From positions 62,001 to 126,000 of the forward strand of contig NZ_MQWC01000004.1 of the NCBI RefSeq assembly GCF_002954405.1: a stretch of DNA of 64,000 nt. Reading direction: 5' to 3'. Both the position numbers and the translations under genes were made by a program. This DNA comes from Salinibacter sp. 10B. GTDB taxonomy: Bacteria; Bacteroidota; Rhodothermia; Rhodothermales; Salinibacteraceae. Positions within the stretch are counted from its first letter, which is position 1. Each line of letters opens with the position of its first letter. Of the stretch, positions 1 to 64,000 are shown in pieces. Under the pieces are notes generated by a model, which had not been told where the DNA came from, searched no databases, and saw only the letters and a list, made by a program, of their open reading frames with translations.

Positions 1-292
1 TGGACCGGAGCTCACAAGCATGGAAACCTACGATTTTCAAGAGTAGAAAAATCGCGATGTGCGCGGCCCTCTATGGGGCAAGGGGAATGCTTCTTTGACT
101 CCTCATGAGTAACACCCTTTACTGAAGATGAGGGTACATCTTGCAGCTCCGAGGCGGGACCTCAACCGGTTGAGGTAGGCACCCGAAATCGATTCAGGGC
201 GCTCGGTTGTGAGTGTAACTATCCACTGAGATTGAGATAAGGCCAGAGGACAGCGGTCCCTGGACCGTTCTGACGCATCACGCTCTGACGCA
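1..292. other. Left-edge stretch without a recognisable gene
   Basis: I see no convincing gene here. A short open frame enters from the left edge and stops at 44-46; it could be the last 14 residues of a gene outside the window, but this cannot be decided. The 13-mer TCTGACGCATCAC occurs twice, just before the end of the minus-strand DUF1080 gene. Confidence 0.4.
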
Positions 293-1183
293 TCACTCGT
301 ACGTGCAACGCTCGGGGGCTGAGGCTACGTAATACGATTTGTAGTTGGCGGCCTCGGGATCCATACATCCGCGAAGATTGAGTACCTCTACGGTTCGAAA
401 CTGAACGGGATGGCTCTCGCTCTGTACGGCGATGTGGCCAGAGGTGAGGGGAGTTCCGTCTTGCTTGATCGAAGAGTCAGGATGGGCGACACTTCCCCCG
501 CCGATTTGCGGATTCGTGTACTCCAGCACCTGTGTTCCATTTACACGGTGTTGGAGAAGAGAGTCGCCGAGCACAAGGGTTTCTACCCGGACCCACTCGC
601 TTCCTGGATAGGTTTTGGAGTCGGAGTTGATGCAGTGCGTGGTCGTAAGGGTGTCGCTCATCAGAACGTGGGTGCCCGGAGTGCACAGATTTGCGGTGGA
701 GCGTTGGGATTGTCCTGCACTTCCGAGAAGTTGTACCTCGATGGAGATCGGAAAGTCTTGATGTCGTGTCATCGTCTCAGCAGACTGAGAGTGAACCATC
801 ACTCCACTATTCTCGGTTGCCCACCCTGGGCCGCCGGGGGCCTGTCCGTCCAGAAACCGATATTCTACTGCCACGACGTAATGCGAAAATGTCGTGTCAG
901 AGACGAGGTGCCCAAATTGCCCGTCGAACTGGTCGTAGGCGTCATATCCCACCGTTAGTTTCCCGTCCTCGACTCGGAACGTGTTGCCTTTATTGATTCC
1001 AGCGGTCTGTCCCGTGATCTTGGGAGTCCAGCCGTTCAGGTTCTTTCCATTGAATAGGGGCGTCCATTCTTTTTGTCCGGCGGTCGGGGGTGGGGAGCTT
1101 TCCGAGGAGGTACAGGCCGAGAAAAGGACGAGGAGAGAGAGGAAGAAGCTGAGGAGGGAGCAACTCGCTCGAAAATGGGACAT
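293..1183 (-). CDS. Exported DUF1080 lipoprotein (3-keto-glycoside hydrolase-like)
   Basis: This 296-residue protein is a secreted DUF1080 (3-keto-disaccharide hydrolase) family member. The start at 1183 was chosen because it places a hydrophobic signal directly at the N terminus, ending in a lipobox-like LFSAC; the frame is open further upstream but that part is low complexity. The DUF1080 core runs from about residue 45 (WTPLFNGKNLNGW) to about 270. The tail GCMDPEAANYKSYY...CTYE resembles the GC-D-P-A-NY cell-surface motif common in Bacteroidota. Family members hydrolyse glycosides that carry a 3-keto group, or bind such sugars. It is transcribed away from the next gene, which starts a second DUF1080-containing group, so a common role in extracytoplasmic sugar breakdown is inferred. 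Confidence 0.85.
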   Translation of the reverse strand: MSHFRASCSLLSFFLSLLVLFSACTSSESSPPPTAGQKEWTPLFNGKNLNGWTPKITGQTAGINKGNTFRVEDGKLTVGYDAYDQFDGQFGHLVSDTTFSHYVVAVEYRFLDGQAPGGPGWATENSGVMVHSQSAETMTRHQDFPISIEVQLLGSAGQSQRSTANLCTPGTHVLMSDTLTTTHCINSDSKTYPGSEWVRVETLVLGDSLLQHRVNGTQVLEYTNPQIGGGSVAHPDSSIKQDGTPLTSGHIAVQSESHPVQFRTVEVLNLRGCMDPEAANYKSYYVASAPERCTYE

Positions 1184-1556
1184 AAAAAGGAGGGTCGTGA
1201 GGGCACAACGCTCTAGGGAAGGAGGTCCACGAAGGGGGAAACATCGTGGACCGGCGAGTACGCTTTCGAGATAGATCGTGGTCCCTGCGCTGCCGTGCGG
1301 GAACTGGGCGCTGTCCTCAGAAGGCGGTGTATCTCTCTGGGGGCATTCAGAACAGCAACCGGATGTCATTTCGGGCTCAGGAAGAAGCAGCCATTTTTCA
1401 GGAGCGGCGTGGAGCGAATTAGGGGCAAATGAAGAGATCACATCATCTGCCATGAACTTTTTTGAACTTCTATGAATGAATGTGCACGTTCGGCGAACCA
1501 TCTGCCCGTTCATTCTTTCTCTATCTCGGTTCTATCCCACCGAAACCAGTTTTCCT

Positions 1557-2411
1557 ATGATGCGCCGACGCACGCTTCCCTTTCTCCTTTTCGTCTTGGC
1601 CGGACTGGGCCTTCTTTTTGTCCCACCGTCCCTGCAGGCACAGACCCCAAGCGGAGACGAGGTGGGGCCGCTGTTGCGAGACATTGTGAACCGGACAGAG
1701 GCGGCCCTTCAGGTCAGTAAGACAGCCGAGGAGGCGCAGTCGGTTGCGGACGTGAAGGCGGCGGCGGATTCGGTTTTCCGAGCCGTGTGGGGCATCTCCT
1801 CCGGCATTGCGCCAACAGAGGCGAAGGGGGGCGTGGCACACCATGGGTGGAAGGTCCGCTGGCAGACTACAGAGGCGGCCTTCGATTCTGCCTTTGCTGC
1901 TCGCATGGGGGCAGAAGCCCCAGAGATCAACGACCCCAAGAAGTTGGGCATCATGGGACGTGCGCGGCATCTGCGTTCCCAGTTTGCCGTGGCGCCCGAC
2001 AGCGCCGACCCCGAAACCCCCGGCGCGCGCTACTCGCATGATGCCATTGTTGCTCCACTCAGCAACGTCATTGGCTGGATGCGAATGGATAACGGCATCA
2101 CGAAAGGGGAACTCCAGCCCCGTGTCGATCTCACGTATCGCTGGGACGCCCCCATGTCGTTCTGGAAGTCTACGGCCGACACCGGCTGGCTTTTTGAGGC
2201 GCTTGCTCAGGCCCAGAACATCCTCAAGACTGCCTACGATGGAGACGTCGAGATGGCCCGAGATCACGCTGCGGGCATGACCCAGCTTCTCAAAAAGAGC
2301 CTAGAAGGGGTTGACGCGAATGGAAACGGTACCGTTGAGGCCAAGGCGCAAGAAGGCGGGCTGCGCGCCGCACTCGAACAAGCCCAGGCTGCTGATCTGG
2401 CACGCCGATAA
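1557..2411 (+). CDS. Exported helical protein of unknown function with EF-hand-like loop
   Basis: I do not recognise the family. The start at 1557 (an ATG ATG pair) gives a clean Sec signal peptide (MMRRR then a long Leu/Phe stretch, ending PSLQAQ). The mature 255 or so residues are Ala/Glu rich and probably helical, with several conserved-looking aromatic patches (GWKVRWQTTE, LTYRWDAPMSFWKS). Near residue 255 a loop DANGNGTVE matches a calcium-binding EF-hand loop. The gene lies 57 bp before the DUF1080-ThuA-GSDH gene on the same strand, so it may be co-transcribed and act in the same periplasmic process. Function is open. Confidence 0.75.
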   Translation: MMRRRTLPFLLFVLAGLGLLFVPPSLQAQTPSGDEVGPLLRDIVNRTEAALQVSKTAEEAQSVADVKAAADSVFRAVWGISSGIAPTEAKGGVAHHGWKVRWQTTEAAFDSAFAARMGAEAPEINDPKKLGIMGRARHLRSQFAVAPDSADPETPGARYSHDAIVAPLSNVIGWMRMDNGITKGELQPRVDLTYRWDAPMSFWKSTADTGWLFEALAQAQNILKTAYDGDVEMARDHAAGMTQLLKKSLEGVDANGNGTVEAKAQEGGLRAALEQAQAADLARR

Positions 2412-2468
2412 GATCCCGGCATACTTCGTCCCGTCGATTTGTATCCTCTGATTCTGATCCGACCCGTA

Positions 2469-5400
2469 ATGTATACGACTCGTCTTACCTGGTTGCCTCA
2501 TTCGTCCTGGGCACTCCTTCTCGTGCTCCCACTCCTTGTTCTGGGGTGTTCTGGGCAAAAAGAGGCAGCGATGGAGACTCCAGAACAGCAATGGATTACG
2601 CTTTTTGACGGCACCAGTCTAGACCAGTGGACACACGTCGGTCCAGGCGGGTTCGCCCTCCAAGACAACGGCACCATGAAGAGTCAGGGAGGGATGGGGC
2701 TTCTCTACTATGAGGAGCAGTCGTTTCGCGACTACGTCTTGGAGCTGGACTATAAGACCTCCAGCGACACGGCCAACTCCGGCATCTTTCTGCGTTTTCC
2801 GGAGAAGCCCTCCGACCCTTGGGGGGCTGTGGAGAGCGGCTACGAGATTCAGATCAACAGCTCGTCTGATCCCATTCACCAAACCGGTGCCATCTACGAC
2901 CAGTCGGCGGCCTTCAGAAATGCGGCCAAGCCGAGCGGCGAGTGGAACACCTACCGCATCGAGGTGACGGGACAGCGGTACGAAGTCTTTCTGAACGGGG
3001 AGAAGGTAAACGACTTCTTCGGCGAGCGGGGGCGGGAAGGCTATATTGGCCTTCAGAACCACGATCCGGGATCCACGGTCTGGTTTCGCGACGTGCGCGT
3101 GAAACCCCTTTCGGGACAGGAGTATCCGGAATCGCTGGCCGAGTGGGCGGCAGTCGAGGGAGAGCGGGATCCCATTCGGGTGCTCATGGTCACCGCGACC
3201 CATGGGTACCGGCACGGTCCCGCCATTGAACGATCGAAAGCGTTGGTCGAGGAGTTGGAGACGACCACAGAGTTTTCCTTCGACGTGACGGAAGACCTCT
3301 CGGCCTTGAATGAGGATAACCTCTCCAACTACGACCTGCTCTTCTTTAACAACTCCACGCTTCGGAGTCACGCCAGCAAAGAGGGCGAAGAGGAGTCGGG
3401 GGCGGAGCAGGAGATGTGGCGGGGGTACGATCTCACGCTCGACCTGCCCGCGCAGATGGGGCAGGATGCCCTTTCGGGCGAGCTCATGCTCTACGGGACG
3501 CCGGAGAATCTCTCGGGGCGCATTCAATTTCAGAACCAGCCCAGTCCGGGGTCACTGCAGGACGTGTCGCTAACCGACTCGGAGCTCACCTTCCACTTTA
3601 CAGTCGACCAGTATGGGCGCATCGACGGGACGATGGACGTGGACGCCGATTCGTTGGAGGGAACGCTCACGATGACGGATCAGCAGGGACAGCAGCTCCC
3701 GCTGCGCGGTGCGCGGCAGAGCGGCCAGGAACGGCAGGAGGACGACGCGGCACAGGACGTCGTGACGGCCGAGCAACAGCAGGCCATTCTCGACTTCATT
3801 CGCGACGGAAAGGGAGTCGTAGGGGCGCACGCCGCCCTCGATGCGTTTTACGAATGGGATGCGTACCGGACAATGGTGGGCGGTGGTCTCTTCGACGAGC
3901 ATCCCTGGACGCAGTCCGTGAAGGTAAAGGTGGAGCAGCCGGACAACCCGGCCATGAGCATGATGGGCGAAAGCTTCTGGCTTCGAGACGAGATTTACGT
4001 TCTGGATGAGAACCCGCGCTGGAATTCGCGCGTCCTTGCGTCCCTCGACATGGAAAGCGTGGGCGTAGAGCAGGGACACGCCGATCCCACCCGCGACGAT
4101 TATCCGATTGCCTGGATGCGCAATTATAAGGGAGGGAAGGTCTTTATGACGAAGCTGGGGCACTTTCCGGACGTGTGGGGCACGCCGTTCTACGTGAAGC
4201 ACCTGCTGGACGGCATGCGCATGGCGGCCGGACAAACGGAGGCCCGCTTTGCCGGGCGGCGCGTGAAGGAAGTGCTTTCGGAGGACGTGTGGCCGGACGA
4301 TATTGCCGTCGACGATCGGGGCAACGTCTGGATTGCAGAGCTCCGGGGCAAAATTCACCGCTACGATTCGGCACGAGACACGACCCGACTACTCAACAAC
4401 CTGGAAACCACGGATCCGACGAACATCGAGCACGGGTTGCTCGGCATCGAGGTAGATCCGCGCTTCTATGATGGAGAGCGCTACGTCTATCTGTACTACA
4501 CGGAGCCGGAGACCATCATCAATACGCTTTCCCGCTTCCGGTACCGAGACGGGAGCATCGATCTGTCGAGCGAAGAGGTGCTGCTCCGGGTGCCCACGGA
4601 GCCGCAGTGCTGCCACCAGGCGGGCGATCTGGAGTGGGGGCCGGACGGCTCTCTCTACCTGTCTACGGGCGATACCGGCATGTCCGAAACCCGGCCGTCC
4701 TGGGAGCTCACCGATGAGGAGCTGCAGGCCTTCATGGACAAGCATGACCTGAAGGATTACCACTGGTCGCGCCTCGTAGACTCGGAGCGCTCGGCGCAAA
4801 ACCTGCAGGACCTTCGCGGCAAGATCCTCCGCATCAACAAAGACGGCACCATTCCGAAGGATAATCCCTTCTACGGCGAGCCGGGCGTGCGGTGGGAAAT
4901 TTACGCCTACGGTCTGCGCAATCCCTATCGCTTCAAGGTCGATCAAGAAACTGGGGTTTTGCACGTGGGCGTTGTGGGCCCGGACGCAGGCTACGACTAC
5001 GACGAGTACAACCGGACGGTGGAGGGTGGGACGAACTTTGGCTGGCCACGGTCCATCGGACGCCTCTTCTACAACCAGATGGGGCCGGACGACATTCCGA
5101 ACTACGAACCGCCCCTTTGGGAGTACACGTACCAGACCGGAGGCCGCTCCGCAACGGTGGGGCCCATTTACCGCTACGACGGTGAGGGGGGCTTCCCGGC
5201 GGCGTTCCAGGACAAAATGTTCGTGTACGACTGGGCGCGGCGCTGGGTCAAGTGGGTCGACGTGAAAGACCGCACCTTCCGAAGCGATACGTCTGAAAGT
5301 GTAAAGCGGACGCCCACCCAGTACACGGTGCCCGCCAAACGCTACACTGACATTAAGACCTTCGACCAGCTCACCACTACCACACCGATTTCGATGGAGG

Positions 5401-5813
5401 TGGGCCCGGATGGGGCGCTTTACTTGGCGGAGTTTGACGGCTTTTGGAGTGCGGGGGACAATGCGAAGCTCACGCGCTACCGCTGGGACCGCGGCCTTGA
5501 TCCGGTAAGCAGTGCCTCTGCTCAGCCGGTGCCGGGAGAGGACGGGCATACCTTCCAGTTCGATGCCTCCGACTCGCACGATCCGGACGCGGGAGCCCTC
5601 GACTACCACTGGACGTTTGGGGATGGCACTTCGAGCACCAAGGTGCGTCCCACACACACGTATGAGGCCCCGGGCACCTATACGGTTCGCCTCGTCGTGA
5701 CTGATCCGTCCGGTCGGGAAAGCACACCGGCCACGCTAACCGTGGAAGCGGGCGAAAATCCCCGGGTGGCTGAGACGGCTTCCGGTGCGTCGGCCACAGG
5801 GGACAACCGGTAA
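2469..5813 (+). CDS. Giant lipoprotein: DUF1080, split ThuA, sugar dehydrogenase (GSDH), PKD
   Basis: A 1,114-residue exported protein. ATG 2469 puts a signal with lipobox VLGC (Cys about 27) at the N terminus; an upstream TTG at 2439 is less likely. Domains in order: DUF1080 about 40-215 ([11 protein letters not shown]), ThuA-like glutamine-amidotransferase fold starting about 236 ([15 protein letters not shown]), a beta-rich insert about 306-425, the rest of ThuA to about 590 ([35 protein letters not shown]), a glucose/sorbosone dehydrogenase beta-propeller about 607-1000 ([24 protein letters not shown]), and a PKD domain about 1010-1097 (YHWTFGDG). Families suggest oxidation or cleavage of keto-sugars or glycosides outside the cytoplasm, with electrons passed on by the cytochrome c encoded next. 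PQQ use is likely for GSDH folds but not proven here. Confidence 0.9.
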
Positions 5814-5864
5814 TCCGCCCCTCCGTGTCCTTTTCACAGTACGACCTTGATCACTACCCGCAGT

Positions 5865-6449
5865 ATGTTCACGTCCGATTCGCAGAGCTCGTCCTCCTTT
5901 CCGTGGTACGTCCAGTTTGGCGGGGCCCTTCTGGCCCTGGGTGTTTTTCTCGGCATGCAGGCCGAGGAGGGCACGGCCCCGGCCGCCGTGTCGTCGCCCA
6001 CTGCCGTTCAGACCGCCGGTCTTTCGGTGAACCTTGCCGATGAGGGTGAGCAGATTTATAACACGCGGTGCATGAGCTGCCACCAAATGGGGGGGCGCGG
6101 GGTGCCCGGGAGCTTTCCGCCACTCCGAGACACCGACTGGGTAAATGGGGATAAAGGACGGCTTATCCGGATGCTGCTCCACGGCATTTCGGGGCAGATT
6201 GAGGTGAAGGGGCAGACGTACAGCGGCGTGATGCCCCCATGGGGGGGGGCTCTCGAAGATGAAGGCATTGCCGCTGTCTCTACCTACATTCGCTCCAACT
6301 TTGGCAACGACGCGTCCGCCATCACCGCGGAGGAAGTGGCCAAGGTGCGGGCGGCCACCAAGGGGCGGAAGAAGCCGTGGACGGCCGAGGAACTGAAGAA
6401 GAAGGCCAACCAGGGCATTCCGGGCGATTCGACCGCTACAGAAGACTAA
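5865..6449 (+). CDS. Membrane-anchored or exported cytochrome c
   Basis: 194 residues. One N-terminal hydrophobic segment (YVQFGGALLALGVFLGM) acts as anchor or signal, followed by a class I cytochrome c domain with haem motif CMSCH and downstream GVMPPWGG providing a likely Met ligand. The C-terminal third is Lys/Glu rich (KKPWTAEELKKKANQG). The start at 5865 was preferred over a TTG at 5847. It follows the DUF1080-ThuA-GSDH gene by 51 bp and probably accepts electrons from its sugar dehydrogenase domain. Its stop codon overlaps by 4 bases with that of the convergent amidase. Confidence 0.9.
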   Translation: MFTSDSQSSSSFPWYVQFGGALLALGVFLGMQAEEGTAPAAVSSPTAVQTAGLSVNLADEGEQIYNTRCMSCHQMGGRGVPGSFPPLRDTDWVNGDKGRLIRMLLHGISGQIEVKGQTYSGVMPPWGGALEDEGIAAVSTYIRSNFGNDASAITAEEVAKVRAATKGRKKPWTAEELKKKANQGIPGDSTATED

Positions 6450-7876
6450 TCGACGGAGTTCTTCAGGGGCGCACGTCGGGGCTGGAGATCGAGCGCCGAC
6501 GCCAGTTGCCGGCCGGCCCTTAGAAGGGCAGCGTCTTCCCCAGAGCGGGCATGCACTTGCACGCCGATGGGCAGCCCGTCGCTGGAGTCGCCCGCAGGGA
6601 GCGTGAGGATGGGGTGGCCGGTGACGGCCGTCGCGCAGTTGTAAGCCGCAAACGGCAGGGCGTAAGGGACCGATACGCCCTCGATGGAGAGTGCACGTCC
6701 CGTCTGACGATGGGAGAACGCGGGACGGGAGGCGACCGGTGTAAGCCACAGGTCCCAACTGGACAGAAACGTGTCGAGGGTTTCGGTGAGTTGCTTCTTT
6801 CGGTCCAACGCTGTGAGGTATCCCTGCGGGGAGAGACGCGCGCCCTGGGCGAGCAGCCGCCCAAGAAAGCCAAATTTATACCGGATGATCCCGTGCCAGA
6901 GCACGTCTCGGAGCGGCGGGGTCCGGAGCGGAAAGGGGAGTCCGGCGTTGAGCTCGAAGCCCTGAATGTGCGCCCACGTTTCTAGGGCCGAGTCGATATT
7001 TACGGGAGACGACCGCCGTTCCACTGTGCATCCGGCGTCCCGGAGTGTTCTGACGGTCTCGCGCAGGACCCGCTGTGTGTCCGTGTCGACCGGAACCCCG
7101 CCCAGTTCTGAAGTGACGGCAATCCGGAGAGATGCGAGCGACGGCGGGTCGGCTGTCGGGGGGGAGTGCAAGACCGACCAGGCCAACTGAAGGTCTTCGA
7201 CGGTGCGAGCCATTGGGCCGGCAACGACGACGTGCTGCACTGTGCGGGGCTGGTTCGGCGGCATGAGGCCGTTGAGCGGCAGTGTCCCCTCGGTCGGACG
7301 AAGTCCCACCACGCCGCAGAAGTGGCTGGGCACCCGGATGGACCCGGCCACGTCTGCGCCCAACTCCAGCGGCGCAAATCCCGCGGCCAGTGCGGCCCCT
7401 GATCCTCCAGAACTGCCACCGGGGGTGCGCGCCAGATCCCATGGATTATTGGTGCGTCCAAACTGGGGGTTCCGACTTTGCCAGTCGTAGGCGGCAAGTG
7501 GGAGATTGGTCTTTCCCAGAAGAATGCCGCCCGCTTGGCGCAGGCGATTGACGAGAGGGCCGTCGGCGTCCGGCCGATAATTGCTGTACGAGGGGAGTCC
7601 GTAGGTTGTCCGTAGTCCGGCCGTTGCAAACTGGTCCTTCACTGTGAAAGGCACGCCGTGGAGTGGTCCCCACACCCGACCTGCGGCCAGGGCTCGATCG
7701 GCGGCCCGGGCTCGGCGTCGGGCTCGATCGACGTCAAGCGTCACGACGGCGTTCACGTCTGCGTTCCACCGCTCAATGCGATGGAGATGGGCCGCTACCA
7801 CCTCCACAACTGAGCAGTCATGAGAGCGGATGCGGCGAGCGAGTTCGGTGGCTGAGCAGGACGAGAGGGCCGTCAC
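6446..7876 (-). CDS. Amidase (amidase signature family)
   Basis: 476 residues, the usual length for amidase-signature enzymes. The Ser-cisSer-Lys triad is visible: Lys in PFTVKDQF, Ser in the glycine-serine stretch TPGGSSGGSGAA, and the nucleophile Ser in GADVAGSIRVPSHFCG. Such enzymes hydrolyse small amides, carbamoyl groups or, in GatA, glutaminyl amides. This is a stand-alone amidase rather than GatA: no gatB or gatC lies nearby and the C-terminal part differs. The substrate cannot be read from the sequence. Tail-to-tail overlap with the cytochrome gene means its mRNA is antisense to that gene's end. Confidence 0.92.
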   Translation of the reverse strand: MTALSSCSATELARRIRSHDCSVVEVVAAHLHRIERWNADVNAVVTLDVDRARRRARAADRALAAGRVWGPLHGVPFTVKDQFATAGLRTTYGLPSYSNYRPDADGPLVNRLRQAGGILLGKTNLPLAAYDWQSRNPQFGRTNNPWDLARTPGGSSGGSGAALAAGFAPLELGADVAGSIRVPSHFCGVVGLRPTEGTLPLNGLMPPNQPRTVQHVVVAGPMARTVEDLQLAWSVLHSPPTADPPSLASLRIAVTSELGGVPVDTDTQRVLRETVRTLRDAGCTVERRSSPVNIDSALETWAHIQGFELNAGLPFPLRTPPLRDVLWHGIIRYKFGFLGRLLAQGARLSPQGYLTALDRKKQLTETLDTFLSSWDLWLTPVASRPAFSHRQTGRALSIEGVSVPYALPFAAYNCATAVTGHPILTLPAGDSSDGLPIGVQVHARSGEDAALLRAGRQLASALDLQPRRAPLKNSVD

Positions 7877-8177
7877 TGAAAGGAAGGCCGCTGTGAGAAG
7901 TTAAGACATTATTTTGGTTTCCGCCGAGGGGGGGACTGAAAGGAGACGCCCTGACTGAAGATTGTTTTTTGGTGCGCCCCTTCCTCGCTCGGTTTCACCA
8001 ACGACAGATTCTTGATGATCCGTCTCAGAGGACACCCAGCTCTTGAGTCATCCGCCATCCTTGGGACATGGATGCACTGGGGGAATCCTATGTTGAGAGG
8101 CGAGCACGATTTGCGTAGTATGACAACCTGAAGAGCCTTGGAATCCGCTATTCCCCGACTGCCCATTCACGCAGATC
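7877..8177. other. Divergent intergenic region
   Basis: About 300 bp between two divergently transcribed genes. It must hold both promoters, but I see no clear -33/-7 pair. Short open frames inside it look random. Confidence 0.5.
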
Positions 8178-9497
8178 ATGGTGGCGAAGAACCGCATCGG
8201 AGAGGTTGCCGTCTGGGGGCTCGTACTCGCTCCAGCCCTCCTTTGGGGCATCGGGGGACCGGACATCGTGACTGGACGTCAGTGGGGGACTGCGCAGGGG
8301 GTTCTATCAATCGGACAAGTGGCCGGGCTGGTAGGTATGGCCGCACTAGCAGTATCGTTCATCTTGTCCACCCGACTGCAATGGTTGGAAGACTATTTCG
8401 GCGGGCTCGACGGAATGTACCGCGTGCACCATCGCCTCGGTCTCACCGCCGTCGGGCTCCTGCTGGTGCATCCGGTTGGGCTAGCCCTGCGGTTTGTCCC
8501 TGCCGATTGGGGGCGAGCGGTCGGATTCCTGTTGCCGGGGCACGCTCGCTGGGCGGTTGATTTCGGGGTCTACGCGTTGTGGGGAATGGTCCTGCTGGTG
8601 ATGATTACGCTCACGACCTGGGTGCCCTACGACAAGTGGAAACTCTCGCACAAGGCGCTAGGGGCGGTGCTGCTGTGCGGAGCGCTCCACATGTGGCTGG
8701 TTGAGCCTACGCGCGGAATGCCGGTGGCGGTGGCACAGCACGTGGGGCTTTGGGGCTACATGACCGGACTGGTAAGTGTGGGACTGGCCGGGGCCGTCTA
8801 CAAAATAATCCTCCTGCCGCTCTGGCCGAAGCCACGATACACCGTGTCGAGAGTGGAACGGGTGAACGAAAATGTGCTGGACGTGAGCCTTACACCGATT
8901 GACGCTCCGCTCGATTTTGTGCCGGGGCAGTTCGTCTTCGTCACGTTCCACGGGGGCGGCCTGACCGAGGAATCACATCCGTACACGCTGTGTGGACCCG
9001 CAGATGAGGAGATCCTCAGGATCACGGTGAAGGCCCTCGGAGACTACACGACTCGGCTGTACGAGCAGTTGTCGGCGGGGCTAGAGGCGACGATCGACGG
9101 TCCGTACGGCCGGTTCGATTACCACGACGGCGGAGAGCGGCAGATTTGGATTGCGGGCGGGGTGGGCGTAGCGCCGTTTCTGAGTTGGGCGCGCAACGTG
9201 GCCCCCGAGGGGAGGGACGTGCCCATGGTCGATTTTTACTACTGCGTGCACGACCGCGGCGATGCGGTGTACCGGGAAGAGTTTGAGGCCCTTAGCCGGA
9301 CGTGTCCAAACGTCAACGTCGCTCTCGTGTGCTCAGTCGAGGACGGGCACCTTCGGGCACGCGACCTGGGAGATGTCACGAATGCCGACATTTTCATGTG
9401 TGGTCCCAGGCGGCTTACGCAGGACCTCCGTCGACAGCTCCGGCAACGAGGCGTCCCCAGTGCCCGGATTCATTTCGAGGACTTTGAGTTTCGATAA
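8178..9497 (+). CDS. Ferric-reductase-like membrane flavocytochrome
   Basis: 439 residues. The N-terminal half has about six membrane helices of the ferric reductase/NOX type, with paired His ligands (YRVHHRLGLTAVG, LVHPVGL, SHKALGAVLLCGALHMW) for two b haems. The C-terminal half is a ferredoxin-reductase module: FAD site in the HPYTLCGP region near residue 270 and NAD(P) site GGVGVAPFLSW near 330, ending with HFEDFEFR typical of these reductases. It probably moves electrons from NAD(P)H across the membrane to ferric iron or another acceptor. It stands alone between an amidase and a peptidase. Confidence 0.92.
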   Translation: MVAKNRIGEVAVWGLVLAPALLWGIGGPDIVTGRQWGTAQGVLSIGQVAGLVGMAALAVSFILSTRLQWLEDYFGGLDGMYRVHHRLGLTAVGLLLVHPVGLALRFVPADWGRAVGFLLPGHARWAVDFGVYALWGMVLLVMITLTTWVPYDKWKLSHKALGAVLLCGALHMWLVEPTRGMPVAVAQHVGLWGYMTGLVSVGLAGAVYKIILLPLWPKPRYTVSRVERVNENVLDVSLTPIDAPLDFVPGQFVFVTFHGGGLTEESHPYTLCGPADEEILRITVKALGDYTTRLYEQLSAGLEATIDGPYGRFDYHDGGERQIWIAGGVGVAPFLSWARNVAPEGRDVPMVDFYYCVHDRGDAVYREEFEALSRTCPNVNVALVCSVEDGHLRARDLGDVTNADIFMCGPRRLTQDLRRQLRQRGVPSARIHFEDFEFR

Positions 9498-9628
9498 CAA
9501 AGGGCGGCCGCTTTGCTCATAGGATTCACCGCAGGTCGGGGGGGCAGCGAGGCTCCCAGCCGAACACAGTTTGCTCCGAACAACTTGCCGGTCGGAGAAT
9601 AGAGGGAGACGCCGATTTTCTTTCTTGC

Positions 9629-10696
9629 ATGATTCATTGCGCTATGCCGTTTTCTCTCACCAGTCTTGTTGATGATCATCCCCGATTTCGGACGCACGGC
9701 GGCGTCCGGCGGGACCTGGAGACCGCCTGTCTACACCATCCCGACATCGCCAGTTTCGAAGAGATCGGTCCTAGTGAAGAGGGGGCGATGCTCTATGGCG
9801 TACGGTTGGGAACGGGGGATCGCACCGTCAGTCTCATTGCCGGCAATCACGCCGACGAGCCTGTGGGCCCAGAGACGCTGCGCACCTTGGTGATCAATGC
9901 GCTGTCGCATCGAAACAAGATGGAGCCCTGGCTCCGCCGCTACACGTTCGTAATTGTGCCCCACACGAACCCGGACGGAGAGGCCCGCAACCGGCGGTGG
10001 ATTGAGGCCTGGCCGGATATGGAGGCGTACCTTCGTCATGCGGTGCGAGAGAAGCCGGGGCGGGACCTGGAGTACGGATACCCGGCCATGCGACCCGAGA
10101 ATGAGCATGTGTCGGGCTTTTTGCAGGATCATGGACCGTTTGCGATGCACATGAGCCTGCACGGCATGTCGGCGAGTGAGGGGGCAATGCTCCTCATTAA
10201 CCGACCGTGGACCTTCCGCACGCAGGAGTTGCGAGATGCGTTTACAGAAGCGGCCGCAGCGGAGGGACTCCGCATGCATGACCACAACCGGAAGGGAGAG
10301 AAGGGCTTTTTCTGGATCGAGCCGGGATTCCAGACTACCCCCCGAGGCGATGCGATGCGTACCTATTTTCAGGCCCAGGACGATCCGGCGACTGCCCGGC
10401 AGTTTCATGACAGCTCAATGGAGTTTGTGATGTCGCTCGGGGGGGATCCGCTGGCCATGGTGACGGAGCTTCCGCTCTTTCTGGTGGAGAATGAGGACCC
10501 GACGCCCGGCCGCCCGGATCAATACTTGGCGCTTCGGGAGCGGTTGCCCGAGGTGAAAGCACGTCTGGAGCAGGGAAAAGAGGTAGACGACCTGCTTGCG
10601 CCGTTCAAGCTCCGGCCGGTGCCGCTGGACGTGGCGATGCGGTTGCAACTTCAGGCTCTCGAACTGGGCCTGGAAGCTGTGGCACCAATCGAGTAG
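9629..10696 (+). CDS. M14-family zinc carboxypeptidase/deacylase
   Basis: 355 residues (350 if the ATG at 9644 is used). Zinc ligands of the M14 fold are visible: HADE near residue 70 (HxxE) and a later His in HMSLHG near 172. The motif VPHTNPDGEARNRRW is a strong M14 signature, and TELPLF near 275 probably holds the catalytic Glu. The family trims C-terminal amino acids or removes acyl groups. The protein has no signal peptide, so it acts in the cytoplasm. No operon partner is evident; the LUD gene follows after 67 bp. Confidence 0.88.
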   Translation: MIHCAMPFSLTSLVDDHPRFRTHGGVRRDLETACLHHPDIASFEEIGPSEEGAMLYGVRLGTGDRTVSLIAGNHADEPVGPETLRTLVINALSHRNKMEPWLRRYTFVIVPHTNPDGEARNRRWIEAWPDMEAYLRHAVREKPGRDLEYGYPAMRPENEHVSGFLQDHGPFAMHMSLHGMSASEGAMLLINRPWTFRTQELRDAFTEAAAAEGLRMHDHNRKGEKGFFWIEPGFQTTPRGDAMRTYFQAQDDPATARQFHDSSMEFVMSLGGDPLAMVTELPLFLVENEDPTPGRPDQYLALRERLPEVKARLEQGKEVDDLLAPFKLRPVPLDVAMRLQLQALELGLEAVAPIE

Positions 10697-10763
10697 CCTT
10701 CGCGTCCCGGGTAAGCACAGGAGACCTCCGTTAGACCCACAGGATCACGTTTGTACTGCTCCC

Positions 10764-11267
10764 ATGTCGCAGATCGATCGCTTTCTCGATGCACTGGGGC
10801 GACTGGAGGTCGGGTGGACCTGCTCCACGGCAGATGAATTATCGTCTGTGCTCGAAGAGGTGCTTTCCCCTTCAAGTGTTGGGGCGCCACTGCCGTTCGA
10901 GGATCTGTCACTGGACGAGACGGACGTAAATCTGAAGCCCTCTCCGGCCGATATAGACGCCGCCGCAACGGGCGTCACCGCCGCCCGCCTAGCCATTGCC
11001 AGTTACGGGAGCATCCTCATTCAAAGCGCCGTGGATGCGACGGAAGCCGCGAGCCTTTTTCCCGACCGTCACGTGGCCATCCTTCGGGCCTCTGATATTG
11101 TGCCCGATATGGCGGCCGCGTTCGAACACCTCGGGCCCACCTTGCGGAACGATGCTGTGACCACTATTCTTGCCACCGGACCTAGTGCTACGGCGGACAT
11201 GGGAGCTCTAGTGAAGGGGGCTCACGGTCCGATGGAGGTGCACGTACTACTCATAGAGGATCGGTGA
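10764..11267 (+). CDS. lutC: LutC-like LUD-domain protein
   Basis: 167 residues, shorter than most LutC proteins (about 220-240), lacking part of the usual N terminus. The LUD core is clear: LAIASYGSILIQS, HVAILRASDIV, and TGPSATADMGALVKGAHGP near the end. LutC works with LutA and LutB in oxidising L-lactate to pyruvate. It starts 63 bp before the LutB fusion on the same strand, so the two are probably one operon, leading into the L-fucose genes. Confidence 0.9.
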   Translation: MSQIDRFLDALGRLEVGWTCSTADELSSVLEEVLSPSSVGAPLPFEDLSLDETDVNLKPSPADIDAAATGVTAARLAIASYGSILIQSAVDATEAASLFPDRHVAILRASDIVPDMAAAFEHLGPTLRNDAVTTILATGPSATADMGALVKGAHGPMEVHVLLIEDR

Positions 11268-11330
11268 GGGAGATATACCTTCTCCCCGGCGTTTGAACCG
11301 CTTTTATTTGCTTTGGTCCAGTATTGTCGT

Positions 11331-13511
11331 ATGCCTGACGTCTCGCGACAAACGAAAGCGACGGAGATCCGGCGTCTCATGGAGACCGAGGGGGCGGCAG
11401 TGGCGGAGAACACGCAGGCCTTTAACGCCGGTCGGTATGCTTCGGTGGACGGACTAGACGACTATGAAGAGCTCAAGCAGTGGGCGCGGGACATCAAGGA
11501 GGACGCCATCGAGCGCCTCCCCCAGCTCATCGAGGAGGTCCGCAGACAGATCGAGGAACGTGGCGGATCGGTGTATCTGGCCGAAGACGCCGTCGATGCA
11601 AATCGGTACATTGCCGACGTAGTGGGGGAGGCCGACCGGCTCGTGAAGAGCAAGTCGATGACGAGCGAGGAGATTGGGATCAACGAATTCCTTGAGAGGC
11701 GGGGCGTCGAGGTGATCGAGACGGACCTGGGAGAGTGGGTTTTGCAAGTAGCTGAAGAAGCCCCGTCCCACATCGTGGCCCCCGCCATCCACAAGTCGCG
11801 CGCGGCCATAGCGGACCTTTTCAATCAGCACTTTGACCCGGATCCGCCGCTGGAGACCGCGAAGGAGCTGACCCGCTTCGCCCGCAAGCAACTGGGGCGT
11901 TGCATCCAGGAGGCAGACGTGGGAATGACGGGGGCAAACTTCATTACGGCAGACACCGGAACGATTGCCCTCGTGACCAGCGAAGGAAATGCTCGCAAGA
12001 CAGCGCTGGTACCGTCTACACATATTGCGGTGGCGGGGATCGAGAAGATCATTCCGAGGGTGGAGGACCTACAACCGTTTGCAGAACTCATCGGGCGATC
12101 TGGGACCGGACAGGACCTCACGTCGTATTTCTCTCTTCTTACGCCGCCAGTGCCGTCGCCGGTGCCCAATTTTGATCGTCCGGACGAGCCGATGGAGGGA
12201 GGTGAGCGGGAATTTCATCTCGTTCTTCTCGACAACGGGCGGACGGATATGCGGGAGGATCCGCAGCTCCGCGAGACCCTCTACTGCATCCGCTGTGGGG
12301 CCTGCGCCAACTCCTGCGTCAATTTCCAACAGGTGGGCGGCCATGCGTTTGGGGGCGAGACCTACTCCGGGGGCATCGCAACGGGGTGGGAAGCAGGCGT
12401 CCACGGCCTAGAGTCCGCTGCCTCGTTCAACGACCTGTGCACCGGCTGCACACGCTGCATGAACGCCTGCCCGGTGAATATTGACATTCCGTGGATCAAT
12501 GTCGTAATACGGGATCGCATCAATCGAGAAGAGGCCCCGAACGCAATCGAGGGCCTCGTGGATGGCCTCTGGCCGGATGCGGAGCCGGACGGCGTGTCCC
12601 TCGCGCGGAAAGTCATCGCACACGTCGACACGCTGGCGCGGTGGGGCGCACGGATCGCTCCGATTGCCCGCTGGCTCGCGCGCCGAAGACCCGTTCGATG
12701 GCTCCTTGAGCGCGCGGTGGGAATCGATCCACGGCGAGATTTGCCGAGGCTTCAGTCCACAACGCTCCGGTCCTGGTTTCAGGATCGCCCGAGGCCGTCC
12801 GTGGAGGATCCGGACGTGATTTTCGTTCCGGACACGTACACGAACTATGTGTGGCCCGAGCGCGGACAAGCGGCCATCCGGGCCCTGGAGGCAGTGGGAT
12901 GTGGTGTTGGGCTTGCCGATGTCGGAGACGTGGGACGTCCAGCGTTGTCACAGGGCATGATTTCTACCGCAACGGCACGAGCGGAAGCGGTTTCAGCAGC
13001 GTTGGCCCCCCATCTGGAGGCGGGGCGCAGGGTGGTGTTCGTGGAGCCGACCGATCTGGCAATGGTGCAGGGCGAGTATCAGAAGCTCCTTCCGACGGCA
13101 GAGGCTGATCGGCTCGCCGATGCGTCCCTGGACGTGATGTCGGTCCTTCAGAACCAGTGGACCGAAGGGGATTCCGGAAAATTGCGGACGGGCGGGGGGC
13201 GCAAGCTCATATATCACAGTCACTGCCAACAGCGCACGTACGGCCTCCAGTCGTCGACAGTGGAGGTACTGGAGCATTTCGGATACAATGTGGCGACGAC
13301 CTCTGCCGAGTGCTGCGGCATGGCCGGTTCGTTTGGCTACAAGTCCGACTACTACGAGTTGAGTATGCGGGTGGGGGAGGCGCTTCGAGACGAGGTGGTG
13401 TCGCTGGCAGGGGAAGAGGCGACGGTTGTAGCGAGCGGGATCTCGTGCCGAGAGCAGTTAGAGGCAGTGCTCGATCGCTCGGTCGTACATCCGGTGCAGC
13501 TTCTTGTCTAA
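11331..13511 (+). CDS. lutB: LutB iron-sulfur protein fused to a LutA-like CCG domain
   Basis: 726 residues. Residues 1-290 form the LUD domain of LutB (GMTGANFITADTGTIALVTSEGN). Two 4Fe-4S motifs follow: CIRCGACANSC near 325 and CTGCTRCMNACPVN near 375. From about 480 to the end there is a heterodisulfide-reductase/LutA-like part with HCQQRTYG and AECCGMAGSFGYKS, which normally belongs to the separate protein LutA. The first CCG box expected in LutA is lost: the equivalent place reads GDVGRPALS where the family has CCGRPLLS. Together with LutC it should oxidise L-lactate, the expected product of the downstream fucose pathway. D-lactate or glycolate are alternatives. Confidence 0.92.
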   Translation: MPDVSRQTKATEIRRLMETEGAAVAENTQAFNAGRYASVDGLDDYEELKQWARDIKEDAIERLPQLIEEVRRQIEERGGSVYLAEDAVDANRYIADVVGEADRLVKSKSMTSEEIGINEFLERRGVEVIETDLGEWVLQVAEEAPSHIVAPAIHKSRAAIADLFNQHFDPDPPLETAKELTRFARKQLGRCIQEADVGMTGANFITADTGTIALVTSEGNARKTALVPSTHIAVAGIEKIIPRVEDLQPFAELIGRSGTGQDLTSYFSLLTPPVPSPVPNFDRPDEPMEGGEREFHLVLLDNGRTDMREDPQLRETLYCIRCGACANSCVNFQQVGGHAFGGETYSGGIATGWEAGVHGLESAASFNDLCTGCTRCMNACPVNIDIPWINVVIRDRINREEAPNAIEGLVDGLWPDAEPDGVSLARKVIAHVDTLARWGARIAPIARWLARRRPVRWLLERAVGIDPRRDLPRLQSTTLRSWFQDRPRPSVEDPDVIFVPDTYTNYVWPERGQAAIRALEAVGCGVGLADVGDVGRPALSQGMISTATARAEAVSAALAPHLEAGRRVVFVEPTDLAMVQGEYQKLLPTAEADRLADASLDVMSVLQNQWTEGDSGKLRTGGGRKLIYHSHCQQRTYGLQSSTVEVLEHFGYNVATTSAECCGMAGSFGYKSDYYELSMRVGEALRDEVVSLAGEEATVVASGISCREQLEAVLDRSVVHPVQLLV

Positions 13512-13650
13512 GCCTCCCGATACGAATTCCCCGAAGACCCTTGGCGGGGCGTTCACTGCTGGGGGGCGTCGATCGTTTGCGGTTCACGGTCGCATCGCGG
13601 ACAACACATCAGTTTCATCGAGCTCATATTCGCAGGCACGCTGACTCACG

Positions 13651-14970
13651 ATGAGCGATTCTGTTGCCGAGACGGAGCCATCCGACGAGCCGGCGGTCGT
13701 GCCGCGTCATTTGCTGTGGCCGTTCGTGCTGCTGACGAGCTGCTTCGCGTTTTGGGGGCTGGCCAACAACATGACGGACACGCTGCTGGCCGCCTTCAAG
13801 CGGATCCTGAGCATGTCAGACTTCCGTACGTCGTGGGTGCAGATGGCCTTTTACGGCGCCTATGGGTGTCTCGCACTCCCCGCGGCCCTGTTTGTCCGAA
13901 AGTACACCTACAAGGCTGGGGTCATGCTGGGACTCGCACTGTTCAGTGTTGGGGCGTTACTGTTTTACCCCGCGAGTCTCACGATGAACTACTTTCATTT
14001 CCTGGTGGCCCTGTACGTGCTGGCGAGTGGGCTGTCAATTCTGGAAACCAGTGCCAATCCGTTCATCGTGTCGCTCGGGCCGGAAGCGACCGGCACACAG
14101 CGGCTGAACCTCGCCCAGTCGTTCAATCCACTCGGGTCCATTACGGGCGTCTTTCTCAGCCAGCAGTTTATTTTGTCGGATCTAAACCGAGCCGGGGCGC
14201 AGGAGCGGGCGCAGATGGGCGCTGAGCAGTTGCGCCAAATTCAGTCTGCGGAGTTGACGGCGGTGATGGGGCCGTACGTGGGCGTGGCCCTGATCCTGGT
14301 GGTGCTCTGCGGACTGATTGCCGTTACGGACATGCCCGATGAGTCGGCGTCGGATCAGGAGTTTCGTTTGTGGTCAACTCTTGGCCGGTTGTTTCAGAAG
14401 CCGCATTACCTTGGGGGAGTGGTGGCGCAGTTCTTCTACATCGGCGCGCAGATCGGGGTGTGGTCATTCACAATCCGCTACGTGATGGCGGAGCTCGGCA
14501 ATACAGAGGCGGAGGCGTCGACGTACTACATCGGCGCACTGGTTCTCTTTACCGGATCACGGTTTCTTTCCACCTGGCTGATGAGCTACGTGAAATCGAG
14601 CACGCTGCTCCTCTGGCTCTCAGGTCTAGCCGTGGGACTTACGGCAATGGTCATTGGGGGCAGTGGGTATGTGGGCGTGATTGCCTTGGTGGGGATCTCG
14701 GGGTGTATGTCGCTCATGTTTCCGACCATTTTTGGCCTGTCGGTGCGTGGGCTCGGCGAGGACGCGAAGATCGGTGGGTCCGGTCTCATTATGGCCATCG
14801 CGGGGGGCGCTGCATTTCCCGCCATACAGGGACTGATTTCCGACGCCACCGGCAGCATTCACCTTGCGTTCGTGGTGCCGCTGTTTTGCTTCGTCGTGAC
14901 GGCGCTGTACGGACTGGCGTTTTGGAACGACTGGTTTTCCTCTGCAGAGGGGAGAGAGTCCTCCGCTTAG
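13651..14970 (+). CDS. fucP: FucP-like sugar:H+ symporter (MFS)
   Basis: 439 residues with about 12 membrane helices. The N terminus after an acidic tail (FWGLANNMTDTLLAAFKRI) is the signature of the FHS/FucP branch of the major facilitator family, and GLSILETSANPFIVSLGP matches its conserved helix. FucP members import L-fucose and related 6-deoxy sugars with protons. It begins the sugar block 139 bp after the Lut fusion, and the dehydratase gene follows after 51 bp, which supports L-fucose as substrate. The exact sugar is inferred from context. Confidence 0.9.
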   Translation: MSDSVAETEPSDEPAVVPRHLLWPFVLLTSCFAFWGLANNMTDTLLAAFKRILSMSDFRTSWVQMAFYGAYGCLALPAALFVRKYTYKAGVMLGLALFSVGALLFYPASLTMNYFHFLVALYVLASGLSILETSANPFIVSLGPEATGTQRLNLAQSFNPLGSITGVFLSQQFILSDLNRAGAQERAQMGAEQLRQIQSAELTAVMGPYVGVALILVVLCGLIAVTDMPDESASDQEFRLWSTLGRLFQKPHYLGGVVAQFFYIGAQIGVWSFTIRYVMAELGNTEAEASTYYIGALVLFTGSRFLSTWLMSYVKSSTLLLWLSGLAVGLTAMVIGGSGYVGVIALVGISGCMSLMFPTIFGLSVRGLGEDAKIGGSGLIMAIAGGAAFPAIQGLISDATGSIHLAFVVPLFCFVVTALYGLAFWNDWFSSAEGRESSA

Positions 14971-15021
14971 CGACGATTGGGACCCGAGTTGTGCATATTC
15001 ATCATGTCATGCAGAGCAACC

Positions 15022-16320
15022 ATGTCACTCACCATCACTGATTTTGAGGTGCTCGACCTTCGGTTCCCGACGTCGCGGACGCGGGACGGGTCGGATGCAA
15101 TGCACCCTGATCCCGACTATTCGGCGGCATACGTTATTCTCCACACCGATCAGGGGAAGGAGGGACACGGATTGACCTTCACCATTGGACGAGGAACCGA
15201 CGTCTGCGTCGCCGCCATCGAGGCACTTGCCCCGCATGTAGTGGGCCGGCCGCTTGGGGACATCACGGGTGACATGGCCGGCTTCTGGCGAACGATCACG
15301 AGCGATGGCCAGTTGCGCTGGCTCGGGCCGGAAAAGGGCGTCATTCATCTTGCGACGGCGGCACTCGTGAATGCCGTATGGGATCTGTACGCGAAAGTGG
15401 AGGGGAAGCCCCTCTGGAAGTTGCTGGCCGACATGTCGCCGGAGGAGTTGGTGTCATGCATCGACTTTCGATACCTCTCCGATGTTCTTTCTCCCGACGA
15501 GGCGACGGCGATGCTGGAGAAAAAATCGGATACGAAGGAGGAACGAGAGGCCAAGCTGCGGGCTGAGGGGTATCCGGCCTATACCACCTCAGCGGGCTGG
15601 CTGGGGCACTCCGATGAGGAGATTCGTCGTCGCTGCCGAGCTGGAGTGGATGCAGGATGGGACCATTTTAAGCTGAAGGTGGGAAACGACCTTGCGGATG
15701 ATCGCCGTCGGGCCGCCGTCGTGCGGGAGGAGATTGGGCCGGATCGCCATTTGATGATGGATGCCAATCAGCGGTGGGACGTGGGGGAAGCCATCGAAAA
15801 GATGGAGTCGCTGGCGGCATTTGATCCATGGTGGATCGAAGAGCCGACGAGTCCGGACGACGTGCTGGGGCACGCTGCAATTGCTGAAGGGATTGCCCCG
15901 ATCGGGGTGGCGACAGGTGAACAGTGTCAGAATCGGGTTCTGTTTAAGCAGTTCCTTCAAGCGGGCGCTATGGACATTTGCCAGATTGACGCCTGCCGAC
16001 TGGGCGGCGTGAATGAGGCGCTGGCCGTGCTGCTACTAGCGGCCAAGTATGAGGTCCCGGTCTGTCCGCACGCAGGGGGCGTAGGGCTGTGCGAGTACGT
16101 TCAGCATCTAGCGATCTTCGACTACCTCTGTGTCAGCGCCTCGCTTGAGGGGCGGGTCATTGAGTATGTTGATCACCTGCACGAACATTTCGTCGATCCG
16201 GTGACCATCCGGAATGGGCGATACATGCCGCCCACGCAGGCGGGCTACAGCATCGAAATCGCGCCCGAGAGTCGTCGACGATTTTCGTATCCGGACGGAC
16301 CGGTCTGGGCGGCCGGGTGA
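15022..16320 (+). CDS. fucD: L-fuconate dehydratase (enolase superfamily)
   Basis: 432 residues from ATG 15022 (MSLTITDFEVLDLRFPTSR); ATG 15004 is possible. The N terminus closely matches L-fuconate dehydratases, including DGSDAMHPDPDYSAAYV. Enolase-superfamily elements are present: KLKVGND with the acid/base Lys near residue 220, metal ligands in MMDANQRW, EEPTSPDD and TGEQCQN, and a late His in CPHAGGVGLCEYVQH. It removes water from L-fuconate to give 2-keto-3-deoxy-L-fuconate. It sits between the transporter and the mutarotase, as expected in a non-phosphorylating fucose operon. Confidence 0.95.
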   Translation: MSLTITDFEVLDLRFPTSRTRDGSDAMHPDPDYSAAYVILHTDQGKEGHGLTFTIGRGTDVCVAAIEALAPHVVGRPLGDITGDMAGFWRTITSDGQLRWLGPEKGVIHLATAALVNAVWDLYAKVEGKPLWKLLADMSPEELVSCIDFRYLSDVLSPDEATAMLEKKSDTKEEREAKLRAEGYPAYTTSAGWLGHSDEEIRRRCRAGVDAGWDHFKLKVGNDLADDRRRAAVVREEIGPDRHLMMDANQRWDVGEAIEKMESLAAFDPWWIEEPTSPDDVLGHAAIAEGIAPIGVATGEQCQNRVLFKQFLQAGAMDICQIDACRLGGVNEALAVLLLAAKYEVPVCPHAGGVGLCEYVQHLAIFDYLCVSASLEGRVIEYVDHLHEHFVDPVTIRNGRYMPPTQAGYSIEIAPESRRRFSYPDGPVWAAG

Positions 16321-16427
16321 AGGAAGGCTCGTTCAGCGCCTGTCTTTGGGAGGGGAATCGAGAAAAGCGACCTGAGGACAGTACCCCGTGTCGAAATCTA
16401 CCATCTGTGATTAGTGTCTACTCAATC

Positions 16428-17141
16428 ATGAGCTCGCGTTCCAGTACCAAGGAATCCTCTCTTACGGACGATCGACGGCGGTACGGTCATCTTATTCGGC
16501 TCAAGCCCGAGTACCGGGAGCGGTACATTGCGCTCCATGCGCATCCGTTTCCTGGGCTGATCGAACGAATGCATGATGCCGGCCTTCGGAACTACTCGAT
16601 CTTCCTGAAGGGTGACCGCCTGTTCTCGTACTACGAGTATGTGGGAGAGAACTTTGAGAGCGACATGGACGCGATGGCCGACGACGATACTGTGCAGGAC
16701 TGGTGGACGCTGACCGATCCGATGCAAGAGCCGTTGCCGGAACGGGAGGAGGGGGCATGGTGGCTTCGCATGGAAGAATTCTACCATGGTGGACCGAAGA
16801 TTGTCCCGACTGAACAGGCGCAGCGAATGGCATTTGTCAGTACGTTTCGGGACGGAACGACTCCCCAAATCCAGGCCGCGTACAGGGAGCTGGGAGAGGC
16901 ATTTGTGAAAGCGATGGCGGAAACCAACTTCCAAAACTACACGGTGTACGGCAGGGATACGCGCCGTTACACGTACCTTGAGTACGCTGGAGATGACTTC
17001 CAGACGGATCGGGCTCGGCTCCGATCCACCGCGCCGATGGAACAGCTTCGCCAGACCCTGAAGCCGCGTCTTGTGTCCCACGCGGCCGGCCATAATGGGT
17101 CCGCGTCTGGACGGATGGATTCGATCTTCTTTGCGGAGTAG
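16428..17141 (+). CDS. Tandem two-domain L-rhamnose/L-fucose mutarotase (RhaM-like)
   Basis: 237 residues from ATG 16428, about twice the normal RhaM length of 105. The first domain (about 18-115) is typical: HLIRLKPEYRERYIALHAHP with the conserved His, NYSIFLKGDRLFSYYEY and DPMQEPLP. The second (about 125-220) repeats the fold (NYTVYGRDTRRYTYLEY) but has lost the His. RhaM-type enzymes interconvert alpha and beta anomers of 6-deoxy-L-sugars, feeding the correct anomer to the dehydrogenase. It lies between the dehydratase and the lactonase genes. The second domain may serve only structure. Confidence 0.85.
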   Translation: MSSRSSTKESSLTDDRRRYGHLIRLKPEYRERYIALHAHPFPGLIERMHDAGLRNYSIFLKGDRLFSYYEYVGENFESDMDAMADDDTVQDWWTLTDPMQEPLPEREEGAWWLRMEEFYHGGPKIVPTEQAQRMAFVSTFRDGTTPQIQAAYRELGEAFVKAMAETNFQNYTVYGRDTRRYTYLEYAGDDFQTDRARLRSTAPMEQLRQTLKPRLVSHAAGHNGSASGRMDSIFFAE

Positions 17142-17183
17142 TGGTTTTCCCCATCGGCAGATTTCCGATCTGAATGTTCCTGA

Positions 17184-18041
17184 ATGATGTCCATTCCGCC
17201 TCTCATCGATGCTCACGTCCACCTGTGGAATCCCAACCATTTGGGGTATGGTTGGCTTGAGTCCATTCCGGCCCTTCACCGGCCGTACGGCGTGGACGAG
17301 TATCGGGCGGCCACGGCAGATACGGAGATAGAGGGCATGATCTTCGTCGAGTGTACCGAGTCCTTTAGCGACGCGGTGAGCCGGCGGGAGGTCGACTGGG
17401 TCCAATCGCTCCGCGACGATGAGGCCTGGCTCCAGGGCATCGTTGCGCACGCATCATTGGAGAAAGGGACCGACGTCCAGGCCCACCTGAGCTGGCTTTC
17501 GGACCAGCCGCTCGTGACGGGCGTCCGACGGATTGTACAAGACGAGGCGCCCGAGTTTCTTACGTCCGCAGGCTTCGTCGAAGGCGTGCAGTTGCTCCGT
17601 GACTACGACTTCTCCTTCGACCTCACGATTCAGTCCCATCAGCTGGAGGCGGCCACCGAACTCGTCGATCGGTGTCCCAATGTCCAGTTTGTGGTCGATC
17701 ATCTTGGGAAACCACAGATTCGCGACGGCGAGTGGACAGGCTGGACCGACGCCTTGGAGAAATTATCTGACCGAGAGAATGTCGTCTGTAAGCTTTCGGG
17801 CGTGCTCACGGAAGCGAACCTTGACAGCTGGACGTACGACGATGTCGTGCCGTATCTGGAGCATGCCGTCACGTGTTTTGGGATCGATCGGATTCTCTTC
17901 GGGGGCGATTGGCCCGTCGTGCGGCTGGCGGCAGACTATTCGACGTGGCTGGACGTGCTGCGTCGGGCAGTGCAGGAATGGTCCGTGGCGGAACGGACGG
18001 CGCTTTTTCGGAAAAATGCGGAGCGAATCTACCTGCGTTGA
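17184..18041 (+). CDS. L-fuconolactone hydrolase (amidohydrolase 2 family)
   Basis: 285 residues. The amidohydrolase TIM barrel starts with IDAHVHLWNPNHLGYGW (metal-type HxH), and further sites are seen in FVVDHLGKP (His near 173) and RILFGGDWPVV (Asp near 255). These are hallmarks of the COG3618 lactonase group, which includes L-fucono-1,5-lactonase and L-rhamnono-lactonase. It opens the lactone made by L-fucose dehydrogenase to L-fuconate. It starts at 17184 or 17187 (ATG ATG), 42 bp after the mutarotase gene. Confidence 0.9.
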   Translation: MMSIPPLIDAHVHLWNPNHLGYGWLESIPALHRPYGVDEYRAATADTEIEGMIFVECTESFSDAVSRREVDWVQSLRDDEAWLQGIVAHASLEKGTDVQAHLSWLSDQPLVTGVRRIVQDEAPEFLTSAGFVEGVQLLRDYDFSFDLTIQSHQLEAATELVDRCPNVQFVVDHLGKPQIRDGEWTGWTDALEKLSDRENVVCKLSGVLTEANLDSWTYDDVVPYLEHAVTCFGIDRILFGGDWPVVRLAADYSTWLDVLRRAVQEWSVAERTALFRKNAERIYLR

Positions 18042-18092
18042 GGCATACGCCGGCGTCCGGACTGCAATCTTTAAACGATACGACATCCCGTT

Positions 18093-18857
18093 ATGCGATT
18101 AGCCGACAAGACTGCTATCATTACCGGTGCCAGCACGGGCATCGGCCGGGCCTGCGCCCTCCGGTTTGCGGAGGAGGGAGCTGAGGTGCTCATCGCGGAC
18201 CTCCAGGTGGAGGAAGGGCAGGCTGTGGTGGATGAGATCGGGGCAGCCGGTGGAGAAGCACAGTTCATAGAGATCGACGTGCGCGATCCGGATGACAATA
18301 CGCGCATGGTGGAGGAATGTCTGGATACGTTTGGGGGGCTCGACATTCTCTTCTGCAACGCTGGCGTCACGCTTGCCGCCGAGATCACGGAGACCACCGA
18401 CGAGGACATGGATTCTCTACTCGACGTGAACGTGAAGGGAGGAATGTATGCGGCCCGTGCTGCCGTGCCCCACATGTTAGAGCAAGAGGGCGATAGCTCG
18501 ATTCTTTTCACGGCCAGCAAGACCGGGCTCGTGGCACAAGAGGACTCGCCGGTGTACTGCGCGTCGAAGGGAGCAGTCGTTATGTTAGCGAAGGCCCTCG
18601 CACTCGATTATGCGGATCGCGGCATTCGAGTGAATGCGCTCTGTCCGGGAATTATCGACACCCCGATGCTAAATCGGTACATCGAAGATCTTCCCAATCC
18701 GCAAGATGCCTGGCAGGAATTCCGGCAAGCCCAGCCCATTGGACGGCTCGGAACGCCCGAAGAGTGTGCCGACGCCGCCCTGTGGCTCGTGTCCGAGGAG
18801 GCTCGTTTCATCACCGGGGTAGCGCTTCCCGTCGATGGTGGGTTTACGGCAGAGTAG
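18093..18857 (+). CDS. SDR-family dehydrogenase of the fucose cluster
   Basis: 254 residues, classical short-chain dehydrogenase length. It has the nucleotide site TGASTGIGRAC at 11-21, NAG near 90, and the catalytic Tyr-Lys pair in YCASKGAVVM. The acidic residue after the second strand (ADLQ) suggests NAD over NADP. By context it is either L-fucose 1-dehydrogenase or 2-keto-3-deoxy-L-fuconate 4-dehydrogenase; the neighbouring SDR would be the other. I cannot tell them apart from sequence alone, but the first reaction is a reasonable guess because the second SDR looks more like known keto-deoxy-fuconate enzymes. Confidence 0.85.
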   Translation: MRLADKTAIITGASTGIGRACALRFAEEGAEVLIADLQVEEGQAVVDEIGAAGGEAQFIEIDVRDPDDNTRMVEECLDTFGGLDILFCNAGVTLAAEITETTDEDMDSLLDVNVKGGMYAARAAVPHMLEQEGDSSILFTASKTGLVAQEDSPVYCASKGAVVMLAKALALDYADRGIRVNALCPGIIDTPMLNRYIEDLPNPQDAWQEFRQAQPIGRLGTPEECADAALWLVSEEARFITGVALPVDGGFTAE

Positions 18858-18903
18858 GGAGGAAAAAATGTGCATCGATATATAATGAATAGTTACCTTA
18901 TTT

Positions 18904-19680
18904 ATGGGCAAATTTGAAGAAAAAACAGTAATTGTTACCGGCGGCGCATCGGGGATTGGAAAGGCGATCTCGATGCTTTTTGCGGAGGAGAATGCGCAGG
19001 TTGCTCTTTTGGATATCGATGTCGAGTCCGCTACCGAAACAGTTCAAGAGATCCGGCAAAACGATGGAAGCGTTACTTTCTTCGAATGCGACGTAAGTGA
19101 TTCGGAGGAAGTGCACGAAACCGTAGACGACGTGGTTGACACATACGGGGGGCTCGATGTACTGATCAATAATGCAGGGATCGCCCATATTGGAACTGTT
19201 GAGGAGACGACAGAGGAAGAGTTGGACCGAGTCTACGAGGTCAACGTCAAAGGCGTTTACAACTGTTTGAAAGCTGGAGTGGAGGTCATGAAGGGCGATG
19301 GCGGGGGGGCAATCGTCAATATCGCATCGGTGGCCTCTCACGTGGGGATCCCCGACCGGTTTGCCTACTCGATGAGTAAGGGGGCGGTACTCACGATGAC
19401 GTACTCGGTTGCGCGCGATTATGTGGAGGACGGCATCCGGTGCAACGCCGTTTCGCCTGCGCGCATTCACACACCGTTTGTGGATGGGTTCCTTAGCGAA
19501 AATTATCCGGGAGAGGAGGAAGAAATGTTTGAAGAACTGTCGCAAACCCAGCCCATCGGACGAATGGGTGAACCGGAAGAGGTGGCAAAACTTTGTCTAT
19601 ATCTTTCTTCCGACGATGCCGGGTTTATTACTGGAAGCAGTATGCCCATTGATGGTGGGTTTATGTCACTCAAGGACTAA
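18904..19680 (+). CDS. SDR-family dehydrogenase, probable 2-keto-3-deoxy-L-fuconate dehydrogenase
   Basis: 258 residues. The cofactor site TGGASGIGKA and catalytic YSMSKGAVL are intact. The stretch RCNAVSPARIHTPFVDGFL followed by NYPGEEEEMFEELS and QPIGRMGEPEEV is characteristic of SDRs encoded beside fuconate dehydratase in Bacteroidota. Expected reaction: NAD-dependent oxidation at C4 of 2-keto-3-deoxy-L-fuconate to the 2,4-diketo acid. It is followed after 15 bp by the hydrolase for that product. The gap in front of it is AT rich, and the gene's first codons are noticeably more AT rich than its neighbours. Confidence 0.85.
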   Translation: MGKFEEKTVIVTGGASGIGKAISMLFAEENAQVALLDIDVESATETVQEIRQNDGSVTFFECDVSDSEEVHETVDDVVDTYGGLDVLINNAGIAHIGTVEETTEEELDRVYEVNVKGVYNCLKAGVEVMKGDGGGAIVNIASVASHVGIPDRFAYSMSKGAVLTMTYSVARDYVEDGIRCNAVSPARIHTPFVDGFLSENYPGEEEEMFEELSQTQPIGRMGEPEEVAKLCLYLSSDDAGFITGSSMPIDGGFMSLKD

Positions 19681-19695
19681 CCTTTTTTAACGATA

Positions 19696-20565
19696 ATGAA
19701 ATTGATTCGGTTTGGGGATCCCGGGCACGAGACTCCGGGAGTGCTTCGTGAGGATGGAACGCGCATCGATACTTCGTCGGAATTTGGCGATTACGACACG
19801 GTGTTTTTTGAGGCAGGCGGGTTGAAGAAGCTTCGAGAATGGACAAAACGCAGGGGAGAAGAGGCGCCGGTGGTGCCGGATACGGTGCGTCTCGGTCCAC
19901 CCATTGCTCGTCCAAGCAAGATTGTCTGTATCGGTCTTAACTACTCCGACCACGCTGCAGAGTCGGACATGGAAGTGCCGGACGAACCTGTGATCTTCTT
20001 CAAGGCCCCAAGTGCTGTTTGTGGTCCGAACGATAATCTAGTGCTTCCGAAGAACAGCACGAAGACGGACTGGGAGGTGGAGCTGGCGGTCGTGATCGGT
20101 CGGGAAGCTTCGTACGTTCAGCAAGAGGAGGCATTGGAATACGTGGCGGGATACACACTTCACAATGACTATTCGGAGCGGTCGTATCAGTTGGAGCGCG
20201 GTGGACAGTGGGTAAAGGGAAAGAGTTGCGATACATTTGCTCCGTTGGGACCGGTGTTGGCAACGCCGGATGAGGTGGACGACGTGGGGGCGCTCGACAT
20301 GTGGCTGGATGTGAATGGCGAGCGGAAGCAGTCCAGTTCCACCCGCCAGCTTATCTTTGGCATCCCAATCCTGGTAAGCTATCTCAGTCAGTTTATGACG
20401 CTTCGGCCAGGCGACGTGATTTCTACCGGGACGCCGGCTGGAGTGGGATTGGGGGAAGACCCCCCCGAGTTTTTGGCGGCGGGCGATGTCGTTTCGCTTG
20501 GAATTGAGGGCCTGGGCAAAGCCGAGCAGCAGGTAACCACTCATCCAGGGGAGGGGCAGCCGTAG
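19696..20565 (+). CDS. FAH-family hydrolase, probable 2,4-diketo-3-deoxy-L-fuconate hydrolase
   Basis: 289 residues, fumarylacetoacetate hydrolase superfamily. Core motifs: IVCIGLNYSDHAAE, FFKAPSAVCGP, the metal-binding acidic set in TDWEVELAVVIG and the loop HNDYSERSYQ, and ISTGTPAGVGLG. Family members next to fuconate dehydratase and SDRs cleave 2,4-diketo-3-deoxy-L-fuconate to pyruvate and L-lactate. It is the last gene of the fucose block and only 15 bp after the SDR. The L-lactate formed would be the substrate of the Lut proteins encoded at the front of the block. Confidence 0.88.
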   Translation: MKLIRFGDPGHETPGVLREDGTRIDTSSEFGDYDTVFFEAGGLKKLREWTKRRGEEAPVVPDTVRLGPPIARPSKIVCIGLNYSDHAAESDMEVPDEPVIFFKAPSAVCGPNDNLVLPKNSTKTDWEVELAVVIGREASYVQQEEALEYVAGYTLHNDYSERSYQLERGGQWVKGKSCDTFAPLGPVLATPDEVDDVGALDMWLDVNGERKQSSSTRQLIFGIPILVSYLSQFMTLRPGDVISTGTPAGVGLGEDPPEFLAAGDVVSLGIEGLGKAEQQVTTHPGEGQP

Positions 20566-21260
20566 CTTCTCGTAGCGAAGGAACGAACGGAGCAGCTACA
20601 GGGAGCGGTCGTTTCGATCTGCTCCCGCGCGGTTGGGGACCGTGTACCGCTTCCGCGTCGCGCATTTGAGAAACGACGCCCAGCGTCAGGTGCGTTTTGC
20701 TGTTCGCATACCGCCTGTGCTCGGTCGACGGCAGAGGGAGATGTATTCATGCGAGACTAGGCAGGAGCACATCAGCGGACAGCACGTCGCCTGTCTTTTT
20801 GGATGGTAAGCAGGTGCCTGTATCTGATACCGCTTACCGAAGATCGATGTACATCTCTCGAGCGCGTTCGCACGATGATATCTCCTCCGTTTGCTTCCAA
20901 TCCACCCCCTTCCCGATGCGGGAGTTCCCCCCGATGGAAAAAAGCAACTCACTCAGAAATGGAGCCACTCGTAAAATGCATAGTGAGTCTGTCTAGCTGG
21001 TATTCCTTTCGGCTACTCTTCAATCTAGGCAGATTGGAAGATTCCTCTCCCTTGCCTCGTACCGCAGAGATGCGAGGCGCGACGAATGAGAGTCACTTCT
21101 AGCGAATGGAGTGGGGACACATTCTCTTGATGTGGGGCAAACGCGCCTCAGACGGTTCCGACATTGGAAAGCCGTTACGTTCGGGGAAGAGAAGGTCTGC
21201 AACGTCCTTCCGTGCCATTAGTACGATCCGCCCCTCTTTTACGCCATTCCCATTCCGCCC
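20566..21260. other. Long intergenic region holding one repeat copy
   Basis: About 700 bp without a credible gene, between the fucose block and the type III PKS. It holds one copy of a dispersed repeat (20836-20981, listed separately) and small imperfect hairpins, for example near 21020-21045. The promoter of the PKS gene should be in the last 200 bp, but I see no clear box. Confidence 0.6.
20836..20981 (+). repeat. Dispersed repeat, copy A
   Basis: About 146 bp that align along their whole length with the reverse complement of 51070-51216, with a few small gaps and roughly three quarters identity by eye. Exact blocks include CTCCTCCGTTTGCTTCC, CCGATGCGGGA and ACTCGTAAAA. Both copies lie in intergenic DNA. 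No terminal inverted repeats or transposase are seen, so it may be a degenerate non-autonomous element or a structured non-coding unit. Confidence 0.75.
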
Positions 21261-22379
21261 ATGACGTACACTGTCCTCGACGCCATTGCCACCGGGAATC
21301 CTCCACTACGACGCACACAGGAGGAGGCCGCCGAGTTCATGTCGAGCATTGAAACGCTGCCCGACGCCCTGCAGAGTCGTTTGCCGGCGCTCTACCGGGG
21401 CTCGTCCATCGACAGCCGCTACACGTGTGTAGACGACTACGGCAAAGACAGCGCCGACGAGTTTACCTTCTTTCCAAAGACGTGGACCCTGGAGCCCGCC
21501 CCCACGACAGAAGAGCGCAACGAGCACTACCGGGCGTCCGCCGTGCCGCTGGCCGAAGACGTGGGGGGGCGGGCACTGGAGCAAGCGGGGGTCGAGGCCA
21601 AAGACGTCACACACGTCATTGCCGTGAGCTGCACCGGATTTTTTGCGCCGGGGCTCGACGTCGAGTTGGTGAAGCGGTTGGGCCTACCTCCGACCACCCA
21701 GCGGACGTTCATTGGGTTTATGGGATGCTACGCGGCGTTCAATGCGATGCGCGTGGCCCACGGGTTCTGCCAAAGTCAGTCCGACGCACGCGTGCTCGTG
21801 GTATGCACGGAGCTCTGCACCCTCCACTTTCAGATTGAGGAGTCGCTGGAGAGCGTTATTGTCAATTCCCTCTTTTCCGATGGGGCGGCTGCAGCAGTGT
21901 TTAGCTCACGATCAGAGGAGGAGGCCAACGGCCGCCTCGCATACATCGATGGCCGCTGCCACCTCGACGACGACTCGATGGAGGACATGACCTGGGCCAT
22001 CGGCGACACGGGCTTCAAGATGGGGCTTTCCTCGCGCGTGCCGGACGTGGTCGGTGAAAATCTGCCCGGCTACGTCGACAATCTGCTTTCGCCGCACGAT
22101 GTGGGGCCGGACGACCTGGACTTCTGGGCCATCCATCCAGGGGGCCGCCGGATTGTAGAAGGGGCGCAGGACACACTCGGCCTCAGCGATGCCGACGTAG
22201 CCGATAGCTTAGCCATTCTTCGGCAGTACGGCAACATGAGCTCTCCGACGATTCTTTTCGTTCTCAAGCGCATTCTCGACCGGCAGGCAGAGGGCGACGG
22301 GGCCCCGCCCGCGCACGGCCTTGCGATGGCGTTTGGCCCCGGCCTCACGATCGAAGGCGCTCTCTTTCAGCGTGTGTAG
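21261..22379 (+). CDS. Type III polyketide synthase (chalcone/stilbene synthase family)
   Basis: 372 residues. The catalytic triad is in place: Cys near 156 in GFMGCYAAFNAMR, His near 291 in FWAIHPGGRRI, Asn near 325 in YGNMSSPTILF. The C-terminal GFGPG-like loop appears as AFGPGLTIEGAL. These homodimers condense an acyl-CoA starter with malonyl-CoA units to make resorcinols, pyrones or chalcone-like products. Unlike many bacterial loci there is no methyltransferase, UbiA or oxygenase next to it. It could be mistaken for FabH, but the Asn motif and the CHS-type C terminus argue against that. The product cannot be predicted. Confidence 0.93.
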   Translation: MTYTVLDAIATGNPPLRRTQEEAAEFMSSIETLPDALQSRLPALYRGSSIDSRYTCVDDYGKDSADEFTFFPKTWTLEPAPTTEERNEHYRASAVPLAEDVGGRALEQAGVEAKDVTHVIAVSCTGFFAPGLDVELVKRLGLPPTTQRTFIGFMGCYAAFNAMRVAHGFCQSQSDARVLVVCTELCTLHFQIEESLESVIVNSLFSDGAAAAVFSSRSEEEANGRLAYIDGRCHLDDDSMEDMTWAIGDTGFKMGLSSRVPDVVGENLPGYVDNLLSPHDVGPDDLDFWAIHPGGRRIVEGAQDTLGLSDADVADSLAILRQYGNMSSPTILFVLKRILDRQAEGDGAPPAHGLAMAFGPGLTIEGALFQRV

Positions 22380-22409
22380 GCATGGAAGGATAGGGGGAGG
22401 AAGGAGAGA

Positions 22410-22435
22410 GGGACGTCCCCACATTCACACGTCCC
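22410..22435. terminator. Hairpin between convergent genes
   Basis: GGGACGT and ACGTCCC form a 7-bp stem with a 12-nt loop in the short gap between the convergent PKS and amidohydrolase genes. There is no U-run, so a terminator role is only suggested by place. Confidence 0.3.
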
Positions 22436-22452
22436 CCCTCATTCACGCACAC

Positions 22453-23808
22453 CTATTTCTCCAGTCCCGGATTGCGGTTCAGGAATTCGTCGTAGAGCTT
22501 TGAGTGTCGGCTTTCCAGCGGCAGCTTGTAGCCGTCGATGAAGAGGTGCTCCACGTCCGTGTCCGGCTGAAAGGGATCCCCGTCGGTCACGAAAAGGTTG
22601 GCGCGCTTGCCCACCTCGATGGAGCCCACCTGATCCGCGACGCCAAAGATCTGAGCAGGGGCCATGGTGACGGCCCGAAGGGCGTCCGTTTTGCCGAGCC
22701 CGTATGCTGCGGAGAAGCCGGCGTGAAACGGAAGGTTGCGCACATTCTCGGCGCTATTGGTTCGAAGGGCGACCGTCACGCCCGCCTCATGGAGCAGGCC
22801 GGGATTACGGTACACCTTATCGTAGCGGTCACTCTCGCGACTGGGGGGCTGCATCACGGGCCCCACAATGACGGGCACGTCTGCTTCGGCAATCTCATCC
22901 GCGACCCGCCATCCCTCCGTGACACCGCTTAAGACGACTTGATCGAGCACGTTGCGCTCCTCAGCCCAGTCGAGTGCCGCCGAGATGTCGGAGGCCGTAT
23001 TGGCGGAGATAAGCAGCTGTTGCTCGCCGCGAATGACGGGAATGAGCGCGTCCATTGCGGGCACGAACTTCGGCTGGCGTCGCTCCTCGGGCCGTTCGGC
23101 CACGGCCGAATCAATTTCGGCATAGAGCTCGGCCTTGTCCCACACGTCATTCAGGGTCTGCACGGCCTTCTCGGTCTCCTTCTGGATCGTCTCAGGGGAG
23201 CGATCGTCCGACGGGCCCTGTCGGCCCGTAGAGGGGAAGTCGAGCTTTGTCAGCTCCACGTCGCCCAGGTGCATCTGATCCTGCGTGTAGCCATGAAGGC
23301 CGATGAGGGCCGCTTCGCCCGGCAGCATGCCGTTCGAGGGCTCGGTCAGGACAGTCGTGATCCCGTGCACCCGCGTGACGGGAATGGACACCGAATTGGG
23401 GTTGACGGCGGTGATGGCTTCCATGTTGGCCGTCAGTTCCCCGATTTCGTTGTGGTCGATTGTTTCCGGGAGGGAGCCCACTTCCTGCAGTCCCAGCTTC
23501 GTCCCGCCGTCGATGAGGCCGGGATAGATCGTAAGGCCCTCACAGTCGATCGTGCGGGCATTGCCGGGCACCGATACGTTTGCACCCACGGCGGCAATCG
23601 AGTCGTCGCGGATGACGACGGTCCCGTTTGCAATTGTATCGGACGGAGTCGTCAGGATTTGGGCATTCGTAAGGGCAAACGGTCCCTGAAAGCCCGGATC
23701 CTTCTGGGCCTGTGCGGGGCTTGCCGCGAGCAGAACGGCGCAGATCCCGAAAACGAGGATCGTGAGGAAAGACCGTTGCGGGGAGGGCAAGGAGTCGGGG
23801 AGGAGCAT
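22453..23808 (-). CDS. Exported amidohydrolase-fold protein lacking the HxH metal motif
   Basis: 451 residues; ATG 23808 gives a signal peptide (SFLTILVFGICAVLLAASPAQAQ). It follows the imidazolonepropionase-like amidohydrolase pattern: composite beta-sandwich (IADGT-like NGTVVIRDDSIAAVG), barrel entry YPGLIDGGTKLGL, and the C-terminal APAQIFGVADQVGSIEVGKRANL. At the barrel entry, where active members have D-x-H-x-H, it has DGGTKLG, and the late catalytic Asp region reads ALRTNSAEN. Metal-dependent catalysis is therefore doubtful. It is last in a three-gene minus-strand set of related proteins and may be a partner subunit or binding protein for the intact member. Confidence 0.85.
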   Translation of the reverse strand: MLLPDSLPSPQRSFLTILVFGICAVLLAASPAQAQKDPGFQGPFALTNAQILTTPSDTIANGTVVIRDDSIAAVGANVSVPGNARTIDCEGLTIYPGLIDGGTKLGLQEVGSLPETIDHNEIGELTANMEAITAVNPNSVSIPVTRVHGITTVLTEPSNGMLPGEAALIGLHGYTQDQMHLGDVELTKLDFPSTGRQGPSDDRSPETIQKETEKAVQTLNDVWDKAELYAEIDSAVAERPEERRQPKFVPAMDALIPVIRGEQQLLISANTASDISAALDWAEERNVLDQVVLSGVTEGWRVADEIAEADVPVIVGPVMQPPSRESDRYDKVYRNPGLLHEAGVTVALRTNSAENVRNLPFHAGFSAAYGLGKTDALRAVTMAPAQIFGVADQVGSIEVGKRANLFVTDGDPFQPDTDVEHLFIDGYKLPLESRHSKLYDEFLNRNPGLEK

Positions 23809-23871
23809 GTAGAGCAGAAGCGTTGGGTCAACGATAATTCGTGCGCAGTGGAGGTCGCATTTGTCGGGGGG

Positions 23872-23915
23872 CGTACTGCGTGTCGACTGCGCCCGGGGGG
23901 AAATCACGCAGTACG
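23872..23915. repeat. Hairpin repeat (ACGCAGTACG family), copy 1
   Basis: CGTACTGCGT and ACGCAGTACG form a perfect 10-bp inverted repeat with a 24-nt loop, between two amidohydrolase genes. The right arm with its flank, ACGCAGTACGAAATAC, is identical over 16 nt to the right arm of the hairpin after korB (40587-40656). It is probably a dispersed intergenic hairpin that can influence mRNA stability or termination. Confidence 0.65.
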
Positions 23916-23931
23916 AAATACATAAACGCCG

Positions 23932-25353
23932 CTATTCCCACTGATCTGCGTTTCGGAAGCGCAGCTTTTCACTGGTGGCGTGGAGAAAGGCGGCCCCCTT
24001 GAGACAGCTGTGCTGCACGCCCGAGTAGTCGCCGTCGCGGGCCAGATCGACCGTTCCTTCCGGATCCACGCGCAAGCGCATGTCGTCGGGGTCGTCTTCG
24101 TGGTCAAAGCGTACAATGCCGTCCACGTAGGTGCGTTGCGGCTGGGTGTAGACGGAGAGGGGATGCTTGCTGAAGATGGCAAGGTCGGCGTCTTTGCCCT
24201 CTTCGATCGAACCCACCCGGTCGGCAATGCCGAGCTGCCGGGCCGGATTGATCGTTATGAGCGAGAGTGCCTGTTGGTCGGAGAGGTCGCCGTACCGCTG
24301 GGACTTGGCGGCCTGCAGGTAGAGGTCGCGCTGTTCGCCCGGAATGTCGGAGTTGATGGAGGTGTTGACGTCGTTCTTTTCTAGCACCGCGGCGTTGTAG
24401 GCGGTGGAGTAGTAAACTTCAAACTTGTAGGCCCACCAGTCCGAGAACACGGAGGCGCTGGCGCCATCATCACCAAAAGCGGCCAGCTCGGGCGCCACTT
24501 TGAACCCTTCATTCACGTGTTGAAAGACCACGTCGTCCACGCCAAAATCTTCGAGCACGTTCATGAGCATCACAATTTCGTCCGCTCGGTAGGAGTGGAC
24601 GTGTGGGATCACGTCGCCCTGCAGAACCCCGGCAAGCACCTCTAGGCGCTCGCTGTGTTCGGGTGGGCGATCACGGTCGCCGTTCTGGTAGGCCTGCTTG
24701 GCCTCGTGGTAGCGACGAGCCTCCGTGAGTGCATTTCGGATAACCTGCTCCACGCCCATTCGGGTTTGGGGCACCTGGTCGCGCTGGCCGTACAGGCCGG
24801 TTGGGTTTTCTCCGAGAGCAAACTTCACGGTACGGGGAGCGTCCTCCATCTTGAACGCTGCCGGATCGGTGGCGCCGTAGTGAAGCTTAATGGTCTCATT
24901 GCGCCCCCCAATCGGGTTGGCCGAGCCATGCATCACATGGGCGGCCGTGACGCCCCCGGCCAGCCCGCGGTAGAGGCCGATGTCGAATGGGTCGAGCACG
25001 TCGCCGACGCCCACCTCTGCGGTAACCTGATTCGTCGCCTCGTTGATGTTGCTAAGAGCAAAGTGCTGGTGGGCGTCAATGATGCCGGGCATCACGTACT
25101 CTCCGCTGGCATCGTAGGTCTCCACCCCGTTGGGAGCGGAGAGGTCCGTTCCCACCTGTGCGATATCGCCGTCGCGCACCAAGATGTCACCGTTTTCAAT
25201 GGTGCCGTTGGTGACGGTGAGGATCGTCGCGTCCTGAATGAGCCAGTCATTTGACGCGTTGGTGCGTTGCCGATCCTGGGCCGCGGCGGCGGTCGTGAGG
25301 CCGACGGTAAGTAGGAGGAGAAGGAACGAGCGTAGGGGAGTGGAAAGCATCAT
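23932..25353 (-). CDS. Exported metal-dependent amidohydrolase (apparently active member)
   Basis: 473 residues from ATG 25353, which starts a signal peptide (TPLRSFLLLLLTVGLTTAAAAQ). The imidazolonepropionase-like fold keeps its active-site set: DAHQHFAL for the first two His ligands, IPHVHSY and FQHVNEG for the other His residues, and the catalytic Asp in SINSDIPGEQ. It should hydrolyse a cyclic amide or a peptide-like substrate in the periplasm. It is the middle gene of three related minus-strand genes; the gap to the upstream one is 58 bp and to the downstream one 123 bp (with a hairpin repeat). Confidence 0.88.
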   Translation of the reverse strand: MMLSTPLRSFLLLLLTVGLTTAAAAQDRQRTNASNDWLIQDATILTVTNGTIENGDILVRDGDIAQVGTDLSAPNGVETYDASGEYVMPGIIDAHQHFALSNINEATNQVTAEVGVGDVLDPFDIGLYRGLAGGVTAAHVMHGSANPIGGRNETIKLHYGATDPAAFKMEDAPRTVKFALGENPTGLYGQRDQVPQTRMGVEQVIRNALTEARRYHEAKQAYQNGDRDRPPEHSERLEVLAGVLQGDVIPHVHSYRADEIVMLMNVLEDFGVDDVVFQHVNEGFKVAPELAAFGDDGASASVFSDWWAYKFEVYYSTAYNAAVLEKNDVNTSINSDIPGEQRDLYLQAAKSQRYGDLSDQQALSLITINPARQLGIADRVGSIEEGKDADLAIFSKHPLSVYTQPQRTYVDGIVRFDHEDDPDDMRLRVDPEGTVDLARDGDYSGVQHSCLKGAAFLHATSEKLRFRNADQWE

Positions 25354-25411
25354 GGTGCGGCAATCGAACAAAACAGAGGAAAGGTGTCCAGGGAGGGGCC
25401 GGAGACGGGGG

Positions 25412-27142
25412 CTACCGGTCAGGCGTACTCGTGCGTTCGCCAGAGATCGGGAACGATTGATCGCCGAGGGAGGCAGTGCCCTCAAAAGATTCGCCCTCGA
25501 CCGTTACGGTTACGGAGAGGGTGCCTTGAGGAGAGTTTACGGAAAAGGAGAGGGTCGTGCCGTCGAACGACACAGACTGCAGCTCTTGCTCGTCGCCCCT
25601 TGGGCCCACAAAGGTGCCTTCTAGCCCGGATTGATCGCCTTCGAGAGTGAGGGTGCCTGTGAGTTCCCCCTGAGGGCTTTCCACCGTATACGACCACGAA
25701 CCGAGGACGGCGGACACATCACCAGTAATCTCGCCCTGTTCCTGGCCGGAAGCGTAGTCGTAAAGCTGGCCGTCCACGAAGACGTGCTGCACCTTTGTGT
25801 CCTCGTGAAAATACGAGCCGTCGGTGACCACGAGATTTGCAATTTTGCCTTCCTCTACGGTGCCCAGCCGGTCGCTGAGGCCAAGGAGGGAGGCGGGCCG
25901 TGTGGTAAGGGCGGCAAGGGCCGTCTCTTCCGGAAGCCCGTGGTCGACCATTGTTCGGAGATTCGTTCGGATGTCGCCGGCGTCGGCCTCCCGGGTCGTG
26001 AAGCCAAACTGGAGACCGGCCTCGTGCAGCGTAGCAGCCGCTTCTTGGTATTTTTGGCGTTCCATGGCGTGACGCAACCGAAGGTTTGTTTCCTCTTCGG
26101 GCACGTCCTCGTAGGAGCGCGTTCGGAGGTCAGAGTCGTAATACTGGGCGGGCGTGTCCGTGGTGTCGGCCACGGTCGTATCCGACCCCACAGAGGTCTT
26201 TGGGGCGTCCGGCAATCCGAGGGTGAGGAAGAGCGGGGCGTCGACCGTCTGAAGAGCGTCGAGCGTGCGAAAGCTCTCTCCCAGACCCGCAAGCATCATT
26301 GGAAAGCCGAGCTCCTGCTGGAGGTTGAGGACGCGGTGGAGGGAGAGCGCATCGTCCGCGTAGAAGGCCATCGGCCGGTCGCCGTCGAGGACCGGGAAGA
26401 AGGCACTGTGGATCGGGTCCTGGGGCGGGCGCGGCTGCGACGAGTTTTGTGCGTAGTCCGCTTCGAGCGTTTGGCGCCGGTCCGCTTCACGATAGAGCTG
26501 GCGAAACTTTGCAATCACCGCCATCTCTGTCGCTGGGTAGATGTACCCCTCCGCGGTCTGGATTTCAGCAAAGAGCGACGAGGCGTCGTTCAGAATCATG
26601 TCGCTTGCCGTCTCGCCCCCGTACAGCACGTAGGCCCCGGTGCCGGGAAGCATCTGTCCCTCAGGGGCAACGTGCCCGGCGGTGAAGCCGGCCTGACGGA
26701 GCTTGTTGAGGCTGGAGGCATCGGGGGAGAGGAAGGGACGTGCCGATCGATCCGGCTGAATGCCAGCAGCGTCGGCGGGGGGATCGCCTGGGTCTTTCAC
26801 GTCGTTCCCGTTGCCGTTCTCTGCGTCGGATTCTGGCATCTCAATCCCGGCGTGAGAAAAGCCGTCAATGAAGCCAGCATACACGACCAGCGAGTCGGCG
26901 GCGATGCGGCGAGCATCATAGGGAACGTTCACGTTCGGCCCCACCGCCTCGATGATGCCGTCTTCTACCACGACCGTCGCGGATTCGAGGACCTGTCCCG
27001 GCGCCTGAACGACCTGCGCATTCTCAAGGGCATAGGTGGTGGTGACAGTGGGCGGGGTGATCTCATCCTGGGCGTGAGAGGGGAGGACGAATAGGCACAG
27101 GAGGGCACATCCCAGGAGGGACGCAACAGAACCACGGGGCAT
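25412..27142 (-). CDS. Exported amidohydrolase-fold protein with C-terminal beta domain
   Basis: 576 residues from ATG 27142 (ATG 27154 or 27202 also possible); signal SVASLLGCALLCLFVLPSHAQ. Barrel entry YAGFIDGFSHAG lacks a full HxH, and the late part FGFTTREADAGD lacks the usual catalytic Asp context, so it is probably a degenerate member. The last 100 residues (about 478-576) form an extra small beta domain (WSYTVESPQGELTGTLTL, GTTLSFSV, GEREST-like end) that also occurs inserted in the ThuA domain of the giant lipoprotein near 3.4-3.7 kb. It is first in the three-gene set. Confidence 0.85.
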   Translation of the reverse strand: MPRGSVASLLGCALLCLFVLPSHAQDEITPPTVTTTYALENAQVVQAPGQVLESATVVVEDGIIEAVGPNVNVPYDARRIAADSLVVYAGFIDGFSHAGIEMPESDAENGNGNDVKDPGDPPADAAGIQPDRSARPFLSPDASSLNKLRQAGFTAGHVAPEGQMLPGTGAYVLYGGETASDMILNDASSLFAEIQTAEGYIYPATEMAVIAKFRQLYREADRRQTLEADYAQNSSQPRPPQDPIHSAFFPVLDGDRPMAFYADDALSLHRVLNLQQELGFPMMLAGLGESFRTLDALQTVDAPLFLTLGLPDAPKTSVGSDTTVADTTDTPAQYYDSDLRTRSYEDVPEEETNLRLRHAMERQKYQEAAATLHEAGLQFGFTTREADAGDIRTNLRTMVDHGLPEETALAALTTRPASLLGLSDRLGTVEEGKIANLVVTDGSYFHEDTKVQHVFVDGQLYDYASGQEQGEITGDVSAVLGSWSYTVESPQGELTGTLTLEGDQSGLEGTFVGPRGDEQELQSVSFDGTTLSFSVNSPQGTLSVTVTVEGESFEGTASLGDQSFPISGERTSTPDR

Positions 27143-27211
27143 GGAACCGATCATACAGAATGGAAACAACCAAAAGGAGCGAGTCAAGACGGTCGTTAAC
27201 ATAGGCGCCGC

Positions 27212-27219
27212 CAAAGATA
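27212..27219 (-). promoter_or_regulatory. Possible -7 box upstream of the amidohydrolase set
   Basis: TATCTTTG on the minus strand matches the Bacteroidota -7 consensus TAnnTTTG and is identical to the box before the SAM riboswitch. It lies about 70 bp before the chosen start. No good -33 TTTG is seen, so this is tentative. Confidence 0.35.
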
Positions 27220-27280
27220 GTCTCACTCGACTCGTGCGGCGAGAGGTGGAATTCGTTTTACTTTTGTGTGATTGATCGTG

Positions 27281-29119
27281 TTAGACGGATGTCGATCCGG
27301 CCATCCGCTTCAACTCTTCCAGGCGCTCAACGACCTCCGCTCGCTTCATCGTTCGGAAGCGCTCCGGCAACAGGTCGCGGCTGGTGCATTCTAGCACCGC
27401 CGCCAGCTGTTGGAGCTCCACCTCGGTCGGATAGGTGGGAGGAATAAAGTCGTTGACCGTTTCCTGTAGGAGCTCAGGGGTTACGGTTCCGTCATTCTGT
27501 CCGGCAGCACGGAAGGCCGCCCGCGTGAGGATCGCCTCCATGTCCGCCCCACTGTAGGTGCGTTCGCCCTCCAGGAGCTCGGGGGGGACCTCGTCAATCG
27601 GCAGATTCACGCCGGTGCGATCCATCATCACCTGAAGCAGCTCCTCGCGATCGGCACGAGTCGACGGGTAGAAGAGCGACAGGTGCTCCTCGGCGCGCCC
27701 CTGTCGCTTGAGGTCGACCGGCATGAGGTCGGGGCGAGCCGTAACGAGAAACCAGATCACGCGGCCCCGGTGCTTGGGGTCGCTCATAAAGGAGACGATC
27801 TGGGAGAAGACCCGCTGGTTCACGCCGGAATCGCCCCGTGTATTCCGATCGCCCAGGGCGGCGTCGGCCTCATCAATCATAACGGCCACCGGCGTCATTG
27901 CCTCCAGCAGATTCAAAATCTTCTCCAGGTTGCCCTCCGTGACGCCCTGCCATTGAGAGCGGAAGTTTTTCAGCTTCACCATTGGAATGCCAATCTCTCC
28001 GGCAAAGCAGTTGATGAGAAAGGTTTTCCCGCACCCCACCGGCCCGCTCACGAGGTAGCCCATCGGCATCACCTCGTGGCGCCCCGCCTGAACGGCCCGC
28101 GCCGCCTGCCTGAGGTGCTGCTTCGCGTCCGTATGCCCGGCCACCAGGTCCAGCGTGTCGTCCGTCTCGATGAATTCGAGCATCCCGTAGGCTTCCGCCT
28201 CGATAAACTCCTTCTTGATGTCGGAGAGCGTGTCGGGCGTGAGGCGGTTCTTGTTTTCCAGCACGTCCGCGAGGATGGTGCGGAGCTGGGTGTAGTTGAG
28301 GCCTGCCGTGTTGGTGGCGAGGGCGGTTGACGACACGTCCGAGTGCGATTCGAACACGTCCTGCCGCTCGTCGAGTGCCCAGTCTACGTAGTCCTGCCGG
28401 TCGTCCTCTTCGGGAATGGGGACGTAGACCTCTGCTGTGTGTGGACTCTGGACGAGCTGCTGGCTGAGGTCCGTCAGATTTTCGGTGAGGAGGGTCAGCG
28501 TGAAGTCGCTCTCCAAGAAGAGCGAGTCGCGGGTCCATTTCTGAAGATAGACGAGTGCTTGCCGATCCTCGGCCGAGTACATCGACGCTTCCGCCATTGG
28601 GGCTACCGTTTCGGCGTAGTCGATGATGCAGGCCACCCGCTTGCCGTCCGAGAGTCGGAGCCGAAAGTAGTTTTCCAGGAGCGAAAAGACGCGCGGCGGG
28701 TCCTTCGGCAAGTTCTTCTGATAGTCGGTACCGAAGATGGTGTCGTGCCCGGAAAGCGCACGATTGAAATCCGTCTTCGAGGCGTCGTCGGCAAAGTGGA
28801 TTCCCGCACTGCGGTCATAAAAGACGACAATGTCGCGAGCCGCGAAAAGGTCGTCTGTGAGAAAGGTGCGCAGGGGCGGATAGATGCGGGTGCCGTCCCG
28901 GTCCTCGGTGGGCACCACATCTCGGATGTCGCCGTGGAGAATGAACGCGGCGATTGTTTTGGTGAAGTACTTCCGCGCCAGCTCTTGGGCCCATGGGGGA
29001 TAGTGGCGCGTGTACGGTTCGAGGGACGGAGGCGTAGGGATGTCGGATTTCGTCGATTCTGGAGCGGACGGAGCGGAGGGGGACGAAGGCGAATCGGGAG
29101 AAGGGGACGCGTCGGTCAT
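27281..29119 (-). CDS. AAA-family ATPase with degenerate N-terminal half (Ycf46-like)
   Basis: 612 residues from ATG 29119; an upstream extension of the frame is low complexity and rejected. A Pro/Ser-rich tail (about 1-35) precedes a domain without Walker motifs that resembles the inactive first half of Ycf46-type ATPases, including VFSLLENYFRLRL and VACIIDYAETVAP. The second half is an active AAA module: Walker A GPVGCGKT near 357, Walker B AVMIDEADAAL near 411, and an Arg finger region RQGRAEEHLSLFYP. The end, residues 560-612, has a short helical domain. Substrate and role are unknown. It is divergent from the sucrase/ferredoxin-like gene. Confidence 0.85.
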   Translation of the reverse strand: MTDASPSPDSPSSPSAPSAPESTKSDIPTPPSLEPYTRHYPPWAQELARKYFTKTIAAFILHGDIRDVVPTEDRDGTRIYPPLRTFLTDDLFAARDIVVFYDRSAGIHFADDASKTDFNRALSGHDTIFGTDYQKNLPKDPPRVFSLLENYFRLRLSDGKRVACIIDYAETVAPMAEASMYSAEDRQALVYLQKWTRDSLFLESDFTLTLLTENLTDLSQQLVQSPHTAEVYVPIPEEDDRQDYVDWALDERQDVFESHSDVSSTALATNTAGLNYTQLRTILADVLENKNRLTPDTLSDIKKEFIEAEAYGMLEFIETDDTLDLVAGHTDAKQHLRQAARAVQAGRHEVMPMGYLVSGPVGCGKTFLINCFAGEIGIPMVKLKNFRSQWQGVTEGNLEKILNLLEAMTPVAVMIDEADAALGDRNTRGDSGVNQRVFSQIVSFMSDPKHRGRVIWFLVTARPDLMPVDLKRQGRAEEHLSLFYPSTRADREELLQVMMDRTGVNLPIDEVPPELLEGERTYSGADMEAILTRAAFRAAGQNDGTVTPELLQETVNDFIPPTYPTEVELQQLAAVLECTSRDLLPERFRTMKRAEVVERLEELKRMAGSTSV

Positions 29120-29348
29120 TCGGGGATGGGACTGAGTGGCGAGGAAGAGTTCAGCGGAACGGGGGAGGTGAACGGCGTGTGGACGATCGGGATTCGCATC
29201 TCCTTCGTAAGGGCGAGGGCGGCTCTGAGTTGGAGTAGGCGTCGGGTTTGGGAAAAATTCGACCCGAAGGAGAAGCGGGACGGAAGTCCGTGAGTCGTCG
29301 GACATATAACGTTCTCCACACGCCCATTTGTCGACTTGACGGCCGCTC

Positions 29349-30248
29349 ATGTCAGCTTTTTGTTCTCAGCTTGCTCGTTCGCACGGCGTATCCCCGGCCG
29401 GGACTGCCACGGAGGCTGCCCACTGGCTTCTCATTGAGGATCCGTCGCCCTGGGGCGAATCTGCGGTCGAGGAGGCCGACTGGTCTGCTGCGGTACAACC
29501 AGCGCTTGAGCAATGGCAGGCGGCCGTCCCCGACCTGCGGGTGCAGCTCATCCGGCGAGGGCTCGGGACGTGGGACACGCCGGGGCGCATTCGATGCGTT
29601 GCGGTGCGGGCCGGGGGGGAGCCGGTCGTTCATGATTGGTCGCTGGAGGCGTACGACGATCTGCCGGCGCTGGACGTGCCGGGGGTGCTGACCGCAACCG
29701 TCGGAGACGATGATCCGGATCCGTTTGTGCTCACTTGTGTCAATGGAAAGCGGGACGCCTGCTGTGCCAAATGGGGGCGCCCGGTCGCGCAGGCCGCCGC
29801 TGACGTCACTCCCGACGCCGCCTGGCAGACATCGCACCTTGGGGGGCACCGATTCGCGCCCATCATACTGGTTTTGCCGCACGGTACGCAGTACGGCTGG
29901 CTTTCCCCAGAAGACGTGCCCGATCTTCTCTCCGCTCATCACCGCGGGCGGCTGTTTGATCTCGATCGAGTGCGCGGACAGGTCGATCAGCCTCGTCCCG
30001 TGCAGGCCGCGTGTTTGTCCCTCCGGGCTCGCCTCGATCTTTATGATCTCACGGCTGTGGAGGGGACGGTTGTGGAGGGAGACGAGGGGCACTGGACGAT
30101 ACAGGTGACGGCCGACGGACACACGCGAACGGCACACGTGCAGCGGCGGGAGCGCCCAGTTGCCTTTCCGCATAGTTGTGGGAGTGACGAGACGAAGCCC
30201 GACGTGGAGTGGATGGTGAACTGGGACGCCTCGAAAGGAGGCGATTGA
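29349..30248 (+). CDS. Sucrase/ferredoxin-like protein (thioredoxin-like 2Fe-2S)
   Basis: 299 residues. It carries the family pattern CVNGKRDACCAKWGRP near 135 and SHLGGHRFAPIILVLP near 163, where Cys and His residues are proposed to hold a 2Fe-2S centre in a thioredoxin fold (the Apd1/Aim32 type). The C-terminal part (DLTAVEGTVVEGDEGHW) looks like a small additional domain. A role in redox balance or iron handling is known for eukaryotic relatives; in bacteria it is open. It starts 229 bp from the divergent ATPase gene. Confidence 0.88.
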   Translation: MSAFCSQLARSHGVSPAGTATEAAHWLLIEDPSPWGESAVEEADWSAAVQPALEQWQAAVPDLRVQLIRRGLGTWDTPGRIRCVAVRAGGEPVVHDWSLEAYDDLPALDVPGVLTATVGDDDPDPFVLTCVNGKRDACCAKWGRPVAQAAADVTPDAAWQTSHLGGHRFAPIILVLPHGTQYGWLSPEDVPDLLSAHHRGRLFDLDRVRGQVDQPRPVQAACLSLRARLDLYDLTAVEGTVVEGDEGHWTIQVTADGHTRTAHVQRRERPVAFPHSCGSDETKPDVEWMVNWDASKGGD

Positions 30249-30505
30249 GAACCTGTCGCTCATTCGAGAAGACAAACTGCAATATTCAAACGGGAGGCTG
30301 TACCGAACCCTGCACTGAGCAGAGACCAATCAACACCCAAACCCCCATACACACAGATTTCGGATACAACGCGGAGGCGTACTGGCAGTAGATCCTCCGT
30401 TCTTCCATGAGGCATTAGATCTGCGTGACTGTCCATTCGGAACGCAAGACCCGAGGAGCATAGTTGGGATACGGCACCGGACTTTGAAACGAACCACAGG
30501 CATTG

Positions 30506-31894
30506 ATGCCCGATCTTTTCTCCGAACAGGCCGAGCAGGCCCGCGAAGAGCGTGCCCCCCTGGCCGATCGCATGCGCCCCCGAACGCTCGACGAATTCGT
30601 GGGCCAGGAGCACTTTATCGGGGAAGGAAAGCTCCTCCGCCGTGCCATCGAGGCCGACCGCGTCACGTCCGTTCTCTTCTACGGTCCCCCCGGCACGGGC
30701 AAGACCACTCTCGCCCGGATCATTGCCAACACCACCGAGGCGCATTTCACGTCCCTCAATGCCGTCTTGTCGGGCGTCAACGACATCCGCGAGGCAATCC
30801 AGAAGGCCAAGAACCGTCTCAAACACCACCAGACGCGCACCATTCTGTTCATCGACGAGGTGCACCGTTTCAACACGGCGCAACAGGACGCCCTGTTGCC
30901 GCACGTAGAAGACGGGACGGTCACCTTCATCGGGGCCACGACGGAAAATCCATACTTCGAGGTAAACGACGCGCTGGTGAGCCGGTCGCGCCTCTTCGAA
31001 CTGGAGCCGCTGGATAAGGAAGATCTCCGACAGGTGGCGGCGATGGCGCTCACGGACGACGAGCGCGGCTATGGCGATCGGGAAGTGCAAATCACAAAAG
31101 AAGCCCTCAACCATCTCATCGACACGGCGAATGGGGATGCCCGCTCAGTGCTCAATGCCCTCGAATTGGCCGTGGAAACCACCGACCCGGACGCCGAGGG
31201 AACGGTGCACATTGACCTCCAGGTGGCAGAGGACTCCATCCAGCAGCGTGCGGTGCTGTACGACAAGGAAGGAGATGCCCACTTCGACACCATCAGTGCT
31301 TTTATCAAAAGTCTGCGGGGCTCCGATCCGGACGCCGCCCTCTACTGGCTTGCCCGGATGCTGTACGCGGGAGAAGAGCCGCGCTTCATTCTGCGCCGGA
31401 TGCTCATTTTTGCCGCCGAGGACGTGGGGCTGGCCGATCCGCGTGCTCTACAGGTGGCCGAAAGCGCTGCGAAAGGCTTCGAGTATGTTGGCATGCCGGA
31501 AGGACAGTTTCTGATTGCCGAATGCTGTCTCTACCTCGCCACGGCGCCGAAGAGCAATACGACCTTTTCGTACTTCGATGCCCTTGATCACGTCCGCGAC
31601 GAGCAGACGGAAGACATTCCCCAACACCTCAAAGACCCGAGCCGAGACAAGGAGGGATTGGGGCACGGCGAGGGATACAAGTATCCGCACGCCTACCGCG
31701 AGCACTATACACCGCAGCAGTACCTACCCAATGAGATGCAGGGCACCTATTTTTACGAGCCCACCGGCCAGGGGTACGAGCAGGACGTTGCCGAGCGGCT
31801 GGAGCAGTGGCGCGAGCGGGACTTTGACGAGGACGTGGTGAAGCGAGCGCAGAAGTACGCAGAGACCGCCGACGAATCCACATCTACGCAGTAA
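30506..31894 (+). CDS. rarA: Replication-associated recombination protein RarA (MgsA)
   Basis: 462 residues from ATG 30506. Signature elements: N-terminal DRMRPRTLDEFVGQEHFIG, Walker A GPPGTGKTTLARI near 58-66, Walker B LFIDEVHRFN, sensor GATTENPYFEVNDALVSRS, and the tetramerisation/C-terminal part with ALYWLARMLYAGE and EDVGLADPRAL. RarA is a clamp-loader-like ATPase that acts at stalled replication forks. It appears to be monocistronic, 257 bp after the preceding gene and followed by the long leader of the sulfur operon. Confidence 0.96.
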   Translation: MPDLFSEQAEQAREERAPLADRMRPRTLDEFVGQEHFIGEGKLLRRAIEADRVTSVLFYGPPGTGKTTLARIIANTTEAHFTSLNAVLSGVNDIREAIQKAKNRLKHHQTRTILFIDEVHRFNTAQQDALLPHVEDGTVTFIGATTENPYFEVNDALVSRSRLFELEPLDKEDLRQVAAMALTDDERGYGDREVQITKEALNHLIDTANGDARSVLNALELAVETTDPDAEGTVHIDLQVAEDSIQQRAVLYDKEGDAHFDTISAFIKSLRGSDPDAALYWLARMLYAGEEPRFILRRMLIFAAEDVGLADPRALQVAESAAKGFEYVGMPEGQFLIAECCLYLATAPKSNTTFSYFDALDHVRDEQTEDIPQHLKDPSRDKEGLGHGEGYKYPHAYREHYTPQQYLPNEMQGTYFYEPTGQGYEQDVAERLEQWRERDFDEDVVKRAQKYAETADESTSTQ

Positions 31895-32024
31895 CCCCAC
31901 GAGCAATGTGAGACATTCTCAAGAATAGGATAGAACATGTATTTACATGTAGAACAAAATACCACATCTTGGTACAACAAAAGGGAAGAAAAAATGAAGA
32001 CGAAGTGTTGTGCCGAGGCCGCCG
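31895..32024. other. Spacer between rarA and the sulfur promoter
   Basis: About 130 bp, AT rich around 31930-32000. No gene or clear terminator with a U-run is seen. Confidence 0.4.
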
Positions 32025-32057
32025 TTGACATGCTCTCACTCGAGCCCTATATCTTTG
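32025..32057 (+). promoter_or_regulatory. Promoter of the SAM-riboswitch operon
   Basis: TTGACA at 32025-32030 and TATCTTTG at 32050-32057 are separated by 19 nt. TATCTTTG fits the Bacteroidota -7 consensus TAnnTTTG, and the TTG-type upstream box fits the -33 position. Transcription would start about 32064, some 15 nt before the aptamer. Confidence 0.65.
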
Positions 32058-32078
32058 GGTGACATTCGAGACAACCCC

Positions 32079-32226
32079 GTTGCTCATCCAGAAGGGTGGA
32101 GGGATCAGGCCCCGTGAAACCCTGGCAACCGTCCCGACAGCCGACCTAGGCGGACACGTTCGCCGTCGGCACCGTCGGGAAAAAGGTGCCCCGTCCTGCC
32201 TCAACTACTGGGGATTGATGAGCGGA
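32079..32226 (+). promoter_or_regulatory. SAM-I (S-box) riboswitch aptamer
   Basis: The region has the S-box core in order: GCTCATC opening stem P1, GGTGGAGGGATCAGG and CCCCGTGAAACCCTGGC, CAACC, then AAGGTGCC, and GATTGATGAGC closing P1 (GCTCATC 32082-32088 with GATGAGC 32217-32223). These match the SAM-I consensus. It controls the downstream sulfite reductase/siroheme/APS reductase genes: with SAM bound the aptamer holds P1, so the antiterminator cannot form. Confidence 0.93.
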
Positions 32227-32251
32227 AGACTCGTACCGTTGGTACGCTGTT

Positions 32252-32286
32252 CCTCTTCCGCTCACCACTGCGGAAGAGGTTTTTTT
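32252..32286 (+). terminator. Riboswitch-controlled intrinsic terminator
   Basis: A perfect 10-bp stem, CCTCTTCCGC (32252-32261) with GCGGAAGAGG (32270-32279), an 8-nt loop and a run of seven T. The alternative antiterminator is also visible: GAGCGGAAGA (32220-32229) is fully complementary to TCTTCCGCTC (32254-32263), and its first bases are part of aptamer stem P1. This is a classic SAM-off transcription switch. Confidence 0.9.
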
Positions 32287-32638
32287 AATCCCCAGGGATG
32301 GAGGGGGGATGGAGGCAACGGTGTGGTACCGTGTTGTACTCTTCATCTTTACATGCAACCATGCATCTTTTTGGCAGGTCTTTCGGTTTTTCCTTTCTCA
32401 TTTCTTTCGCGGTGTCGACCGCGTTGATGGAGATCTGTCTGTGTTCGTCTTGTCGGATGGCGACCTGTCGCTAGTCGCCGTTTTCCCGTGATCGTATTCC
32501 GGAGTAGGCCTAAGGGGCTCCACTCGACATTGGAGCACTGTTGCTCCGCCCTGTACCCCTTCCGTAGATCGGCGAGGGAGGAGGCCTGGAATACGACCTC
32601 ACTTCTTGTTTTGAACCGACGACAAACCACATCAACTG
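32287..32638 (+). other. Long leader between terminator and sulfite reductase
   Basis: About 350 nt after the switch with no gene. It includes a T-rich tract (about 32375-32410) and short inverted segments such as GGAGCA/TGCTCC near 32530. Nothing specific can be assigned. Confidence 0.45.
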
Positions 32639-34510
32639 ATGTCTACTCACGATTCTGCCGAAGACCCTTCCGGTGCTCCAGAGGAGCCGAAGAGCGGGGC
32701 CGAGGACGATGATGAGCCAGCGGGTACGAAAACGCCCGACCTGCCGTCACCGGGCGACGACTCCGGTCCTGCAGGCCCGTTACCGCCCGGCTACAGTGCC
32801 CAGAAAGAAGAGAAGACCAAGTCCGACACTGAGATACACAAAGAGGAAAGCGAATATCTCTACTCGGGCATTCCCGAGAAGCTGGCCGAGGACACGGATC
32901 ACTTTTTGGAAGAACAGAAAGAGGTGCTGAAGCACTGCGGCATTTACCAGCAGGACGACCGCGATCTCCGCAAGCAGCTGGACGACAAGCACTATTACTT
33001 TTTTGTGCGGTCGAGTCTGCCAGGGGGGAAGCTTACTGCCGACCAGTATCTCGTTCACGACCGCTTGGCCGATGAGTACGGCATCGGCACCATCCGCATC
33101 ACCACGCGCCAGGGGATTCAGATCCACGGCGTGATGAAGGACGACCTCAAGGCACATCTTCGGGAGTTGAACGAGGCCATGGTGACCACGCTCGGGGCGT
33201 GTGGCGATGTGGTGCGCAACACAATGTGCTGCCCGGCGCCCATTGAAGATCCGGTCCGGCACGAAATTCAAGAGTACGCCGAGGAGATTGCCGAGAGGAC
33301 AACGCCGGACACCCCGGCTTACCATGACGTCTGGCTCAAGGAATACGACGACGAGGAAAAAAGCGTCGAGACCATCAAGAAAATCTACGACGGCCGCAAA
33401 GAGCGCGGCGAAGACCTGGAGCCGCTTTATGGCAAGGCCTATCTGCCGCGCAAGTTCAAGATTGGATTCGCCTATCCCGGCGATAACTGCGTCGACGTGT
33501 TCACCCATGACGTAGGTCTGATCGCCGTCGTTGAGGACGATGAACTGCAAGGCTTCAACATTTTGGTGGGAGGAGGGCTCGGCAACACGCACAACAAGCC
33601 CGAAACCTTTCCCCGTCTTGCCGACCGCCTCGGCTACGTGCCGAAGGAGGAGGCGCTGGAGGTGATCACGGCGATCCTCAAAATCCAGCGCGACCACGGC
33701 AATAGGAAGAACCGGAAACGTGCCCGGATGAAGTATCTGATCGACGAGTGGGGGCTGGAGAAATTCCACGACGAGGTGGAAGACCGTTTCGGGCGTCGTC
33801 TCGACGACTGGCGCGACGTGCCCGATCCGGAACTCGACCTGCACGAGGGGTGGAATGAGCAGGGCAACGGCCACTACTTCTACGGCGTCTCCGTCGAGAA
33901 TGGGCGCATCAAAGACGAAGAGGGATTCCAGCTCAAGACTGCGCTTCGAACAATCGTGGAGCAACTGGAGCCGGGGGTGCGCCTGACGCCGAATCACGAC
34001 ATCCTGCTTACGCATCTTCACGAGAACGAGAGGGAATCCGTGGAGCGGATTCTGCAGGAGCATGGGGTGGCCTTGCCCGCCGAGTTGACGAATACACAGA
34101 AGTATTCCATGGCATGCCCGGCCCTGCCGAGCTGCGGATTGGCCTTGACGGAGTCGGAGCGGGTTTTCCCGGTGATCATCGATGAGATTGAAGCAGAGAT
34201 GAGCGCTCTTGGGCTTGACGACGTCAAGCCGTCGATTCGGATGACCGGTTGTCCGAACGGCTGCTCGCGTCCCTATGTCGCCGACATCGGCATCGTGGGG
34301 CAGTCGCTCCACAAGTACAAGATTTACCTGGGGGGACGGCTCGACGGCTCGCGCCTGAATGAGCCCTACGCCGACCTGGTGGACATGGAGGCGATTGTCC
34401 CCACGATTCGTACTCTGCTGCGCGACTATGCCGACCGGCGGCACGAGGGAGAACCGATCGGGGATTTCTTCGATCGGGTCGAGTTTGATTCGCTGCCCTC
34501 ACTCAACTAA
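32639..34510 (+). CDS. Ferredoxin-dependent sulfite (or nitrite) reductase with acidic tail
   Basis: 623 residues. Two sirohaem/4Fe-4S reductase repeats are recognisable: RITTRQGIQIHGV near 160 and the cluster Cys in CPALPSCG near 493 and TGCPNGCSRPY near 536. It reduces sulfite to sulfide with six electrons from ferredoxin; nitrite is the alternative, but sirohaem, APS reductase and trans-sulfuration genes nearby and the SAM switch favour sulfite. Residues 1-75 are a disordered acidic tail with GTKTPDLPSP and DDSGPAGPLPPGYS, unusual for the family and shared with the 2-oxoacid oxidoreductase beta subunit of the same cluster. First gene after the riboswitch. Confidence 0.93.
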   Translation: MSTHDSAEDPSGAPEEPKSGAEDDDEPAGTKTPDLPSPGDDSGPAGPLPPGYSAQKEEKTKSDTEIHKEESEYLYSGIPEKLAEDTDHFLEEQKEVLKHCGIYQQDDRDLRKQLDDKHYYFFVRSSLPGGKLTADQYLVHDRLADEYGIGTIRITTRQGIQIHGVMKDDLKAHLRELNEAMVTTLGACGDVVRNTMCCPAPIEDPVRHEIQEYAEEIAERTTPDTPAYHDVWLKEYDDEEKSVETIKKIYDGRKERGEDLEPLYGKAYLPRKFKIGFAYPGDNCVDVFTHDVGLIAVVEDDELQGFNILVGGGLGNTHNKPETFPRLADRLGYVPKEEALEVITAILKIQRDHGNRKNRKRARMKYLIDEWGLEKFHDEVEDRFGRRLDDWRDVPDPELDLHEGWNEQGNGHYFYGVSVENGRIKDEEGFQLKTALRTIVEQLEPGVRLTPNHDILLTHLHENERESVERILQEHGVALPAELTNTQKYSMACPALPSCGLALTESERVFPVIIDEIEAEMSALGLDDVKPSIRMTGCPNGCSRPYVADIGIVGQSLHKYKIYLGGRLDGSRLNEPYADLVDMEAIVPTIRTLLRDYADRRHEGEPIGDFFDRVEFDSLPSLN

Positions 34511-34523
34511 CCAACCCAACCCG

Positions 34524-35378
34524 ATGACACAGCACAGCCGTACTTCGGGCACGGTGTACTTGGTGGGGGCCGGGCCGGGGGATCCAGACCTTATCACAGT
34601 GAAGGGCCGGCGCCTCCTTCAGCGAGCCGACGTGGTCGTATACGACCGACTCGTACACGCAGACCTCGTGCGGGTGGCGCAGCCGGAGGCTGATCTCTAC
34701 TTCGTTGGGAAGGCCCCAGGGGAGCACAAGGTGCTTCAGGCTGAGATCAATGCGCTTCTCGCGACGAAGGCCCGTCGCGGGAAAGAGGTCGTGCGGTTGA
34801 AGGGGGGCGATCCCTTCGTCTTTGGGCGCGGGGGAGAGGAGGCCCTACACCTACACCGATCCGAGATTCCGTTTGAGGTGGTTCCCGGCATCTCCAGTGC
34901 TACAGGGGTGCCGGCCTACGCCGGGATTCCGGTGACGCACCGGGGGCGTTCGCGCGCCTTTACAGTGGTGACGGGCCACACCTGCACGATGGACGATACG
35001 GCCCTGAGCTGGAATCACCTGACGTCGGTCGACACCCTCATCATCCTGATGGGACTGCGCCGCCTTCCCCAGATTGCGGAGACCTTGATCGAACGGGGGC
35101 GGGACGCCGATACGCCGGTCGCGGTGATTGCGACGGGGACCACGGCCGACCAACAGGTGGTGCGGGGGACTCTCGATACGATTGGGGGACGTTTGGGCCC
35201 TCTCGACCCACCGGTGACCATTGTGGTCGGAGAGGTCGCGGATTGGGGGGGACTGCTCGACTGGTTCGACGATGCGTCGACGGAGGGAAGCGATTTTCCG
35301 ACGGAGACGGAGGTGCAGTCGCCATCTGCGCCCTCCCCACGAACCCCGGTGCTGCCGAACGCTGCCTTTTCTGCCTAA
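34524..35378 (+). CDS. cobA: Uroporphyrinogen-III C-methyltransferase (SUMT)
   Basis: 284 residues from ATG 34524, 13 bp after the reductase stop. The SAM-binding glycine-rich start YLVGAGPGDPDLIT, DVVVYDRLV, RLKGGDPFVFGRGGEE, and GIPVTHRG are family signatures. It methylates uroporphyrinogen III twice to precorrin-2, the first committed step to sirohaem, which the sulfite reductase needs. It consumes SAM, so control by SAM is logical. The last 40 residues are a Ser/Pro/acidic tail without known function. It is the stand-alone type, not a CysG fusion. Confidence 0.95.
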   Translation: MTQHSRTSGTVYLVGAGPGDPDLITVKGRRLLQRADVVVYDRLVHADLVRVAQPEADLYFVGKAPGEHKVLQAEINALLATKARRGKEVVRLKGGDPFVFGRGGEEALHLHRSEIPFEVVPGISSATGVPAYAGIPVTHRGRSRAFTVVTGHTCTMDDTALSWNHLTSVDTLIILMGLRRLPQIAETLIERGRDADTPVAVIATGTTADQQVVRGTLDTIGGRLGPLDPPVTIVVGEVADWGGLLDWFDDASTEGSDFPTETEVQSPSAPSPRTPVLPNAAFSA

Positions 35379-35396
35379 CCAATCCGTGTTCTGAGC

Positions 35397-36122
35397 ATGT
35401 CCACGACTACCTGGATCGACGAGGATGTTGCGGCGATCAACGCCCGGTTTGAGTCGGCCCATCCACGTGCGGTATTGACTTGGGTGTTCGAGACCTTTGA
35501 GCCGAAGAAGGCCGTCATGGGAACCGGGTTCGGGGCGTCCGGCGTCGTGCTCATGCACTTTTTGGAGCAGGTGAAGCCGGGGGCAACGGTGTTTTACCTC
35601 GACACTGACGTTCTTTTTCCAGAAACGTACAACCTTCGCGACCAACTTGCGGCTCGATTCGACCTCAACATCGTTCGAGTGCACTCCGGCCTTTCGTTGG
35701 ACGAGCAGGCGAAGGACTACGGCGAGAAGCTTTGGAATGACGATCCGGACCAGTGTTGCTTTCTCCGCAAGGTGCAGCCCCTGCGCGAGTACTTGGTCGA
35801 CAAGTCGGCGTGGCTCACTGCGATTCGTCGCGACCAGTCGCCGACCCGTGCGAATGCCGATCCGGTGGAGTGGAGCGAGGCCAACGATGTGGTGAAGGTG
35901 AATCCGCTGGTAACATGGACGGAAACAGAGATCTGGGATCACATTAATCATTACAATTTGCCCTACAACCCGCTTCATGATGAGGGCTACCCGAGCATCG
36001 GCTGTATGCCCTGTACCGAGCAGGTAGAAGGCGAGGCGGAGGATCCCCGAGCGGGTCGGTGGTCCGACTCGGAGAAAAAGGAGTGCGGACTGCATTTGGA
36101 ACCTGAGCCTACCGAGGGATGA
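35397..36122 (+). CDS. cysH: APS-type phosphoadenylyl/adenylyl-sulfate reductase
   Basis: 241 residues. The PP-loop-like fold (TGFGASGVVLMHFL) and four cluster Cys are present: CC near 120 in DQCCFLRKV and CMPC near 203. The Cys pairs mark the 4Fe-4S assimilatory type that usually prefers APS over PAPS. The C-terminal ECGLH holds the catalytic Cys. It reduces activated sulfate to sulfite with thioredoxin. No ATP sulfurylase lies in the window, so that gene must be elsewhere. It follows SUMT by 18 bp and overlaps the next gene by 4 bases. Confidence 0.95.
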   Translation: MSTTTWIDEDVAAINARFESAHPRAVLTWVFETFEPKKAVMGTGFGASGVVLMHFLEQVKPGATVFYLDTDVLFPETYNLRDQLAARFDLNIVRVHSGLSLDEQAKDYGEKLWNDDPDQCCFLRKVQPLREYLVDKSAWLTAIRRDQSPTRANADPVEWSEANDVVKVNPLVTWTETEIWDHINHYNLPYNPLHDEGYPSIGCMPCTEQVEGEAEDPRAGRWSDSEKKECGLHLEPEPTEG

Positions 36123-36781
36123 ATGCCTACCCGGTGTACCTCACGAATCTGGACGAGCAGCGAGCCGTGGTAGTTGGGAGTGGTCCCTCCGTGGAACGGA
36201 AGGTGACGGGGCTTCTCGACGCCGACGCACGGGTTACACTCATTGCTCCGGATCCGCCCCCACAACTCAGTGCGTGGGCGGAGGCGGGCAGACTTGAGTG
36301 GCGAGATCGGCGCTATCGGCGCGGCGATCTGCAGACGGCAGCCCTGGTAATTGTGACTGAGGCTTGTGAGGAAGCGAAAATGCGAATTCGGAAAGATGCA
36401 CGGGAGCAAAACGTGCTCCTCAATATCACAGGCGATACCGCTCAGTCCACCTTTGCCAATGGGGCCGTTCTTCGCCGCGGCCCCCTGGTCGTGTCGGTCT
36501 CGACCGCCGGGGGGGCGCCGTCCCTGGCCGTCCGAATTCGAGAGAAGCTGGCCGAGGAGGTGGGGGCGGAATACGAAGAACTCCTCACGATCATGAATGC
36601 ACTACGCGATCCGATGCAGGAACAGGTATCCGACGTTCAGGCGCGCCGTGATCGGTGGTACGCCATCCTTGATTCCGATGTGCTGGAGCTGTTGTCGGAT
36701 GGGCGTCGAGAGGACGCCCTCGATCGCATTGAGTCCATCGTGGGGCCGACCATCATGAAACAAACGGAGGGATGCTTCTAG
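36119..36781 (+). CDS. Precorrin-2 dehydrogenase (sirohaem synthase N-terminal type)
   Basis: 220 residues, starting in the ATGA overlap with the APS reductase. MNAYPVYLTNLDEQRAVVVG is the NAD-binding start of Met8/SirC/CysG-B proteins, and the later NGAVLRRGPLVVSVSTAGGAPSLA is the conserved dimer/active segment. It oxidises precorrin-2 to sirohydrochlorin and may also insert iron, as Met8 does; no separate chelatase is seen. Together with SUMT it completes sirohaem for the sulfite reductase. Tight coupling to cysH supports one transcript. Confidence 0.92.
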   Translation: MNAYPVYLTNLDEQRAVVVGSGPSVERKVTGLLDADARVTLIAPDPPPQLSAWAEAGRLEWRDRRYRRGDLQTAALVIVTEACEEAKMRIRKDAREQNVLLNITGDTAQSTFANGAVLRRGPLVVSVSTAGGAPSLAVRIREKLAEEVGAEYEELLTIMNALRDPMQEQVSDVQARRDRWYAILDSDVLELLSDGRREDALDRIESIVGPTIMKQTEGCF

Positions 36782-36901
36782 GGCGCGTCCAGCGCAGCCG
36801 CCCATTGAGGCGGCCCGCCAGACGGCCCACGCCGGTGCCCTCCCCAGGGCAGCGGAAGCCCGATTCCCTCTCCGACGATATACGCACTTATCTACGACGC
36901 A

Positions 36902-38791
36902 ATGGAATTCGATCTTCCCGTTCTTTCAGACGACGAAGCCACGGAGCCGGAAGCCATTCCCGATGCTACCGTCCTCTTTGCGGGGGACTCGGGCGACGGC
37001 ATGCAGCTTACCGGCAACCAGTTTACCCGGGCCACGGCGCATGCGAGAAATGACCTCGCGACCCTGCCCGACTATCCAGCCGAAATTCGGGCCCCGGCCG
37101 GGACGACCTTCGGGGTTAGTGCGTTTCAGATTCAGTTTGGGGCCGGGGAGGTCCGAACGCCGGGCGAGGAGGTCGACATGCTCGTGGCCATGAATCCGGC
37201 GGCCCTGAAGGTGCATGGAGACCGTGTTACGCCGGGGGGGACCATCCTTACCGATGAGAATGCCTTTACGGACCGGAACCTCAACAAGGCGGGCTACGAC
37301 GAAAATCCGCTGGACGACGGGTCGCTGAGTGAGTACCAGGTGTTTCCGATCGAGTTGACGCGTTTGACGCGGACGGCCTTGGAGGAGTACCCGCTCAAAC
37401 AGGATCAGAAAGATCGGGCCAGGAACATGTTTGCGCTGGGGTTGGCATCGTGGCTCTACTCGCGTCCCCTGGCGCCCGCCATCGAATGGATTCGGAAGAA
37501 GTTTGAGGAGAAGCCGGACATCCTGGAGGCCAACCTCCATGTCCTGAAGAAAGGGTATCACTTCGGGGAGACGGCGGACCTCTTTACCACCCGATACGAG
37601 GTTCGGGAGGCCGACCTTCCGGACGGGACGTATCGCACGATCACGGGGGCGGAAGCGCTGTCTATGGGACTCGTGGCGGCGGGGGAGAAGAGCGGGCTGG
37701 ATGTGTACTACTCGTCCTATCCCATTACGCCGGCGTCCGACATCCTTCACGAGATGAGCAACCACAAACAGTTCGGGGTGCGGACGGTGCAGGCCGAGGA
37801 TGAGATTGCGGCGGTTACGTCGGCCCTCGGAGCGTCATTCGGGGGGCACATCGGGGTAACGGCGACCAGTGGCCCCGGCGTGGCACTAAAAACGGAAGCC
37901 ATCGGGCTCGGAGTCATCACGGAGCTCCCGCTCATCGTCATCAACATGCAGCGCGGCGGTCCGTCGACCGGCCTTCCGACGAAGCCGGAGCAGAGCGATT
38001 TGCTGCAGGCCCTTTACGGTCGCAACGGCGATGCCCCGGCCGCCGTGCTCGCGCCTCATTCCCCCTCCGACTGCTTTGAGGTGGCATTCGAGGCCGCTCG
38101 GATCGCGACGAAGTACATGACCCCGGTTTTCATTCTGGCCGACGGCTACCTAGGCCAGGGCTCCGAGCCGTGGCGTGTGCCGGATCCGTCCGATCTTCCG
38201 GAAATCGACGTGACGTTTGCCGGGGAGACGAATGGGATCGACGGGGAGGGACGGGACACCTTCAATCCCTATGTGCGCGACGAGGAGACGCTGGCGCGCG
38301 GGTGGGCCACACCCGGCACCCCCAACCTCGAACATCAGATCGGGGGACTGGAGAAAGAGCACGAGACGGGACATGTAAGTTATGATCCCGAAAACCATCA
38401 GAAAATGACTGAGATCCGCGCGGAGAAGATTCAGCGGATCACACAGGACATTCCTGAGACGACCATCAATGGGGCACGCGCAGGCGACGTGCTCGTAATC
38501 GGATGGGGATCGACCAAGGGGGCGATTGATACTGCCGCGAACCGATTGCAGGCCGAAGGAGAAGCCGTGAGCAGTGTCCACCTCCGGTACCTGAGTCCAC
38601 TTCCCGCTGACCTGGGCGAGATCGTGGCGGGCTTCGATCAGGTTCTCGTGCCGGAGCTCAACAACGGCCAACTGGTGCGCGTTCTGCGCGATCGGTTTGC
38701 TCGCCCCTTTCAGGGGCTCAACAAGATTCAGGGGCAGCCCTTCGAGGCCCGAGAAATTGTGGAGAAGGTGCGCACACTTCTCCGTGCATAG
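36902..38791 (+). CDS. korA: 2-oxoacid:ferredoxin oxidoreductase, fused gamma-alpha subunit
   Basis: 629 residues. The N-terminal gamma-type domain (FAGDSGDGMQLTGNQF, about 20-200) is joined to the alpha domain (GAEALSMGLVAAGEKSG, YPITPASDILHEMS, QAEDEIAAV, TSGPGVALKTEAIGLG, MQRGGPSTGLPTKPEQSD), typical of KorA-type enzymes. With the beta subunit it oxidises 2-oxoglutarate, or a related 2-oxoacid, with CoA and reduces ferredoxin. It lies 120 bp after the sirohaem gene; a ferredoxin and the beta subunit follow. This would supply low-potential electrons to sulfite reductase, in addition to central metabolism. Confidence 0.93.
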   Translation: MEFDLPVLSDDEATEPEAIPDATVLFAGDSGDGMQLTGNQFTRATAHARNDLATLPDYPAEIRAPAGTTFGVSAFQIQFGAGEVRTPGEEVDMLVAMNPAALKVHGDRVTPGGTILTDENAFTDRNLNKAGYDENPLDDGSLSEYQVFPIELTRLTRTALEEYPLKQDQKDRARNMFALGLASWLYSRPLAPAIEWIRKKFEEKPDILEANLHVLKKGYHFGETADLFTTRYEVREADLPDGTYRTITGAEALSMGLVAAGEKSGLDVYYSSYPITPASDILHEMSNHKQFGVRTVQAEDEIAAVTSALGASFGGHIGVTATSGPGVALKTEAIGLGVITELPLIVINMQRGGPSTGLPTKPEQSDLLQALYGRNGDAPAAVLAPHSPSDCFEVAFEAARIATKYMTPVFILADGYLGQGSEPWRVPDPSDLPEIDVTFAGETNGIDGEGRDTFNPYVRDEETLARGWATPGTPNLEHQIGGLEKEHETGHVSYDPENHQKMTEIRAEKIQRITQDIPETTINGARAGDVLVIGWGSTKGAIDTAANRLQAEGEAVSSVHLRYLSPLPADLGEIVAGFDQVLVPELNNGQLVRVLRDRFARPFQGLNKIQGQPFEAREIVEKVRTLLRA

Positions 38792-38827
38792 TCCGAATGC
38801 TTCCGTCCATCCCCAATTCGATCAGCC

Positions 38828-39172
38828 ATGACGTACATCGTCACCGAGCCCTGCATCAACTGCAAATACACCGACTGCGTGGAGGTCTGCCCGGTGGACT
38901 GCTTCTACGAGGGTCCCAACTTCCTGGCGATCCACCCGGACGAGTGCATCGACTGCAACGCGTGCGTCCCGACATGCCCCGTCGAGGCAATCTACCCGGA
39001 CGATGAGGTGCCGGAAAAGTGGTCGCATTACTACCAGTGGAATGATTACCTCTCCCGGCAGTGGAAGGAGATGGGCTACAATATCACCCGAGAAAAGGAG
39101 GACCCGGAGGATGCCGACGAGTGGCAGGATAAGGAGAAGTCCGAGCAGGACATCCTAACCTGGGATGCCTGA
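38828..39172 (+). CDS. fdxA: FdxA-type 3Fe-4S/4Fe-4S ferredoxin
   Basis: 114 residues. The cluster motifs are [18 protein letters not shown] and [15 protein letters not shown], the pattern of seven-iron ferredoxins. The tail beyond residue 65 is acidic and Trp rich ([17 protein letters not shown]), as in FdxA proteins. It sits between the alpha and beta subunits of the 2-oxoacid oxidoreductase, 36 bp after korA, so it is probably that enzyme's electron acceptor and a donor for sulfite reductase. Confidence 0.95.
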
Positions 39173-39252
39173 GTGGACTGCTCCTTCGGGGTGCGCGCAA
39201 CGACGCGCCGCCGGCGCGTCTCAACCATGGATCAAAGTGACTTGCCAGTAGG

Positions 39253-40584
39253 ATGAGTGATCACGACAGTCAAGACGGCACCAAGAAACCGGATCTCCCT
39301 CCGAGTCTCTCCGGTGGTGGAGAGTCTTCTGCCGAGAACGAAAGTAGTGACTCGGACGGAACCAAAAAGCCCGATCTCCCGCCCAGCCTTTCCGGTGAGG
39401 AAGAGGCCTCGTCGAACAGCAGCGAGGCCGGGACGAAGAAGCCGGACCTTCCGCCGGGCCTTTCCGGGGACGACGGAGAGAGGGGAACGAAACCGCCTGC
39501 CGGGCCGGAGTCGGAGGACGACTCGGGACCGACGCTGCCGCCAGGATTTGGAGGAGACGGGGCGACGGCCGATGACTCTGAACTCACGCGAAAGGACTTC
39601 CAGACCGACCAGGAGGTTCGGTGGTGCCCCGGCTGCGGGGACTACGTGGTGCTGGCACAGGTTCAGCGCCTGCTGCCCGATCTCGATGTCGATAAAGAAA
39701 AGATCGTGTTTGTAAGCGGCATCGGGTGCGCCGGACGGTTTCCGTACTACATGAACACGTACGGCTTTCACTCCATCCACGGACGGGCGCCGGCGTTTGC
39801 CACCGGGCTCAAGACGTCGAATCCGGAACTCGATGTGTGGATCGTAACGGGGGATGGGGATGCGCTCTCGATCGGGGGGAATCACCTCATCCACGTTCTG
39901 CGACGCAACTTGGATACGCAGATCCTGCTCTTCAACAACGAAATTTACGGCCTGACAAAAGGGCAGTACAGTCCCACGTCCGAGCAGGGGAAGGTGACGA
40001 AGAGCACGCCGCACGGTTCGGTGGACCGTCCGGTGAATCCTGTGGGGCTTGCGCTTGGGGCCGATGCCTCGTTCGTCGCGCGAACAGTAGATAAGGATCC
40101 GAATCACATGACGGACACCCTAAAGGCCGCCCATGCCCACCAGGGAACGGCCTTCGTGGAGATCTACCAGAACTGCCACGTCTTCAACGATGGTGCGTTT
40201 GCCGAATTCACCGACAAAGATACTAAACCGATTCGCACCCTCCAGCTCGAAGACGGGGAGCCGCTCGTGTTCGACAAGGGCCGAAAGGGCGTACGTGTGG
40301 ACCCTGTCAGTCTCCAGCCGGAAGTCCTTTCGCTGGAGAATAGCGAGTACGGAGTGAGCGACTGCCACGTCCACGACACCTCCAACGCAAACCTAGCCCG
40401 CATCCTCGGGGAGCTCTTCTGGGACCCGGATCTGCCCCGTCCGTTCGGCATCATCTACCAGGACGAGCGCCCGACCTACGAGGCGCAGGTGCAGGCGCAG
40501 GTGGAGCAGGCGATGGAAGACGACGAGCCGAGTGACCTCGAAGGCCTTCTGCACGGCAACGACACCTGGACGGTGGGGGACTGA
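39253..40584 (+). CDS. korB: 2-oxoacid:ferredoxin oxidoreductase, beta subunit with repeat tail
   Basis: 443 residues, about 100 longer than usual because of the N terminus. Residues about 8-70 hold three near-identical copies of GTKKPDLPPSLSG separated by Ser/Glu spacers, then GTKPPAG and DDSGPTLPPGFGGDG. The enzyme domain starts near 118: RWCPGCGDYVVLA (cluster/TPP region), GIGCAGRFPYYMNTYG, the TPP motif VTGDGDALSIGGNH, and NNEIYGLTKGQYSPTS. It forms the thiamine-dependent core with KorA. The tail is absent from ordinary KorB proteins and resembles that of the sulfite reductase in this cluster. Confidence 0.94.
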   Translation: MSDHDSQDGTKKPDLPPSLSGGGESSAENESSDSDGTKKPDLPPSLSGEEEASSNSSEAGTKKPDLPPGLSGDDGERGTKPPAGPESEDDSGPTLPPGFGGDGATADDSELTRKDFQTDQEVRWCPGCGDYVVLAQVQRLLPDLDVDKEKIVFVSGIGCAGRFPYYMNTYGFHSIHGRAPAFATGLKTSNPELDVWIVTGDGDALSIGGNHLIHVLRRNLDTQILLFNNEIYGLTKGQYSPTSEQGKVTKSTPHGSVDRPVNPVGLALGADASFVARTVDKDPNHMTDTLKAAHAHQGTAFVEIYQNCHVFNDGAFAEFTDKDTKPIRTLQLEDGEPLVFDKGRKGVRVDPVSLQPEVLSLENSEYGVSDCHVHDTSNANLARILGELFWDPDLPRPFGIIYQDERPTYEAQVQAQVEQAMEDDEPSDLEGLLHGNDTWTVGD

Positions 40585-40586
40585 TT

Positions 40587-40656
40587 TCGTATTGCGTAGT
40601 GCGTATTGCGTCACGGTCTCTGCTAAGATTGACGCAGTACGAAATACGCAATACGA
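40587..40656. repeat. Long hairpin repeat after korB (ACGCAGTACG family), copy 2
   Basis: Left arm 40587-40613 and right arm 40630-40656 are complementary at 24 of 27 positions with a 16-nt loop. The right arm contains ACGCAGTACGAAATAC, identical to copy 1 near 23.9 kb. It sits 3 nt after the korB stop and before hemD, so the transcript could end or be processed here. Confidence 0.75.
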
Positions 40657-40709
40657 GATACACGCTGGCTCCAAGCACCGCGCTCTCCGAAAATTTTCTA
40701 CGATCGATC

Positions 40710-41552
40710 ATGAGCACCACTCCCCTCAACGGCATCACGGTCGTCGGCTTCGAGAGCCGAATGTCCGACGCGACGGCCGACCTGATTGAAAAATATGGAG
40801 GGGAGGCTCTGCCCGCACCGTCCATGCAGGAGGCCCCGCTCGACGAGCACGACGCCGTATTTTCGTTTGCCGAGGGCCTCTTCGACGGTACCTTTGATCT
40901 GGTGTATTTCAACACAGCCGTTGGGACCCGAATGGTGTTCGACACTCTGGAGACGGAGTATGATCTCGACGACATTCGGGCAGCGCTCCAAAACACCATT
41001 GTCGTGTCCCGGAGTCCGAAACCGGGCAGTGCGCTCAAAAATCACGATATGCCCATTGATGTGAAGGCGCCGGAGCCGCACTCATGGCGCGAAGTGCTAG
41101 AAACACTCACGTCCAACGAAACGACGGCCCCGCTCGACGGCAAGCGCATCGCAATTCACGAGTATGGACGACCGAACCAGGAACTCAATCAGGCGCTCGA
41201 AGCGGAGGGGGCCAACGTCGTACGAGTACCCATTTACCGATGGGCACTTCCCGATGACCTCCAGCCCCTCAAGAACGGCATTCGGGCGCTCATCGGAGGG
41301 GCGGCACAGGTGGCGCTCTTTACGAGTCGACAGCAAGTGGCACATATGCTGCAGGTGGCGTCCGATGAGGGATGGGAGAATGCCCTTCGGACCGCCCTGC
41401 AGGACGCCATGGTCGCATCCGTGGGCCCGGTGACCTCTGAGAAGCTCAAAGAGCACGACCTGCCGGTCGACTTCGAGCCCGACCGTCCCAAACTCGCGAT
41501 CTTAATTCAGGGCATGGCCGATTACGCCCCGCAGTATTTTAAACCGGCCTGA
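40710..41552 (+). CDS. hemD: Uroporphyrinogen-III synthase (HemD-like)
   Basis: 280 residues from ATG 40710. Two-domain HemD layout: GITVVGFESRMSDATADLIEKYGG at the start, FNTAVGTRMVFDTL, the second domain opening GKRIAIHEYGRPNQEL, and VALFTSRQQVAHML plus VASVGPVTSEKLKEHDLPVDFEP near the end. These are the weakly conserved but diagnostic elements. It closes hydroxymethylbilane to uroporphyrinogen III, the substrate of SUMT, so its place in the sirohaem/sulfur region makes sense. Sequence conservation in this family is low, hence some caution. Confidence 0.82.
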   Translation: MSTTPLNGITVVGFESRMSDATADLIEKYGGEALPAPSMQEAPLDEHDAVFSFAEGLFDGTFDLVYFNTAVGTRMVFDTLETEYDLDDIRAALQNTIVVSRSPKPGSALKNHDMPIDVKAPEPHSWREVLETLTSNETTAPLDGKRIAIHEYGRPNQELNQALEAEGANVVRVPIYRWALPDDLQPLKNGIRALIGGAAQVALFTSRQQVAHMLQVASDEGWENALRTALQDAMVASVGPVTSEKLKEHDLPVDFEPDRPKLAILIQGMADYAPQYFKPA

Positions 41553-41585
41553 ACACGCCGTCAGACTCTCTGACGAGTGAAGAGA

Positions 41586-41629
41586 ATCTTCGCCCCGTTT
41601 CGGCGCAACTGGCGCCGACAGGCGAAGAT
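41586..41629. repeat. Nested hairpin between hemD and rhodanese genes
   Basis: An outer 9-bp stem ATCTTCGCC/GGCGAAGAT (41586-41594 with 41621-41629) encloses an inner 7-bp stem TCGGCGC/GCGCCGA (41600-41606 with 41612-41618). A third small hairpin GTCAG/CTGAC lies just upstream (41560-41574). There is no U-run. It may be a terminator variant or a regulatory leader of the sulfurtransferase gene. Confidence 0.5.
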
Positions 41630-41676
41630 CTGTACCTCAGCAGTCGTTTTCATTGAACAAAAGAGCGAGTATTTTT

Positions 41677-42534
41677 ATGAGTGAATATGCAAATCCAGAT
41701 GTCCTGGTCTCGACCGACTGGGCGGCAAATCACCTCGATGATGACAACGTCCGCTTCGTCGAGGTCGACGTAGACACCTCGGCCTACGAGGACGGGCACA
41801 TTCCGGGCGCCGTCGGCTGGAACTGGCAAACGCAACTTGCCGACACACAGACCCGCGATCTGGCGTCGAAGGAGGATTTTGAAGAGCTTCTTCAGACGTC
41901 GGGTATTGATAACGACACCACTGTCGTTCTCTATGGCGACAACGACAACTGGTTTGCCACGTGGGCTTTCTGGCAACTCAAATACTACGGCCACGAAGAC
42001 GTCAGAATGTTGAACGGTGGCCGCAAGAAGTGGCTTGCAGAGGATCGAGAGCTTTCGCACGAGGAGCCCGACTATCCGGAGGGCAACTGGACGGCAGAGG
42101 CCCCGGACAAGTCGATCCGTGCCTTCTCCAGCTACGTGCAGCAGAATCTGGACCGCGACGATCTGGAGCTGGTCGATGTTCGGTCGCCGGAGGAATTTCG
42201 CGGCGAGAAGCTCGGCCCCGAAGGTCTAAACGAAGGGGCGCAGCGCGGAGGACACATTCCGGGGGCACACAACATCAGCTGGAGTGAAGCTGTGAATGAA
42301 GACGGGACCTTCAAGACAGCCGAGGAGCTGAAGGACATCTACGAGGAGCGAGGCATCACGCCCGATAAGGAGACGATTGCCTACTGCCGCATTGGGGAGC
42401 GCTCCAGCCACAGCTGGTTTGTGCTCTCGGAGTTGTTGGGTCATCCTAACGTTCGGAACTACGACGGATCCTGGACGGAGTGGGGCAATATTGTCGGGGT
42501 CCCCATCGAGACGGGGGCTGATCCGAACGCGTAA
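41677..42534 (+). CDS. Two-domain rhodanese sulfurtransferase
   Basis: 285 residues from ATG 41677. Tandem rhodanese domains: the first has GHIPGAVGWNW and VVLYGDNDNWFATWAFW; the second has LVDVRSPEEFRGE, GHIPGAHNI and the active-site Cys in YCRIGERSSHSWFVL. The CRIGER loop favours thiosulfate sulfurtransferase over 3-mercaptopyruvate sulfurtransferase, though both act on similar folds. It carries sulfane sulfur, in keeping with the surrounding sulfur genes. A strong terminator follows. Confidence 0.93.
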   Translation: MSEYANPDVLVSTDWAANHLDDDNVRFVEVDVDTSAYEDGHIPGAVGWNWQTQLADTQTRDLASKEDFEELLQTSGIDNDTTVVLYGDNDNWFATWAFWQLKYYGHEDVRMLNGGRKKWLAEDRELSHEEPDYPEGNWTAEAPDKSIRAFSSYVQQNLDRDDLELVDVRSPEEFRGEKLGPEGLNEGAQRGGHIPGAHNISWSEAVNEDGTFKTAEELKDIYEERGITPDKETIAYCRIGERSSHSWFVLSELLGHPNVRNYDGSWTEWGNIVGVPIETGADPNA

Positions 42535-42547
42535 CGTTGGTTTACCG

Positions 42548-42592
42548 GGCCATCCCGGCCGAGAGCATCGCTTCGTCCGGGATGGCCTTTTT
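42548..42592 (+). terminator. Intrinsic terminator after rhodanese gene
   Basis: GGCCATCCCGG (42548-42558) pairs with CCGGGATGGCC (42577-42587), a perfect 11-bp GC-rich stem, followed by five T. Confidence 0.85.
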
Positions 42593-42614
42593 ACTGCTTC
42601 TGACTTGAGGAAAA

Positions 42615-42899
42615 ATGACTCGGACTCCGCGAATCGAAATTCGATACTGTTACCAGTGCCGGTGGACGGCTCGCGCGGCCTGGATGGCGCAAGAGGTACT
42701 GACCACCTTTACGGACACCCTTGGTGAGGTGGCCCTCGTGCCGGTGACGGGAGGGACGTTTGAGATCCGAGCCGACGGTCGCCTGCTTTGGGCACTCGCA
42801 GAGAAGGATCGATTTCCGCAGCCGAAGGAACTGAAGCAGCGTGTACGCGACGCGATTGATCCGGCGCGTGACCTTGGGCACGCGGATCGGGAGGAGTGA
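42615..42899 (+). CDS. SelW/Rdx-family thioredoxin-like protein
   Basis: 94 residues. IRYCYQCRWTARA carries the CxxC redox motif of the SelT/SelW/SelH (Rdx) family, with Cys in both places, no selenocysteine. GTFEIRADGRLLW is the second conserved strand pair, and RFPQPKELKQRVRD the C-terminal helix. Members are small thiol-redox proteins. It overlaps a possible GTG start of the following Rieske gene, which suggests joint expression. Confidence 0.88.
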   Translation: MTRTPRIEIRYCYQCRWTARAAWMAQEVLTTFTDTLGEVALVPVTGGTFEIRADGRLLWALAEKDRFPQPKELKQRVRDAIDPARDLGHADREE

Positions 42900-42955
42900 C
42901 GCTTTCAGGTGAACCTACAGTTCCGTATGACCCGAACACATATTTCCGTTATTGC

Positions 42956-43498
42956 ATGAAAGAGCTTCCGTTTCAGATTGAGCGATTTCTCGTCAAGCAG
43001 TTGGCCTGCGGCCGAGCCCCGGCGGCCATAGCCGAGGACATCCAGGCGCAGTTTCTCCGCCCCGTTGACGCCGATCAGGTTCGGGCATATGATCCAGACG
43101 CAGACGGATCGGCCCTGAATTCGGACCTGCGCGAGTTGTACCAGCGCACCCGAGCCGACATTCTTGGGGAAGACGAACAGGAAGCAGAGGTCCGCTCGTT
43201 CGTCGCGGTTGCCACCACGGACGCACTGGCGGATACATCCGTTCACTGCGTAGAGAAGAAGGGAACGGCGATTGTGCTTATTGCGAGCGGGGGAGAGTAT
43301 ACCGCTCTTTCAAATCGATGTACTCATAAAGGGGGGCCGCTCTGTGAAGGGGAGCTGTCCGATGGTTCGATTGAGTGTCCCTGGCACGGGGCGGAGTTTG
43401 ACGTGCGTACCGGAGAGCCTGCCGGACCGCCTGCTGTGGAGGGAGTCGAGACGTATGAGGTGCGAGTAGAGGAGGAGACTATCGAGGTGAAACTGTAG
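42956..43498 (+). CDS. Rieske 2Fe-2S protein with unusual N-terminal domain
   Basis: 180 residues from ATG 42956; a GTG at 42896 overlapping the SelW-like stop by 4 bases would add 20 residues. The C-terminal 100 residues form a soluble Rieske ferredoxin: CTHKGGPL and CPWHGAEFD bind the cluster. The N-terminal 80 residues (FQIERFLVKQLACGRAPAAIAEDIQAQF) are helical and not part of known Rieske proteins; they look like a small DNA- or protein-binding helix set, but I cannot name it. It may act as electron carrier or sensor near the sulfur genes. Confidence 0.88.
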   Translation: MKELPFQIERFLVKQLACGRAPAAIAEDIQAQFLRPVDADQVRAYDPDADGSALNSDLRELYQRTRADILGEDEQEAEVRSFVAVATTDALADTSVHCVEKKGTAIVLIASGGEYTALSNRCTHKGGPLCEGELSDGSIECPWHGAEFDVRTGEPAGPPAVEGVETYEVRVEEETIEVKL

Positions 43499-43548
43499 AG
43501 GTCTGTTTCAGTAGCTCGGGGCGGTCTTTCGTATGCGATACTCTTAAA

Positions 43549-43989
43549 ATGTCTATAGCTATGAACGTGCAACTAGAGCGTGTGAACGATGCTCTTCAAT
43601 TCCGGGCTGGGAACGAGTCGGGGTATGAGTTTTCGATCGCCTCCACCGACGACATGGAAGGCGTAAGCCCGATGGAAATGGTGGCACTGAGCGTGGGCGG
43701 GTGCAGCAGTATTGACATTTTGTCCATTTTGGAGAAGCAGCGGGAGTCCGTGGACAGCTATGATGTGGAGGTGGAGGCAGAGCGTGCCAATGATGAGACG
43801 CCGGCTGTCTTTACGTCGCTGCACGTGAAATATCATGTTGAGGGCGAGGTGGAGCCCAAGAAGATGCGCCGGGCCATTGAGTTGAGCCTGGACAAGTACT
43901 GCTCCGTTTCGCACATGCTCGAAGGGACAGTCGACATTTCGTACACCTTTACCGTAAACGGGACCGAATACGATGGACAGACCCGATAG
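43549..43989 (+). CDS. OsmC-family thiol peroxidase-like protein
   Basis: 146 residues (142 if ATG 43561 is used). OsmC fold features: PMEMVALSVGGCSSIDIL with the first redox Cys and LDKYCSVSHMLEG with the second. OsmC/Ohr proteins reduce organic hydroperoxides; this subgroup without the Ohr motif is often just called OsmC-like. The next gene starts 17 bases before its end, so the two are translationally coupled. Confidence 0.92.
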   Translation: MSIAMNVQLERVNDALQFRAGNESGYEFSIASTDDMEGVSPMEMVALSVGGCSSIDILSILEKQRESVDSYDVEVEAERANDETPAVFTSLHVKYHVEGEVEPKKMRRAIELSLDKYCSVSHMLEGTVDISYTFTVNGTEYDGQTR

Positions 43990-45160
43990 CCAGAACGACG
44001 ACACTGCCTGTATCCGGACCCAAGTTGAACAGTCGGGTGAGCGGGAGCATTCCGTGCCCATGTTCATGACGTCCAGCTTTACGTTTAACGACGCCGAGCA
44101 GGCACGGGCGCTCTTCGCTCAGGAGGAAGAAGGCAACATTTATTCGCGGTTCACCAACCCGAACGTCGAGGAGTTTGTCGAGAAGATGTGTGCACTGGAG
44201 GGCGTGGAAGAGGGACTGGCGACGGCGTCCGGGATGGCGGCCGTATTCACGACGTTTGCCGCCCATTTAGAGCAGGGCGACGAGGTCCTGGCCTCCCGCT
44301 ATCTGTTCGGCTCCACCCACAAGCTGCTCACGCAGGTCTTTCCGAAGTGGGGCATCAGTCACACGTACGGCGACATCCACGACCTGTCGGAGTGGGAGGA
44401 CCTGGTGACGCCCGAGACGAAATTTGTATATGTCGAGACGCCCTCCAATCCCACGGTGGACCTCATCGACCTGGAGTGGATGGGCACCTTTTGCGATCGG
44501 CATGATCTAATTTACATCGTCGACAACTGCTTCGCGTCGCCCGTTTTGCAGAAGCCGGCCCAGTATGGGGCCGACATCATCATTCACTCGGCCACAAAGT
44601 ACATCGACGGGCAGGGGCGTGGCGTAGGGGGCGTTGTGGTGGGCAACGAGGAATATCTGGAGCCGATCCAGTCCTTTGCGCGGCACAGCGGCCCGGCCCT
44701 TTCGCCGTTCAACGCGTGGATGTTTAGCAAAAGTCTGGAGACGCTGGACGTGCGGATGGAGAAGCATAGTCGGAGTGCCCTGGATGTAGCACAGCACCTA
44801 CAAGAGCGCGAGGACGTAAAGTTTGTTCGGTACCCGTTTCTGGAGTCGCATCCGCAATACGAGCTGGCGCAGAAGCAGATGAGCGGAGGCGGCGGCATTC
44901 TCAGCTTTGCCGTAGAGGGGGGAATCGAGCGAGGGGCCCGCTTTCTCGATGCGTTGGAGATGTGCTCGCTTACAGCCAATCTCGGAGACTCGCGCACTAT
45001 TGCAACGCACCCGGCCAGCACCACTCATAGCAAGCTTACCGAGGACGAGCGCCGGGCGGTGGGCATTCTCCCGGGCCTAGTCCGAGTCTCGGTGGGGCTA
45101 GAGGCCCCGGAGGACATCAAGGCAGACCTCGATCAGGCGCTTGATCGGAGCGCGCAGTAA
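43973..45160 (+). CDS. metZ: Cys/Met-metabolism PLP enzyme (O-acyl-homoserine sulfhydrylase-like)
   Basis: 395 residues. Typical trans-sulfuration fold: YSRFTNPNVEEFVEKMCALE, ASGMAAVFTTFAAHL, VETPSNPTVDLIDLEW, PLP Lys in IIHSATKYIDGQGR near residue 206, and the C-terminal SLGDSRTIATHPASTTHSKL-like segment. It most resembles O-succinylhomoserine sulfhydrylase (MetZ), which joins sulfide from the sulfite reductase to an activated homoserine; cystathionine gamma-synthase or methionine gamma-lyase are possible. It ends the sulfur region. A terminator of the opposite gene lies immediately after it. Confidence 0.9.
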   Translation: MDRPDSQNDDTACIRTQVEQSGEREHSVPMFMTSSFTFNDAEQARALFAQEEEGNIYSRFTNPNVEEFVEKMCALEGVEEGLATASGMAAVFTTFAAHLEQGDEVLASRYLFGSTHKLLTQVFPKWGISHTYGDIHDLSEWEDLVTPETKFVYVETPSNPTVDLIDLEWMGTFCDRHDLIYIVDNCFASPVLQKPAQYGADIIIHSATKYIDGQGRGVGGVVVGNEEYLEPIQSFARHSGPALSPFNAWMFSKSLETLDVRMEKHSRSALDVAQHLQEREDVKFVRYPFLESHPQYELAQKQMSGGGGILSFAVEGGIERGARFLDALEMCSLTANLGDSRTIATHPASTTHSKLTEDERRAVGILPGLVRVSVGLEAPEDIKADLDQALDRSAQ

Positions 45161-45162
45161 AC

Positions 45163-45194
45163 AAAAAAGCGCGTGCCGATTGCTCGACACGCGC
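45163..45194 (-). terminator. Intrinsic terminator of the beta-barrel gene
   Basis: On the minus strand GCGCGTG pairs with CACGCGC over 7 bp, followed by six T. It serves the minus-strand gene ending at 45264, and may also slow transcription coming from metZ. Confidence 0.75.
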
Positions 45195-45263
45195 CAGGGG
45201 ATGATCGCGTCTCTGCGCGCCCAACCGAACCGTCCTCGGTCGGAGATGCAGAAAGGATCAGGG

Positions 45264-45782
45264 TTACAGGTTAATTGCGGCACCGACACGTACGGGGAAG
45301 TACTGCGTGTCCTGTCCTTCTCTGAATACGAGCACGTAGTTGGGCTCTACCAGAAGGCTGGCTCGAGGAGACGTCCGAATGTTCAGGCCTGCGCCAAACT
45401 GAAGGCCAGCCTCTGTTTCGTACGCGTTCTCAGTACCAAGACGGAAAATTCCACCGCCAGCCAGGGCGTAGGGCATGGCCCGTCGGCTCGCCATGGGGGC
45501 ATTCAGCTTCAGGTTGCCCGTCGCCGACCATGAGGCGAAGTTGCCAAAGCCCGGAAGGTCGTTTTCGAACCGATCGAGGTTGCCCCGAATGACGCCTTCA
45601 AGCTGGGACACGATGGGGAAGCCAATACCTACCCCAGCATTAAATCCGGCCTTGTAGGCATCGTTAAGGCCCGAAGAGCTCGGAAATCCCGCTCCACCGT
45701 GTAGGTACACCGTCTGGGCCGTGGCGGGGGCCGCAGCAAATCCAAAGACGGCAAGGATGCCTAGTATCATGAACCGTTTCAT
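45264..45782 (-). CDS. Small outer-membrane beta-barrel protein
   Basis: 172 residues with a signal peptide (RFMILGILAVFGFAAAPATAQ). The mature part has alternating beta strands (VYLHGGAGFPS, AGVGIGFPIV, GLQFGAGLNIR) ending in the barrel-like VRVGAAINL, with a terminal hydrophobic residue. It resembles the OmpW/OprF-type outer-membrane beta-barrel domain. No partner is evident; the downstream plus-strand neighbour is divergent. Confidence 0.85.
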   Translation of the reverse strand: MKRFMILGILAVFGFAAAPATAQTVYLHGGAGFPSSSGLNDAYKAGFNAGVGIGFPIVSQLEGVIRGNLDRFENDLPGFGNFASWSATGNLKLNAPMASRRAMPYALAGGGIFRLGTENAYETEAGLQFGAGLNIRTSPRASLLVEPNYVLVFREGQDTQYFPVRVGAAINL

Positions 45783-46092
45783 TTCGGTCTCTCAATAGAC
45801 GAGTGATGATCGAACAAGGCTCGATCCAAGAAGCCTCTCCTGGAGTCGAGACGCGATTGTATAAACGCACAAAGTCCTGGAAGATATCGTCTCGGTTTGG
45901 CGCATCTTTTGGTGCGTTCCGTAGAGATGGAGGAACTGCGCCGGGGGCGTTGGACGCTCCCCATTTTCGAGCGGGGGCGTCAGGAGATTCCCGGGAACCC
46001 GCTCTTGGGCTGGGGGCTTGAGGATGCGGACCTCAGCCCATACTCTTGGGGTGATCGTTGGCACTGGGAAACAGATTTGATCGGTTCCGCTC
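45783..46092. other. Divergent intergenic region before the TRAP genes
   Basis: About 310 bp between divergent genes. It must contain the two promoters. I see no clear box and no gene. Confidence 0.5.
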
Positions 46093-46656
46093 ATGGAACG
46101 CTGGCTTCGCTGGGCTCGCCGTATCGATCGCGTGAGCGAGTGGTCGGGGCGGGCATTGTACTGGCTGACGCTCGGGATGGTAGGGGTGGGGGCCTTCAAT
46201 GCCATTGCCCGTTACCTTGACCGCTACACCGGGTTCGGGCTCAGTTCCAACATGTGGATCGAACTGCAGTGGTATCTCTTCAGTCTCGTCTTTCTCCTTG
46301 GGGCGGCCTACACGCTCAAGTACGATGACCACGTGCGGGTAGACGTGCTGTACGGACGTCTCTCGCGTCGCGGAAAGGCCTGGATCAACCTATTGGGAAC
46401 CGCGCTCTTTCTCTTGCCCTTTTGCGCGGTTGTGCTGTGGATGTCGATTCCCTTTGTTACCAATTCCTGGGCCATCCTGGAGGGATCGCCCGACCCAGGA
46501 GGGCTTCCCCGGTACCCGATCAAGACGGTCATTCCCCTTGCCCTTACGCTCGTGATATTGCAGGGCGTGTCGCTCATGATTCGGGAAGTGGCTGTTCTGC
46601 GGGGAGCAGAAATCAGTGACGTCTACGACGAAGAGTCGCGTCCACGTATTGGCTGA
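46093..46656 (+). CDS. TRAP transporter small permease (DctQ-like)
   Basis: 187 residues with four membrane helices (LYWLTLGMVGVGAFNAIARY, ELQWYLFSLVFLLGAAYTLK, LLGTALFLLPFCAVVLWM, PLALTLVILQGVSLMI). The DctQ signature EL-W-LF and DHVRVDVLYGRLSRRGKAW are present. It forms the small subunit of a Na+-driven solute importer together with the next gene, 42 bp downstream. Confidence 0.92.
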   Translation: MERWLRWARRIDRVSEWSGRALYWLTLGMVGVGAFNAIARYLDRYTGFGLSSNMWIELQWYLFSLVFLLGAAYTLKYDDHVRVDVLYGRLSRRGKAWINLLGTALFLLPFCAVVLWMSIPFVTNSWAILEGSPDPGGLPRYPIKTVIPLALTLVILQGVSLMIREVAVLRGAEISDVYDEESRPRIG

Positions 46657-46698
46657 ACAGGTGTCGTCCTTGTCGTACTCTCGAACAGGTGATGACGA

Positions 46699-48048
46699 AT
46701 GATGGGTGCCGAAATTCTCGCGCCGCTCATGTTTGTGGGAGCACTTGCACTAATCTTTTCCGGGTATCCCGTTGCCTTTGCGCTGGGGGGCACGGCCCTT
46801 TTGTTTGCGGGGATTGGAGTCGAGACGGGCATGCTGAGCTGGACGTTGCTGCAGGCTCTTCCGTCTCGGATTTTCGGCATCATGTCGAACTTCATCCTGC
46901 TGGCGGTGCCTTTCTTTATTTTCATGGGCACGATGCTGGAGAAATCCAAGCTGGCGGAAGATTTATTGAAGACAATCGGTCAGCTCTTCGGTGCCGTGCG
47001 TGGCGGGTTGGCCATCGCCGTTGTGTTTGTGGGGGCGCTGCTGGCGGCAGCGACCGGAGTGGTGGGGGCCTCCGTCGTGGCCATGGGGCTGATTTCCATG
47101 CCCGTCATGCTTCGCTACGGCTACTCCGGCGAGCTGTCCGCAGGGGTCATTACCGCCTCCGGAACCCTCGGTCAGATCATTCCCCCCAGCATTGTGCTCA
47201 TCGTACTGGCCGACCAGTTGGGCATTAGCGTAGGCGATCTTTTCATTGGGGCCCTTGTGCCTGGGGTGGCCCTTGCCTGCCTTTATGCCGCCTACGCCGG
47301 TGGGGTCGCCCTATTCTGGCCCGACCGCGCACCGGCGCTTCCGGAGGCGGCCCGTGATATTGCCCCGACGCGGCTTCTTCGTCGTGTCGCTCTCGTCATG
47401 TTGCCCCCGCTCATCCTGATTGTCCTTGTGTTGGGCAGCATCTTTCAGGGCATCGCGACCCCTACTGAGGCGGGGGCGCTCGGGGCCGTAGGGGCCATTC
47501 TCCTGGCCGTGGCCAACGGCCGTTTGTCGCTTGAGGCCCTCCGCGAGACGATGGACGAGACGATGCGGCTTACCTCGATGGTGATGTTTCTCCTCGTGGG
47601 GTCCACGGCCTTTTCGCTCGTCTTTCGGGGGCTGGGGGGGGACTTCTGGATTGAGGATCTGCTGACGAATCTGCCGGGGGGCGTCGTTGGGTTTCTCCTC
47701 GTGGCGAATCTGTCGATCTTTCTCCTCGGCTTCTTTATTGACTTCTTTGAGATTGCGTTCATCATCATTCCGCTCCTCAAGGCCCCGGCGGCTGAGCTAC
47801 TTCCGCCCGAGTTTGGCGGAACGGTGAGTGCGGCGCTCGTCTGGTTCGGGGTGATGGTGGGCATGAACCTTCAAACGTCGTTCTTAACGCCGCCCTTCGG
47901 GTTTGCTCTTTTCTACCTACGAGGCGTCGCCCCCGACGACGTGTCGACCATGCAAATTTACCGCGGCGCAGTGCCCTTCATTGTCATTCAGGTGGCCGGG
48001 CTGCTGCTGATGATGCTGTATCCGGAAATGGTGACCTGGGCGTTGTAA
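46699..48048 (+). CDS. TRAP transporter large permease (DctM-like)
   Basis: 449 residues, about 12 helices, the transport subunit of a TRAP system. Typical segments: VPFFIFMGTMLEKSKLAEDLL, GVVGASVVAMGLISMPVMLRYGY, and ITASGTLGQIIPPSIVLIVLADQLG. The mannitol/chloroaromatic or dicarboxylate class cannot be told apart from sequence alone. The binding protein (DctP) that gives substrate specificity is not encoded next to it, nor anywhere else in the window. Confidence 0.94.
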   Translation: MMGAEILAPLMFVGALALIFSGYPVAFALGGTALLFAGIGVETGMLSWTLLQALPSRIFGIMSNFILLAVPFFIFMGTMLEKSKLAEDLLKTIGQLFGAVRGGLAIAVVFVGALLAAATGVVGASVVAMGLISMPVMLRYGYSGELSAGVITASGTLGQIIPPSIVLIVLADQLGISVGDLFIGALVPGVALACLYAAYAGGVALFWPDRAPALPEAARDIAPTRLLRRVALVMLPPLILIVLVLGSIFQGIATPTEAGALGAVGAILLAVANGRLSLEALRETMDETMRLTSMVMFLLVGSTAFSLVFRGLGGDFWIEDLLTNLPGGVVGFLLVANLSIFLLGFFIDFFEIAFIIIPLLKAPAAELLPPEFGGTVSAALVWFGVMVGMNLQTSFLTPPFGFALFYLRGVAPDDVSTMQIYRGAVPFIVIQVAGLLLMMLYPEMVTWAL

Positions 48049-48574
48049 AAGCAGTCAAACAAGTCGTTGGGGAGGCGTCTCGGCCAGGTTCGGTGAATGT
48101 GCTTTCCGAATGCCCTGCGGCGTTGATCCGGGGCGGTATACCAGAAAACGGAGAAGCCGTCGTTGGGCGAACGCCCTCGGTAGAGGCACAGTGATCGTCG
48201 GTACGCGGTTTTAGGACGAGTGGTGCTATTGAAGGATGGTATTTGTAGAGCTTTGATGTAACCTCAATACCATAGACAACACCATCTTCGTCGCTCCTGA
48301 AAATCTGAGAATGCGGTGGGCTATATGTGGACAGCATGTGGGGCCATCTCCAAACGCCAGAAATGGTCCCTCCCCGTCGCTCCAGACTTGATCTGGAGCC
48401 CATCCAACCGGGCGGAGAGGTCCCAGCGATCATTGGATAGGCTCTGGCAATCTAGATTGCCTAGATCAAGTCTGGCCATCTAGATGCTGGGAATCTGAGA
48501 TTCCCTGGAGCGACGACGGAGCACTTTTCTAGCGTTGAAAGCTATTTCATGTGTATTCAATAGCACCACTCGTA
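48049..48574. other. Intergenic region with nested palindrome
   Basis: About 525 bp between the TRAP permease and a convergent minus-strand gene. Apart from the palindromic element at 48375-48515 I see no gene or terminator. Confidence 0.5.
48375..48515. repeat. REP-like nested palindromic element
   Basis: CGTCGCTCCAG (48375-48385) and CTGGAGCGACG (48505-48515) are perfect 11-bp inverted ends. Inside lie CCAGACTTGATCT with its complement AGATCAAGTCTGG (48382-48394 with 48463-48475), the full palindrome GCAATCTAGATTGC (48447-48460), and GGAATCTGAGATTCC (48490-48504). The whole can fold into one compact cruciform or hairpin. Confidence 0.8.
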
Positions 48575-50287
48575 TTAGGTGTGGACGGCGAGTTGCCACA
48601 GGAGGGAAAGTGGAAGGCTGTAGCGGAGCACCGTTAATATCGCTGCGCCGACGACAACCACGAAGGGGCTGGGGAGCAGCAGGGCAATTGTTTTTGTGAG
48701 CGAGACGCCGGCTGCGGCTCGAAAGTCGAGCAGAATGCGCGTGGTGACGGTTAGCAGTGCCCCTAGACTAAGACCGAGAAGGAGAAGGCCTAACGCGGTT
48801 GGAGGGACGGGCGGGGCGGTGGCGGCCATGAGGGCGAGCAGCATGCCTCCCAGGGCAGGCCAGCAGGGCCACACGATCAGCATGAGGCCTTGTGCGGCGG
48901 AGAACGGGGATTCGGAATGGGCAGTCAGAATGAGTGCGCCGGTCCAGAATCCGAGCAGGAGCAGCGAGAGGGTGCCGACTGCGATGCCCGCAAGGGCGGG
49001 CTGAGCCAAAGCATCGGCGAGAGGCCCACGAAGCACAGGGGGAAGGGCTTCGAGGAGAAAGACCGCCGACGGCTGGGTGGCAATGAGGCCGGCGAAAAGT
49101 GCTGTCGTCATGCCGGTCGAGACGCTGACGGTAAGCAGCAACAAGAGGTTGACCCCTGAGTCGACGTCTCGGCCCTTCTCCAGGGCGTCGCGGTAGAAGC
49201 CGTGCGCGGCAAAGTATCGAAACGCCGTTTCCCGGACATACGGGTTCCGGGCATAGAGTCCGCCCAACAGGGCCAGTAGGCCCCACCCGATCAAGACAAA
49301 GGTATGCGGGGCCGTGGAGGGAGGTGCCCCGGAGGGGAAGGCAAAGACCCGCTGAACTCCTGTATAGAATCCCTCAACAACCGAGGCTGCAGGTCGAGCC
49401 GTCCCCGAGCGTGTGTGGAGGCCATAGCGTCGGGTATTGAGGAGCGGCGGCTCTCGGTCTTGCCAGCGGTAAATGAACACCGGGGGAGACGCCGCAACAG
49501 AGTCAGTGACGGCCCTGAGTGCCCGTTCGAGGTAGCGGGCCTGTTGCTCGGCAGAGTGAGGCGTAAGAAGTCCAGAGGCCGCCTGCGGGGCCGTCCAGGT
49601 GCCCAGTGCGCCGATGCCAGGAGCAGGGGCGGCGTCTGTCCAGGAGGTCCAGTGCCGAAGGGGGCTATTCAGGCCACGGGTATCGAGTAGAGGCAGATCG
49701 ACGCTGTTGCCACAGCGATCCGCGGCGCCCGAAAAGGGCGAGACGTAGTACGTGCGGAGAGAAGACGAGTCGTGGATGCGTTGCGTCCATTGTTGAAGGA
49801 CGGTGCAGGCCAGGGACGAAGTGGTATTTGCTCCCCGAGCCAACCCGACAGCATGAATGGATTCGTGCCGTTGGGCTTGTTGCTGAAGGCGAGAAAGGGT
49901 GGGTTGGGCTGCTTCCAGCGAGTCCTCTAAAGCACGGGCGGCTGTGTACGATACCGGAAGATCGACGAAGAGGGTGAGATCGAGAGAGTCGGCCCGGCCG
50001 AAGAGGGCCTGACGCGTGTCCGTCGGCGGCAGTTTAAGAAGTCGGAGGGCCCGCACGCCTGCCTTTTTGAGCCGGGAAAGTGCCCGGAGGGCGGGGCCGC
50101 GGGCGTTGGGAGGGGCCCATACCACGCCGAGAAGGGGAGGGTCGGAATCAGTAGAGGAGACGTTCGGGGCGGTTGCTTGAGTGATCTCCTCCGTGGAAGA
50201 TCGGAGGGGAGCTCCTGCGAGCTGTGTGTGCCCGGCCAGCCAAAAGCCAGTCACAACAAGGAGAAAAATTCCGAGGCGGCGAATCAT
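48575..50287 (-). CDS. Large membrane protein, exported domain plus multi-helix membrane part
   Basis: 570 residues, family not recognised. A signal-like first helix (LGIFLLVVTGFWLAGHT) leads to an exported region of about 300 residues that looks like a TIM-barrel glycosidase or its relic: VWAPPNARGPALRALSRLK, VRALRLLKLPPTDTRQ, VFIYRWQDREP. From about 325 to 570 there are about six membrane helices (FVLIGWGLLALLGGLYA, LLLLLTVSVSTGMTTALFAG and others). No catalytic residues can be named with confidence. It may be an envelope or polysaccharide-related protein. Confidence 0.75.
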   Translation of the reverse strand: MIRRLGIFLLVVTGFWLAGHTQLAGAPLRSSTEEITQATAPNVSSTDSDPPLLGVVWAPPNARGPALRALSRLKKAGVRALRLLKLPPTDTRQALFGRADSLDLTLFVDLPVSYTAARALEDSLEAAQPTLSRLQQQAQRHESIHAVGLARGANTTSSLACTVLQQWTQRIHDSSSLRTYYVSPFSGAADRCGNSVDLPLLDTRGLNSPLRHWTSWTDAAPAPGIGALGTWTAPQAASGLLTPHSAEQQARYLERALRAVTDSVAASPPVFIYRWQDREPPLLNTRRYGLHTRSGTARPAASVVEGFYTGVQRVFAFPSGAPPSTAPHTFVLIGWGLLALLGGLYARNPYVRETAFRYFAAHGFYRDALEKGRDVDSGVNLLLLLTVSVSTGMTTALFAGLIATQPSAVFLLEALPPVLRGPLADALAQPALAGIAVGTLSLLLLGFWTGALILTAHSESPFSAAQGLMLIVWPCWPALGGMLLALMAATAPPVPPTALGLLLLGLSLGALLTVTTRILLDFRAAAGVSLTKTIALLLPSPFVVVVGAAILTVLRYSLPLSLLWQLAVHT

Positions 50288-50450
50288 TGGCCGTGGAGGA
50301 AAAGCGAAAGAGAATCAGTGGGCTCCTTTTGTGGATTCGTCTGCGTAAATCTGTCCGGTTTTGGTTGTCGTTGTCGTGTTCATGAGCAGGAAGGAGGGGA
50401 ATGGATCTCAGGGGTACATTTTCCTCTCAACAAAGACCCTTCTCTAACTC

Positions 50451-50960
50451 ATGAAACGACTGGCATTTGCACTCACGGTAGGTCTTCTCCTGGTGTTTGC
50501 CGTTCCAACGAATGCAACCGCACAGAGCGTAAAGGTTGGGCCGCGGGCCACCATTTCTCTCGGCGACGTTTCGGATGTCGGTGGGGATTTGGGCATTGGG
50601 GCCAATGCCCGAGTCGGTCTTCCGTCTATACCCGTTGATGGCCACGGGGCCTTTACCTATTACTTGGCCGACGAAAACTGGACAGTCTGGTCCCTCGACA
50701 TCAATGCAATTTACCCGCTTCCGGTGACGGGCCCTGTGTCGCCGTACGTGGGCGGCGGACTCGGAATTACGAATTCGTCGTTTGAGAATACGGTCGCCGG
50801 ACGAACCACCACGTCGAGTGACACAGACACGGCCCTCAATCTCGTCGGAGGTGTTGAATTCAATGCAGGGGGACTGACGCCGTTTGCCGAACTCAACGTC
50901 GGCGTTGGGGGCGATCTGAGTCGGGTTGGCCTTTCCGGAGGCGTGCTCTTCGGATTTTAG
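50451..50960 (+). CDS. Small outer-membrane beta-barrel protein
   Basis: 169 residues. Signal KRLAFALTVGLLLVFAVPTNATAQ, then short beta strands (GPRATISLG, GIGANARVGLPS, SPYVGGGLGIT) and a final barrel strand RVGLSGGVLFGF that ends in Phe, as outer-membrane barrels do. It is of the same general class as the protein at 45.3-45.8 kb but not close to it. It is divergent from the large membrane-protein gene and is followed by a hairpin. Confidence 0.85.
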   Translation: MKRLAFALTVGLLLVFAVPTNATAQSVKVGPRATISLGDVSDVGGDLGIGANARVGLPSIPVDGHGAFTYYLADENWTVWSLDINAIYPLPVTGPVSPYVGGGLGITNSSFENTVAGRTTTSSDTDTALNLVGGVEFNAGGLTPFAELNVGVGGDLSRVGLSGGVLFGF

Positions 50961-51009
50961 GGCGTTGCCTCGCAGTGCAGCAATCTCATAAGGAGAATGA
51001 GAACAGGTT

Positions 51010-51042
51010 CGGCCCGTTTCCCAACGTTTGGGAGGCGGGCCG
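51010..51042 (+). terminator. Terminator-like hairpin after the barrel gene
   Basis: CGGCCCG (51010-51016) pairs with CGGGCCG (51036-51042), and the enclosed part TTCCCAACGTTTGGGA gives a second stem. Only a weak T-rich tail (TTGTTAT) follows. Confidence 0.6.
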
Positions 51043-51069
51043 TTGTTATGCCAACTATGCAAGATGATC

Positions 51070-51216
51070 ATGCCTTTTACGAGTCGCTCCGAATCTGACG
51101 GAGTTTCCTTTCTTTATCGGAGAAGATCCCGCATCGGAATGCAGGATGGACCGGAAGCAAACGGAGGAGGCGTCGTTGCCCGAACGTGCTCGGTAGATGC
51201 ACATCGATCCTTCGGA
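51070..51216 (-). repeat. Dispersed repeat, copy B
   Basis: The reverse complement of this 147-bp stretch aligns along its length with 20836-20981. It lies right beside the end of the Smr gene, in intergenic DNA. Confidence 0.75.
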
Positions 51217-51223
51217 GATGGCA

Positions 51224-51502
51224 TTAGTCTTCATCCGTGTTCGGATCCGGCGTAAGATGCGCAATGGTTGCTCCCCATCCGCTCGCGTCTGTCGCTTTGT
51301 TGTAGTCCCGAACGAGGGGATGATCGTTCAAGATGGAGCGTACGTGACGCCGGAGGGTGCCGGTCCCCTTGCCGTGTATAATCCGGACCTGCGTCAGTCC
51401 CTTCTCGTGACAGGCGCGCAAATATTCGGGGACCAAGTCCCCCACGTCGGACGGATCAAAGACGTGAAGATCAAGCTCACCGTCAATCGGATATTCCTTC
51501 AT
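51224..51502 (-). CDS. Stand-alone Smr-domain protein
   Basis: 92 residues. The Smr fold is recognised by ELDLHVFDPSDV at the start and RIIHGKGTGTLRRHVRSIL. Smr domains cut or bind DNA or RNA; as a small separate protein the role is open. It ends with an acidic halophile-like tail (PDPNTDED). Confidence 0.88.
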   Translation of the reverse strand: MKEYPIDGELDLHVFDPSDVGDLVPEYLRACHEKGLTQVRIIHGKGTGTLRRHVRSILNDHPLVRDYNKATDASGWGATIAHLTPDPNTDED

Positions 51503-51917
51503 TGGGAGAGCGGAGACACGTGAGGTGGGAGCGACGGGAACGTTCAGCGTGGAGGTCGTACATGATATCAGAGGAATCGTTGTGAGAGGCGGGCGAGAAT
51601 AGCTGAGGGGGAGCGGGCAGTTCCGCTAAGAAAATTCAGGAGACCCCCATACCGAAGAAACGGGGTACTGAGGTCCAACACGCCGTGACCGAGGCGCCTC
51701 GGGCGGTGGGACAAGCGAGAGGAAGACCGCTTCTGGAAGTGACTTGTGCGGCGGTATCCATCCGACTGCGACGGTGCAGGGGGTGTGAGCCGTCGTCTTG
51801 TTCGTGCCATCTGGCGTGGAGACTGGATCCGCATGGGCTCGTGGGAGTGGCTCCGGTTCCGAGCAGTCGGCGCACAACGGGGCGTGTAATTCTCTTTTTG
51901 ATTTTCCGTACCGACGT
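51503..51917. other. Intergenic region between smr and tspO
   Basis: About 415 bp without a credible gene. Antisense open frames here overlap tspO and have no family features. No regulatory site is clear. Confidence 0.5.
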
Positions 51918-52412
51918 ATGCCGCGATCAAGCCGCTGGACACTGCCTCCCTGGAGCCAGGCCGTTCTTGCTGTTCTTGCGTGTGAGGCCGTCGGGTTGCT
52001 TGCAGGATGGGGCACACAGGCCTCCGTGCGCACATGGTATCCGACCCTCGTCAAGCCGAGTTTTACACCCCCTGGGTGGCTATTTGCACCGGTCTGGACG
52101 GTGCTTTACGCGCTAATGGGCATCGCGGCGTTTCTCGTATGGAAGGGACGGACGGAGGACACCGAAAGCCAGCAGGCACTGGTGTTGTTTGCCGGACAGC
52201 TCGTGCTTAACGGCGCATGGTCGTTTGCATTCTTTGGGGCCCGGTCGCCCATCCTTGGCCTCATTGTCATTACCGCGTTGTGGGGAATGGTGGTCTGGAC
52301 GACCGATCGCTTTTTTCGAGTTCGTCGGGTGGCCGGAGCGCTTCTGGTGCCGTACCTCGCGTGGGTGACCTATGCCTGGGCGTTGAACGTGGGGATTTGG
52401 CTCCTCAACTAA
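51918..52412 (+). CDS. tspO: TspO/MBR tryptophan-rich sensory protein
   Basis: 164 residues from ATG 51918, five membrane helices. Family signatures: WYPTLVKPSFTPPGWLFAPVW, LYALMGIAAFLVWK, LVLNGAWSFAFFG and the final PYLAWVTYAWALNVGIW. TspO binds porphyrins and responds to light, oxygen or stress. It is convergent with the SDR-DUF2867 gene, with which it is often clustered in light- or stress-induced loci. Confidence 0.95.
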   Translation: MPRSSRWTLPPWSQAVLAVLACEAVGLLAGWGTQASVRTWYPTLVKPSFTPPGWLFAPVWTVLYALMGIAAFLVWKGRTEDTESQQALVLFAGQLVLNGAWSFAFFGARSPILGLIVITALWGMVVWTTDRFFRVRRVAGALLVPYLAWVTYAWALNVGIWLLN

Positions 52413-52437
52413 GGACAGGGGGCGAAGCGCCGGCCAG

Positions 52438-53973
52438 TCACTCTCGTCGTTCGGCGACGGTGGTCTCGGGGGCAGGAGGCTCCTCTCTTTCTGTCTGGGA
52501 TTCTTGCTTCATTCGCGCCTCCAACGCCCGGAGTTGGCCCGCAAACAGAAGCCCGTGAACGGGCCGGACGGCATTCCAATAGAGGGCGCCCATGAGGCCT
52601 TTCGGCTCGAAGAAAACGGTTTGCGTGACCTGCGTGCGGGCGTGTTCGTCTGAGGCCGGCGTTACGTCAAACTGCAGCCAGGCGCGGCCGGGCATTTGCA
52701 TTTCCGCCCGAAGACGCAGCAGGCGCCCCGGTTCGAGTGCTTCCACGCGCCAAAAGTCCACCGCATCGCCCACGCGAAGGCGGGTCTCGTGCCGGCGGCC
52801 CTTCCGGAAGCCGACACCGCCCATTAACTGATCGATCCAGCCCCGTAGGTGCCAGAGGGCATCCCCGTAAAGCCATCCGGTCTCTCCACCCAGACGACGG
52901 ATTGTATCGAAGGCCGTTTCGGGGGGGACGTCCACGGCCGTAGTGCGCACTTCTCGGTAGAGCCCCTCCGTCGTATCGAGGGTTGTTGTGCGGCTGGGGG
53001 AGCGGGGGGTGGACGAAACAGCACTATTCCAGACGGTGGGCAACTCATCGGACTCGACACGACGCAGGGCGAGACGCACGGCTGCCTCAAAGGCCATCGG
53101 TTCCACGCTGGGGAAAAGCCGACGGGCCTCTTCGGGATCGTCGACGACGACCTCGTTGTCCAGGCCCTCAATAAGGGGACGGGCAATACTGTTTGGGACT
53201 GGCGTCACGAGCCCGACCCAGTGGGACGAAAGCCGGGGGGTTAGAAAGGGGACGTTCACGATCCAACGCCGCAAGCCACGAACGGCAGCGTAGATCTGAA
53301 ACATGTCTCGGTAGGTGAGGACATCGCGTCCCCCGATCTCAACAATTTCTCCAGCACTCTCCGGTTGGTCGAGGGCAGCAATCAGGTATTGCAGTACATT
53401 TCGGATCGCAATGGGCTGAGTAGGCGTGTGCACCCACTTTGGGCAGATCATGAGGGGCACCCGCTCGGTGAGGTAGCGCACCAGTTCGAACGAGAGACTT
53501 CCGGATCCCACGATCTGAGCGGCACGAAACTCGGTTACGGGGATCGGGCCGTCCCGAAGCACGTCTCCCGTTTCGATGCGGCTCTGCAGATGCTTCGACT
53601 GGCGAGATCCCTTTGGACGCATGCCGCCCAGGTAAATCAAGCGGTCCACGCCCGCGTCTTCCGCAGCGGTACGGATATTTGTGGCTGCCCGTCGGTCTCG
53701 CTCCGCAAACGTGTCTTCCCCTGAGCCGAGCGAGTGGATGAGATAGTAGACGACACTCACATTTTGCATGGCAGGGGGCACCGTTTCGGCCTGCAGGGCG
53801 TCCCCCTCAACAACCTCCACGTCGGTGCCCCAGGGCTGAGCGCGAAGGCGGTCGGCATTTCGCACGAAGCAGCGCACGGTGTATCCTTCACGCAGGAGGC
53901 AGGGCACGAGACGTCCCCCCACGTATCCGGTGGCGCCGGTGACGAGCACAGTGGTAGGAGAAGACTGAGCCAT
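52438..53973 (-). CDS. NmrA-like SDR fused to DUF2867
   Basis: 511 residues. The first 300 are an atypical short-chain dehydrogenase with TGATGYVGGRLVPCLL and the NAD(P)-binding GDAL and SLGSGEDTF segments, like YwnB/NmrA proteins. From about 330 there is a DUF2867 domain (SRPBCC-like; VRTTAVDVPPETAFDTIRRLGG, FFEPKGLMGALYW). Such fusions are frequent in bacteria next to photolyase or TspO genes, but no reaction is known. The protein has no membrane helix. Confidence 0.9.
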   Translation of the reverse strand: MAQSSPTTVLVTGATGYVGGRLVPCLLREGYTVRCFVRNADRLRAQPWGTDVEVVEGDALQAETVPPAMQNVSVVYYLIHSLGSGEDTFAERDRRAATNIRTAAEDAGVDRLIYLGGMRPKGSRQSKHLQSRIETGDVLRDGPIPVTEFRAAQIVGSGSLSFELVRYLTERVPLMICPKWVHTPTQPIAIRNVLQYLIAALDQPESAGEIVEIGGRDVLTYRDMFQIYAAVRGLRRWIVNVPFLTPRLSSHWVGLVTPVPNSIARPLIEGLDNEVVVDDPEEARRLFPSVEPMAFEAAVRLALRRVESDELPTVWNSAVSSTPRSPSRTTTLDTTEGLYREVRTTAVDVPPETAFDTIRRLGGETGWLYGDALWHLRGWIDQLMGGVGFRKGRRHETRLRVGDAVDFWRVEALEPGRLLRLRAEMQMPGRAWLQFDVTPASDEHARTQVTQTVFFEPKGLMGALYWNAVRPVHGLLFAGQLRALEARMKQESQTEREEPPAPETTVAERRE

Positions 53974-54322
53974 GCCGAAGAAAGCCTAGGTTCAAGGACA
54001 ACATACTTTAAGTACGAATCAGAACGGCATTGGGTTGCTTTGGCAGGGCAGGGGCCACCGCTCGAATCGATCGGCGCCGAGCGTCCATTACGAGAATATT
54101 CCATCGGACTGAAAACTACGACTGGGCTTCGGTCATCTCATCTCACCCACTCATACTCTCCGAAATGTGGGTGAAGAGAGTGGAGCTATCCGTCCAGGCA
54201 GAAGCGGAGACAATTGTTGCCGCAGTGCGGTACTATTTCCTGCTGCATCAGCAACAGAGGAATCTTTGTGCACGGATGGAAGGGTTCTCGACACTACCTT
54301 TATAGAAACACCTTTCGAAATC
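53974..54322. other. Intergenic region between divergent genes
   Basis: About 350 bp. A Bacteroidota-like box is not obvious. No gene is supported. Confidence 0.45.
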
Positions 54323-54529
54323 ATGGCTGAAGTTGAAGACACCCAAACCTGGCCCGAGTTGGCAATTAGCCTCTATGACAAGCTCACGGGCCGGGGGGCC
54401 GAAATTACCTATGAGTTCGAGGACTTTGAGCTCTTTGTCCCAAGCAGGGCCGGAGAGGATCCGGAGTACGCTCACTGGAAGATGGACGGCACTCTCAAAA
54501 TCCGAACCAAGGAAAACGGGACCGGATAA
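54323..54529 (+). CDS. amphi-Trp domain protein
   Basis: 68 residues from ATG 54323. The amphi-Trp domain appears nearly complete: EITYEFEDFELFVPSRAGE and HWKMDGTLKIR, with the second conserved Trp. It is a very acidic small protein typical of halophilic archaea and bacteria; the function is unknown. It starts a short plus-strand run with two proteins of unknown function. Confidence 0.82.
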   Translation: MAEVEDTQTWPELAISLYDKLTGRGAEITYEFEDFELFVPSRAGEDPEYAHWKMDGTLKIRTKENGTG

Positions 54530-54648
54530 GTTGGCCCTGTTGGTTTCTGCGTTCTTGTGCAGTTCGGCGAGGTGCCCGGCGCCTGGGCCCTCGCTAGAAC
54601 TGTGCTGGAGATCCACCCCCGCCTCTCGATTTTTAGCTCTCTGGCGTT

Positions 54649-55071
54649 ATGGCCCAGCCCCTCGAAGTTCTTGCAGATCTACAGCTTGCCGTTGACGGGA
54701 AGGACGTTGACATTCAGTCCGATGGTAATCACATCGTTGTCGACGTGCCCAGTCTTCAGGTTGGGCGCCGCCTTATGTCTAGCGGCCCCCTCTCCCGGGG
54801 AGGAGCCCGCACGTCCCGGCGTATTCACAAAGCCCTCAGTGTGACTGGGCTTTCGGCCGAGATTCGACTGAACGGAACTCCGTTTGCGCGGCTCGGACGC
54901 GGGGCACATCCCGGTCGCCTGGAACGTCTCTTCGGGCTTCCGGGGGTGGAGCTTTCCCCAACAGAGCCCGTTCGGGCAGCAGCGCGTCGCCGTCCGTTGG
55001 TCACAGCTGCTGTTCTTCTTGGCCTCGTGCTGTTGATCGGACGTCTCGTGGTTCGGTACGTCCGGTCGTAA
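54649..55071 (+). CDS. Unknown protein with C-terminal membrane helix
   Basis: 140 residues. The soluble N-terminal part has strands (DVDIQSDGNHIVVDVPSL, AEIRLNGTPFARLGRGA) followed by a basic stretch and one membrane helix (PLVTAAVLLGLVLLIGRLVV) at the end. I do not recognise the family. It may be a peripheral membrane protein facing the cytoplasm. The gap to the next gene is 120 bp. Confidence 0.7.
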   Translation: MAQPLEVLADLQLAVDGKDVDIQSDGNHIVVDVPSLQVGRRLMSSGPLSRGGARTSRRIHKALSVTGLSAEIRLNGTPFARLGRGAHPGRLERLFGLPGVELSPTEPVRAAARRRPLVTAAVLLGLVLLIGRLVVRYVRS

Positions 55072-55191
55072 CGATTTCAGGGGGGAAGGCAACGCAGTTG
55101 AGGGGGACGTTTTCGACCATTCTGCTTCGGTCTGCCGTGTAGTCAGGTACGGCCGTTTGGCGTTGTATGTCTCACTACTTGACTGCGTGTC

Positions 55192-56115
55192 ATGGGCGAT
55201 CAGTCTGGGGTTCGGGTTCTCTTCCTTGTTTTGTACATAGCCGTGCTGGCGGGGTGTGGAGGCACGACTGAGCCCCAGTCGGAGAGGGCTCCGATCACGG
55301 ATGTCTCGTATCTGACGGCGGACGTTTGGAACGATGGGCAAGCAGAAGTAGCCTTCTACCAAGTCGAGCGGACGCGAGATCAGTACGGTCGGTCCAACCA
55401 ACAGCGATTTGTCGTGGGGACGTATCTCGTGAAGCATCGCTTTCGCCCCACGGCCATGACGAAGGCGACCGATGGCACTGGTACGCCGGCGTTTAAGTAC
55501 GCCTTCTTTTACGAGCTAGACAGCGGGTCGTATCAGTATAAGCGCAACTGGGTCGTAAACGCTCGGCAGAACGACCTTCGTCCGTTCAAGCACTCGTTCA
55601 CGAGCTTCGACTGGTGCTCAAACCAGTACCGGGAGATGGCCTTTCCGCCCGATGGCCGGGTCGAGGTCCGTATGCGTAGTGACGACTACGGAAATCGTCG
55701 AACCTCCTTTTCGTCTCGTCCGCAGTCGTACCCCCCGGCGGAACTTCCTCTCCTCATTCGAGGGCTGGATTTTGGCCGGTCAGACACCCTCCGCTTCCAC
55801 GTCACCGTTGCGGACAGTGCCGAGCACGTGCCTGCGAAGGCCGTCCGTTTAGGACGAGACTCGCTTGACATCGCGGCGGGAACGGTTCCGGCCGAACGAA
55901 TCGCAGTGAGTTACGAGTCGCCGGTGCCCTCTCTGATCGGAGAAGTCACCGACAGCGTCGAGACGTACTGGCGGGGAATCGGCGCGCAGCGGCGGCTCCT
56001 TCGGGTGAACGCGGAAAGCGGGCGCTATCAGATGGAGTTGGTGGAGCACGTTCGCAGTCCGTACTGGAAGGAGAACATTTGGACCCGTCTCGCCCGCGTG
56101 TCTGAACGGCCATAG
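55192..56115 (+). CDS. Lipoprotein of unknown function
   Basis: 307 residues. A signal with lipobox LAGC (residue 20 or so) makes it a lipoprotein. The mature part is beta rich (EVAFYQVERTRDQYGR, KYAFFYELDSGSYQYKRNWVV) and has no known motif. The phrase PFKHSFTSFDWCSNQY and the late YWKENIWTR hint at a family found in marine/halophilic Bacteroidota, but I cannot name it. Confidence 0.75.
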   Translation: MGDQSGVRVLFLVLYIAVLAGCGGTTEPQSERAPITDVSYLTADVWNDGQAEVAFYQVERTRDQYGRSNQQRFVVGTYLVKHRFRPTAMTKATDGTGTPAFKYAFFYELDSGSYQYKRNWVVNARQNDLRPFKHSFTSFDWCSNQYREMAFPPDGRVEVRMRSDDYGNRRTSFSSRPQSYPPAELPLLIRGLDFGRSDTLRFHVTVADSAEHVPAKAVRLGRDSLDIAAGTVPAERIAVSYESPVPSLIGEVTDSVETYWRGIGAQRRLLRVNAESGRYQMELVEHVRSPYWKENIWTRLARVSERP

Positions 56116-56183
56116 CGACAGGGCTCTCCTGCAGGCTCTTTGTGCTTCCAAACAGGATAGGCCTGTTTGGCGCCCGACGTCGT

Positions 56184-57989
56184 TCAGGTCGTGCCCCCAG
56201 TGACAAGCTCTCCGACCCCGAAGGAGCCGTCGGCGGACGTAAGCTCGGAGGCGGGTCGGAAGTTGGGATGGGCATTGAGATAGGACTGCGGATCGGCCCG
56301 GAGAAGGCGAATCACTGCGTCAGCAAGCAACTGACCGCCCACGGGGCCAAGCTGGTCGTCGTGAGATTCCTGATACTGATGCTCGGCTTCGGCCAGAACG
56401 TAGTAAAGGAGGGGCGTTGCCCGGAGGCCCAGCTTTCGGAGGACAGACGTATTGGGAAGCGTTCTCCGTTTGCCCAACGCTCGGGCAACGTCCTCGCCCG
56501 ACGGCAGGCCGGCACGCTTGCCCTGGAGGAAAAAGCGCACCGCGACGGACCGCCGGGCCGGACGAGGGTCCTCGACGAGCGGCAAGTTCAGAAAGGCGGG
56601 CGTGATTTTCGTATCGATCAGTTTGCTTGGCTGCGTAGGCGTGTCGCCGAGGGCGAAGAATCGAGGCCAGTCTATGGCCAGTCGGGACGGAATCGACTGA
56701 GAGTGGTGACGCAGTAGCGTGTCTGAGGTGTCGTCGGCGGGGACCAGGGAGACCGTCGCGTCTTCGTTGATTCGGTATTTGAGTCGAACCTGTGAGTACA
56801 CGTACCGAAGAACGCCCTGGGCCACTTCAAGTGGAAGGGTGGGGGGCGCTTCGACTCTACGCTCTCGTTCCAAGGCGTCCGTCACTGCCTCGGGTCCGGC
56901 AATTTGTGGCAAAAAGTCGTGCACCAGGGCCCACTGATAGTGCCACCGCACCTGCTGTTTGGCCTGGTCAAAGAGGGCCCGTCCGTGATCCCCAGAAGAG
57001 GCCACGAGGTCCACCACGTGGTTATGAAAGCGGAGAAGGGCTAGATGCAGTTGGGCCAGTACGACATTTTCTGTATTCCGCGGGTCCGCTATGAGCGCCC
57101 GTCCCTGGCGGTTGCGGGGCAGGTCTTGTTTGGTGCCTGCCGGACTGTCCAGCAGGCGCCCGGAAAAGTGGTTGTGATCATAGAACGCGTACAGATGCGG
57201 GGCCATCTCGGGCCCGGGTCCATAGAGGGATTGGAGCCGGAGGGAGGAGGTGCCGTGCTGCTCTCGCTTCCGCAATCGGTCCACGCTTGCCTGCTGCACC
57301 AAGTCATAGGTTAGGTCGTGGATGAGAAACTGGGCGAAGAAGGTGAATCCGGCCGGGAGGTTGGGGCTGTCGTACGAGTTTTCGGCCCAAAGAGACTTGC
57401 GTTCACTCATTGGGCCGTCCGGCTCGCCCAGATGTTCTAGCATCTCGTCCGGGGGCTGGTGGGCGGGGAGGGCGTCGAAGCGCCGCGGAAATGGCAGGGG
57501 GGAGTGGGACGGCGCGCTGGCGTCGGGCAGCTCATGGCCCAAGGCCGCCGAATAGGCCGGAACGGCCGGCTCCGGCGTACGAGGCACGATGCGGAGGCGC
57601 CCCAGGTCGTAGGGCGACGATTCGACCGTAAAGGGATCAGTCTGATGAATAACCTCCGACCGCCCGTCGATATACGCGGTGAACCGGATTGTGGGAGGGG
57701 AAGAGGGATCCAGCGGCTCATTGACGGTGAGGCTGAAGGCTCCGTTTGCGTCCGTCAGCGTCCCGCCGAGGCGCCGATCCTGGGGGGCATCCACTGCGTA
57801 GGCCTCGACAAGCAGTCCCACGAGGGGGGCGTCCGAATTCACTTCCAGGAGCGAGCCAGTAATTTCGTAGGACGAGGGCACGAGTGGCGAGGAGCATTTG
57901 AATGAAAGGTAGGCGACTGGCGAGGCCCCGAGGGCCCGTTGCGAGGAGAACGGGCCGAGGTGCACGCCCCGACGTAAGCGGAGCGCCAC
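56184..57989 (-). CDS. Animal-type haem peroxidase with N-terminal transthyretin-like domain
   Basis: 601 residues. N-terminal about 40-150: a beta-sandwich domain (ITGSLLEVNSDAPLVGLLVEAY, GTLTDANGAFSLTV) of the carboxypeptidase-regulatory/transthyretin type. The peroxidase domain follows: FAQFLIHDLTYDL with the distal His, ADPRNTENVVLAQLHLALLRFHNHVV and YQWALVHDFLPQI, which hold the proximal His and conserved Arg/Asn. Such enzymes oxidise halides or organic substrates with peroxide. There is no classical signal peptide at the chosen start, the only Met; a later GTG near 57915 is an alternative. Confidence 0.9.
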   Translation of the reverse strand: MALRLRRGVHLGPFSSQRALGASPVAYLSFKCSSPLVPSSYEITGSLLEVNSDAPLVGLLVEAYAVDAPQDRRLGGTLTDANGAFSLTVNEPLDPSSPPTIRFTAYIDGRSEVIHQTDPFTVESSPYDLGRLRIVPRTPEPAVPAYSAALGHELPDASAPSHSPLPFPRRFDALPAHQPPDEMLEHLGEPDGPMSERKSLWAENSYDSPNLPAGFTFFAQFLIHDLTYDLVQQASVDRLRKREQHGTSSLRLQSLYGPGPEMAPHLYAFYDHNHFSGRLLDSPAGTKQDLPRNRQGRALIADPRNTENVVLAQLHLALLRFHNHVVDLVASSGDHGRALFDQAKQQVRWHYQWALVHDFLPQIAGPEAVTDALERERRVEAPPTLPLEVAQGVLRYVYSQVRLKYRINEDATVSLVPADDTSDTLLRHHSQSIPSRLAIDWPRFFALGDTPTQPSKLIDTKITPAFLNLPLVEDPRPARRSVAVRFFLQGKRAGLPSGEDVARALGKRRTLPNTSVLRKLGLRATPLLYYVLAEAEHQYQESHDDQLGPVGGQLLADAVIRLLRADPQSYLNAHPNFRPASELTSADGSFGVGELVTGGTT

Positions 57990-58324
57990 AAATTGTTATT
58001 GTCGCAAAGTGCACGCCACTTAGGACCCTGCAACTGAGGTAGCCGCGACGCCGATCGACCCGAACGTCGGCTTCTGGACTGTATACCTTGATACGGGATT
58101 TTTGGAATGAAGCGTCGCAGGGCACACACCACGCCATGGGCATCCCTTTTTGCGCAGAGCGCCGGGTAGTTGTAAATGGCCGTTCTTTTCCGGAACATGG
58201 TGGGAACGACAAAGACGAATCGTCTCACCGAAACGGTGCCTGTTCTTCCAGTTCACGGTGCGTCTCGGTGAGGAGAAGCGAACTGGCCGGGCACTGCCCA
58301 TCTTTTCCTGACAGCATAGAGTCG

Positions 58325-59680
58325 ATGTCTCGACTTCTTTTTCGGCTCATCGTAGCCATCGTATTCGCAGTGTTTGCACGTCCGGCGCTGGGACAAGTGG
58401 GAGAGACCACCATTACGAAGTGGCAGGGAGGGAAGACCGGAGCGATCTCCATCACCTTCGACGATGGGACGATTAACCACTTCCGGGTTGCCCGTCCACT
58501 GCTGAACGAGCGGGACCTCCCGGGCACCTTCTACATTGTGACGGGGGCGCTTCCGGGCACCCAGGAGACGGGTACATTTGTGGGGCGGTCCGTGGAGAAC
58601 ATCATCAAAGAGACGGCCCGAGACACTACAGATGCCGAAAACTTCTTCGAACGGGCGTCGGCGATCCGGTACCTCGGGTACAAGGGGACCTACACGTACC
58701 ACATGGAGGCGGGAGGGCTCTACGAGCAGGGCCGGGTGCAAGCGGCGTACGATGTGATTGACGAGGGATACCGCAAGGTGCGGCAGGGGGGCCATGAGAA
58801 GAAGGACGGGAGTTGGGACTATCCGCTGAGTGAGTACATGTATGAGGTGATGGCCGTAGAGCCAGGCGTGGAGCTCGTAACGTGGGAAGATCTTCGCTCC
58901 TACGATACTGACGTTCACGAATTTGGAAGTCACACAATCACCCACCCGTACCTGGCGGTGATGGACGCGAAGAACATCCGCTACGAGCTACGGGAGAGCC
59001 GAGAGGCCATCCGACGTCATCTCGGCACGGCCCACACGTTTTCGGCCGAAGCCCCGTTTGGCACGAAAAACGAACGTGTGATGGAGATCGGGCATGAGCT
59101 GTATCCCGCCCTTCGTAACCGCATGCCACGGCCCTATCTGACCGAGATCGAACGGGGAAGCGACGTACAGCCGGGGACGACGAGCACCGCCTACACGCTA
59201 TGGCAACGGGGGCCGTTGTCCGATACTCCCATGACGGAGATGAAGCGGTGGGTGGATGTCACGCAGGAGAACGACAACATCTGGCTCGTGCTGGTTTTTC
59301 ACGGCATCGAGGGCATTGGCTGGGAGCCAAAATCAAAGGCCGAGATGAAAGAGTACCTCGATTATATCGATGCTCGGACCAAGGATCTGTGGGTGGCGAC
59401 GTTTGCCGATGGCACCAAGTACATGCAAGAACGGATGGATGCGCGTGTGTCGACCGAGCGCCGAGAGGATGCTCTTACGGTGACGCTTACCCACTCGCTT
59501 GGGCCCCGGTACGATCTCCCCCTTACCCTCAGAACGTACGTTCCCGGTGCCTGGTCAAACATTCGGGTCAGCCAGGGGGACACCCAACATGAGGCGACGC
59601 TCCAGACCGATGAGAAGGGGACGTACGTTCAGTATCAGGCGCAGCCAAATGAGGGGAGAATCCACATCAGGAACCAGTAG
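58325..59680 (+). CDS. Exported polysaccharide deacetylase
   Basis: 451 residues from ATG 58325, with a signal peptide (RLLFRLIVAIVFAVFARPALG). NodB-homology motifs: ISITFDDGT for the catalytic Asp and EFGSHTITHPYLA for the metal-binding SHxxxH. HTFSAEAPFG gives the third motif. It removes acetyl groups from an N-acetylated polysaccharide such as peptidoglycan or chitin-like material in the periplasm. Residues beyond about 370 form an extra beta domain. Confidence 0.9.
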   Translation: MSRLLFRLIVAIVFAVFARPALGQVGETTITKWQGGKTGAISITFDDGTINHFRVARPLLNERDLPGTFYIVTGALPGTQETGTFVGRSVENIIKETARDTTDAENFFERASAIRYLGYKGTYTYHMEAGGLYEQGRVQAAYDVIDEGYRKVRQGGHEKKDGSWDYPLSEYMYEVMAVEPGVELVTWEDLRSYDTDVHEFGSHTITHPYLAVMDAKNIRYELRESREAIRRHLGTAHTFSAEAPFGTKNERVMEIGHELYPALRNRMPRPYLTEIERGSDVQPGTTSTAYTLWQRGPLSDTPMTEMKRWVDVTQENDNIWLVLVFHGIEGIGWEPKSKAEMKEYLDYIDARTKDLWVATFADGTKYMQERMDARVSTERREDALTVTLTHSLGPRYDLPLTLRTYVPGAWSNIRVSQGDTQHEATLQTDEKGTYVQYQAQPNEGRIHIRNQ

Positions 59681-59748
59681 CTCCGCGGCCTTCGCTCTGT
59701 TCTTCGTTACTGGGGCACAATCGTGCCCTTCTCAGTCCGTCCCGAATT

Positions 59749-61566
59749 ATGTGTCCGCTCTTCAGTGTGCGTATTCTCAAAGTGAATCGTCGAGACTGGT
59801 CCGGAATTGTGTTGTGTGCAGTGCTGGCGTTTTTGGTGCTGCCCCACGTAGGCCGAGCACAGGTGAACGACGACGTGTTGGCGTTCGAGCCGGAGCCGAC
59901 GAGTCAGCTTGCCACGTACGTCGAGCACTACTACGCTGACAAAGAAGCGTTGGATCGAGAGTACGTGTTGGAGGAAGGGACCCAGTATTACGATCGCATG
60001 GAGCAATTTTATGATCGGTGGCTGGCCCGGATGGAGGAGATCGACTATGCTCGCCTATCGGTGGACGAGGCCGTGGATTTTATTTTGCTCCGTCGCAACA
60101 TTCGGAGGGATCGGCGTGAGTTACGAGCAGCCCGCCGCTCGTTTCAGGATGTGCGTTCGACCGTGCCCTTTTCGGATCTCATTCGGTCGTTCCAGGAAAA
60201 GCGAAGTGTTGGACAGGATCTTCGGGGACAAAACCTTGCGAAGAAATTGGATCGCCTGGCTCGGGCCATTCAAAAGAAGAGACGGGCACTGGAACGGGGG
60301 GAGCGCCTGTCTCCCGCCCATTCGCGGCGGGCGGTAGAGGTGGCGAAGAATCTGCGGGAGACGCTTAAGAACGCCTACACGTTCTATGAGGGATACGATC
60401 CCGACGTAACCTGGTGGGCAGAAGAGCCCTATCAACACGCCGATTCGACCCTCGCCAACTATGTCACGTTTTTGGAGGAGTGGCGGACCGACGCGGATGT
60501 CGACAAAGAGGGCGAGAGTGGAATTGTGGGCACCCCGGTGGGGGAAGAGGAACTAAAGGCCCGGCTGCGGCACGCCATGATTCCGTACAGCCCGCAGGCA
60601 CTGATTGATATCGCGGAGAAGGAGTACGAGTGGAGCCTGCAACAGATGCGCGCGGCCTCTCGGGAACTGGGGTACGGAGAGGACTGGAAAGCAGCACTCG
60701 ATCACGTCAAAAACAGCTACGTTCCGGCGGGCGAACAGCCAGAACTCATCCACAGGCTGGCCATCGAGGCCACGGACTTTTTGGAGGAACGAGACCTACT
60801 CACCATTCCTGAACTGGCCAAGGAGACGTGGCGAATGGAGATGATGTCTCCGGAGCGGCAACTCCTTAGTCCGTACTTTCTGGGAGGTGAAATCATCTGG
60901 GTGTCCTATCCCACGAACACGATGGATCACGACGCGAAAATGATGAGCATGCGGGGAAACAATCCGCACTTTTCGAAGGCAGTGGTTCATCATGAGCTGA
61001 TTCCGGGTCACCATCTGCAGGGGTTTTACCGTGACCGATACAATGTGTACCGGGACCATTTTGCCACGCCCTTTTGGACGGAGGGGTGGGCCCTGTACTG
61101 GGAACTGCAGCTCTGGGATAAGGGCTTTCCCGATTCGCCGGAGGACCGTATCGGGATGCTGTTTTGGCGGATGCATCGCAGTGCCCGCATCATTTTCTCC
61201 CTGAAGTTCCATCTAGGGCAAATGAGTCCCCAGGAGGCGGTCGACTTTCTTGTAGAACACGTGGGACACGAGGATAAGAATGCTGAGGCAGAGGTGCGGC
61301 GCTCCGTTGCGGCCGACTATCCGCCGCTCTATCAGGCGGCCTATCTCCTGGGCGGCCTGCAAATCCGATCCCTGTACAAAGACATGGTCGTCAATGGAAA
61401 GATGCCTCCGAAAGAGTTCCACGATACAATCCTGAAAGAAGGGGAAATGCCGATTGAAATGACCCGGTACCTTCTGAGGGGCGAAAAGCCGCCGAAGGAC
61501 TTTGAGCCGTCGTGGAGGTTCTACGAGGATTTCGACTACACCGATTATAGGGACGGCGGTGGGTGA
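59749..61566 (+). CDS. DUF885-family exported metallopeptidase
   Basis: 605 residues with a signal peptide (WSGIVLCAVLAFLVLPHVGRAQ). The family zinc motif is HHELIPGHHLQGF near residue 416, followed by FWTEGWALYWELQLWD near 440. DUF885 proteins are zinc-dependent carboxypeptidase-like enzymes; the substrate is unknown. It begins 68 bp after the deacetylase gene. Its stop comes 17 bases before the end of the convergent NTF2-like gene. Confidence 0.92.
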   Translation: MCPLFSVRILKVNRRDWSGIVLCAVLAFLVLPHVGRAQVNDDVLAFEPEPTSQLATYVEHYYADKEALDREYVLEEGTQYYDRMEQFYDRWLARMEEIDYARLSVDEAVDFILLRRNIRRDRRELRAARRSFQDVRSTVPFSDLIRSFQEKRSVGQDLRGQNLAKKLDRLARAIQKKRRALERGERLSPAHSRRAVEVAKNLRETLKNAYTFYEGYDPDVTWWAEEPYQHADSTLANYVTFLEEWRTDADVDKEGESGIVGTPVGEEELKARLRHAMIPYSPQALIDIAEKEYEWSLQQMRAASRELGYGEDWKAALDHVKNSYVPAGEQPELIHRLAIEATDFLEERDLLTIPELAKETWRMEMMSPERQLLSPYFLGGEIIWVSYPTNTMDHDAKMMSMRGNNPHFSKAVVHHELIPGHHLQGFYRDRYNVYRDHFATPFWTEGWALYWELQLWDKGFPDSPEDRIGMLFWRMHRSARIIFSLKFHLGQMSPQEAVDFLVEHVGHEDKNAEAEVRRSVAADYPPLYQAAYLLGGLQIRSLYKDMVVNGKMPPKEFHDTILKEGEMPIEMTRYLLRGEKPPKDFEPSWRFYEDFDYTDYRDGGG

Positions 61567-61583
61567 GGTCCCGAAACGCTCGA

Positions 61584-62105
61584 TTACTCAGTGGCCGGGG
61601 GCGTGTTTGCATTCCAGATGTCGTGGGTGGTTTTCCACGTGCCGTCGGGCTGTTTTTCAAGAATGTTGAGGTACTTGGACGTAGAGGTGACCGGATCGCC
61701 TCCTTCTTCTGGGGTTACGGTGACCGTCGCGATGCCCCGACCGTACGCGAGGGAGTCCGAGACGGCAACGTCTACGTATCGACTAGAAAGTTCGGGGTCG
61801 TATGCATCGAACAGAGACTGGTAGTACGCTGCGACGGCGGCACGTCCGGTGTCGGCCGGTTGGTTTGGGGGCATCAGGACGGCATCCTCTGTAAAGTACG
61901 AGGCGATGCTCTCTGCATCCTCGTTGTTGAATGCAGCTGCTCGGGCGGCGCTCACCTTCTCAATCTTTTGGATTGCTTCTGAGGAGGAAGGGGGGGAAGG
62001 AGATTGACACCCTCCAATGAGAAGGAGACCGATGCACGCGTACGCGAGTGGGCGGGGGACGAGAGCATTCAACGGCTCAGTATGGAAACGGGGGAGAAGC
62101 TGCAT
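61584..62105 (-). CDS. NTF2-like (SnoaL/DUF4440) lipoprotein
   Basis: 173 residues from ATG 62105; a longer version from 62156 or beyond is possible but adds low-complexity sequence. The lipobox is LIGGC near residue 33. The NTF2-like cone fold is seen in IEKVSAARAAAFNNEDAESIASYFTEDAVLMPPNQP and GTWKTTHDIWNANTPP. Such proteins bind small molecules or act as isomerase-like enzymes; function unknown here. Confidence 0.85.
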   Translation of the reverse strand: MQLLPRFHTEPLNALVPRPLAYACIGLLLIGGCQSPSPPSSSEAIQKIEKVSAARAAAFNNEDAESIASYFTEDAVLMPPNQPADTGRAAVAAYYQSLFDAYDPELSSRYVDVAVSDSLAYGRGIATVTVTPEEGGDPVTSTSKYLNILEKQPDGTWKTTHDIWNANTPPATE

Positions 62106-62247
62106 CCGGGGACGAAGGGCGTGGGGGGAACGATGCAAGAATGGGCAAGCGATCATCGGTTCAGACGCGCCGGAGTTTACACCCGTCGGAGAATCGCTGG
62201 ATCCGGCGGGCGCGGATGAGGAACCCCCGTTCCACCGGCCGTGTCCC

Positions 62248-64000
62248 TCACTTTGAACCATTGGGATGAAGAGTGGACGGCCCAAGGATCTCCCCCTTCT
62301 CAACGCTCCAGTCGGTTCCAAAATATCCCCAGTAGCGCACACTGTCCTGACCGTTGATCAGCATATCGGCGTCGAAGACGAACAGATCGGGAAAGCCGGC
62401 GGCGGAGCGAAAGTACCGGGTGGCCGAGGCCGACCGCAATCCAGGAAGACCTGTGCCGGTGACAACCCCAACGGAGGCCTGATCGCTCTGGGGACGCGGA
62501 CGCACGAAGTATGCCCCCAGAGTGTTGCTGTCAATCGAGCGTGAGCCAATGCTGAGTTGGCCTCGCTTGACCTGGACTGGACTTTCTCCAAGGAGGGGGG
62601 ACCAGGCGGTGTTCATGTCCGCATGGCCGTAGAGGAGGACTCCCCGATCAGGATGCGCATCGGCGGCGAAGGCGGTGTCGGGCAGCACGTCGACGGTGCC
62701 ATTGCCGCGGTACCAGAACGTCTCGGCGTCGAGTCGAGCCTTCCGGCGTGCCCATCGGGTTTCGGCGGCAGTTCCCTGGGTTCCGTAGACCAAAACGACG
62801 TCGTGGTCGATGGCGGATTTGAAGGTGCCGTATCGATGGGGGCCTTTGTGGTCAGGAGACGGTGCTTCGGTGAGGGCCCACCCCGTCTCGCTGTGCCTGA
62901 GAAAGAGGCGGTCGGCCGAGGCGGCTGTGCCCGTGAGCGAGAGGCTGTCGTCGTCCAGGCGCACTCGGACGGTGTCGGGCAGGCTGAGGCGGTCAAGCGA
63001 CAGGGACAAGCGGGCCACATTGTCCGTCGTTCCCGTGATGGTGCCGTTTGTGGTATCCTGGGTGAGGGTTATCGAGCTGTAGGCAAGCGGCTGGTGCTGC
63101 GCTTCAATGCCGGCCCAGTGCGAGCGGGCGCTGATGCCGGGATTTGCTGTTGTGAAGCGAATGGTTTTTTGCTCCGAGGGAGGAGCGATCTCGTGCCATC
63201 GGAAGTAGTCGAACACAGGGGCAAAATCGAGACTCTCGCTTCCCCACCAGTGTCCGGCGCCGGGAACCTCGTAGTACGCAAAGTCCCGGTGGAATTTCGA
63301 GAGGGTCTCGGCCATGGCGCGGCCGTGAGCAGTCGGCACAACCTCGTCCTCCGAGCCGTGGACGATGTACACGCCGTAGTCTTGAAGGTTACGGTCGAGG
63401 GCGTACGTATCGCTCGGGTTGCTGGCCCGCTCGATTTGTTGTTCGACGACGGTCGTGCCCGTGGTTTGCTCGCCGGGCCGACCGTAGGCACGAAGGTTTG
63501 GGTAGCCGGCAAACGGGGCGATGGCGGCAAACCGGTCGGGATAGGTGACGCCGACGTGCCAGGTTCCGTGTCCTCCCATCGAATGCCCGGTCAGGTACGT
63601 CCGGCTCCGACTCGTGCCGTACCGTTCTTCGGCCACACGAAGCGTCTGAACGGCATTTTGGCGCCCCCAGTCTTCCCAGTCGAAGCCATAGGGGCGTCGG
63701 TTGGTGGGGGCGACGATGTACGTATTTGGCTTTGCGGTGTAGGTCCCCGCCTGGCTCGGGGCCTCGACGGAGGCGCCGTGCAGGGAAAGGACCATTGTGG
63801 GACGCTCCTGGGTGTGCGACGATCCGGCAGGGGGTACGACGCTATAGTACTGCACACTGCCGTCGATGTCGCTGCGAAACGTGCGCTTGTGGGTTTGGCT
63901 GGATCGAACCACGTCTAGGGTCGTCTGCAGCGTGTCGAGCGGCCGGGTCGAGTTGTCCTGGCGGAGGAGGGTCAGGCGGAGGGGAACGGCGCCCGTGGTG
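62248..64000 (-). CDS. Exported prolyl-oligopeptidase-like alpha/beta hydrolase (5' end outside window)
   Basis: The frame is open to the right edge, so the start lies beyond the window; the visible part has 583 residues. The alpha/beta-hydrolase core starts with RPTMVLSLHGASVEA, the nucleophile elbow GHSMGGHGTWHVGV, IVHGSEDEVVPTAHGR for the acid region, and the catalytic His in VPGAGHWWGSESL. After about residue 300 there is a beta-rich C-terminal part. It looks like an esterase/peptidase of the S9 type. Substrate unknown. Confidence 0.88.
   Translation of the reverse strand, partial: TTGAVPLRLTLLRQDNSTRPLDTLQTTLDVVRSSQTHKRTFRSDIDGSVQYYSVVPPAGSSHTQERPTMVLSLHGASVEAPSQAGTYTAKPNTYIVAPTNRRPYGFDWEDWGRQNAVQTLRVAEERYGTSRSRTYLTGHSMGGHGTWHVGVTYPDRFAAIAPFAGYPNLRAYGRPGEQTTGTTVVEQQIERASNPSDTYALDRNLQDYGVYIVHGSEDEVVPTAHGRAMAETLSKFHRDFAYYEVPGAGHWWGSESLDFAPVFDYFRWHEIAPPSEQKTIRFTTANPGISARSHWAGIEAQHQPLAYSSITLTQDTTNGTITGTTDNVARLSLSLDRLSLPDTVRVRLDDDSLSLTGTAASADRLFLRHSETGWALTEAPSPDHKGPHRYGTFKSAIDHDVVLVYGTQGTAAETRWARRKARLDAETFWYRGNGTVDVLPDTAFAADAHPDRGVLLYGHADMNTAWSPLLGESPVQVKRGQLSIGSRSIDSNTLGAYFVRPRPQSDQASVGVVTGTGLPGLRSASATRYFRSAAGFPDLFVFDADMLINGQDSVRYWGYFGTDWSVEKGEILGPSTLHPNGSK

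Follow-up and report, generated by a model that had tools for sequence, protein, structure and literature searches.

In the 64,000-nucleotide stretch of Salinibacter sp. 10B DNA analysed here (the window), open reading frames and profile searches define a block of nine plus-strand genes spanning positions 10764–20565 (Table 1). Neighbouring genes are separated by 15–139 bp (63, 139, 51, 107, 42, 51, 46 and 15 bp in gene order), and starts were refined to ATG 11331 for the LdhH/LudB-like fusion, ATG 15022 for FucD and ATG 16428 for the mutarotase. All nine genes that the initial annotation had placed in one plus-strand run are present, in the order it gave. The congener G312 carries the identical nine genes in identical order at 66–90% identity; as such, the arrangement is not a matter of chance. 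A family profile search found no regulator families among the nine block genes. Of the block proteins, FucP alone scores above the threshold of a specific NCBIfam model.

Table 1. Genes of the block, with predicted products and best supporting matches.
Product	Position	Strand	Support
Predicted small LUD subunit, LudC/LdhG-like, of an L-lactate dehydrogenase; 167 aa	10764..11267	+	LUD_dom 61.7 bits
LudB/LdhH-like fusion: LUD, two 4Fe-4S sites, C-terminal CCG-like domain	11331..13511	+	LUD_dom 133.2 bits, Fer4_8
FucP, L-fucose:H+ symporter	13651..14970	+	MFS_1; TIGR00885 fucP 450.3 bits (cut-off 280.4)
L-fuconate dehydratase (FucD, ENOSF1 type)	15022..16320	+	MR_MLE; PDB 4a35 623.9 bits
L-fucose mutarotase (RhaM family), second divergent RhaM-like half	16428..17141	+	rhaM 102.9 bits
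L-fuconolactonase, predicted	17184..18041	+	Amidohydro_2 155 bits
SDR1, probable L-fucose 1-dehydrogenase	18093..18857	+	adh_short_C2; role by elimination
SDR2, probable L-2-keto-3-deoxyfuconate 4-dehydrogenase, type 4	18904..19680	+	adh_short_C2; R-R-F-T pattern
FAH-family 2,4-diketo-3-deoxy-L-fuconate hydrolase (to pyruvate + L-lactate), predicted	19696..20565	+	FAA_hydrolase

FucD aligns over nearly its full length with solved structures, led by 4a35 (623.9 bits), 1yey (563.9 bits) and 2hne (563.6 bits) with 4ip4 also among the best; no NCBIfam model for L-fuconate dehydratase gave a match, and the best NCBIfam models for this protein are other dehydratases that score far under their cut-offs. 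The mutarotase has an L-fucose mutarotase as its best structure (PDB 7byu, 91.4 bits), and its NCBIfam match is under the model cut-off. Its second half matches rhaM at E=0.025 here and, in G312, at 6.7e-4, neither of which reaches the cut-off, and the two halves align to each other with an hhalign probability of 93.8 over 42 columns in a profile comparison of two sequences only. The amidohydrolase is a putative L-fuconolactonase, with 152.5 bits to its best NCBIfam model (NF052480, cut-off 400) and 83.5 bits to PDB 4dlf.

The two short-chain dehydrogenases can be told apart by their residues. R152, R187, F196 and T215 of SDR2 reproduce the R-R-F-T pattern of the assayed type-4 L-KDF dehydrogenase: R187, F196 and T215 are spaced like R183, F192 and T211 of that enzyme, and R152 is spaced as Arg148 is from position 183 in the Herbaspirillum enzyme. 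In an alignment with 4DQX, R152 corresponds by counting to Arg170 and T215 to Arg231. Judged from these residues, SDR2 is probably an L-2-keto-3-deoxyfuconate 4-dehydrogenase of type 4. Three residues ahead of its catalytic tyrosine, SDR2 has in translation an arginine that SDR1 lacks; SDR1 gave no specific match in the NCBIfam or structure searches and by elimination is probably the L-fucose 1-dehydrogenase. The FAH protein scores 354.8 bits against NF053535 (cut-off 500), and its best structure is PDB 8gsr (266.8 bits), an L-2,4-diketo-3-deoxyrhamnonate hydrolase and thus a rhamnonate homologue.

That the best named model and structure of the FAH protein are rhamnonate-type leaves some room for a block that degrades another sugar, namely D-arabinose, L-galactose or L-rhamnose, and L-KDFDH reportedly also acts on D-KDP, L-KDGal and related keto-deoxy acids (PMC11199699). 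Against such a substrate stand the FucP equivalog, which exceeds its cut-off, the ENOSF1/Xanthomonas-type L-fuconate dehydratase and the L-fucose mutarotase structure. FucD is found in three of 27 family genomes, and GH29 fucosidases occur in two of these, this genome and G312; the remaining 24 genomes have none. For D-arabinose, the last step yields glycolate rather than lactate. Taken together, another sugar is very improbable.

L-fucose remains the preferred substrate, and the gene content of the block is that of the published diketo-hydrolase L-fucose pathway. The block is very likely a diketo-hydrolase-type L-fucose catabolic island with a terminal lactate-oxidising module. FucP would bring in L-fucose, whose anomers the mutarotase would equilibrate. 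SDR1 would then oxidise the sugar to the lactone, the amidohydrolase would open the lactone to L-fuconate, and FucD would dehydrate L-fuconate to 2-keto-3-deoxy-L-fuconate. Oxidation by SDR2 would give the 2,4-diketo acid, which the FAH enzyme would cleave into pyruvate and L-lactate. Finally, the LudBC-type LUD/FeS enzyme is expected to feed electrons from L-lactate into the respiratory chain, forming a second pyruvate. Co-transcription is likewise predicted, though the block may fall into two transcripts at the 139-bp gap ahead of FucP. In an alignment with G312, the intergenic sequence is conserved just upstream of FucP, and the intergenic stretches of the block have no clear shared operator.

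The initial annotation named the first two genes LutC and a LutB–CCG fusion. The LUD families and iron–sulfur sites hold, while the label Lut narrows to the haloarchaeal LudBC type. The fusion scores 438.9 bits against NF045670 (LdhH, cut-off 800; residues 29–721 aligned) and 335.4 bits against the LutB/LldF equivalog TIGR00273 (cut-off 444.8), and LudC has no specific NCBIfam match. Cysteines 319/322/325/329 and 370/373/376/380 of the fusion are invariant among five sequences. Its C-terminal part is CCG-like by alignment to the LdhH and GlpC models, with a single AECCGMAGSFG motif, but the Pfam CCG model gives no match. Among the 80 best relatives listed, 78 are archaeal, and every one of the 80 loci has an LdhG match ahead of LdhH. 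The archaeal loci are 57–63% identical to the fusion among the matches listed, with seven Haloferax species at 61–62%; the HVO_1692/HVO_1693 pair of H. volcanii lies outside the loci compared for identity. The LUD pair is thus predicted, by sequence kinship, to be a haloarchaeal LudBC-type L-lactate dehydrogenase.

A full-length LUD fusion is present in exactly the three family genomes of 27 that carry FucD (Fisher p 3.4e-4, a test that ignores kinship). Since 13 of the 27 genomes fall below the 90%-complete/5%-contaminated mark, absences in those genomes weigh less. The two LUD genes of the block are the only ones in the genome, in which neither a full-length LldD (one FMN_dh match covers 46/350 positions) nor the lactate permease PF02652 was found. 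A further protein with CCG, in an open frame of 986 aa, is encoded in this genome and counts against the main reading. In Haloferax volcanii, where rhamnose is also catabolised to pyruvate and lactate, HVO_1692/HVO_1693 (LudBC) are reportedly needed for normal growth on this sugar, which suffers when they are deleted (PMC8305020). The FucD–fusion co-occurrence, the lack of a full-length LldD, other LUD genes and a PF02652 permease, and the genetics of the haloarchaeal counterpart all support the lactate step. The route first proposed for this block, from L-fucose to pyruvate and L-lactate and on to pyruvate, is well supported by its gene content and by the co-occurrence of the lactate genes.

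Whether relatives keep the lactate and fucose genes together, a check the initial annotation had suggested, receives a divided answer: G312 has the same order, but the genes are linked in few other genomes. We read the fetched stretches of 14 genomes with FucD of at least 64% identity (12 genomes plus G312 and G297). Lut genes lie within the FucD stretch in three of them (this genome, G312 and G227), and linkage is therefore not general. FucD and the Lut genes are 28 kb apart in G286, the FucD contig of G200 is 4.8 kb long, and in G297 LudBC sits on a separate 4.1-kb contig and the fucose cluster is rearranged. No LutB match at E<=1e-60 was found in G182, G158 or G190 (FucD-like at 46%). The LUD pair could accordingly handle external or otherwise-derived lactate and adjoin the fucose genes without functional linkage: in 11 of the 14 genomes the Lut genes are outside the stretch read, most of the 78 archaeal loci among the best matches listed have no FAH or dehydratase match within 10-kb flanks, and the 139-bp gap could contain its own promoter. 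Such an uncoupled role is nonetheless improbable in a genome without a PF02652 permease, given that the presence of the fusion tracks that of FucD exactly and that G312 keeps the nine-gene order.

A functional tie between the two modules, which we favour, is also consistent with their proximity elsewhere. In 33 phylum-sample genomes with LutB-type and LRA6-type FAH matches, the two lie within 10 kb in four (this genome, G135, G227 and G286), where uniform placement on rounded genome sizes predicts 0.17. Without this genome, which was ascertained, the count is 3 versus 0.17 (P=7e-4), and with G227 and G286 counted as one genus it is 2 (P=0.013); these tests ignore kinship. Non-fused LutABC modules adjoin fucose/rhamnose genes in G227 and G135, and LudBC, a lactonase-type gene and a dehydratase-type gene occur together in 6 of the 78 archaeal loci among the best matches listed.

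A search of 50 haloarchaea yielded no FucD, and with a LUD pair of haloarchaeal type the block therefore looks like a bacterial–archaeal mosaic of known parts. Its sugar enzymes are bacterial; its lactate module belongs to a type that this analysis met mainly in haloarchaea, the probable donors, a direction of transfer that we infer. The fusion could instead be an old gene of the bacterial lineage, lost in most members, without transfer from archaea. In the tree, 81 rows split from two other bacterial fusions (SH-aLRT 100), the only other bacterial fusions sampled; the tree gives neither a firm deep fork nor a firm branching order among the 81, and does not place the three bacterial rows within haloarchaea. 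This vertical history is the less likely one, as the fusion occurs in just 3 of 27 family genomes and two further full-length fusions, from the phylum sample of 296 genomes, share 44–45% identity with it, against 57–63% for the archaeal loci among the matches listed. GC content in 1-kb windows is 0.53–0.63 across the block, lowest at SDR2, and 0.60–0.65 in the flanks. For the flanks of the block, 10 stretches from ten relatives were compared: nine lack the block (seven from congeners, two from other members of the family), and the tenth is G312's upstream contig. All ten have the M14 gene; in the nine that lack the block, none of the other window genes tested (21 queries) adjoins it. Collinearity is confined to G312, so insertion and deletion cannot be told apart.

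There is a wider proposal, on which we are evenly poised: LudBC may be a portable module that completes such pathways, a lactate dehydrogenase of archaeal type that entered a halophilic bacterial lineage and was fixed as the first part of an L-fucose operon, with non-fused LutABC recruited to the same metabolic position elsewhere, such that deoxyhexose diketo-hydrolase pathways repeatedly gain a dedicated respiratory lactate oxidase and the whole sugar, in both its halves, ends as pyruvate. The block would close the route from L-fucose to central metabolism and is a case in which cross-domain assembly of an operon in brines can be tested. The predicted phenotype is use of L-fucose as a carbon source, both halves going to pyruvate, in halophilic carriers and not in congeners without the block. 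The block also suggests that the set of genes travelling with deoxyhexose pathways is shaped by what happens to the lactate they release, and this may bear on how fucose-rich polysaccharides are turned over in salt lakes.

Each part of the block has a counterpart in known systems. The haloarchaeal LudBC is reported as the same kind of enzyme in the same place, oxidising L-lactate from a 6-deoxyhexose (PMC8305020); there the sugar is rhamnose, whereas here it would be L-fucose, with bacterial sugar enzymes and the two modules adjacent. The non-phosphorylating L-fucose pathway of Xanthomonas and Herbaspirillum is described with the same steps to pyruvate and L-lactate (PMC11199699); the block differs in an SDR2 of the Sphingobacterium mizutaii type (type 4), a double mutarotase, a divergent lactonase and the added lactate dehydrogenase. 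The LUD–FeS–CCG architecture of the fusion is shared with the quinone-linked L-lactate dehydrogenase LdhH (NF045670), below whose cut-off it scores. Oxidative L-fucose genes are likewise reported from halophilic Halomonas and other saline-mat bacteria, in a paper whose main text describes no lactate module and contains neither 'lld' nor 'lut' (PMC5507952). A further counterpart is found in the RhaR regulons of Actinomycetales and Rhodobacterales, in which lldD/lldEFG are reported to be co-regulated with deoxyhexose catabolism and proposed to extend it to pyruvate (PMC3870299); those genomes encode the phosphorylating RhaEW rhamnose route, and the fusion here is another architecture. Pairing a lactate dehydrogenase with deoxyhexose catabolism thus has precedents, and the block is a variant on them.

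The initial annotation's nine genes and their order were borne out, with gaps of 15–139 bp between them. Pfam and NCBIfam models assign the genes, in order, to LUD, LUD with 4Fe-4S, MFS/fucP, MR_MLE, rhaM, Amidohydro_2, SDR, SDR and FAA_hydrolase. FucP exceeds its curated NCBIfam cut-off, the best specific NCBIfam models for the mutarotase, lactonase, FAH enzyme and LUD fusion score below their own cut-offs, and FucD and LudC are named by no model in the NCBIfam search of the block proteins. Of the proposed LutB-CCG fusion, the LUD and 4Fe-4S part stands, but the Pfam CCG model finds no match; the C-terminal part aligns with LdhH/GlpC models and carries one CCG motif. In all five aligned sequences the first CCG place reads GRP/GR without CCG, and the second motif is kept. 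LutA usually has two CCG motifs, as does the LutA-type protein of the phylum-sample genome G135.

The best solved relatives of FucD are human ENOSF1, an enolase homologue of unnamed function and Xanthomonas L-fuconate dehydratase; that of the mutarotase is an L-fucose mutarotase, and that of the FAH enzyme an L-2,4-diketo-3-deoxyrhamnonate hydrolase. L-KDF dehydrogenases are described as four types set by residues at four positions, and in Sphingobacterium mizutaii the assayed enzyme, of type 4, has R-R-F-T, including R183, F192 and T211 (PMC11199699). SDR2 carries R152, R187, F196 and T215, spaced as in the type 4 enzyme; in 12 aligned orthologues neither arginine varies, and F196 and T215 hardly do. 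The first arginine of this pattern is missing from SDR1, which by elimination would be the L-fucose dehydrogenase. Among the 11 other phylum-sample FucD loci (L081, L082, L084–L092 without second-copy types, and L090), nine have an SDR2 match of at least 55% adjoining FucD, and in seven of the 11 FAH comes after it; L089 and L091 have neither an SDR2-type gene next to FucD nor FAH. Other fucose loci match the tandem mutarotase, kept in the congener G312, in its first half only.

The block's two LUD genes are the only ones found genome-wide in Salinibacter sp. 10B. The same genome yielded no full-length FMN_dh (LldD), the sole match spanning 46 of 350 positions, and no PF02652 lactate permease; elsewhere, an open frame of 986 aa encodes a protein bearing CCG. 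Of 27 Salinibacteraceae genomes, 14 passing the completeness mark, the same three have FucD and a full-length LUD fusion: Salinibacter sp. 10B, G312 and G297. Remaining family matches to the fusion begin only at about position 370 and lie in other open frames, mostly of about 1,000 aa. GH29 fucosidases number two each in Salinibacter sp. 10B, where they lie far from the block, and in G312, and were found in none of the 25 other family genomes. The 84%-complete G297 assembly has no GH29, and no FucM match within the stretch read.

Coordinates of the block and associated features
Feature	Stretch	Positions	Strand	Remark
Nine-gene block	window	10764-20565	+	
LUD fusion	window	11331-13511		
Mutarotase	window	16428-17141		normal RhaM domain, then divergent RhaM-like half
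Mutarotase	L077	7809-8522		same tandem
Type III polyketide synthase	window	21261-22379		kept beside block in G312
Three amidohydrolases	window	22453-27226	-	kept beside block in G312
GH29 alpha-L-fucosidase	L203 (Salinibacter sp. 10B)	9679-11175		
GH29 alpha-L-fucosidase	L204 (Salinibacter sp. 10B)	8967-10436		F5/8 type C domain; upstream of acetyl-CoA hydrolase gene
LutABC with rhamnose-type and fucose genes (G227)	L082	38-19846		

As to whether relatives keep Lut and Fuc genes together, G312 repeats the block order at 66–90% identity with the same outer neighbours, and carries additional DNA at both ends of the block, separating M14 from LdhG and FAH from the polyketide synthase gene. Among the 296 phylum-sample genomes, LutB is matched in 11 of the 14 that have FucD and in 34 of the 282 others, kinship being ignored, but Lut lies in the stretch read for only 3 of 14 genomes with a close FucD (64% identity or more). 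In G227, LutABC sits within 20 kb between a rhamnose-type side (aldolase/SDR, cut at the stretch edge; isomerase; FGGY kinase) and a fucose side (SDR, FAH, lactonase, GH95, alpha-xylosidase-like gene, FucD, SDR2, GH29). G135, where the phylum-sample search found no FucD, has LutC-LutB-FucP in the window's order opposite SDR, SDR2-type, FAH and the two-CCG LutA-type gene.

A scan of genome contigs confirmed at least 523 fusion relatives, and the best 80 were kept: 78 archaeal and two bacterial (L104, apparently corresponding to G312's contig, and L109, apparently to G297's), all 80 with a small LUD gene upstream. In six of these 78 archaeal loci (L141, L142, L149, L153, L161, L179) LudBC has both an amidohydrolase and an MR-type dehydratase in the same stretch, and most of the 78 lack such company. 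The six also hold a luciferase-like monooxygenase, five an IclR gene and four FAH (two cut at the locus edge); they are possibly a sugar-acid cluster. In the fusion tree, the two other bacterial fusions of the phylum sample are split off with an SH-aLRT of 100; the three bacterial rows group together as a single clade (SH-aLRT 96) and fall on the side of the haloarchaea. Because branching among the haloarchaeal groups is open in this tree, we infer the direction of transfer from patchiness. FucD was found at E<=1e-30 in none of 50 haloarchaeal genomes drawn from the 78 kept loci; a nearly identical FucD query does recover relatives in the phylum and family samples.

The Haloferax sequences compared with the fusion come from seven species other than H. 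volcanii. According to an annotation review, Haloferax degrades rhamnose to pyruvate and lactate, and deletion of HVO_1692/1693 (LudBC, with a 733-aa fusion) impairs growth on rhamnose (PMC8305020). This reported phenotype is the strongest outside support for the proposal that the block takes L-fucose to pyruvate via L-lactate. Lactate dehydrogenases extending deoxyhexose catabolism to pyruvate have been proposed for rhamnose regulons (PMC3870299), and the same extension is published for haloarchaea (PMC8305020). Our search found no paper combining L-fuconate with LutABC, nor was one among the papers that broader searches listed, most subscription journals lying outside their coverage. The lactate extension being already published, what is therefore new in the block is its combination: L-fucose, bacterial sugar enzymes and a haloarchaeal-type lactate enzyme, adjacent to one another and conserved in the congener.
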